A program made the position numbers and the translations under genes. Shown here one piece after another: positions 1 to 30,439 of a DNA stretch of 30,439 bases (positions within the stretch are counted from its first letter, which is position 1; each line of letters starts with the position of its first letter). The stretch is from a virus. The notes under the pieces are model-generated. The model did not search any database. It was not told where the DNA came from and was given only the letters and a program-made list of their open reading frames with translations. Location of the stretch: positions 1 to 30,439 of IMG/VR virus record IMGVR_UViG_3300012920_000161; one strand, written 5' to 3'.

Positions 1-68
1 AGTATATTTTTTGTTTAAGTAACCTCTTAGATTTAAAAGGTATAGACTTTATTATCAGTAATAAATAT

Positions 69-78
69 TATATATATA
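69..78 (-). promoter_or_regulatory. Possible late-promoter TA-box
   Basis: The 100 bases downstream of the first tail gene contain no open frame and, on the minus strand, an uninterrupted TATATATATA run followed by TATTTATTAC. The same kind of run occurs in the two other long gaps of the structural block. It could be the -10 box of a late promoter read by the phage's own gp55-type sigma for a gene beyond the window. This is inference from repetition in AT-rich DNA. An AGAGG ribosome-binding-like string follows at about 26-30, so the next gene probably starts just outside. Confidence 0.2.
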
Positions 79-100
79 GTGAAAAATTAAGGGATGCTTG

Positions 101-1171
101 CTAATTTGTGTCAAATCTCACAACAAAAGTCAATGATAATTCTCTATCATTTTTAATTGGTTTTGCAGTTTTACCTATTGCAAGTAATTCGTTTTCGTCA
201 TTGTAAAGACCTATGGTAGTAACGTATGTACTGAAATCAGAATGGGTTGCTTCTCCTATTAATTCAGTTCCCATTGTATATCCATTATTGTCAAATGAAC
301 CACTTCCATAACCAAGTCTTTCATATGGATAACTATCGTAAATAGTATTAGTTAAAAGTGTTTGCGGTACTCCAGCTGTTGTTATACTACCACTTTGTCC
401 TACCTTTAAACTTTTATTGGTACTATTCTGAAACTCATTTTCATCAGCAACACAAAGATATTCTCTTTCGTATATAGTTTGAGATGAATTAAATTTTATA
501 GAGAAACCGTCAGTACCGTTTCCAGTACCTACAGAAGAATATGAACCTGTATCTGTAATTACTACTATACCATCATTATAAAAAATATTTCCAACTAAAC
601 TTCCACTATTTTTAGCATCTGGAGTTCTATTAGAAAAACTAGAAGAATAAGCAACATCATATAAATTACCATAACCATCATCTTGTAAAATAATTGTAGA
701 ATCAGTGCTGTCGTCAGTTATTCTGACTGAAGATGGTTGTATTCTTTGACCATACAGTTTTTGAGGTACAGATATAACATTTGCAGTGCTGTGTAATTTT
801 CTAGTAAAAGGTCTTCTTAGATTTATTGAAGTATTTTGTAGATTGTCTACATAGGTATACTCTTCTACTGCATTAGAAGAAGTTGGTACTGCTCTATTAT
901 AATCTATATAACCTCGCATCTGTGTTATATCTCGATAATAAAGAGTATTAATAGAATGCCAATTAGGTACGTTATAAAAATCATTACCAGATATGGTTTT
1001 TGAAGATGCTGTTGAAGTGTCGAAACCATACAAATTAGAATCAGAACTTTTAGTTAATGGTACTGAATATAAACCGCTACCACTATCTGATTCTGAAAGC
1101 GTAAAAGTTTTATGAACTTCAAATGATGTTATAGATTTGTCATCTGGTTCAATGCTTTTCTTGAAAGACAT
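101..1171 (-). CDS. Distal tail/virion structural protein, paralogue A
   Basis: A 356-aa protein I cannot match to a named T4 product. It is rich in Ser, Thr, Asn and Gly, as beta-rich tail or fibre proteins often are, with no signal peptide or membrane segment. Its last ~45 residues (TIGLYNDENELLAIGK, then a charged stretch and a beta-like end) closely match the C-terminus of the next gene (TVGMYNDDNELLAIAK), so the two are paralogues or share a C-terminal domain. The start is supported by a near-perfect AGGAGG ribosome-binding site about 6 bases upstream of ATG. It lies 10 bases after the preceding gene, at the end of the baseplate/tail operon, so a role in a tail tip, fibre or decoration structure is inferred from position only. 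Confidence 0.75.
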   Translation of the reverse strand: MSFKKSIEPDDKSITSFEVHKTFTLSESDSGSGLYSVPLTKSSDSNLYGFDTSTASSKTISGNDFYNVPNWHSINTLYYRDITQMRGYIDYNRAVPTSSNAVEEYTYVDNLQNTSINLRRPFTRKLHSTANVISVPQKLYGQRIQPSSVRITDDSTDSTIILQDDGYGNLYDVAYSSSFSNRTPDAKNSGSLVGNIFYNDGIVVITDTGSYSSVGTGNGTDGFSIKFNSSQTIYEREYLCVADENEFQNSTNKSLKVGQSGSITTAGVPQTLLTNTIYDSYPYERLGYGSGSFDNNGYTMGTELIGEATHSDFSTYVTTIGLYNDENELLAIGKTAKPIKNDRELSLTFVVRFDTN

Positions 1172-1181
1172 TTAGAACCTC

Positions 1182-2225
1182 CTAGAAGTCAAGTTTAACT
1201 TTAATTAATGCCTCACGAGATTTTGATTTCAAGATTGGTTGACTTAGTTTTGCAATTGCTAACAACTCATTATCGTCATTATACATACCAACTGTTGTAA
1301 TGTAAGTCTTTGGGTCTGTTCTCAAACCTGGTATAATTTGTTTTACTCCTGCTACAGACTCCGTATAGTATGTCTCATTAGAAGTACTATTAAAATCCCC
1401 TGCTTTTGCTCTTACAAAGAAATGTCTTGATGTTATTTCTTCTTGTCTTTTAGCTTGAAAATAAGAACCACTTTTAATACTATCAAAAAGACGAGCATTG
1501 TTTCTGGAATCTGTATTAGAAGCTTGTGTTGTAATTAAGTTAGGTCCCTTAACAGTATCCTTTAATCTATCTGGGTTTAATAATAACACTCCTAAAGATG
1601 GATAAAATGTACCATATGAACCACTTGAAGCTGGTTCCGCGTTTGCTGCAGTATTTATCGTAGTACCACCTACTAGGGTTCCACTAACTATATTATACTC
1701 TGGAGCAAAATTACGTTGATTAGTGTTACCACCTTTGTTAGTCGAAGAATCATCAATTAATTTTATTAACTTTTGAGCACCACCAACGCTACCACTTATG
1801 TGTAATTCCCATCCTCCAGGTTCCATGCTTTCTCTAATTCTAGCTCTATTGAAACTTAAAGCATAAAAATGTTTTACAGAAGAATTAGGACCAAAAGTAA
1901 ACTTAGTTGTCTGTGGAGGATTAATCATGTTATTGAATTGACCATAAACTGCTGCAGTAGTTCTGTCACCTGTAGCACCTACAGTACCTAATGAACCACT
2001 ACCTTCTAAGTGACCATAAGCTATACCAAATTGAACTGAAGCTGAAGCATTAGTTGCGGGATTATGTCTATACACATCAACATTGTAATCACCTGTATTT
2101 GTATTTTGTGTTGAAGAACTAAAGAATGTAGTTATATTAGATGCACCATCCTGAAATAATCCAGAAGTAACAATAGCTACATCAGATACTTTATCGTCAT
2201 CAGTTAAATCTTTAAAAAAAGCCAT
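1182..2225 (-). CDS. Distal tail/virion structural protein, paralogue B
   Basis: A 347-aa Ser/Thr/Gly-rich protein beginning MAFFKDLTDDDKVSD. The opening resembles that of the downstream paralogue (MSFKKSIEPDDKSITS) and the C-terminal TVGMYNDDNELLAIAKLSQP segment matches it almost residue for residue, so similarity spans both ends while the middles differ. That pattern suits a virion protein whose exposed central part evolves quickly between conserved attachment domains. A GGAG ribosome-binding site precedes ATG and the gap to the upstream gene is 11 bases. No enzyme motif is visible. Role in the tail or on the capsid surface is inferred from context. Confidence 0.75.
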   Translation of the reverse strand: MAFFKDLTDDDKVSDVAIVTSGLFQDGASNITTFFSSSTQNTNTGDYNVDVYRHNPATNASASVQFGIAYGHLEGSGSLGTVGATGDRTTAAVYGQFNNMINPPQTTKFTFGPNSSVKHFYALSFNRARIRESMEPGGWELHISGSVGGAQKLIKLIDDSSTNKGGNTNQRNFAPEYNIVSGTLVGGTTINTAANAEPASSGSYGTFYPSLGVLLLNPDRLKDTVKGPNLITTQASNTDSRNNARLFDSIKSGSYFQAKRQEEITSRHFFVRAKAGDFNSTSNETYYTESVAGVKQIIPGLRTDPKTYITTVGMYNDDNELLAIAKLSQPILKSKSREALIKVKLDF

Positions 2226-2236
2226 TTTTTAATCTC

Positions 2237-2827
2237 CTATTGTGGACCCAAAGCATCGTTATCACTACTAGTATCTGCTTTTACTGATACTGTTACTATG
2301 TTAGTGACACCAGATTGTACGCCAGTTATGGTTATTGTAGTAGTTGCTGTAGGACTTGGTGTTCCAAAACTTTGTGCTTTTAATTCTACTGAATTACCAG
2401 TTTTAGTTTTAGTTGCAATGTCAATATCAGAAAACCTTAAAATATTTGTATTTTCAATCGAGAAGGTATACTCTTCTGCATTTCCACCTTTTGTAGTAGG
2501 TGATATTGCTATAGTAGCACCCGGTTCTATATTATTGTAAGATAATGTGTCTACTACTACTTTAACTCCACTTAGGACTTGATTGGTTAAAAAACTATTA
2601 AAAGTAGTTCTGTTAGGTGCTGCTTCCAAAAGGGACATATTTTCAATAACTGCACCATACGAATCAGTTCCATTAGGATGTGTTACGTCATAAAGTGTGT
2701 AGTCTATTTCCTCGTCACTAAGAGCAAATTTACTGATATTAAAATTACCACCTTGTGAAAGTATTTCTCTACCTCTTTTTGTTAATATAGCATCAACTGT
2801 GACGGTAGAATTGTCTAAAAATCCCAT
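2237..2827 (-). CDS. Virion structural protein with conserved MGFLDNSTVTVDAILTKRGR start
   Basis: A 196-aa protein. The N-terminal ~50 residues (an ILTKRGREILSQ helix, then FNISKFALSDEEIDY) form a conserved-looking block that I associate with uncharacterised structural proteins of marine T4-like phages. The remaining ~110 residues (about 80-190) are Thr/Val/Ile-rich with alternating beta pattern, resembling a bacterial Ig-like (BIG_2-type) domain. Such domains are common on phage tails and heads, where they bind carbohydrate weakly. GGAG lies 8 bases before ATG. It is the first gene of a three-gene group separated from the giant upstream gene by 89 bases, so it may have its own promoter. Exact location in the virion is unknown. 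Confidence 0.75.
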   Translation of the reverse strand: MGFLDNSTVTVDAILTKRGREILSQGGNFNISKFALSDEEIDYTLYDVTHPNGTDSYGAVIENMSLLEAAPNRTTFNSFLTNQVLSGVKVVVDTLSYNNIEPGATIAISPTTKGGNAEEYTFSIENTNILRFSDIDIATKTKTGNSVELKAQSFGTPSPTATTTITITGVQSGVTNIVTVSVKADTSSDNDALGPQ

Positions 2828-2853
2828 AATGTATCTCCATTAGAATTTGTTTA

Positions 2854-2887
2854 GTGATATATATAACTTTTCAAAAATAAATATCAC
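2854..2887 (-). promoter_or_regulatory. Intergenic AT-rich hairpin with TA-box
   Basis: The 89-base gap between two structural genes holds a 7-bp inverted repeat, GTGATAT/ATATCAC, with about 20 bases between the arms. Its 3' arm on the minus strand overlaps a TTATATATATC run some 30 bases upstream of the next ATG. The gap could be a processing site, a weak terminator without a T-tract, or a late promoter. There is no GC-rich stem, so factor-independent termination is unlikely. Assignment is tentative. Confidence 0.25.
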
Positions 2888-2916
2888 TTTGGTTAAGTTT
2901 TAATCAAAAATCTTTT

Positions 2917-5900
2917 CTAATCATCAATTACTTGTAAGTTACTATCTGCAGAATCAAAAGGTACTGCAACAGTTGGTGAAGTTACTCTTACTACTATTGA
3001 ACTATCTCCATCGATAGTGGTGTCTTTTGTATTTTTTACACCTTCATAAAAACTTCTATTCAATGGTAAAATAAATTGATATTCTGGGTCTAAATCAGTT
3101 TCTACTAATGACCTAGAAGTGTAGAAGTTTTTATAATTATTTGGATTTTTTATTTCACTCCTATCAAAATCTGCAGAACTAGTATAAAAGAATCTATATT
3201 CTCGATTACTAAAAGAAGTGCGATTGTTATCAATTATAGAGCAAGTTACTTCACTAAATACTCTATTAGGTCCTCCATATTTAACGGAAGAACTTATATA
3301 TAAATTTCTATCTTCGTAGTTATTATTAACACCTAAATTGTAAAGTGAAGGTGTTAAGAACACATCTCTATTATTTACTTCACCAGTATAATTTGGATAT
3401 TCGCTAGAAGGTGTTATTACAGACCTACTATCTTCATGTTCAACTTCAAAATTAGATATGTTAATTTCTCGTTCATAAAATGGTTGTGTAAATGTAGGAT
3501 TATTTTTTTGTACTGGTGATTTTGGTCTTTCAAAAATATTACCTTCAATTACAGTTCCTATATGTGCTTTTGCTCTTGCTGGTATAACTTTTCTTAATTG
3601 TTTAAAAACTGATTGGTCGTAGTATTTTATTAGTCGCATGTAATCAAAGAAATTGTTTTTACCAGTATACTTCTGAAAGTATTTATCAGAAGTGTTTTTA
3701 AGTTCTCTATAATTTTCTGAAAAATTATCGCGAGGGTCTCCCATCAATTCATTAAAATCTAAACTTGCAAATGCAGAAACAATATCTTCATTTACAATAT
3801 CTGTAGGAGAAAAATATATTCCAAGTTTTGGTGAATCTAATGGAGAAAAATCATTAGCACTTCTATCATATCTTTTATCTATATTGAGAGTAGCTCCACT
3901 ACCACTTAGATAGTTATTTTCAATTCTAATTTTTGTGGACATATTACGGTTAGGACCACTGTTAGGTATGATAGTTTTTGTTTTATCTATTACAGATTCA
4001 AAACTATTTATACTACTAAAATGATTAGCACTACCAGATTGTGTCGTGTTTTGATTTGGTCTTGAGTCTCTAATTGATGCACTACTTGCTAAAATTTTAT
4101 CATCATTAAATGCAAATCTACGAACTAACGTAGTAAATGAAGAGGTAGGACTATTACCAATATATGATTTTGGTGTAGCAACATGAATGTTAAATTTATC
4201 TTCGTCAAGAGGTTCAGTCCATAATCTGAACTCCATCATTGAACCAGATAATTTATTAGCATTTAATGGTGTAGTATTATTACCACCAATAAACAAATTA
4301 CCATTACCATTCCAAGCATTGTTGTATGACTGGGATACTGAACTTGAAATTATTAAATTTGTTTTGGAAGCTAATGTAATCCTATCTAAACCTGCATCAT
4401 ATTTTTTAACGAATAAATCATAACTAAATGCATCAGTAATACTATCTGTATTACTTGATACTTTTCTTAATGAAAAGTCATCCCAATATACAGTAGAACC
4501 TTCTTTTACATTTTCAAGTCTTATTCCTAATTTTGAAGTATTTGGAAACTTAATTGTCTTTTTTACTTGAACTTGCTTCCATTCAGTTTCATTTACACCT
4601 ATTCTTTCAGAAGATTTTATACCTCCATCCTTATTAGAATAATCAAATTCTTCATTCCAATCTACAACTTCTTCATTTGAGTCTAACTCAAATAAGTTAA
4701 TAGATACTACCGAATCTACTACACTTGCAGAAGCCTGAACAAAAGCAGAAAATAAATAAGTCTCTCCTAAAGATACATTAGCCAAAGAAGAATCATCTCC
4801 ACGATATTTGTGAGTATAAGAAACACCATCTCCTATTTTTCCAGAATTAAAATGTTTTAAACTTTTCGTACCTGTTCTTGCAACATTTGAACTACTTACT
4901 ACTTCTAAAGTACCTCTTTCTGCTCCAGTAAATGGATTGAATAGTCCTAAGTTAGTTGGAGTTTCTATAGAAGATGATGGAAATAATTCAGTATTAATTT
5001 TGTTTTTTCTTAACATTACAGAATAATATTCACCATCGTATACTGGTAGTAAAGAAGAACTAACTTCTTTGTATCCATCAGAACCAGATAACATAAACGA
5101 GACGGTACCTTTATTATCTGTAGAGCCATTATTTTTTACCTTTATTGCCCAATCTTCGTCTTTTTGTACAAGAACTTGATTAGAACCCGATAGAGTTTTG
5201 AATCTCAACTCAACTGTTTCAGGTTTTCTACTCGTTACTGAATCATTCGTCCAAGAAGTTTCTACGTATTGATTAGCTCTAAATCCTAAAGCTTTTGTAA
5301 ATTTTCTTGATATCTCAAAATCTGGTTTTTGACCTTCTTTTTGAAGTCCACCATATTCACGAACTCTAAGAACCGAACTAGGTATACCATAACAATTTAA
5401 AATAGCTTTTAAAGAACCAATCGTACCTTTTGATTTAAGAATGTAAGGCATACTTGATATCAATCTCTTAGTAATCTCTTTTGATATATCACCTTCTGGT
5501 GGTGAATCAAGAGAACCAGACGTATATAGTGAATATGATGTACCACTTAGTTTTTGACCAAAACCAACTCTACTTAAATCTAATAAATCTTTACCATCGT
5601 CCATAGACCAACCTAAAGATGCAGCTAAATTAAATAATAACTCTTTAGAAAATCCTTCACTTAAATTATTTTTTCTATCACTAATTTCTGCCATTGATTT
5701 TGTATATAACCATAATTCATCAAAATGTTGACCTACCATATCCATAAAATCTAAAAAGTATTTATTGTTAATATCATCTTTAATATGTTGTGGTAGTAGA
5801 TTAGATAACTTATTAAAGTTGTTAGTATCATATAAAGATGCAGAATAAATCTGTCCTGTTTTAGAATTGACAGAACCATACCAGTCAGTAAAAGAAGAAT

Positions 5901-6993
5901 TAGAAGAACTTACAGGTACAAATGGGTCTGCATATGTACCACTACCTGTTTTAGGCCAACTAGCATCTTTAAATTGTCCTATTGAACTCGTGACATAAGA
6001 TGAACTTACATTATATAGATAAGATTCATATCCATCAAAATTGTTTTTAACACCTGAAATTAAATTATCAAATCTTTGTAAATCTTTTTCTGAACCAGTT
6101 GTTCCTACTAAAGATGCACTTTGTTGAGTATAGCTTTCTATTTGTTTAATTTTATATTTAAAGTTTTCTAATCTTTTTTCAGCTGAGCTAAAATTAACAA
6201 AGTTTTCAAAATTAGAATAATCAATATTTAATTCAACTGGTTTTTCACTACCACTAATATATTTATCAATAATATTTTTTTGTAATTTAGAATCTGAAGT
6301 TATTAATTGATTATAATTTTTTAAATTAGTTTTTCTTGGTCTTATAGGTGAATTTAATTGAGAAGATTCTGTTGTTCTTAATACTACAACTTCTTCTTCC
6401 TCTTGGTCATATGGTATTAATTCAACTTCTTCAGTTAGTTGAGGTAATATCTCTTGAACTACATGAACATTATCTTTTTCTACTATATTATCTGATAACG
6501 GTTCGTATAATTTAAAAATAGTTGAATATGGAAAATCTGTAATTGTGTTTTTGTCAATAATTGCATTTGTGATTAATTTTAGATTATCATCACCGAAATG
6601 AATGTAGGTATTTAAAGCTCTTTTATTACCTATATTATTAGAAACACTTATATTATCAAATGTTTGATTAACTTTTATCAGGTCTTCTTCTGCTCCAATA
6701 GTTTCTCTATATTCAGACCAAGATTTATTAATTTTTATTTTATCACCATCCACCTCTAATATTTTAGCAACAAAAGGAGCAGTTATGATTGCAGGACCAA
6801 TATCCTTTGTACTTTCAGGGTCGTAATCATCTATGATAACATTTTCTTCTATATTACCATCGCCTTCTTCGCCTATTCTAACGGTAGCACCAGAATTATT
6901 ACCAGATGAAAAAGTAGTATTAGTACCGCCACCTGCACCTGCTGTAGTAGAATCGTCTTCACCAAAATCGTCAAAACTATTATATTCTGCCAT
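2917..6993 (-). CDS. Giant baseplate/tail protein (gp7 position) with split lectin-like domain
   Basis: A 1358-aa structural protein, the largest in the window. Residues 1-60 are acidic and Gly/Asn-rich. Residues ~400-550 hold a helical block (DELWLYTKSMAEISDR, then LISSMPYILKSKGTIGSLKA and ILNCYGIP) of a type I associate with baseplate wedge or tail-protein-I-like proteins. Residues ~575-665 and ~855-945 look like two halves of a LamG/concanavalin-like jelly roll (ETSWTND near the start, EFRLWTEPLD near the end). Between them, ~670-848 resembles a carbohydrate-binding module (SLKHFNSG, ETYLFSAFV, GSTVYWDDFSL). The C-terminal ~350 residues are unassigned. A strong GGAGG lies upstream of ATG. 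Its place after gp25 and gp6 matches that of T4 gp7, but homology to gp7 is inferred. The lectin-like parts may touch the host surface. Confidence 0.8.
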   Translation of the reverse strand: MAEYNSFDDFGEDDSTTAGAGGGTNTTFSSGNNSGATVRIGEEGDGNIEENVIIDDYDPESTKDIGPAIITAPFVAKILEVDGDKIKINKSWSEYRETIGAEEDLIKVNQTFDNISVSNNIGNKRALNTYIHFGDDNLKLITNAIIDKNTITDFPYSTIFKLYEPLSDNIVEKDNVHVVQEILPQLTEEVELIPYDQEEEEVVVLRTTESSQLNSPIRPRKTNLKNYNQLITSDSKLQKNIIDKYISGSEKPVELNIDYSNFENFVNFSSAEKRLENFKYKIKQIESYTQQSASLVGTTGSEKDLQRFDNLISGVKNNFDGYESYLYNVSSSYVTSSIGQFKDASWPKTGSGTYADPFVPVSSSNSSFTDWYGSVNSKTGQIYSASLYDTNNFNKLSNLLPQHIKDDINNKYFLDFMDMVGQHFDELWLYTKSMAEISDRKNNLSEGFSKELLFNLAASLGWSMDDGKDLLDLSRVGFGQKLSGTSYSLYTSGSLDSPPEGDISKEITKRLISSMPYILKSKGTIGSLKAILNCYGIPSSVLRVREYGGLQKEGQKPDFEISRKFTKALGFRANQYVETSWTNDSVTSRKPETVELRFKTLSGSNQVLVQKDEDWAIKVKNNGSTDNKGTVSFMLSGSDGYKEVSSSLLPVYDGEYYSVMLRKNKINTELFPSSSIETPTNLGLFNPFTGAERGTLEVVSSSNVARTGTKSLKHFNSGKIGDGVSYTHKYRGDDSSLANVSLGETYLFSAFVQASASVVDSVVSINLFELDSNEEVVDWNEEFDYSNKDGGIKSSERIGVNETEWKQVQVKKTIKFPNTSKLGIRLENVKEGSTVYWDDFSLRKVSSNTDSITDAFSYDLFVKKYDAGLDRITLASKTNLIISSSVSQSYNNAWNGNGNLFIGGNNTTPLNANKLSGSMMEFRLWTEPLDEDKFNIHVATPKSYIGNSPTSSFTTLVRRFAFNDDKILASSASIRDSRPNQNTTQSGSANHFSSINSFESVIDKTKTIIPNSGPNRNMSTKIRIENNYLSGSGATLNIDKRYDRSANDFSPLDSPKLGIYFSPTDIVNEDIVSAFASLDFNELMGDPRDNFSENYRELKNTSDKYFQKYTGKNNFFDYMRLIKYYDQSVFKQLRKVIPARAKAHIGTVIEGNIFERPKSPVQKNNPTFTQPFYEREINISNFEVEHEDSRSVITPSSEYPNYTGEVNNRDVFLTPSLYNLGVNNNYEDRNLYISSSVKYGGPNRVFSEVTCSIIDNNRTSFSNREYRFFYTSSADFDRSEIKNPNNYKNFYTSRSLVETDLDPEYQFILPLNRSFYEGVKNTKDTTIDGDSSIVVRVTSPTVAVPFDSADSNLQVIDD

Positions 6994-7009
6994 TACTTAG
7001 CTACCTCCA

Positions 7010-8407
7010 TTATGTCCATGTTTTACCACCCTTTTTAACTATTCTTATAACATTCGGTATATATAAAGTACTAGATACAACTTTACCACCGTCAGGTAAT
7101 TTTGATTCTATCCTTAATGTTACAGCTATATCAGTATTGTTATCTTTTAAATCTATTGTTATTTCACTACCATTAGTACTCTCTGTTTGATATCTGACAC
7201 CACCAGATTCAACTATTGAGGCTTTATCTGATTGAATTCCTCCTGTATAACTCTGACCTTGCGTAAAATCTTTACCACTAAGTGTCCAAGTATATCTTAC
7301 TAATGCAGTCTCAGATGGTTTAGTTGAAACTGACCTTAACGTGACTTTACCTCTCTCAAATTGTGGTGTTCTGTATTGTTCTGCTATACCTTGACGAATT
7401 ATTCTATTACGAGTTTTACCTCTATTTGTTTCGTAAAATTCTTTCCTTTCAGCTACTGTATTTTTATATGGATGACCACGTAATGCTAATTGTGATTGTA
7501 TCCTCCGGGATACACTGGATGTGGGTCTTCTTCTTCTCAGATTTTTATTAACCTCTGATTCTGTGCTAAAATCTAAGAACATTTTATTTAAAGTATTGTT
7601 TACCGTACTAGAACTACCATCTCTTATATTTACTAAGGATAAGTCACTAAAAATCCATCTAGCTTGTATATCACCAACAGTTTCTTCCTCAGGTATAAAT
7701 GATGGGTCTGGAGGAGGTGGTGGGAATATTTTTTGTTCTACGAAAACGTCATTTAGATATAGCAGGCCTCCTGCATAAGACTTAGGAACATCTTGAGATG
7801 CTTTTAAAATAAGGCTATCGGATAAAACTTCTTCAGAATTGACGTTTTTTTCATCGTGAAAATTTAATGAAAAATCTACTTTTTCTTTCCTTCTATCTTT
7901 TCCTGCAAAAAATAAATCATCTTGATATTGTTTATCATCTATGTTTTGACCTATCAATCTAATTTCAGTTCTGGTTGGTGATATCTCATGTAAAATATAT
8001 TTGTTTTCTTTTATAAAAAGTTTTTTATATGTAGAATCTGAGTGCGTCTCTCCATCCATAATAGTACCATCATCCATAATATGATAAGCACCATTCCATA
8101 TTTTATTATCACTATCAACTAATATAGTCTCATAAGAACCAGCTACTTTTCTTAAAAAATTATATCTAACTCTATACCTACCTCTATCGTAACCCATCTT
8201 TCTAAGTATAGTTCCTGTTTTTAATTTTACGCTCTCACCATCAATACTATAATCAGATTCTTCTACTATACTAGTTTCTAACAGATTATCATTTGTATCA
8301 TATAAAAATGCCTCAATGTAATCATTTTTATTGGAACCAAATCCTAAATCAACGGTTTGATTTTTAAATAATATTTCATTGTCTTTTTGATTTAACGTAC
8401 TTCTCAT
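7010..8407 (-). CDS. Baseplate/tail protein of unknown function
   Basis: A 465-aa protein not recognised by name. The first ~190 residues are mixed alpha/beta with repeated short strands (YIEAFLYDTNDNLLE, RYRVRYNFLRKV), resembling phage baseplate or fibre-network domains. A proline run (FPPPPPDPSF) at ~230-240 looks like a hinge. After an Arg-rich linker (NLRRRRPTSS), the last ~120 residues are Thr/Ser-rich beta sequence ending in a conserved-looking VRIVKKGGKTWT, plausibly an Ig-like domain. The start overlaps the upstream stop as ATGA, indicating translational coupling. The upstream neighbours are the gp6 region genes and the downstream one is the giant gp7-position protein, so it is probably a wedge component or wedge-fibre connector. 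Confidence 0.75.
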   Translation of the reverse strand: MRSTLNQKDNEILFKNQTVDLGFGSNKNDYIEAFLYDTNDNLLETSIVEESDYSIDGESVKLKTGTILRKMGYDRGRYRVRYNFLRKVAGSYETILVDSDNKIWNGAYHIMDDGTIMDGETHSDSTYKKLFIKENKYILHEISPTRTEIRLIGQNIDDKQYQDDLFFAGKDRRKEKVDFSLNFHDEKNVNSEEVLSDSLILKASQDVPKSYAGGLLYLNDVFVEQKIFPPPPPDPSFIPEEETVGDIQARWIFSDLSLVNIRDGSSSTVNNTLNKMFLDFSTESEVNKNLRRRRPTSSVSRRIQSQLALRGHPYKNTVAERKEFYETNRGKTRNRIIRQGIAEQYRTPQFERGKVTLRSVSTKPSETALVRYTWTLSGKDFTQGQSYTGGIQSDKASIVESGGVRYQTESTNGSEITIDLKDNNTDIAVTLRIESKLPDGGKVVSSTLYIPNVIRIVKKGGKTWT

Positions 8408-8946
8408 TCTACGGCCTCACCAGTTGGTATTAAGTTTAACTGCGACTCTTCAACTGTTTTTACGTTACTAACATCGTATTCTGCATAAAATATACCTACA
8501 TCATCAAATGGTTTTTTTTGATTATTTGAAATTAAAAAAATTGTTTTATCGTCAAAGTCATCACTACTCACTACATCACCATTCGATACACCTTCAGGAA
8601 GAACATTAGCAAACTCCGATTGTGCTAATTCAACTATGTTTCTATTTATTGTTTTTTCAAGTAAACTATTTGATACGTAAACTGGATATTTTACATTACT
8701 AATTGTCTTTGAAGCTTCTAAATCATTTTCATCTAATCCTATGCTCTCATATAATCCATCTTGTTCTATATTAGCATCTTCTATACCATTTGTAGATATT
8801 ATATCTTCAAAAGAATATAAAATACCATTACGTCTAAAATTTTCTGATTTTAATTCTTTTACTCTATCTAAATATTTGTCTCTTAATTCATTAACAAACT
8901 TTTGATAGAAATCAACATATTTTAATTGTTCTTTATTAAACGGCAT
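8404..8946 (-). CDS. Small baseplate-region protein
   Basis: A 180-aa acidic protein without a recognisable family. Residues 1-45 are strongly helical and charged (FVNELRDKYLDRVKELKSE), then a mixed region with a YPVYVSNSLLEK segment, and an acidic end. It begins in a TAATG overlap with the upstream stop and ends in an ATGA overlap with the downstream gene, so all three products are likely made in linked amounts. This fits a small structural subunit or assembly adaptor of the baseplate. No catalytic motif is seen. Confidence 0.7.
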   Translation of the reverse strand: MPFNKEQLKYVDFYQKFVNELRDKYLDRVKELKSENFRRNGILYSFEDIISTNGIEDANIEQDGLYESIGLDENDLEASKTISNVKYPVYVSNSLLEKTINRNIVELAQSEFANVLPEGVSNGDVVSSDDFDDKTIFLISNNQKKPFDDVGIFYAEYDVSNVKTVEESQLNLIPTGEAVE

Positions 8947-10019
8947 TATTTAGTTACCTTAAATGTAAATCCTTCATTAAAATATTGGTCACTTTCATCA
9001 ATAGTATTACTACCACTTACTACTCTAAATTTTAAAGTATAATATCTTTCTGGTTGATAACCATCTAACCATAAATTAAAATAATTACCCTGAGAATCAC
9101 AACTTAACTTTGAACCACTTCCAAATGGTACAATAACATCATGAGTTTCTGCATCACAAATAGAATAAAAACTTGAACCACTTGGTAAATATTTTATAGT
9201 TAAGTTAGATGGTGTTGTTGAATATGTTTTAGATGGATATCTGTTTCTACCAACAACTCTAAATTTTACTTTTGACTTTTCATGATATTCTGGTCTTAAA
9301 CCTTTCATGTATAACACCGTATCTTCTAAATCTGTTGAACTTAATGGAGATAAAGAACCCGTGGACCAACTTGAATCGTCCCATTGAACTTCAAGTGTTG
9401 GTGGATATTTAGTGTGTGTATCTGTTGAAAAAAATGAAAAATTACCTAATCGAGAACTATCAGTTTCAGCACTTCCACTTCTTTTTATCATAAAACCTTC
9501 ATTAGTTTTATTACCAGTTAACCAATCATTTACTATATCAGTAACATCCATTCTCATGTCTTTTGAATTTCTATTAAATGAATGTGACGCTTCACTAGCA
9601 GTATAAAACGTACCACCAGAAGCACTTAATTCTGAATTCCATAATGTACCATCTGTTTCTCCAAATCTAAATGTGTAACTACAACCTTCTTTATTAGATG
9701 GGTTATCATATGACCTACCATCACCCATTGTCCAAGATTGACTGATTGGATAAGCATACAAACTTTGAGATGTTGCTAAAGCAGTAGGTTTAGCATCAAA
9801 TAAATTTAAATAATATTTAGGATTAGTAATTAAATTATTACTAACTGATTCTGAAATATAAGATAAATCAAATTTTATTAAAATTCTTGAATCATTAACT
9901 ACCAATCCACTATCACTAACATCTTTTCTTACTTCTAATACTTCATCTAAACCAGCATTCATACTTGAACTGACTTCATATAAAGTATTATCTTTTTCTG
10001 CAAATTCAAAATAATGCAT
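8946..10019 (-). CDS. DNRLRE-like beta-sandwich tail protein
   Basis: A 357-aa protein. Residues ~40-215 show hallmarks of the DNRLRE/CBM-type beta-sandwich family: RILIKFDLS near the start, the LYAYPISQSWTMGDGRSYD segment, and near the end MDVTDIVNDWLTG followed by GFMIKRSG. In other proteins this domain is extracellular and linked to carbohydrate binding or stalk building. The last ~120 residues (GRNRYPSKTY, ERYYTLKFRVV) form another beta-rich module. It starts by a TAATG overlap with gp6. In T4 this locus would carry wedge genes, so a baseplate-associated or short-fibre role is likely, with the domain serving adhesion or structure. The family call is from pattern recognition and is moderately secure. 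Confidence 0.7.
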   Translation of the reverse strand: MHYFEFAEKDNTLYEVSSSMNAGLDEVLEVRKDVSDSGLVVNDSRILIKFDLSYISESVSNNLITNPKYYLNLFDAKPTALATSQSLYAYPISQSWTMGDGRSYDNPSNKEGCSYTFRFGETDGTLWNSELSASGGTFYTASEASHSFNRNSKDMRMDVTDIVNDWLTGNKTNEGFMIKRSGSAETDSSRLGNFSFFSTDTHTKYPPTLEVQWDDSSWSTGSLSPLSSTDLEDTVLYMKGLRPEYHEKSKVKFRVVGRNRYPSKTYSTTPSNLTIKYLPSGSSFYSICDAETHDVIVPFGSGSKLSCDSQGNYFNLWLDGYQPERYYTLKFRVVSGSNTIDESDQYFNEGFTFKVTK

Positions 10020-11929
10020 TATTCTGTTACTCCTAAGTTATCACCAACCACCTTACCTTCAATATCTATGTTTGGAAATTTAACTTCAAATATACTTGGG
10101 TCTAAGGCAGTATATAATATACCATCTATCATACTTTTTTCTATATCAAAAAAATTACCTGAGTAACCATTTGCTGTCCTGTATTTATTTTCAATTTTTA
10201 TTACAGTATTTGAATTTTCTGGAGGTACTATAGATGCTACACCATCTATTAATGACAATTCATATGCAATATCCGAAAGAATGATAGGTTGTCCTATTTG
10301 CCATCTATCTATATCAAAAAAGTCTTTTACTGCAGCTACACATCTTAGTAAGACTTCATTTTTATTAAATCCAACTTTTGTTAAAATAGCAAACTTAACA
10401 CCAATATTTATTACGTAAGCATCTTTAATATTAACTGCATCAGTAACTAATCTAAATTGAGACAAGTATGTTTTTAAATTTTCTTTTACTGTATTATTTA
10501 ATTGAGTTAACTTTTTATTGGAATCAAATCCCAAAGTATACATATCTAATGCCAAAGGGTTAATAACTTTTTCATTTTCTAAATTTAATTGTTCATCTTG
10601 TATTAAATGAACTTTTGCAATATTACCATATCTTTGTGGTAGAGAATAAGCTCTAACAATATAATCTTCTTTAGTTACAGCTCTTTGTTGAGATTGATAG
10701 TAAGCTAAAGCACTTTCACGTACTTCTCTAATACTCTGACCTGCACTACCACCAGTAGCAGGAAAAGGATTAGTAAATCTAACAGAGTTTTTTGATTCGT
10801 CTAATAGACTAGTAGTTAAATTATCTGTAGACTGTCCGTAACTAATAGAACTTATACTATTTATCTGATTTGAATTAACATTATCATCTATACCACCACC
10901 ATAAGAATATGTAATTGATAGAGTTGTGTTAGATGGTGCTTGTCCGAAAGCTTTTGTCTTTAAAAAATTACTAGGGTCGAAAGCAACACCAAGTTTACTT
11001 GGACTACCAGGTAAATTAGAACCGACCATATCTGGATTTGGTATAAGTTCTTCATCTGGATTATCTGAAGTTCCTGCTCCAAATCTTAAAATAGTTTCAT
11101 CATCTTGATTAATGTATGTTGTAAATCTACGAGCAGTTTTTTTAAGTTTTAATATGTAAGGTGATGTTTCACGACCGACTACTGAAGTTGGGTCATTATC
11201 AACATTATTTTCTATATCTTCAAAAATAGTGTCTCTAGCTAAAGAATCAACTTCATACCATTCATTACCATCACTATCAATACAAGATATTATTTCTATT
11301 ACATCTGAATTAGTTAATTTTATTTCAGAATATTTTTTAGCGTTACCGAATGAGAAACTTTCAGTCTTTGTAGCTCCACTCTCAGCTTTTACTTTTTTCT
11401 TTAGTAAAAATTTAGTAGGCACACCAGCATTGGTTTCAAATATCTCTACACTTCTAGGGTCATAAGAACTAGAGGTATTAAAGTTAACGTCTTCTAATGT
11501 TCTAAATGTAGTACCTGTTGTATCTGCACTAATTTCAGTCCCAGCTTTTACATTTAAAGCATATCTATAATCTGGTTTTTCATTTAGTGCAGGTACAGTT
11601 TGGAATGCATCAAGTGTTGTTGTAGCTGGTGAAGTTACTTTTGGTTTGTAACCAAACGACTGAGCTATATTATAAACATTTCTCTTTTCTTCAGCATAAG
11701 CTAATAAAGACTCTCTAAACTGTGAATCGATATAATAAGAAAGTACGTCGCCAACATATGCAGCCATCTCAATAAACATCATTCCTGGTGATGCTTCATT
11801 GAAATCATTATAGGTATTGGGAAAGTATACTTTAGCAAACTCAATTAAACTATCTCTAAAATCACTAAAATCTTTATTAAGATAATTAACTTGTTTTACG
11901 ACATTCTTTTTTACACTTGTTCTTGCCAT
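10019..11929 (-). CDS. gp6: Baseplate wedge protein gp6 (baseplate J family)
   Basis: A 636-aa protein matching the T4 gp6/baseplate-J architecture. The N-terminus has KQVNYLNKDFSDFRDSLIEF and NDFNEASPGMMFIEMAAYVGD, the signature by which gp6-like proteins of marine T4-like phages are usually recognised. A mid-section (~390-440) has REVRESALAYYQSQQRAVTKEDY followed by AYSLPQRYGNIAKVHL, typical of the J-domain region. In T4, gp6 dimers form the continuous inner ring of the baseplate wedges. The gene follows gp25 by 10 bases, as expected since gp25 binds gp6, and AAGGA precedes ATG. Its length is close to that of T4 gp6 (660 aa). The call is confident from motif and synteny. Confidence 0.9.
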   Translation of the reverse strand: MARTSVKKNVVKQVNYLNKDFSDFRDSLIEFAKVYFPNTYNDFNEASPGMMFIEMAAYVGDVLSYYIDSQFRESLLAYAEEKRNVYNIAQSFGYKPKVTSPATTTLDAFQTVPALNEKPDYRYALNVKAGTEISADTTGTTFRTLEDVNFNTSSSYDPRSVEIFETNAGVPTKFLLKKKVKAESGATKTESFSFGNAKKYSEIKLTNSDVIEIISCIDSDGNEWYEVDSLARDTIFEDIENNVDNDPTSVVGRETSPYILKLKKTARRFTTYINQDDETILRFGAGTSDNPDEELIPNPDMVGSNLPGSPSKLGVAFDPSNFLKTKAFGQAPSNTTLSITYSYGGGIDDNVNSNQINSISSISYGQSTDNLTTSLLDESKNSVRFTNPFPATGGSAGQSIREVRESALAYYQSQQRAVTKEDYIVRAYSLPQRYGNIAKVHLIQDEQLNLENEKVINPLALDMYTLGFDSNKKLTQLNNTVKENLKTYLSQFRLVTDAVNIKDAYVINIGVKFAILTKVGFNKNEVLLRCVAAVKDFFDIDRWQIGQPIILSDIAYELSLIDGVASIVPPENSNTVIKIENKYRTANGYSGNFFDIEKSMIDGILYTALDPSIFEVKFPNIDIEGKVVGDNLGVTE

Positions 11930-11939
11930 TTTATTTTCC

Positions 11940-12365
11940 TTAATATCTCGTAGCAGTATAACTTGTATCTAACTCAATTTCATTTTCTGTTTCTGGATTT
12001 ATAGATGTAGAATATTTTATTTTTACATATATTTTGCTTTTATCGTCATCTTGAGTTAATGTTTCTACTGAAATTATGTTTATATAAGGTAACCATTTAG
12101 ATACACTATCTTTTATTTCATCTTCTATTCTAACAGGTAATTCTTCCTCGTCAATATGTTCAAAAACTAATTCTCGTAATTTACAACCAAACTCAGGTTG
12201 GCCGACTCTTTCACCTGGATAAGTTAATAATAAATTTTTTAAATTATGTTGAGATTGTTCTAATGAATTTTTAGTCATTGCAAAATCTCTATTATTATTC
12301 CGCCTTAGAGGAAAAGATAATCCAATATAAGTGTTAGGGTCTAAATCAGTTCTTATAGCTGACAT
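11940..12365 (-). CDS. gp25: Baseplate wedge protein gp25 (GPW/gp25 family)
   Basis: A 141-aa protein with the family core: FAMTKNSLEQSQHNLKNLL, then LLTYPGERVGQPEFGCKLRE and a following acidic helix. The GER-x-x-x-PEFG signature is characteristic of GPW/gp25 proteins, which carry a lysozyme-like name in databases but are structural. gp25 joins the inner baseplate and helps nucleate sheath assembly. Its length matches T4 gp25 (132 aa) closely. The start is in a TAATG overlap with the upstream gene and gp6 follows within 10 bases, reproducing the functional pairing. Very likely correct. Confidence 0.93.
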   Translation of the reverse strand: MSAIRTDLDPNTYIGLSFPLRRNNNRDFAMTKNSLEQSQHNLKNLLLTYPGERVGQPEFGCKLRELVFEHIDEEELPVRIEDEIKDSVSKWLPYINIISVETLTQDDDKSKIYVKIKYSTSINPETENEIELDTSYTATRY

Positions 12366-12811
12366 TACTTACCTTTCTTATTCATTGCCTTCATTAAGTC
12401 ACTATAGTCACGAGTTAAAGCATTAGTTACTGCTTCTGGTACATCTCCGACAGATTTACCAGCTTTACGGAGAGTGTCTGCAGCTACCATATCACGTTTA
12501 ACTTCTTCAGGTTTACCATATCCCATTAATTCAGTCATACGATTTGTATCGAAAACTCCTCCACCTAAAGTTGCATATTCTTCATTTTTTTTAGACTCCT
12601 TCAATCCTACCGTCTCATTTAAAACTTTATTTAAACTTTCGTTTTTAGTGTATGTAACTTCTTTTTTAGGATTAACTTGTGGTGTTTCGATAACTTCTTT
12701 AGTAGATATAAGTTTACCTGGTTGTTCTTCAATAAATATCTTCTTAACTTCTTTTTTGACTTCCCTACGGACAGCTTCTTGTATTATTTTTACAAGGTCT
12801 TTTTTAGTCAT
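12365..12811 (-). CDS. Small charged protein of the baseplate operon
   Basis: A 148-aa, Lys/Glu-rich protein starting MTKKDLVKIIQEAVRREVKK. The N-terminal ~30 residues are a strongly amphipathic charged helix, the middle is low-complexity and probably disordered, and the C-terminal ~60 residues (FDTNRMTELMGYG, MVAADTLRKAGK, RDYSDLMKAMNKK) are helical. I recall similar short proteins next to baseplate genes in marine T4-like phages but know no function. AAGGAG lies 6 bases before ATG, and the gene overlaps gp25 by one base. A chaperone-like assembly or hub-binding role is possible. No catalytic residues stand out. Confidence 0.7.
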   Translation of the reverse strand: MTKKDLVKIIQEAVRREVKKEVKKIFIEEQPGKLISTKEVIETPQVNPKKEVTYTKNESLNKVLNETVGLKESKKNEEYATLGGGVFDTNRMTELMGYGKPEEVKRDMVAADTLRKAGKSVGDVPEAVTNALTRDYSDLMKAMNKKGK

Positions 12812-12820
12812 ATTAACTCC

Positions 12821-13960
12821 TTATTGTTTTTTTAAATTTTTTAATTGTTCTTCGATTACAATTTTATTAACACTAATTTTTTCATCTATATTAGGTGCCT
12901 CTGGTATTTTAACTTCAGGTACCTCTGGTATTTTTATATCAGGTGGTTTAGGTAAATCTGGTATTTTAAAATTAGGGTCTGCAGTCATTACTTGTTTATT
13001 TAAAAATTCTTGATTTTTTACTTGTGATAAAATCTCATCTGTACCTCTTGCAATATCTGCAATTGCTTTTGGGTTAGCAGAAGGTAATTGTGGTAATGCA
13101 ACTAATACATTAGTAAGTGATACAAATAGTTCAAATAATTTTTCACCATTTACTGTAGGTATAAAAATAGCTCTTGGGTCACCCATTTTAATTGTATTTT
13201 GTTTTTTAGCATTTATAAAAATTTCATCACCTTCTAAATATACATTATTTCTACCTTTAATATATACATCATCACTTTTTATAAGTATATTTTTACCAGT
13301 TATCTGTTGACCGTTAAAAAACTTACCACGCAGTCCATTTGAAGTTAAGTATATAGAACTATCATCATCGTCAATGTCTTCAGATATCAACTCTCTTACG
13401 TTATTATCTTTATTGTTACGTATAAGAATAGAAGGATTATTATTTGATGCATCAAAATGTATAGATTGACCAAATCTACCTTGAAACATTATTGAACCTT
13501 CTCCTACTTCAAGTTGTTTTACATTTTTTCTTTGAAAGGTTTTACCATATGTATTATTTTCTAAATCATATTCCTCGTTGGCACTTATGACAGCATTTTC
13601 ATTTACTTTTCCTCTCCTATTAATTATACTAGTCCAATAATGCTGTTTATTATACTCCACAACTACTACATGCTCACCTATTAGTGGAATAGATATAAAA
13701 TTTGGAGTCAATGGTTTTATTAATCCATATTCACCTTTTATAGATTGTTCAGGATTGTTTAGAAAAGTACCTTTTACAGCACCTCTTAAACTAGGTTCAT
13801 TTAAAATTACTTCACTTACCTGAAATGCTTCAGTTTCGTAAAAATCATATTGAGAAGATTTTACTAATTTTTTAATCCAAGAAATTACTCCTCGCCAAGA
13901 TGGTATACCACCCGGAACAGAAGTTACAGTTTCAGATGTTCTGTTTTTTCGGTATGCCAT
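12821..13960 (-). CDS. Baseplate hub/spike protein (gp5/gpV-like OB-fold)
   Basis: A 379-aa protein. Residues ~60-130 resemble the N-terminal OB-fold of gp5/gpV hub proteins (RGAVKGTFLNNPEQSIKGE, then SIPLIGEHVVVVEYN). Residues ~155-260 contain short beta repeats (GRFGQSIHFDASNNNPSILI, IKSDDVYIKGRNNVYLEGD, IFINAKKQNTIKMGD), in keeping with a spike-like beta-prism. The tail (~330-360) has repeated Pro motifs of the form KIP-x-x-P (IPDLPKPPDIKIPEVPEVK). No T4 gp5-type lysozyme insert is apparent, so peptidoglycan digestion during infection may need another protein. The gene precedes gp25 with one small gene between them. The hub assignment is likely, the exact name less so. Confidence 0.75.
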   Translation of the reverse strand: MAYRKNRTSETVTSVPGGIPSWRGVISWIKKLVKSSQYDFYETEAFQVSEVILNEPSLRGAVKGTFLNNPEQSIKGEYGLIKPLTPNFISIPLIGEHVVVVEYNKQHYWTSIINRRGKVNENAVISANEEYDLENNTYGKTFQRKNVKQLEVGEGSIMFQGRFGQSIHFDASNNNPSILIRNNKDNNVRELISEDIDDDDSSIYLTSNGLRGKFFNGQQITGKNILIKSDDVYIKGRNNVYLEGDEIFINAKKQNTIKMGDPRAIFIPTVNGEKLFELFVSLTNVLVALPQLPSANPKAIADIARGTDEILSQVKNQEFLNKQVMTADPNFKIPDLPKPPDIKIPEVPEVKIPEAPNIDEKISVNKIVIEEQLKNLKKQ

Positions 13961-13962
13961 TC

Positions 13963-14364
13963 TTAATTTTCCACAGAAATCGATTGTGATTGTATCTTGC
14001 TATGAATCTTATCAGATTCATTTTGTATATCTATTATACTTTCTTCTAAATTATTAATTAATTGATTTTTCTCTTCATCTGATAAACCAAACTCTTCTTC
14101 AGCTCCTGCTTTAGCTTCTGCAGATACGAGTCGTTGTACTATGGCTGCCATCTTAACTAATTGGTCATCATTTTTGACATTTATTTCTAAATATTCTTTT
14201 ATCATAGGAACAATTTGCACAGCAGTATCGCCATCTTTTATGTATTGTACCAATTCTTTAGTCAATACGTCAAGTTGTTTTCTATTATATTCAGTATTGG
14301 TGTATATATCTTGAAAGAGGGATGATAATGATTTTCCCTCGAAAACTTCATAATCAATAGCCAT
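13963..14364 (-). CDS. Helical virion/tail-assembly protein, first gene of the late block
   Basis: A 133-aa protein, nearly all predicted helix, starting MAIDYEVFEGKSLSSLFQDI and ending in an acidic coiled-coil-like stretch (NQLINNLEESIIDIQNESDK). It opens the structural operon after a 63-base gap and ends two bases before the hub gene. Its position suggests a small baseplate hub or tail-assembly factor (T4 has gp26, gp51 and gp53 in comparable roles), but no sequence motif supports a specific name. The upstream ribosome-binding signal is weak (TGGATAT), unlike most neighbours. Confidence 0.65.
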   Translation of the reverse strand: MAIDYEVFEGKSLSSLFQDIYTNTEYNRKQLDVLTKELVQYIKDGDTAVQIVPMIKEYLEINVKNDDQLVKMAAIVQRLVSAEAKAGAEEEFGLSDEEKNQLINNLEESIIDIQNESDKIHSKIQSQSISVEN

Positions 14365-14405
14365 ATTATATCCATTTTTATACTTATAAATATAGATTAT
14401 TGAAA

Positions 14406-14420
14406 AAAAATATATATAAA
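14406..14420 (-). promoter_or_regulatory. Possible late promoter of the structural operon
   Basis: The 63-base gap between the sigma-factor gene and the structural block holds TTTATATATATTTTT on the minus strand, about 45 bases upstream of the first structural ATG. It resembles the TA-runs in the gaps at about 69-78 and 2856-2867. A second, weaker candidate is TATAAGTATAAAAAT nearer the gene. A TATAAATA string is also present but on the opposite strand. T4 late promoters consist only of a TATAAATA-type -10 box, so a TA-box read by the phage sigma is plausible. Confidence 0.3.
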
Positions 14421-14427
14421 GTTTTCT

Positions 14428-15156
14428 TTAGAAGAGCGAACCCGTATTACTAGTATCTAAATGACCATTTTTAGAAAATTCTTCTGCCATTGCAAAATAA
14501 TATTTTTTCATTTGGTTTATAACACGTGTAATATGTTGAGTATTACTACCAGTCATTTCACGAATCATAATATAAAGAGCTTTTTTATTGAAATTTTCTA
14601 TATTCATTCTTCTTCTAAATATTTCTAATACAGAATCAGCAACTAAAATATCTTTTTGTCTACGAAAAATATTAGTAATATTATTATCCCAATACTCTAA
14701 CATTTGGTCTACAAACTCTACATTATATTCAGTAACATCCTCAGTATTTAATTCTGACTGGACGTTCCTCGTGAAATCTAACACATCTACGTCATCTTGA
14801 GATTTTTGTTTTTTATAGTTGTTGTTATTATTTAAAATTAAATAGTTTTTACCAACTACAGAAAAATAAGAAAATGCTCTACCTTTATCTGGTTCATACT
14901 TTGGTAATTGCATAAATAAAAAAGAAACTACTTCATCTTTTACATCTTTAAAAGAATAATCAAAATAATAAAATTTAAAAGTGTGAATTAAGTTTTCAGC
15001 TAACTTATCAAATGCAGCTGCAATCTCTTCAGTATAAATTTTATTTTTTTCTACCACCTCAGTAGCTGCATTATATCTAATAATTGCTTCCTGAACTGGT
15101 GTTCCAAAATACATTTTACTTTTTTTACGTCTTTTCTTGACCATTTTAGCTGGCAT
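14428..15156 (-). CDS. gp55: Late-transcription sigma factor (gp55-like)
   Basis: A 242-aa protein with a Lys/Arg-rich start (KKRRKKSK) and a sigma-70 region 2-like core at ~50-125: LAENLIHTFKFYYFDYSFKD, then DEVVSFLFMQLPKYEPDKGR and AFSYFSVVGKNYLI. That last pattern is typical of gp55-type phage sigmas and of region 2 of alternative sigmas. In T4, gp55 replaces host sigma and, with the sliding clamp, directs RNA polymerase to late promoters. The ~185-225 helical segment (REMTGSNTQHITRVINQMKK) may be a region 4-like or coactivator contact. It starts inside the end of the preceding small gene (11-base overlap) with GGAG 9 bases upstream, and directly precedes the late structural block it presumably activates. 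Confidence 0.85.
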   Translation of the reverse strand: MPAKMVKKRRKKSKMYFGTPVQEAIIRYNAATEVVEKNKIYTEEIAAAFDKLAENLIHTFKFYYFDYSFKDVKDEVVSFLFMQLPKYEPDKGRAFSYFSVVGKNYLILNNNNNYKKQKSQDDVDVLDFTRNVQSELNTEDVTEYNVEFVDQMLEYWDNNITNIFRRQKDILVADSVLEIFRRRMNIENFNKKALYIMIREMTGSNTQHITRVINQMKKYYFAMAEEFSKNGHLDTSNTGSLF

Positions 15157-15406
15157 CTAATTCTTCTCCTTTGAATTGTTGTAATTCATTTGTAGTTGTT
15201 TTAATTTGTTCAAATATAGCACCAACTTCGTCATCTGATTCAAAGTGACCAGTTGCATCTATTTTTTTTAATTCACTTTGTACATACTCTATAGCTTCTG
15301 TAAAGTTCTCTATCCAAGTTTCTAATGTTTCAGTTTTTTTCATTAGATTCCAGATAACATAACTTTCAACTAAAAGTAATGTACCTAATACTATTTCTAC
15401 TATCAT
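15146..15406 (-). CDS. Small membrane-anchored coiled-coil protein
   Basis: An 86-aa protein: residues 1-20 form one hydrophobic segment (MIVEIVLGTLLLVESYVIW), then a charged amphipathic helix and an acidic motif (DATGHFESDDEVGAIFEQIK). I recall comparable proteins beside gp55-type sigma genes in marine T4-like phages, but no function is known. It overlaps the HD gene by one base and the sigma gene by 11 bases, so it is translationally coupled to both. A role at the inner membrane, with the acidic helix in the cytoplasm, is inferred from topology. Confidence 0.75.
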   Translation of the reverse strand: MIVEIVLGTLLLVESYVIWNLMKKTETLETWIENFTEAIEYVQSELKKIDATGHFESDDEVGAIFEQIKTTTNELQQFKGEELDAS

Positions 15407-16224
15407 TATTTATCTCCAAAAAGTTCGTCAAATAAATCTTTTGATTTTGCAGATAATACATCAGGTGTCTTTTTTTCTACAAAAGCTTTCTTGATATTTT
15501 TAACAGATTCTTCTTCTTTTTTAACTCTTTCTTCTTTTAATTCAGGATGTAAAATCTCATTATAATTTATAGCAGAATCTTTACTAAACATATATCTTTC
15601 CTTTTCTAATCTTGTAGCCATCATATCTGCTTGATGTAGTATTAAAGGAAGATTTGTTTTAAGATTTTTACCTTCACCGAATCCCATTAAATATCCTTGG
15701 TTAGCATCTTCATACATACCATCAGTAAGTCTTAAAGCTAAATACTCAACTTGAGACATAGTAATACCAAAATGATTTAATAGCCATATTGCTCTATCAG
15801 TAACAGTCATGTAATGTAACTTGTCATTGTACTCGTAAGTTTTACCTTGATTGATTCTATGCCATTCAGATTCATTCGGTGTATAATAATCTTCAGTTAA
15901 ATCACCCAACTTACCTAAGTCATGATGTAAAGCACAAAATATAACAGATTCTAAAGTATACTCTTCTGTATGAGCTCCCATTTCTTTCCACATCTCATAT
16001 ATCTTAGTAGCACATTCTGTTATGTTTAATATATGGTCAACGTAACCACCTGGAATAGCGTTGTGATAATATATGACACCACTAGCAGGAGCAAACATTG
16101 CTCTGTCTTTAAAATGTTCATACATTTCAAGTAACTTTTCCTTTCTTTCTCCTTCAAAAGTATCTTCTACTATACCAATTAATTTGTCCCAATTACCCTG
16201 TATTTGTTCTGGTGTAAATTCCAT
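15406..16224 (-). CDS. HD-domain metal-dependent phosphohydrolase
   Basis: A 272-aa protein with an HD-superfamily core: the early His in GGYVDHILN (~H64), the HHDLGKLGDL motif (~H101, D102) and a late Asp in LHQADMMATR (~199). These are the usual metal ligands of HD hydrolases acting on nucleotides. Ala/Glu-rich helices at the N-terminus and a Lys-rich C-terminal tail flank it. AAGGAG lies upstream of ATG. Sitting directly after the dpdA-like gene in a deazaguanine operon, it might hydrolyse a nucleotide precursor or clear competing dG nucleotides, but nothing in the sequence fixes the substrate. General phage nucleotide metabolism or alarmone hydrolysis are alternatives. Confidence 0.8.
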   Translation of the reverse strand: MEFTPEQIQGNWDKLIGIVEDTFEGERKEKLLEMYEHFKDRAMFAPASGVIYYHNAIPGGYVDHILNITECATKIYEMWKEMGAHTEEYTLESVIFCALHHDLGKLGDLTEDYYTPNESEWHRINQGKTYEYNDKLHYMTVTDRAIWLLNHFGITMSQVEYLALRLTDGMYEDANQGYLMGFGEGKNLKTNLPLILHQADMMATRLEKERYMFSKDSAINYNEILHPELKEERVKKEEESVKNIKKAFVEKKTPDVLSAKSKDLFDELFGDK

Positions 16225-16234
16225 TTATATCTCC

Positions 16235-17437
16235 TTAAAAGAAATTGTGATTTTTATTACTATGGTCTTTTTTTACATTACTCATCTTACGATAAAGATG
16301 TTTATATCTTTCAAATACCACATCAGGGTCTTCACTCTTTACCATCTCATCAATAGACCTTAATACTTTATAAACTTCACTATCAACAGCTTGTTTTAGT
16401 ATGTAATCGTGACCATAAATTAATTCAGTTACATTTCTGATAGCATCTTTGAATACATAAAAGTTATGTAACCTCATACCCATAGTACATTGTGTATTCC
16501 AATCAGCTACATCCTTCCAAGAAACAAGTCCTTTTAGTACATCATCAAAAGCAGTCATACGAGGCCAATCTTGATTAGGAGTTTCTCTGAACCAATCAAT
16601 AATATCAGGTTGATGTTTTTCACTTGGAAAATTTATAGATTCAAAAGTTGCCTTCTTGATGCTGAATCTTGTATAATAGGTTCCAAATACAACAGCTCTA
16701 TCTGGAGAGGAACTATCAGTTGTTACAACTATTTTAGAACCGATATCTTCTAATGATTTTTGTAACTGAATCAACATCAAGAAGTCTCTAATTTTTGAAG
16801 TACCAAGAATATGAAAATACTCATTCGTAGAATTTAAATGTTCTTTACCTTGTAGTAAGGCATAAACACCTGACATAAAACGATAAAGACTACCACCAGC
16901 ACCTCCGATACCCCAACCACAAAAGTCAAAATCTTTTACTTGATTGTACCAATGTTTGTAAGTGTGTTCATCATCACCTTGTACTACGTTTAAAAACTTA
17001 GTCGAACCATCTTGTTTTTTCTGAAAGTATTTAAAGTTATCTAAACTTACATCTAAACATTCGTGAAACTTTCCTTCATTTTTTAAACGAGGAGGTAAAT
17101 CTAAATTCATAGCAATATCTGTATTCTCAGACAACCAATTAAAAATTTTATCTCTGTATTTTAAATCCCATTTCAAAGCCCCTGAAGCAAATTGAAAACC
17201 TCCAGAGTCACCCATTACAAGATTTCTATCAGTAAGTCCCATTTTATTTTTATAATCTTTTACTGACATATGAGCTCCAGCTGTAATCAATATCTGATTA
17301 TGTTGATACTCTTTAGGATATTCTTCGCTGTAAAATCTTATCGTCATATCATTTCTGAAACGATGGTCTTTTACAAAGTTAGAACCCATCTCACCAGCTG
17401 AGAATGAAGGAAAATAAATAAAATTAGTTTTAATCAT
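16235..17437 (-). CDS. dpdA: DpdA-like 7-deazaguanine DNA transglycosylase (TGT fold)
   Basis: A 400-aa member of the tRNA-guanine transglycosylase superfamily. Landmarks align with Zymomonas TGT: DSGGFQ at 77-82 (general base Asp102), NLDLPP at 111-116 (Asp156 region), VVQG at 151-154 (Gln203 region), GIGGAGG at 176-182 (Gly229-230 loop), and DSSSPDR at 241-247 matching the DCVLPTR box with nucleophile Asp280. The CxCxxC zinc site of tRNA-acting TGTs is absent; only a Cys and a His (TQCTMGMRLHNF) remain, as reported for DNA-acting DpdA proteins. It starts in an 8-base overlap with the glycosyltransferase gene. With folE, queD and queE upstream, exchange of guanine in phage DNA for a 7-deazaguanine is the natural role. 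Action on tRNA is not excluded. Confidence 0.82.
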   Translation of the reverse strand: MIKTNFIYFPSFSAGEMGSNFVKDHRFRNDMTIRFYSEEYPKEYQHNQILITAGAHMSVKDYKNKMGLTDRNLVMGDSGGFQFASGALKWDLKYRDKIFNWLSENTDIAMNLDLPPRLKNEGKFHECLDVSLDNFKYFQKKQDGSTKFLNVVQGDDEHTYKHWYNQVKDFDFCGWGIGGAGGSLYRFMSGVYALLQGKEHLNSTNEYFHILGTSKIRDFLMLIQLQKSLEDIGSKIVVTTDSSSPDRAVVFGTYYTRFSIKKATFESINFPSEKHQPDIIDWFRETPNQDWPRMTAFDDVLKGLVSWKDVADWNTQCTMGMRLHNFYVFKDAIRNVTELIYGHDYILKQAVDSEVYKVLRSIDEMVKSEDPDVVFERYKHLYRKMSNVKKDHSNKNHNFF

Positions 17438-18404
17438 TAAACCACCTTTCTATTGAGTCTTGAAAATCATTAGGATTTTTAATTATATTATTATTACTAT
17501 ATACGTTGTCACTTACCATTTTACAAGCTTCATCAAACGTATTATACAAATATTTTTTAGGATAAAACTCAGGATATACTAATCTGTTAGGAAGAACAGG
17601 AACACAACCCAGATAAACAGCTTCGGCTACACTAAATCCAAAATTTTCTTGAAGAGCAAAACTAACAACTACTTTAGACTTAGCTAATAATTCATAATAT
17701 TCTTGTTTAGAAAAATTATGTTCCAGTGTGTTTATAAATTGAATATTATTATCTCCAAGAGTATCTCTCATTTGTGTAAATAACCAAGGTTGTTTTTCAT
17801 CTACATTTCTAGCAGAGAATATAACAATATTTTCTTTTTTAGTTTTTTTAATTTTATCTAATTCAAGAGTATCTAATGGAAATCCCGTAGGTACTAACTT
17901 ATCAGGATTAATTAATCTTTTCTTAATTATATCCTGTTTAATAAAATTACTACCACAATAAATTTTATCAGCAATATCAAACAAAGTATCCTCAAAATTC
18001 TTAGCCCATCTTTCCATATCCCTTACAAAATCAGTATCAGTAAAACTACCAGCATGTATTAGTCCTCTTAGTTTCACATCTTTTTTTGTAAAGTAATTCA
18101 TGTAAGCTATACTTTCTGGTAATCCAGGATGCCATAAATCAGAACTCCAGATAATGTCGCCTGAAACTATTACATCATCACGATATAATCTGGCTACTTC
18201 TTCTAACTGAGCAGCTTTAAATCGTATTGTAAATTCAGCATCAAGAAAACTACCTGCTTTCATACTTGTAGGAGCAGGAATATTAGGGTATATTTTTATG
18301 CATTGTAAATCTGATTTTTCAAGATAATTTGTTATATCTCTGTCCATATGAGTTGTATATCTTGAATCAATGTGTTCAAGTGGTAAGTAAATTATTTTAC
18401 CCAT
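17430..18404 (-). CDS. GT-B glycosyltransferase (GT4-like)
   Basis: A protein of about 324 aa from the chosen start. The C-terminal half has the family hallmark: NIVIFSARNVDEKQPWLF (start of the donor-binding Rossmann domain), then KVVVSFALQENFGFSVAEA and VYLGCVPVLPN, giving the E-x7-E pattern of GT4-type retaining transferases. The N-terminal acceptor domain has SDLWHPGLPES and RGLIHAGSFTD. I prefer ATG at 18404, giving MGKIIYLPLEH: it has GGAG 9 bases upstream and overlaps the previous stop by 8 bases, matching the coupling style of this operon. The frame is open to an earlier ATG at 18434. It may glycosylate the deazaguanine base placed by DpdA, or a surface or host target; the operon favours the first, by inference. 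Confidence 0.8.
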   Translation of the reverse strand: MGKIIYLPLEHIDSRYTTHMDRDITNYLEKSDLQCIKIYPNIPAPTSMKAGSFLDAEFTIRFKAAQLEEVARLYRDDVIVSGDIIWSSDLWHPGLPESIAYMNYFTKKDVKLRGLIHAGSFTDTDFVRDMERWAKNFEDTLFDIADKIYCGSNFIKQDIIKKRLINPDKLVPTGFPLDTLELDKIKKTKKENIVIFSARNVDEKQPWLFTQMRDTLGDNNIQFINTLEHNFSKQEYYELLAKSKVVVSFALQENFGFSVAEAVYLGCVPVLPNRLVYPEFYPKKYLYNTFDEACKMVSDNVYSNNNIIKNPNDFQDSIERWFND

Positions 18405-18756
18405 ATATTTCAGCTCCATTCTCATTGTCTTCAAATACAGAACAATAAACTAAATCAAATTCTTCTAATAATTCTTTAGCTAGCATCTCACAAGACCTTG
18501 CTTTAAAATTACACAAATCATATTGTTTATCGTAATATTTTTCTTCTAAATACTTTTTAATTTTTCTTTTAAATACTATGAACTCAACATCTCGGTCATC
18601 ATGAAAAACTTCTTTCTTGACTTCAATATGAAACATATGTCTATGAGGTGATTCAAGATAAACCATTGTGGGTTCGTATTTACTAGCCTCAGACCACCAA
18701 TGTAGTCCTTCAACTTGTAATCTACATATTATATTAGTACGCGGGAGATGTGTCAT
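18397..18756 (-). CDS. QueD/PTPS-like T-fold protein (second T-fold gene)
   Basis: A 119-aa protein resembling a compact 6-pyruvoyl-tetrahydropterin/6-carboxy-tetrahydropterin synthase fold. Visible features are ESPHRHMFHIEV (~35-46, a His-x-His like the zinc pair of QueD), DDRDVEFIVFKRKI (~53-66, where QueD has the DF-x-x-LK strand-helix), a SCEMLAKELLEEF helix (~88-100) and a final strand, YCSVFEDNENGAE. It lacks a Cys-x3-His-Gly-His motif, so normal QueD catalysis is uncertain. It starts inside the end of the phosphoribosyltransferase gene (23-base overlap). I associate this short T-fold family with phages but know no function. A modified pterin or deazaguanine step, or partnership with the bona fide QueD upstream, is inferred. 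Confidence 0.65.
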   Translation of the reverse strand: MTHLPRTNIICRLQVEGLHWWSEASKYEPTMVYLESPHRHMFHIEVKKEVFHDDRDVEFIVFKRKIKKYLEEKYYDKQYDLCNFKARSCEMLAKELLEEFDLVYCSVFEDNENGAEIYG

Positions 18757-19150
18757 TTAAATAATCCTGTCTTTCTTCTGAATCTTTAGTTTCCCAAGGA
18801 TAAACAATCCATTTGTCTTCCTTGTCAATAACTGAAAATTCTGGTTTAACAATACTCTGTTCATGTTCGTGAATAGTGACTATATAACCTTTTTTAAAAT
18901 TATTCTCATAAAACTCTAAAGTTTTACCTGTATCAGCTATATCATCAACAATCACAAAGTCATCAAATTCACAATCAAAAGGGTTTTCTATAAATGGTAA
19001 ATCTAATTTGTGGCTTAACAAAACAGCTAATATTGTACCTCCTCTAGGTATACCAAATACACCTTTAAAATCTTTACCTGTATCTTTTAAGTGAAATGCT
19101 ATTTCAGTAACAGCTTCTTCTATTAGTTCCCAATTTACAAATTCTTTCAT
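18734..19150 (-). CDS. Phosphoribosyltransferase (type I, Gpt-like)
   Basis: A 138-aa type I PRTase. The PRPP-binding loop is [14 protein letters not shown] (residues ~65-78), and an upstream GIPRGG loop (~34-39) binds pyrophosphate. A C-terminal WIVYPWE segment recalls xanthine/guanine PRTases (Gpt), though the protein is slightly shorter. Such enzymes join a free base to PRPP to form a nucleotide. It begins in an ATGA overlap with folE and sits between deazaguanine genes, so it may salvage purine for GTP supply or act on a 7-deazaguanine base. The base specificity cannot be read from the sequence. Confidence 0.8.
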
Positions 19151-19779
19151 TTTAAATCCCTTATAAAGTTATAAAATTCTTCTCGTGAATGACTCTTCCA
19201 ATTCATAAACTCACCACTTAGTTTTGAAGTTTTCATAGTAGCATCATGTTTGATACCTCTTACACAAGCACACATATGATTAGCTTCTATTGAAACAGCA
19301 ACACCAATGTTTTCTTCACATACATCATGAACATGGTCATGTACCTGCATTGTTAAGTTCTCTTGTACTTGAGGTCGTCTAGCATAAAAATCAACAATAC
19401 GATTTAGTTTACTTAGTCCAATAACTTTACCTTCAGGAGTAGGAAGATAAGCAACATGAGCATGTCCTATAAAAGGTAGATGATGATGTGAACAAAATGA
19501 ATGTAGCTTGATGTTGCCTTGGAATACTATACCATCATACCCATCAACATTATCAAAAGCTGTAATCTTAGGTGATTCGTTATACACACCTGAAGCTAAG
19601 TCGTTTACGAAAGCTTTAGCTACTCTGATAGGAGTCTCTGAAGAATTAGGGTCTTGACTCCAATCAAAACCTAAAGCTGTCATATAACGACCATAATGTT
19701 CAGCTGCTTCTTCAATCATTTTTAATTTTTCTTGTTCGGTTAACGGATGATTTCCGTTAGCATGTTTCAATTTATTCAT
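19147..19779 (-). CDS. folE: GTP cyclohydrolase I
   Basis: A 210-aa protein from the chosen start with complete FolE signatures: [20 protein letters not shown] (zinc Cys96 and His99), the helix [14 protein letters not shown], and [12 protein letters not shown] (third zinc Cys170). The enzyme converts GTP to 7,8-dihydroneopterin triphosphate, the first step toward folate and 7-deazaguanines. I chose ATG at 19779 (MNKLKH): GGAG precedes it by 5 bases and it overlaps the previous stop by 8 bases; the frame extends to 19803. With queD and queE upstream and dpdA downstream, it should feed deazaguanine synthesis, though general folate boosting is also possible. Confidence 0.95.
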
Positions 19780-20005
19780 CTTTACTCCATTGTTTATATC
19801 CAAAAATATTCATACCAATTACAAATAAACTTATTGCTATCTGAGGAGGAGCATCAATCAAATAAGCATAGATTAAGAAAGCAACATTTCCCAATCCCCA
19901 GATAATAAAGCAAGTTTTTATTTTTTTAGCGTTGAAATAGTAACCTGCTACAATAGCAGCAGTTCCTATCCAACCTATCCAATCATACCCCACGTTCATC
20001 TCCAT
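19772..20005 (-). CDS. Small PnuC-like membrane protein
   Basis: A 77-aa hydrophobic protein with three membrane segments ([36 protein letters not shown], and [18 protein letters not shown]). The spacing and the final GYKQW resemble a half-length piece of PnuC (nicotinamide riboside transporter) or a SWEET-like unit, so it may work as an oligomer. It overlaps queE at its start (23 bases) and folE at its end. A second in-frame ATG lies at 19999. It could import a precursor such as a ribonucleoside or NAD precursor. Substrate and even transport activity are inferred from topology only. Confidence 0.7.
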
Positions 20006-20732
20006 AAGCTATAATATGTAATCTGTCTGTAAAATTATAACCTTCCTTAACACATATATCTAACAACCATTGTCTTCTTTCATTCAGTTGTTTTATATTT
20101 ACACCCTCAGGCATTAAATACACCATGTTGTTAGGAACGTCTAATATTTTTTGTAACTCTTTTACTTCTTGTAAATCTTCTTCATTAGAAATTACAGGTT
20201 TCATTTGATAATCAGGATGATGCTCTATGAGTTGTTTCATAGCATCATAATTACAACGCCACTTTTCATGTTTTTTTCTATCACCCTCAGTAACTATTTT
20301 ACCAGTATAAGGCATTTTAGTTCCTGGTCTAGGAGTACTATTAGATAGTTTAGGTGAAAGTGAAATCAAATGACCAGTAGTAGGAACAAACTCACTACCC
20401 TCAGTTTCTATAGTAATGTAATGGTCATATATAAAACCAGCTATGTGACATAATTGTTTTAACATTTTAGCATGTAACGTGGGACCTCCACCTGTAATCA
20501 TAGTATGTCTTATATGAAGATTTTTTTGATAAAAGCGATGTATGTCTTCGTAAGTATATTTACCTTTTTCAGGACCCCAAGAACTATAAGGTGTATCACA
20601 AAAAGAATTAGCGAACTGACATCTTAATCTGCAACCACTTACTCTAATTAGAATGTGAGGTACACCTAATAATTTACCTTCACCTTGTACACAAGTGTAC
20701 AATTCATTTATAGGAAGAACTTTATCTGACAT
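19983..20732 (-). CDS. queE: 7-carboxy-7-deazaguanine synthase (radical SAM)
   Basis: A 249-aa QueE-like radical SAM protein. ELYTCVQGEGKLLGVPHILI opens like QueE. The [4Fe-4S] motif follows at about residues 34-45 (CRLRCQFANSFC) and leads into DTPYSSW, the QueE hallmark. Spacing is C-x3-C-x6-C, not the common C-x3-C-x2-C. HTMITGGGPTLH corresponds to the SAM-binding GGE region (here GGG), and ITIETEGSEF and LISLSPKLSNST match later family blocks. The enzyme rearranges 6-carboxy-tetrahydropterin to CDG. The gene overlaps queD by 11 bases, placing consecutive pathway steps next to each other. Confidence 0.9.
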   Translation of the reverse strand: MSDKVLPINELYTCVQGEGKLLGVPHILIRVSGCRLRCQFANSFCDTPYSSWGPEKGKYTYEDIHRFYQKNLHIRHTMITGGGPTLHAKMLKQLCHIAGFIYDHYITIETEGSEFVPTTGHLISLSPKLSNSTPRPGTKMPYTGKIVTEGDRKKHEKWRCNYDAMKQLIEHHPDYQMKPVISNEEDLQEVKELQKILDVPNNMVYLMPEGVNIKQLNERRQWLLDICVKEGYNFTDRLHIIAYGDERGV

Positions 20733-21165
20733 ATTCAGCGTGATTGTTTTCGTGTTCCCAAACTTCTACTCGTGTAATCTCAACACGATTATTTGTTTTC
20801 TGTTTTACCATTGGATTTAATTTGTCATATAGATAACGACAGGACTCTTCAATACCTGGATAATAACCATCATCAAGTACATTAAGATATATACCACCTT
20901 TACTTTCTAGTTCTTGTAAATCAGATAGTAAAGGGTCATCAGCTGCAATCAAGACTCTATGGTCCCACTCTGATTCAATCCACTTCTTAACATCTTTTAA
21001 ATCACCAAAGTCCATAACCCAACCTCTTTCGTCAAGTTCTGAAGCTTCAAATGTTAAACGGATATATCTTCCATAACCATGTACGTAGCTACAATGTCCT
21101 TCGTCCTTCCATTGACGGTGACCTGTAGTAATAGGACCAAATCTCTTAGTAGATTTGAACTTCAT
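20722..21165 (-). CDS. queD: 6-carboxy-tetrahydropterin synthase
   Basis: A 147-aa QueD/PTPS-family protein that makes 6-carboxy-5,6,7,8-tetrahydropterin from the FolE product. Visible: His16 in TTGHRQW (first zinc ligand), GHCSYVHGYG at 23-32 with catalytic Cys25 and zinc His29, GWVMDFGDLK at 48-57, WDHRVL at 67-72, and VEVWEHENNHAEY at the end carrying the conserved Glu. Where the family has Cys-x3-His-Gly-His, the last His is Tyr31, so one usual zinc ligand is changed. It is the first gene after a strong promoter (TATATT about 27 bases upstream) with AGAGG before ATG, and overlaps queE by 11 bases. Confidence 0.9.
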   Translation of the reverse strand: MKFKSTKRFGPITTGHRQWKDEGHCSYVHGYGRYIRLTFEASELDERGWVMDFGDLKDVKKWIESEWDHRVLIAADDPLLSDLQELESKGGIYLNVLDDGYYPGIEESCRYLYDKLNPMVKQKTNNRVEITRVEVWEHENNHAEYVR

Positions 21166-21191
21166 AATAACCTCTTATTTATATCGTATAT

Positions 21192-21220
21192 AATATACGA
21201 AATTATTTGTTAATTGTCAA
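21192..21220 (-). promoter_or_regulatory. Sigma-70-type promoter of the deazaguanine/sigma operon
   Basis: On the minus strand TTGACA (21215-21220) and TATATT (21192-21197) are 17 bases apart, preceded by an A-rich stretch (AAAGAAAAATAATAC) like an UP element. The preceding base context ACTTGACA and the TTTCG before the -10 are shared with three other promoters in the window. Expected start is about 20 bases before the queD ATG. A TATAAATAAG string (around 21173-21182) between the -10 and the gene also resembles a T4 late -10 box, so dual control is possible. Confidence 0.85.
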
Positions 21221-21233
21221 GTATTATTTTTCT

Positions 21234-21773
21234 TTAATTGTTAATATCTATATCGATATTTTCTGAAACTACTAAATCAGTTTTAATAATTTCAGCTTTA
21301 GGAAACATATAAGGCTTTGTTCCAGGTGATTCCAAAATATCGATACGATTAACCCAACGAGGATTCATTGTATCTCTAACTTGGTAAACTCCATCTTTAC
21401 CATCTGTACCTTTCAAGAGAATAAAGTCACCGTAATCTAACCAACCTCCCCATCGTTTCAAAAGATTTCTACTTACCGCTATAAATTTGTAATTGGACGC
21501 CTCTTGGGTCCTAATGCGCGTTCCATCTGCGAGAATGTCCGGTGTAGAATCAGTTTGATACGAAACTGGATGGTACATAGTAACGGTTACTGGTACTCCT
21601 TCCATCTCATATTTTTCTAACTCTGTTGTCAATCTTGAAATTTTATCTTTCAAAGATTGAATAACAATATTTTTATCATTTATAAACTTTGTTGATATTA
21701 TACCATTAGCATAAGTCATCAAAGCAATAGTCAGTACTGACATAGATATATATTTGTTCATGTGTTTGTTCAT
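21234..21773 (-). CDS. Membrane-anchored 3D-domain (RlpA/MltA-like) protein
   Basis: A 179-aa protein. Residues ~8-30 are a hydrophobic segment (SMSVLTIALMTYANGIIST), acting as signal anchor; residues ~30-55 are a coiled coil (VIQSLKDKISRLTTELEKYE). From ~58 a 3D domain follows: VTVTMYHPVSYQTDSTPDIL, FIAVSRNLLKRWGGWLDYGD, and VRDTMNPRWVNRIDILE with the final Asp cluster of that double-psi barrel. 3D domains are found in peptidoglycan-cleaving or -binding proteins (MltA, YuiC). A periplasmic role in lysis or cell-wall handling is likely. ATG at 21773 abuts AAAGG with no gap, so the in-frame ATG at 21761 is an alternative start. It follows the tmRNA directly. Confidence 0.8.
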   Translation of the reverse strand: MNKHMNKYISMSVLTIALMTYANGIISTKFINDKNIVIQSLKDKISRLTTELEKYEMEGVPVTVTMYHPVSYQTDSTPDILADGTRIRTQEASNYKFIAVSRNLLKRWGGWLDYGDFILLKGTDGKDGVYQVRDTMNPRWVNRIDILESPGTKPYMFPKAEIIKTDLVVSENIDIDINN

Positions 21774-21825
21774 CCTTTTGTATAAATATTAGTTAAGTCA
21801 CCAAAACAATCATTTTTTATTCTAG

Positions 21826-22224
21826 TGGAGCTGGGGGGAGTCGAACCCCCGTCCTAATATCTCCAATAAAAAAGTCATTCACAACTTAGTTAGGTTCCAA
21901 ATTCAGTAGTCACCTACAACCCACCATGGTCAGTTTACAGATTGACAACTGAGAACTTTTACTCTGTTCCAAGAGTTGGTGTCTAACTTATTTTATGACC
22001 GAGTGTTAGACAACTCAGTAACTTAGGCCGCGTAGGCGTAAGATGGTTGGGAATCAGAAACGAAATTATCAAATCCCATTTCAGAATTAGCTAAATGCCA
22101 ATCTATTTCCAACCCTTGTAGCGATTGTTCGCCATTTTAGGTTATGAGTCTTTTTTAGACGAGTCTTACTCAAACTCCGTTGCACTCTTTTATCAAACGA
22201 TACCAGTCGAAACCAGTCAGCCCC
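21826..22224 (-). ncRNA. ssrA: Transfer-messenger RNA (tmRNA), one-piece
   Basis: The ends form a tRNA-Ala-like domain: 5' GGGGCTGA pairs with 3' CAGCTCC plus discriminator A, including the G3-U70 alanine pair, and a T-arm GGGGGTTCGACTCCCCC. The conserved TTCGAC of the D-region follows the 5' stem. PK1 can be drawn: GAGT (22174-22177) with ACTC (22161-22164) and TGAGT (22168-22172) with ACTCA (22145-22149). Exactly 11 bases later comes the probable resume codon GGC (22131-22133), the same spacing as in E. coli tmRNA. CCA is not encoded (CTA follows the discriminator). Mature length is about 399 nt. With SmpB, presumably from the host, it would rescue stalled ribosomes. No promoter of its own is evident. 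Confidence 0.95.
22023..22133 (-). other. tmRNA tag-peptide reading frame, 36 codons
   Basis: From the GGC placed 11 bases after PK1, an uninterrupted frame of 36 codons runs to TAA. It begins Gly-Glu-Gln-Ser-Leu and ends PSYAYAA, matching the usual hydrophobic ...YALAA-type protease signal; a Gly-Glu start recalls Bacteroidota tags. Most tags I know are 8-20 residues, so this is very long. An inverted repeat (GGTTGG/CCAACC, about 60 bases apart) lies inside the frame. A competing frame shifted by one base (GCG start) gives a 9-residue tag beginning ANN and ending at TAG without Ala-Ala; a shorter in-frame start at GCT (22 residues) is also conceivable. Confidence 0.7.
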
Positions 22225-22357
22225 AATCTTCTTCACTTTGATATTCATCAAAATCATCTATTAATATTCTCATAGCTTCAATACATTCGTCTACTAATTC
22301 CCAATCTTCTGTTTCCTTCGCTTCGTCTAGCTTATGAAGTATCTCTTCTAAATCCAT
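22217..22357 (-). CDS. 46-aa acidic protein overlapping the tmRNA 5' end
   Basis: A short frame, strongly acidic and helical (MDLEEILHKLDEAKETEDWE, ending YQSEEDWG). TAGGAGA is well placed upstream of ATG, and the gene overlaps the stop of the preceding small membrane gene by 10 bases, in keeping with coupled phage genes. Its last codons, TGG GGC TGA, are the first bases of the tmRNA (GGGGCTGA), so tmRNA 5' processing would cut the 3' end of this message. No homologue is recognised. Codon-by-codon openness plus the ribosome-binding site make it likely real. Confidence 0.65.
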   Translation of the reverse strand: MDLEEILHKLDEAKETEDWELVDECIEAMRILIDDFDEYQSEEDWG

Positions 22358-22494
22358 CTTAATTTATCTCCTATTATTTTTTTAAAATGCATAAGCGTAA
22401 ATACTGAAAATAAACCCAATGACATCAATAATGTTAGTAATGAAATAAAAACTAATACTGACATTTGTTGTATTATATAAAACATTGTTTTCAT
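22348..22494 (-). CDS. 48-aa single-pass membrane protein
   Basis: Starts MKTMFYIIQQMSVLVF and contains one long hydrophobic stretch (VLVFISLLTLLMSLGLFSVF), ending in a short basic tail (HFKKIIGDKLRW). It lies between the deformylase stop (11 bases upstream) and the acidic 46-aa gene, which it overlaps. No clear ribosome-binding site is visible, so expression may depend on coupling. Its function is unknown; small membrane peptides of this kind are common in phage early regions. Confidence 0.5.
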   Translation of the reverse strand: MKTMFYIIQQMSVLVFISLLTLLMSLGLFSVFTLMHFKKIIGDKLRWI

Positions 22495-22505
22495 ATATTT
22501 AATTA

Positions 22506-23093
22506 TCATTGACAGCATTTTTTATACTTTTTTCCTGAACCGCAGTGACATGGGTCATTTCTACCTATCTTATTTTCATTTTTTATAGTATTAACAGCTC
22601 TTCTATCCATTATAGTTTTACCATTTAAATGGTCTATCTCATGCTGAACACAAACAGTTTCAAGCTTTCTAAGTTCGTATTCTTTTGTTTTTTGAGTTTG
22701 CTGTTCCCATGTACCCGTACCTTCAGAAGAATTTTTTGCTGCACTGAAGTATAGCTTACTATCTTCTTGTTCTGTAGCAACTACGATATCACCATATCTT
22801 TTTGTATGTACACCTTTACCTTCAAAAGATAAACAACCTTCATAATAAGGTATTTCATTTGAACATTCAACTATTTCAGGATTAATTAATACTATTGGTT
22901 CTCTAACGTTTACTACAGCAACCTGAGCATCAATACCAACTTGATTAGCTGCTAATCCAATACCATCTTGACGTTTATTAAGTATTTGAAACAACTCTGT
23001 AGCTATTTTCATACCTTCGTCTACAGAGACTTTTTTTAGTAGTCTATTAATTAAAGGATTGTTTTCTTTTAAACAATTAATTACTTGTCTCAT
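22506..23093 (-). CDS. def: Peptide deformylase with C-terminal SEC-C zinc motif
   Basis: A protein of about 195 aa with all three deformylase motifs: GIGLAANQVG (motif 1), EGCLS (motif 2, metal Cys) and QHEIDHL (motif 3, metal His residues and catalytic Glu). It removes the formyl group from nascent N-termini. The last ~20 residues, GRNDPCHCGSGKKYKKCC, are an SEC-C zinc motif as found at the end of SecA. I chose ATG at 23093 because it forms an ATGA overlap with the upstream stop; an in-frame ATG five codons earlier is possible. The insert before motif 3 (SSEGTGTWEQQTQKTKEYEL) is longer than I expect. Phage deformylases are well known; the SEC-C fusion is less usual. Confidence 0.92.
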   Translation of the reverse strand: MRQVINCLKENNPLINRLLKKVSVDEGMKIATELFQILNKRQDGIGLAANQVGIDAQVAVVNVREPIVLINPEIVECSNEIPYYEGCLSFEGKGVHTKRYGDIVVATEQEDSKLYFSAAKNSSEGTGTWEQQTQKTKEYELRKLETVCVQHEIDHLNGKTIMDRRAVNTIKNENKIGRNDPCHCGSGKKYKKCCQ

Positions 23094-23308
23094 CGTGTAC
23101 GAGTCCATGGGTTAATATTATTATTAATACGTCTACGAACTATTCTATGTCTCCAGTAACCTAATCCCCAAGACACTAACAATAAAACAGCTATTAACAT
23201 TTTTAAAATATCAGCATCTCTAACTGACATATAACCGAATATCGTCGCAGTTAATAATTGTATATAGAACTGAGCTAAATTTAATTTTTTTAATTTATTT
23301 TTTTGCAT
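23090..23308 (-). CDS. Small two-pass membrane protein
   Basis: A 72-aa protein with a basic start (MQKNKLKKLN), two hydrophobic segments (FYIQLLTATIFGYMSV and ILKMLIAVLLLVSWGLGYW) and a strongly basic C-terminus (RHRIVRRRINNN). The basic ends suggest both termini are cytoplasmic. It overlaps the previous gene by 14 bases and the deformylase by 4. No family is recognised. A holin would fit size and topology, but the gene is in an early-type region away from lysis genes, so no function is assigned. Confidence 0.65.
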   Translation of the reverse strand: MQKNKLKKLNLAQFYIQLLTATIFGYMSVRDADILKMLIAVLLLVSWGLGYWRHRIVRRRINNNINPWTRTR

Positions 23309-23576
23309 TTACTAAAGTAATTTTATATTCAATCAAAGCTTTACATTCTTTACACCAGATTGGTGTAATACTTTTATGATTTGAATAAGATGTTAAATGG
23401 TCTTCCATGTGTTCTCTAACTAGTAACATATCATTGGCTTTATATTCGTATAGTAGCTCTTGAGTTTCACTATCCTGACCACAAGTTAGACAAACTCCTT
23501 TTTTAGCTGTTTTACTTTTGCTCTTTAAAGTAAAATAACCATCTTTACTTTTTCTTAAATTATCTTTAAATCCCAT
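23295..23576 (-). CDS. Small zinc-ribbon-like protein
   Basis: A 93-aa basic protein with two Cys pairs, VCLTCGQDSE and IWCKECKALIEY, about 50 residues apart, and an intervening His-rich stretch (REHMEDHLTSYSNH). That is a probable structural zinc site. The frame is open further upstream, but ATG at 23576 (MGFKDN) is preferred: it overlaps the previous stop as TAATG and has AAAGG about 10 bases upstream. No family was recognised. A nucleic-acid-binding or protein-adaptor role is possible given the charge and zinc site. Confidence 0.65.
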   Translation of the reverse strand: MGFKDNLRKSKDGYFTLKSKSKTAKKGVCLTCGQDSETQELLYEYKANDMLLVREHMEDHLTSYSNHKSITPIWCKECKALIEYKITLVNAKK

Positions 23577-23725
23577 TAAAATAAATCCTTTACATGATTT
23601 ATAATTTTTGTCCAATAAATACCTATTGTTGTTATAACAACTCCTCCTGACAATAAAATGCTAGGATGAGAATGTTCTCCACAGAACCCTACAAAGTGTT
23701 TCATTAAGTGTAATATTTCATTCAT
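23576..23725 (-). CDS. 49-aa membrane protein
   Basis: Reads MNEILHLMKHFVGFCGEHSH, then one hydrophobic stretch (ILLSGGVVITTIGIYW), then a short Lys/His end (TKIINHVKDLF). It is joined to both neighbours by one-base TAATG overlaps, which is strong evidence for translation in this compact region. The Cys/His-containing first part might bind a metal. Function unknown. Confidence 0.6.
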   Translation of the reverse strand: MNEILHLMKHFVGFCGEHSHPSILLSGGVVITTIGIYWTKIINHVKDLF

Positions 23726-23805
23726 TAAAACCTCGGTGTATTATTTTCATCGGTCATCTTGTAAGCGATGTAACTAAGTAAACATATAACTAAAAATTCA
23801 AACAT
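23725..23805 (-). CDS. 26-aa membrane peptide
   Basis: A very short frame, MFEFLVICLLSYIAYKMTDE and six more residues, with one membrane-length hydrophobic segment. It overlaps the preceding gene's stop by 8 bases (ATGTTTGA) and ends in a TAATG overlap with the next gene. Size alone would not support it, but the two overlaps match the coupling style of neighbouring genes. It may serve mainly to couple translation. Confidence 0.4.
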   Translation of the reverse strand: MFEFLVICLLSYIAYKMTDENNTPRF

Positions 23806-24019
23806 TATTTTCTGTAACCCTTTCTGTTAATTTCTCTAAATCTTTTCTTATCACAATAAGTTTATCAAGTGAATACATAACCCTCTCATAGGCCCATTTG
23901 TTGTCATCCTCAAATTCTTCATTCATATATAACTCATCCAATATAACTCTTAATTCTTGTATATTAAAACTTATATCAGATAGGTATCTTTTTAAACTCA
24001 GTTGTTCTCGTTCCCACAT
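23798..24019 (-). CDS. Small helical protein
   Basis: A 73-aa, highly charged helical protein (LKRYLSDISFNIQELRVILD, then LDKLIVIRKDLEKLTERV), probably a two-helix coiled coil. It has a clear GGAG 5 bases before ATG and abuts the previous gene. No family is recognised. It lies in a run of small early-type genes. Confidence 0.6.
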   Translation of the reverse strand: MWEREQLSLKRYLSDISFNIQELRVILDELYMNEEFEDDNKWAYERVMYSLDKLIVIRKDLEKLTERVTENNV

Positions 24020-24487
24020 TTAGTCTCCGAATTTATGATTCAAAAAGTCTTGTTGTTTTTTAACTGCTTTTTTAAGAGCTTCTTTTTTTTCTTTTTCTCT
24101 ATCAAGTAGAATTTGTTCTTTAGTTCTACGTTTAGTTTTTTTCTTAACAGGTTTAACTTTAGTAGGGGGTAAAGTACCTTTTAATTTAGGCTGTTCAACA
24201 CCCTTATGAAATACATTACCATCTTTATCTACAAACTCTTTCATAAAGTGCCAACCAGAAGGTCTACCAGTTGGTTTATGTTTGGGTTTACTGACTACTT
24301 TAAATGTTTCTGGAAACATTTTATATAATCTACTTAATAAAGCTCTGTAACCTAGAACGGATACTGCATCTATCCCAACATTACGAACAGGTTCACCAGT
24401 AACTTTACAATCCATGTATGGAACGTTATCTATAAAATAACCTCCATTGTCTTCAAACTTTTTAACTTCTTCGCTTGGCCAATCCAT
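24020..24487 (-). CDS. Basic protein of unknown function, possibly nucleic-acid-binding
   Basis: A 155-aa protein with two parts. Residues 1-95 are globular, with GVDAVSVLG-type helix (GIDAVSVLGYRALLSRLYKM) and KPTGRPSGWHFMKEFVDKDG. Residues ~105-155 are extremely Lys/Arg-rich (VKPVKKKTKRRTKEQI, then KEKKEALKKAVKKQQDF), as in proteins that bind DNA or RNA without sequence preference. GGAG stands 6 bases before ATG, inside the end of the preceding SWIM gene. No family is recognised. A role in host or phage nucleic acid handling is a guess from charge. Confidence 0.65.
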   Translation of the reverse strand: MDWPSEEVKKFEDNGGYFIDNVPYMDCKVTGEPVRNVGIDAVSVLGYRALLSRLYKMFPETFKVVSKPKHKPTGRPSGWHFMKEFVDKDGNVFHKGVEQPKLKGTLPPTKVKPVKKKTKRRTKEQILLDREKEKKEALKKAVKKQQDFLNHKFGD

Positions 24488-24716
24488 TGTTTCTCCTTTT
24501 AAAGTTTCTTTCTTGAATTTCTAAAATATGTTTACAATATCTTATCTTATGTCTTCTACGAAATTTATAAGCAGGACAATCACACGCCCATTCTAACCTA
24601 CTACGGTCAAAACGTATGTCATAATCTTTACCCTTAACCCGATAATGTTCCCAACCATAGTCATCAAGTAAAACACCATCAAACTCGTCTATCACATAAC
24701 GCATTAATTTGTGCAT
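24462..24716 (-). CDS. SWIM zinc-finger-like protein
   Basis: An 84-aa basic protein with a SWIM-type motif, Cys-x-Cys-x(n)-Cys-x-His: ACDCPAYKFRRRHKIRYCKH at ~44-63. SWIM domains bind zinc and occur in DNA-binding or recombination-related proteins. The preceding residues (YRVKGKDYDIRFD) form the typical short beta hairpin. An in-frame ATG four codons in (24704) is an alternative start. It overlaps the next gene by 26 bases. Role in phage early metabolism is unknown. Confidence 0.75.
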   Translation of the reverse strand: MHKLMRYVIDEFDGVLLDDYGWEHYRVKGKDYDIRFDRSRLEWACDCPAYKFRRRHKIRYCKHILEIQERNFKRRNNGLAKRRS

Positions 24717-24719
24717 CGT

Positions 24720-24833
24720 TTATATATTTCCTATTACCATAAGTAGTCCGAACACAAAAATAATGTACAAAAGTGTTAAAAATTCAGCAACGTGATATAC
24801 CCATTGTCTTAAAGTGTATTTTCTTTGATTCAT
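24720..24833 (-). CDS. 37-aa membrane peptide
   Basis: Reads MNQRKYTLRQWVYHVAEFLT and then a hydrophobic stretch (LYIIFVFGLLMVIGNI) to the stop. It begins one base after the preceding gene's stop and ends three bases before the next gene. A basic start plus one C-terminal membrane segment suggests a tail-anchored peptide. It explains the otherwise empty 118-base gap. No homologue is recognised. Confidence 0.5.
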   Translation of the reverse strand: MNQRKYTLRQWVYHVAEFLTLLYIIFVFGLLMVIGNI

Positions 24834-24834
24834 A

Positions 24835-25110
24835 TTATAATTGTCCCCATAATAATATTTCTGAAATTAGTTGGTCTTCTGCTTCTGTCCAAAAGTTAGA
24901 GTTCCAATTTTCCCAAAGTACATTGTTATATTCATCTTCTATTTTGTGAACTCTGATGTCACCAGCGTAATCTAAATCATACGAGACTGTATAATACTTT
25001 GATACAGAAACAACTGGTTCATCTCCTAACAATAATTCATTTACTGCTTCACCAAATGTAGTTTCATGTAAATAATCATTTGACATAAACATTTTTTGAT
25101 ACATATTCAT
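24835..25110 (-). CDS. Small acidic protein of unknown function
   Basis: A 91-aa acidic protein with several aromatic residues (SKYYTVSYDLDYAGDIRVHK, then NNVLWENWNSNFW). It looks globular with beta content in the middle. AAGGA lies about 11 bases before ATG; a second ATG two codons on is equally possible. It is the second gene after the promoter at 25426-25455. No family is recognised. Confidence 0.65.
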   Translation of the reverse strand: MNMYQKMFMSNDYLHETTFGEAVNELLLGDEPVVSVSKYYTVSYDLDYAGDIRVHKIEDEYNNVLWENWNSNFWTEAEDQLISEILLWGQL

Positions 25111-25127
25111 ATTAATTATTTTCCTTT

Positions 25128-25397
25128 TTAATTATTTTCAATGTAATGTATATCTACCATTTCTTCCAACTGAGATATCTCAGCCATATCAACCTTAACC
25201 ACTTTCGGTTCAAGGTCATTTATTCTTAACTCCTGTAAATCTTGTTCTGTAATACTATTAAAGCTATCCTCTTTAGCCTCTTTTAACATCGACTTCATCA
25301 CATCTTCAGCTTCAAGACAACCGAACAATTCGTATCTCCTGAATATGGTCATTTCTTTAACTTCACTATAAGTGTATTTACCTACGTTTGGATTCAT
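25128..25397 (-). CDS. Small acidic protein, first gene after an early-type promoter
   Basis: An 89-aa acidic, helical protein (KEMTIFRRYELFGCLEAEDV, ending SQLEEMVDIHYIENN). It follows a strong promoter by about 30 bases with AAAGG 6 bases upstream of ATG, so it should be well expressed early. Early acidic phage proteins often bind and inhibit host enzymes, but nothing here shows a target. No family is recognised. Confidence 0.65.
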   Translation of the reverse strand: MNPNVGKYTYSEVKEMTIFRRYELFGCLEAEDVMKSMLKEAKEDSFNSITEQDLQELRINDLEPKVVKVDMAEISQLEEMVDIHYIENN

Positions 25398-25425
25398 ATT
25401 ATTATTCCTTTATTTTTCATATCTA

Positions 25426-25455
25426 AATATACGAATAAAATAGTATACGTGTCAA
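25426..25455 (-). promoter_or_regulatory. Sigma-70-type promoter
   Basis: TTGACA (25450-25455) and TATATT (25426-25431) are 18 bases apart on the minus strand, preceded by an A-tract (AAATAAAAAAAAGAC). The stretch TTTAGATATGAAAAATAA after the -10 is almost the same as at the promoter before the helicase gene, so box and leader were duplicated together. Confidence 0.85.
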
Positions 25456-25473
25456 GTCTTTTTTTTATTTTTT

Positions 25474-27111
25474 TTACATTTTATCTAAAGACTTATTAGC
25501 GAACTCGACGCTATTACAATATGAAGTTTTGAACTCGTTTATTGCAGTTTCCCACATATTGTTATCATCAGGATAATCTACAAAGAAAGAGTTAGCTTTG
25601 ATAGCGTTTCTTCTTTCTGAATCAGTTGATAAAGACTTATAATACTTAGAAAAATCATAATCAAACTTTTCTTTCAAATCTTTAGAACTCAAAACATTAG
25701 GTCTAACTAATCTTCCCATATATTGTCTAGCAAATTCTGTGAGGGATATACCATTTCCATCTTCTTTATCTGTAGTTTTCGTGAATATCATTCCTCCCAA
25801 AGTAGGAATGTTCATTCCCATTCCACCTTTATTTATCACTAACAATACAGTTAATTCATCATCATTATCATTTAACATTGTTTTAAGTTTAGTTTCATCT
25901 AACTTAGGTGTTATTTGTCCATTAGGAGCATAAATTTCATTACGACCACTTGTCATTACACAAGTTTTATATTGTTCTCTATAACCTAAACTCCTATATA
26001 TAGAATTAACGTGTTCTAAAACAGATTCAACATCTAAACCTAAATCAGCACCATAATATCTATCTTGATGACATTGTATAAATAAAGTCTTTTTAACTCC
26101 TGTTTCTTTTTTTTCTTCTTCAATTTGAATAATTCTTTCTTCTATTCTACTATAAACTGAATTAGTACTATTTATATTGAGAGGTCTAAATTCTTCCCAC
26201 CAAGCTTGTTTTGTAAGTAACAATTCAACAGGACAATTTTTATTTATAATCCTAAATGTCATTTCATCTTTTACCAAAACTTTACCATTTTGTTCTGAAT
26301 TAGGAGTAGCTGTCAATCCGAAAATATAAGGATTGTACTCACTAACAAGTGACAACATATTATATAATGAAGCATTATATCTACTACCATACCAACCCAT
26401 AACTTTTCTATAGTTTTCCTGACCAGTACATAACCAAGTATGTGCTTCGTCTATCACCATAGCATGTTTTACTTTATTTTCTTTAGCATAGTAAAGTAGT
26501 TCCCAACCACTATCTTGAAGTAAACCTGAATGTGATGTTGTGATAATAACTTTACGACCCATTTTTAATAAACTAATTGCCTCTTGAGCATTTTTTGTAT
26601 ATATATAACCATTCTCTATACCTGCATCCATAAAGTCTATCTCATCTAAAATACCATTTTGAGGAGCTGAAACTATAACTAGTTGTATATTATGAGGTTC
26701 CTTTTTCCATTCAGGAATCATAAATTTGGTAATTGAATATGTTTTACCTTGACCTGTTTTACCAACAATAATACCCATTTCATTTCTAACTTTTTGAAAA
26801 GAAGGTTGATTACAATGAGCAATCCAATCTTTATAGATAAAATCTACAGGTTCAACCCAACTTCTACCTTCAACTTTTTTAAGATTTCTACCAGGAGTTG
26901 TCCAATCTTTATATAAATTAGTTTTGTATCTGGCACAATTACCACATAAAGTAATAAGATTATCAGGTGATTCATTGAAAGGGTTACCATCCCAATGTTC
27001 AGTAGTTAATATACCTTTTGAGTGAGCATCTTTAGGTATTACATAGGTACATTCAAATCCTAAAATAGTGTTACAGTTTTCACAATAATCTTTTTTATGT
27101 TGAGAACTCAT
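25474..27111 (-). CDS. HNH-like zinc domain fused to SF2 (DEAH) helicase/ATPase
   Basis: A protein of about 545 aa. Residues 10-63 resemble an HNH-type treble clef: YCENC (Cys10, Cys13), TEHWDGNPFNESPDNLITLC and NCARYKT (Cys56, Cys59). The last catalytic His of the HNH pattern is Ala60, so nuclease activity is doubtful. From 110 a superfamily 2 motor follows: GKTGQGKT (117-124), VIDEAH (~219-224), GLTATP (265-270), and late GGMGMN and QYMGRLVRP (motif VI with arginine fingers). Such motors unwind or translocate on nucleic acids, as T4 UvsW does. I prefer ATG at 27111: GAAAGG precedes it, while the upstream in-frame ATG at 27144 lies only about 5 bases after the -10 box and would have almost no leader. 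Confidence 0.85.
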   Translation of the reverse strand: MSSQHKKDYCENCNTILGFECTYVIPKDAHSKGILTTEHWDGNPFNESPDNLITLCGNCARYKTNLYKDWTTPGRNLKKVEGRSWVEPVDFIYKDWIAHCNQPSFQKVRNEMGIIVGKTGQGKTYSITKFMIPEWKKEPHNIQLVIVSAPQNGILDEIDFMDAGIENGYIYTKNAQEAISLLKMGRKVIITTSHSGLLQDSGWELLYYAKENKVKHAMVIDEAHTWLCTGQENYRKVMGWYGSRYNASLYNMLSLVSEYNPYIFGLTATPNSEQNGKVLVKDEMTFRIINKNCPVELLLTKQAWWEEFRPLNINSTNSVYSRIEERIIQIEEEKKETGVKKTLFIQCHQDRYYGADLGLDVESVLEHVNSIYRSLGYREQYKTCVMTSGRNEIYAPNGQITPKLDETKLKTMLNDNDDELTVLLVINKGGMGMNIPTLGGMIFTKTTDKEDGNGISLTEFARQYMGRLVRPNVLSSKDLKEKFDYDFSKYYKSLSTDSERRNAIKANSFFVDYPDDNNMWETAINEFKTSYCNSVEFANKSLDKM

Positions 27112-27149
27112 TGAGTTTCCTTTCGTTTTATTATTATTTTTCATATCTA

Positions 27150-27179
27150 AAGATACGAAAAAAAACCTATACTTGTCAA
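27150..27179 (-). promoter_or_regulatory. Sigma-70-type promoter of the helicase gene
   Basis: TTGACA (27174-27179) and TATCTT (27150-27155) are 18 bases apart on the minus strand. The -35 box contains the TGA stop of the preceding gene, and that gene's last Lys/Asn codons form the A-tract upstream, so the coding end doubles as an UP-like element. Confidence 0.85.
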
Positions 27180-27424
27180 GTGTTTTTTTTATTTTTTTTA
27201 AATAATTTTTCTATCTCTTCTGTTGTCATGTAATCCATGTCCCAATGAGATGATTTAGCTCCCTTAGAATGGGCTCCTAATCTAACTCTTTTCTCAATTG
27301 GTCTTACAACCTTATTACCTTTTTTGTGAGGTGGGTCGTATGGACAATTATAACAACCTTTACCACAACAAACTCTTCTGGCCAAGAGCTCGTCACGTGA
27401 CATCTTAGTTATGTCTTTTTTCAT
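27176..27424 (-). CDS. Small Cys-rich protein (CCGxGCxNCPY, DUF5522-like)
   Basis: An 82-aa basic protein with RRVCCGKGCYNCPYDPPHKK at ~17-36, a Cys cluster I associate with the DUF5522 family of short bacterial and phage proteins; it probably binds zinc or another metal. The rest is Lys-rich, ending FKKNKKNT. Its start lies 20 bases inside the previous gene; an in-frame ATG at 27403 just after that stop is an alternative. Its own stop lies within the -35 box of the next promoter. Function unknown. Confidence 0.75.
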   Translation of the reverse strand: MKKDITKMSRDELLARRVCCGKGCYNCPYDPPHKKGNKVVRPIEKRVRLGAHSKGAKSSHWDMDYMTTEEIEKLFKKNKKNT

Positions 27425-27932
27425 TTATCACCATTTTTCTTATTTTTGTAGGTAAAACTTCCAATCTGTTAATCTCATCTAACATCTTAGATTTATTGTT
27501 TAGTGATATTTTATCCTCACTAAATAGCTGTTTCAACCAATTTATAGTAGGTTGATAACCATTGTCTTTGTAATGCAATATAGTCTTGTTATATAACGTA
27601 TCTGAATCCATAAGTTGAATTGTAGATATGTCTTGTACAGGTTCTCTTTCAGGTTCAGGGTTATACATATTGTGATAATACTGCTCTAACCATTTATCCC
27701 AATTACCACCTACAGACTTTGCTTTACGAGTATTACCAGTACTCCTTCTATCTAAAGACTTTAAGTGTTTAGATGTAGATTTGTTTATAGGTTGAACATA
27801 ACCACCTGTCTTGTGAGGATAAACCGTGTGAGCTGAATAAGCTTCAACTTCACTACAATCTAAACATTCTGTATAACCTAAATGAACTCGGTGTTTATCA
27901 ATCGTTTCGGAACACTTACTACAAGTGTTCAA
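27405..27932 (-). CDS. C4 zinc-finger protein
   Basis: A 175-aa protein from the preferred start. Its opening has two Cys pairs, TCSKCSE and ECLDCSE, 16 residues apart, a likely zinc knuckle. YPHKTGGYVQPINKST and GGNWDKWLEQYYHNMY are further conserved-looking blocks. The C-terminal half is helical. I favour a TTG start at 27932: GGAG lies 8 bases upstream and TTGA overlaps the previous stop; the frame continues to another TTG at 27947. I recall similar zinc proteins in marine T4-like phages, function unknown. Nucleic-acid binding is plausible. Confidence 0.7.
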   Translation of the reverse strand: MNTCSKCSETIDKHRVHLGYTECLDCSEVEAYSAHTVYPHKTGGYVQPINKSTSKHLKSLDRRSTGNTRKAKSVGGNWDKWLEQYYHNMYNPEPEREPVQDISTIQLMDSDTLYNKTILHYKDNGYQPTINWLKQLFSEDKISLNNKSKMLDEINRLEVLPTKIRKMVINEKRHN

Positions 27933-28126
27933 ACTAAACTTCTCCAATTACTACCCAACTTACCACCATTAGCTCTCAATGCTCTACGTTCTAGTAATTT
28001 GACGATAAGGTTAAGTTCCTCTTGAGTAAACTTAGGTGGAACAACAAGACCATTAGGGCCTCCACGAACCACAGGTAAGTTTGCTTTTCTAACTACTTCT
28101 CTTACTTGTTTTAATAACTTTTTCAT
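27929..28126 (-). CDS. Small basic protein, probably leaderless
   Basis: A 65-aa basic protein (MKKLLKQVREVVRKANLPVV, later KLLERRALRANGGKLGSNW). The -10 box of its promoter ends only 6 bases before ATG, so transcription would start at or next to the start codon and the message would lack a ribosome-binding site. There is no later ATG in frame. The final GGKLGSNWRSLV resembles the GGNWDKW block of the next gene in spirit only. No family is recognised. Confidence 0.6.
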   Translation of the reverse strand: MKKLLKQVREVVRKANLPVVRGGPNGLVVPPKFTQEELNLIVKLLERRALRANGGKLGSNWRSLV

Positions 28127-28132
28127 ACTATG

Positions 28133-28162
28133 AATATACGAAATAAATCATATATTTGTCAA
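28133..28162 (-). promoter_or_regulatory. Sigma-70-type promoter, possibly giving a leaderless mRNA
   Basis: TTGACA (28157-28162) and TATATT (28133-28138) are 18 bases apart on the minus strand after an A-tract of about 25 bases. ATG of the next gene is 6 bases beyond the -10 box. Confidence 0.85.
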
Positions 28163-28181
28163 GTACTTTTTTATTTTTTTT

Positions 28182-28370
28182 TTATCTTTTTTTATATGTT
28201 AGATGTGAATTTCTACCACCTCTACCTATATTCTGATATATGCTGCCATCTATTTCTTTAGAGTCGTTATTATCTACTACATCAGATTTAATATTTTCAC
28301 TTTTTTTTCTAGGTATATATTTATCGAGCGTATTGCTTATACCATCTAATATTCTATCTTTTAAACTCAT
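28182..28370 (-). CDS. Small basic protein with GRGGR motif
   Basis: A 62-aa charged protein (MSLKDRILDGISNTLDKYIP at the start, then RKKSENIKSD). Its C-terminal part NIGRGGRNSHLTYKKR contains GRGGR, also found near the end of the upstream gene product (PVGRGGRTPR). It starts in an ATGA overlap with that gene. The shared motif and coupling suggest the two proteins act together, perhaps through the same partner. Otherwise unknown. Confidence 0.6.
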   Translation of the reverse strand: MSLKDRILDGISNTLDKYIPRKKSENIKSDVVDNNDSKEIDGSIYQNIGRGGRNSHLTYKKR

Positions 28371-29467
28371 CTTGGTGTTCTACCCCCTCTCCCAACTGGT
28401 TTTGGTTTTGGTATTTCTTCTATGTTTGTTATTTCATTATTAGGACCTATATCTATTTGCGTAATAGTATCCTCTTCATATAACTCACCATCGTCTTCGT
28501 ACATATCATCATCACCATCTTCATAACCATAATCATCGGGTTCATCTTTACCATAATCATCTTGTTCATGAATATCATCTTCTGGTTCACCATTGTCTTC
28601 TATGTAATTAATATCATCTTCTGGTTCATCCCATCTTTCTTCCATATCTTCCATTAAACTTTCTTGTTCTTCTAAACGAGTAGTTAATAAATCTATTTTT
28701 TCATATAGAGTTTCTTTTTCAGATTGTGTAATTTCTGGCTCTGGTTCTGGTTCTGGCTTAACTGGAGCTCTACCTAGAGCAGTATTCCAAGCTATCACCA
28801 TAGCAAGAGCCATAGGGTCAAATACAAAGATAAGAATAAAAATAAAGAACTTAACTACAGTATCTATATCAGTATCAAAAGACCTTGCTAAATAAACAGC
28901 AGGACCAACATCAACACCAGTTTCTATAAGTTCTAATTCTAAATCAGAAATCCTAGATTTTACTTTTAAAATATTATTGCTTGCTTCAGTTAACTGAGGA
29001 GTATATTCGTCCAATAAAGTTCTTTTTGCAGTTATGTAATTTGAAGGTAGAGATTCCATTTGTGCATCTAAACTTTCTTGTAAAAACTTTCTTTCGTCTT
29101 GCATCTGTTCTAATCTATCTTCAAGAGCTAACAACTCGGATGTTTGTTTTTCAAACCCTACTGTGGCTCCTTGATATGCATTACTGAGATAACCATAAAT
29201 ACCAGCTGATGTTATTAACACTAAAGTAACTACACCTGCACTAAGATACGCTCTCAATGATTTACCCATCGTATACCAATTTTGATATATGAAGGATGCA
29301 GCAACAAGTTTAGTAAATTCTAAAGCTCCTGCCATAATTACAACTGATAAAGCTGCTCCACTAAATAATTTAGATAATCCATAAACTGAAAAAAAAGCTG
29401 CACATCCAGCTACTAATAAAGCAGATATACCTATTAGTGATTTAAAGTTTTTTATTCCTTCTAACAT
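28367..29467 (-). CDS. Multi-pass membrane protein with coiled coil and acidic tail
   Basis: A 366-aa protein. Hydrophobic segments: ~10-30 (LIGISALLVAGCAAFFSVYG), ~37-57 (AALSVVIMAGALEFTKLVAA), ~73-93 (LSAGVVTLVLITSAGIYGYL) and ~208-226 (FFIFILIFVFDPMALAMVIA). Between the third and fourth is a coiled coil (LLALEDRLEQMQDERKFLQE). After ~240 come an EPEPEPE linker, another helix, a ~60-residue Asp/Glu/Tyr-rich stretch and a basic KPKPVGRGGRTPR end. A 19-bp direct repeat (28571-28589, 28610-28628) encodes two EPEDDI units. AAGGA precedes ATG. I recall similar membrane proteins in marine T4-like phages. Function unknown; remodelling or sensing at the inner membrane is conceivable. Confidence 0.75.
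   Translation of the reverse strand: MLEGIKNFKSLIGISALLVAGCAAFFSVYGLSKLFSGAALSVVIMAGALEFTKLVAASFIYQNWYTMGKSLRAYLSAGVVTLVLITSAGIYGYLSNAYQGATVGFEKQTSELLALEDRLEQMQDERKFLQESLDAQMESLPSNYITAKRTLLDEYTPQLTEASNNILKVKSRISDLELELIETGVDVGPAVYLARSFDTDIDTVVKFFIFILIFVFDPMALAMVIAWNTALGRAPVKPEPEPEPEITQSEKETLYEKIDLLTTRLEEQESLMEDMEERWDEPEDDINYIEDNGEPEDDIHEQDDYGKDEPDDYGYEDGDDDMYEDDGELYEEDTITQIDIGPNNEITNIEEIPKPKPVGRGGRTPR
28571..28628. repeat. 19-bp direct repeat, two copies
   Basis: The string AATATCATCTTCTGGTTCA occurs at 28571-28589 and again at 28610-28628, 39 bases apart, inside the acidic-tail coding region of the membrane protein. The period is a multiple of three, so copy-number change would keep frame and alter only the number of Glu-Pro-Glu-Asp-Asp units. 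Confidence 0.85.
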
Positions 29468-29482
29468 ATCTTTTTCCTTCTA

Positions 29483-30019
29483 TTAACTCATACCTTTAAT
29501 ATGATTTATTATTATTTCCCTAAGAGATTTTCGCTCTTTATCTTTAGCATGATACCAAATCCAAGCTAATTGTGCTTTTGTATTTTGGATTTCAGCACTC
29601 ATTTCTTTACCATGTTGTTCTAATAAAGTAGGGTCGTTTACATAATCATCTACATTAATATTTAATTTTTCTGCTATATCTATTAATGTAGATAAATCAT
29701 TTTTTTCCTTAGCTTCATTAGCTTTAACAAATAATTCATCTGTCTCTGTAAGTTTTTTATCTGGATGAGTTTTTACAGCTATATCTTTAAATAGTTTTAA
29801 AGTAGTTTCGTCTGGTTTTTTAGCAACTTCATCTTCTATGTCTTCGTCTTTAATATTTTTAGATTTACTATTTTTTTTAGACTTAGTATTAGCTGATATT
29901 ACATCAGCAAAATCTTTATTAAATTTACTTTGACATTTAAGATTTAATTCTCTAACCTCTTCTAACTCAAGCCTTAAATATTCAATCTGTAGTTTTAACT
30001 TTTTTATTTTTCTATCCAA
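29483..30019 (-). CDS. J-domain protein with N-terminal coiled coil
   Basis: A 178-aa protein. Residues 1-35 form a coiled coil (LQIEYLRLELEEVREL), 36-70 a Lys/Ser/Glu-rich linker, and ~70-130 a J-domain: KLFKDIAVKTHPDKK with the HPD at 85-87, then LFVKANEAKEKNDLSTLID. HPD is the residue triad that stimulates DnaK ATPase, so the protein likely recruits the host Hsp70 to a phage client, perhaps during virion assembly or replication. The start codon is TTG at 30019, with AAGG about 9 bases upstream and no better ATG nearby. An Hsp20-like gene lies just upstream, making a chaperone pair. Confidence 0.8.
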   Translation of the reverse strand: MDRKIKKLKLQIEYLRLELEEVRELNLKCQSKFNKDFADVISANTKSKKNSKSKNIKDEDIEDEVAKKPDETTLKLFKDIAVKTHPDKKLTETDELFVKANEAKEKNDLSTLIDIAEKLNINVDDYVNDPTLLEQHGKEMSAEIQNTKAQLAWIWYHAKDKERKSLREIIINHIKGMS

Positions 30020-30084
30020 GGCTAAAACCTTACCTTTATTTATTTGTTATCAATAAATATATTTATGTATATAAAATAATCAGA

Positions 30085-30255
30085 CTAAACATTAATCAAT
30101 TTCATGCATATGTAGAAGGTGTTTCCGTTCTTTAGAACGGTGTCTGCTAAGTGATATTTTTGTTTTAAGTAATCGGTATTTTGAGATACAACCTTATCAG
30201 CGGACACCGTTCCAAGAACTAAGTATCTGTCTTTATTTACAGATACTATTTGCAT
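30085..30255 (-). CDS. 56-aa small protein after hsp20
   Basis: Reads MQIVSVNKDRYLVLGTVSAD and onward to TFYICMKLINV, with beta-strand-like alternation as in a compact beta fold. Its ATG follows directly on the TAA of the Hsp20 gene (TAAATG), arguing for translation by coupling; TAGGAGA is not present but the upstream AAATCTCC offers no better start. The frame contains two overlapping inverted repeats (see findings). No homologue is recognised. Confidence 0.6.
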   Translation of the reverse strand: MQIVSVNKDRYLVLGTVSADKVVSQNTDYLKQKYHLADTVLKNGNTFYICMKLINV

Positions 30256-30439
30256 TTAGGAGATTTTTACTGAGTGCTTTTTTGGCTTCTCAGGTTCTAC
30301 CTTTGGAATCTCGATGGATAATAATCCATCTTTGAACGATGCCTTGATACTCTCCCCATCAAGAAGTTCTCCCAATTCAAACTGTCTTTTAAAAGAGGAA
30401 TGTTTTAATTCTCTACGAATTACTTTTGCTCCTCTATCA
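30256..30439 (-). CDS. Small heat-shock protein, Hsp20 family (C-terminal part)
   Basis: Partial: the gene enters from beyond the window's right end and about 61 codons are seen. The visible part has RRELKHSSFKRQFELGE, a gap, then ASFKDGLLSIEIPK, the final strand block of the alpha-crystallin domain (family signature G-L-L-x-I-x-I-P-K), and a Lys-rich tail (VEPEKPKKHSVKIS). Hsp20 proteins hold unfolding proteins in solution. They occur in many T4-like marine phages, where they are thought to help virion assembly or protect phage proteins. The length of the missing N-terminus is unknown. Confidence 0.88.
   Translation of the reverse strand, partial: DRGAKVIRRELKHSSFKRQFELGELLDGESIKASFKDGLLSIEIPKVEPEKPKKHSVKIS

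Follow-up and report, generated by a model that had tools for sequence, protein, structure and literature searches.

The operon analysed here lies in a 30.4-kb fragment of a phage (a virus of bacteria), hereafter the window, meaning the whole stretch of DNA studied, whose minus strand carries nearly all long open reading frames (ORFs). Eleven of these, spanning 21165 to 14428 on that strand, follow one another in the order queD, queE, a PnuC-like gene, folE, a phosphoribosyltransferase gene (PRT), a second T-fold gene (T2), a glycosyltransferase gene (GT), dpdA, an HD-domain gene, a membrane protein gene and a sigma-like gene. The operon described in an earlier note on this DNA is thus confirmed, with every ORF present and on that strand; one gene start is corrected, the first codon of GT lying at 18404, with the TTG at 18434 discarded as its start. 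Neighbouring genes overlap by 1–32 nt at 9 of the 10 junctions, the exception being a 10-nt gap between dpdA and the HD gene, and the whole gene order is found again in independent viral contigs.

The operon promoter, at 21192–21220 on the minus strand, is of the sigma-70 type (TTGACA-17-TATATT). In all five relatives whose contigs reach it, both hexamers and their spacing stay conserved while the flanks drift, and it ranks among the two best of 52 promoter-like matches in the scan. Promoter-like matches as a class show no excess over shuffles, so the case for the single strong promoter named earlier rests on this conservation. A TATAAATA match at 21176–21183, considered as a late promoter upstream of queD, is not conserved in relatives and was rejected. 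In the window, 7 TATAAATA matches were seen against 9 expected by chance, which gives no support for late promoters of this kind before structural genes; a diverged motif would escape this count.

The family names proposed earlier are clear for QueD, FolE, QueE and PRT, weaker but convergent for DpdA, GT and the PnuC-like protein, and given by profile comparison only for the gp55-like sigma. All precursor genes of DpdA-type 7-deazaguanine DNA modification are present on the minus strand: folE, for GTP cyclohydrolase I (19147–19803; 3e-47), queD, for CPH4 synthase (20722–21165; PTPS, 1.4e-26), and queE, for the radical SAM enzyme CDG synthase (19983–20732; phrog_2076, 1.8e-42). Together, FolE, QueD and QueE convert GTP to CDG in an established pathway, and the product of queC converts CDG to preQ0. 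The QueD of the operon keeps the catalytic Cys and the Asp–His pair and has a Tyr in place of the second Zn-binding His, like most of the phage QueDs aligned. The PnuC-like small membrane protein (19772–20005, minus strand) matches at 4e-5, below the cut-off, and has a counterpart in the queC-type operons described below. PRT (18734–19150, minus strand; 6e-9) is a type I, XGPRT-like phosphoribosyltransferase that matches xanthine-guanine phosphoribosyltransferase 1a95 at 7.6e-9, with an intact PRPP loop and a score under the NCBIfam equivalog cut-off. PRT genes adjoin or sit near folE in the phages immuto and BUCT-ZZ01 and in a Brevundimonas phage. The enzyme plausibly salvages guanine freed by DpdA to GMP, and hence to the GTP used by FolE, a role that would apply equally to queC-type operons.

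T2 (18397–18756, minus strand; phrog_17812) is a QueD-fold protein. Its AlphaFold model (pLDDT 96) has QueD/PTPS enzymes as the best solved structures, with a TM score of 0.71 for E. coli QueD and QueF-like proteins further down the ranking, which places the predicted model in the QueD/PTPS T-fold; an alignment of T2 gave no significant match to PDB sequences. When positions were compared between alignments by eye, T2 kept three His that match the QueD metal site and a Glu, the position of the QueD catalytic Cys was an invariant Leu, and the Asp–His pair was lost. An ordinary second QueD, that is, another CPH4 synthase, was rejected on the absence of these catalytic residues. Identities of 93–97% among relatives, together with 14 residues that never vary across 48 divergent homologues, indicate that T2 is under strong constraint.

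GT (17430–18404, minus strand; Glycos_transf_1, 1.2e-4) overlaps both T2 and dpdA by 8 nt. The top folds for its AlphaFold model (pLDDT 92) are MshA and BshA, which are retaining GT4 enzymes, and R199, K204 and the EX7E motif E253-X7-E261 are invariant in 48 sequences; the protein thus combines the GT-B fold, the Arg/Lys pair and the EX7E motif of a retaining, GT4-like glycosyltransferase. DpdA (16235–17437, minus strand), the putative DNA guanine transglycosylase, matches the TGT model at 0.0022, and the relative G004 does so at 1.6e-6, both below the Pfam cut-off. Its invariant residues are D77, in a DSGG motif, H209 and D241; the two Asp hold across distant relatives, as expected of a catalytic-Asp transglycosylase.

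A dpdA search of viral contigs, which are metagenomic fragments, found eleven close full-length relatives (89–93% dpdA identity) whose gene order matches over whatever part each contig covers, one partial relative (L016) and another group at 59%. The larger contigs of that group carry queD, queE, folE, queC and dpdA without T2 and GT. No queC was found in the window operon or in the fragments that hold the T2-type operons of its lineage. This absence, which the earlier note passed over, is the operon's most telling feature and the key to the system. Among whole phage records chosen through matches to T2, GT, PRT, HD or sigma, queC was absent over the family cut-off in 10 of 10 with T2, and T2 was absent in 4 of 4 with queC; two further records had no T2, queC or queE. 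Because of the way these records were picked, the exclusion test was redone on viral loci anchored on QueE alone, which gave queC in 49, T2 in 16, neither in 15 and both in 0 (Fisher 1e-8, a value that overstates the evidence, as the loci share phylogeny and are not independent). The table for GT and queC is identical, GT being missing from the 49 queC-type loci. Two apparent exceptions were set aside: L068, the sole locus with T2 and queC among all 237 viral loci, has a ‘queC’ of only 25 bits, a cross-hit, and the QueC match of phage X1 (6.6e-4) is below the cut-off, its locus not being classed as queC by the local model.

In 13 viral loci the order is queD, queE, pnuC, queC, folE, PRT, dpdA, HD, membrane, sigma; in 5 loci and the window it is queD, queE, pnuC, folE, PRT, T2, GT, dpdA, HD, membrane, sigma (these are counts of loci rather than of independent phages, and some loci overlap the same contigs). 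T2 and GT are exchanged for queC within an otherwise identical operon. The PnuC-like, PRT, HD, membrane and sigma genes are all retained in the queC-type operons, and the first three therefore do not define a hypermodification. The earlier note had linked the extra genes to a hypermodification and had named, as evidence that would count against this, the absence of those genes from otherwise identical dpdA operons. Such an absence is found for T2 and GT, swapped for queC, and ties these two strongly to the pathway; the other extra genes stay, and their assignment to the hypermodification is not supported.

The dpdA gene follows the exchanged module. DpdA identity is 89–93% within the T2–GT operons of the lineage and falls to 43–58% against queC-type operons that share the block, against which folE identity is still 73–83%. 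The QueE tree groups the window with its queC-type neighbours L210–L217 (98/98), and the DpdA tree groups it with the T2–GT contigs L226 and L118 (97/94), a conflict with strong support on both sides. These comparisons indicate that dpdA changes together with the T2–GT module. The exception is L230, a queC-type locus on a long branch whose DpdA is nested inside the T2–GT DpdA clade.

The association of T2 and GT extends well beyond this lineage. T2 lies within 10 kb in 71 of 80 GT-anchored viral loci; for loci of at least 15 kb (n = 36), T2 is present in 34, queE in 32 and folE in 31. All 116 T2–GT pairs are on the same strand, mostly 1–2 genes apart. Deazaguanine genes accompany the pair in phages of five host genera, Pseudomonas, Sinorhizobium, Acidovorax, Synechococcus and Xanthomonas; named phages with this arrangement are those of the Paride/PA5oct type in Pseudomonas, Phosso, ACP17, BUCT-ZZ01 and X1, with PA5oct and its relatives counted as one lineage. 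Neighbour genes of the sugar-nucleotide type are found almost only where GT is present: GT occurs in 16 of 16 metagenomic loci with a GalE epimerase (over the NCBIfam cut-off), 28 of 30 with an RfaE-like nucleotidyltransferase, 10 of 10 with an MDR oxidoreductase and 9 of 9 with a Gfo/Idh oxidoreductase. T2 occurs without GT in 36 viral loci and in phages phi13:1, RHph_I1_18, MA9V-3 and Bakedbeans, and GT without T2 in 14 viral GT loci and in Xanthomonas phage PhiXhv-12, where a distant GT relative adjoins Gat-QueC and a PIG-L deacetylase, like BshA/BshB-type pairs. GT matches beside HD in loci that lack dpdA are generic GT4 cross-hits (25–35 bits, compared with 409 for the true family). The literature that could be searched gave no paper linking a glycosyltransferase to dpdA.

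We propose, with a probability of about 0.55, that through a branch without a QueC step the operon gives the phage DNA a hypermodified 7-deazaguanine, most likely one that is glycosylated; a decorated base of this kind, suggested earlier, is made probable by the association of GT and T2 with the pathway and by the comparison with queC-type operons. FolE, QueD and QueE, identified in the operon, would convert GTP to CDG. With queC missing, CDG would pass to T2, a QueD-fold enzyme that keeps the metal site; CDG is most simply its substrate because T2 would bind a compound of the QueD/QueE type and replaces QueC, and the leading guess is that T2 decarboxylates CDG to 7-deazaguanine. DpdA, by homology, would put the T2 product in the place of guanine in replicated DNA, PRT would return the released guanine to the GTP pool, and GT would finally place a sugar on the product, as suggested by the genes with which GT is associated and by its intact active site. 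Glycosylation of the modified base is the most likely role of GT and the weakest step of this order. At C7, 7-deazaguanine lacks a classical acceptor, and GT4 enzymes can use many other acceptors. If T2 yields 7-deazaguanine, the C7-H product provides no O or N there as an obvious point of attachment, which counts against the model, as do the GT loci without T2, the placement of the L230 DpdA and the broad acceptor range of GT4 enzymes. More tentatively, at somewhat less than even odds, the product may be a new natural DNA base with the sugar directly on 7-deazaguanine (a C7 C-glycoside or a glycosyl ester of the 7-carboxylate), made by a QueC-independent T2 and GT4 branch. Such a branch would be common among environmental and jumbo phages, whose own epimerases and nucleotidyltransferases would provide sugars that differ between lineages.

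The difficulty of the acceptor also speaks for plain 7-deazaguanine or CDG in the DNA, made through the T2 branch, with GT acting on the cell envelope, a virion protein or another base. The loci and phages with T2 alone indicate that T2 is enough for some modification. An unrelated target for GT is harder to reconcile with its absence from the 49 queC-type loci, the near-constant presence of the pathway in GT loci, its 8-nt overlaps with T2 and dpdA and its position near T2 in unrelated phages; we consider this reading possible but rather unlikely. It is improbable that the host supplies QueC, and thereby preQ0, so that T2 is merely a decayed paralogue of QueD and the DNA bears dPreQ0 as in classical DpdA phages, even though the entire Q pathway is encoded by many of the bacteria that DpdA phages infect (PMC6884629). 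A relic would hardly show the constraint seen in T2, and mutual exclusion with phage queC is expected of a replacement instead.

The three genes downstream of dpdA bear on a further proposal of the earlier note, in which the sigma gene of one regulated operon links the modification of DNA with late transcription. They encode, on the minus strand, an HD-domain hydrolase (15406–16224), a small membrane/coiled-coil protein with one apparent N-terminal hydrophobic segment as judged by eye (15146–15406) and a gp55-like late sigma candidate (14428–15156), which matches gp55 in hhalign (probability 93%, E = 2.5e-7, 93 columns) and is not significant in direct HMM scans. The sigma gene is co-oriented with the pathway in the window lineage, close downstream of dpdA, HD and the membrane gene, and is probably co-transcribed with it; all 29 cassette-bearing loci with sigma also have HD and dpdA in order. 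However, among the 32 sigma loci whose upstream sequence reaches 3.5 kb or more, HD is present in 31, the membrane gene in all and dpdA in 3, so that 29 of 32 lack an adjoining dpdA. In Flavobacterium phage immuto the block lies about 40 kb from the phage's own deazaguanine cluster, queE, queC and T2 are all missing from the whole records of Mel-JY01 and LR756508, in which the membrane and sigma genes occur, and the operon promoter is sigma-70-type rather than late-type. The deazaguanine cassette is thus an upstream neighbour of the block, in a slot that is filled by other genes elsewhere among phages, and baseplate genes follow the block. HD, membrane and sigma genes form a separate core block that probably shares the transcript and does not encode pathway enzymes. 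On this independence we rejected the proposed coupling, which is very improbable.

The swap of queC for T2 and GT within one type of operon amounts to an experiment already set up by nature, and the pair is present in the cultured phages Paride, ACP17, X1, BUCT-ZZ01 and Phosso, which makes the glycosylation reading testable. If it is true, the sugar-decorated base would give bulky protection from restriction and CRISPR and would present type IV restriction with a new target, and two ‘hypothetical’ families in hundreds of viral contigs, phrog_17812 and that of GT, would gain functions.

Parts of the proposed branch resemble known systems. DpdL, in work by Cui et al. in NAR in 2023, is reportedly the CDG decarboxylase of phages carrying dDG/dCDG, and T2, with its QueD-like fold in phages without queC, may correspond to it; the T2 family phrog_17812 occurs in the Cellulophaga phiST group. 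A GT partner is not known from that work, and the known 7-deazaguanine phage bases are small. QTMAN and QTGAL, glycosyltransferases of queuosine in tRNA, act on a substrate whose side chain has hydroxyls; their reaction is alike in that a sugar is added to a 7-deazaguanine derivative, and unlike in that the substrate is queuosine in tRNA. The preQ0 and archaeosine modification systems of phages 9g, CAjan and nt-1 (PMC6884629) share FolE, QueD, QueE and a TGT-related transglycosylase with the window operon, which in contrast is without QueC, has T2 and GT, and encodes a DpdA very distant from standard TGT models. The T4 alpha- and beta-glucosyltransferases (PMC13216743) offer the parallel of phage DNA that is protected by glycosylation after replication, but they act on 5-hydroxymethylcytosine, whereas the GT of the window resembles MshA and BshA and would act on a different base.

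The T4-like contigs L234, L237, L249, L253 and L273 carry queD, queE, folE and the phosphoribosyltransferase gene together with a glycosyltransferase gene and dpdA, and in the stretch covered both queC and T2, the QueD-fold protein proposed to replace QueC, are absent. T2 may be located elsewhere in these phages, or may have been replaced. In Chryseobacterium phage MA9V-3 (L023, 5464–6345), T2 is joined to an N-terminus that, judged by eye, is endonuclease-like, and in Vibrio phage Bakedbeans (L032, 6221–7372) it is joined to one or more other domains.

Among relatives without dpdA (L283, L292, L316, L334, L336 and L339), the cargo 5′ of the block encoding the HD hydrolase, membrane protein and sigma-like protein varies, comprising an Asp/Asn hydroxylase-like protein, a PLP-dependent enzyme, a ResIII-like helicase and a DruA-like protein as well as GT4-like proteins of approximately 450 amino acids. 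These are possibly other modification or defence genes.

Immediately upstream of the window operon, also on the minus strand, lies a phage-encoded tmRNA (21825–22224; tag ATRVGNRLAFS*), and a minus-strand gene at 22506–23108 encodes a peptide deformylase that bears a SEC-C motif at its C-terminus.

Flavobacterium phage immuto (L028) has a deazaguanine cluster at 4057–11064 that includes dpdA, a PurN-like formyltransferase and queF, with its queC approximately 11 kb away in the genome. Xanthomonas phage PhiXhv-12 (L025) encodes a GNAT protein, Gat-QueC, a PIG-L deacetylase, a glycosyltransferase and a Gfo/Idh oxidoreductase in a single run (1283–9710), a candidate deazaguanine pathway with aminosugar decoration.
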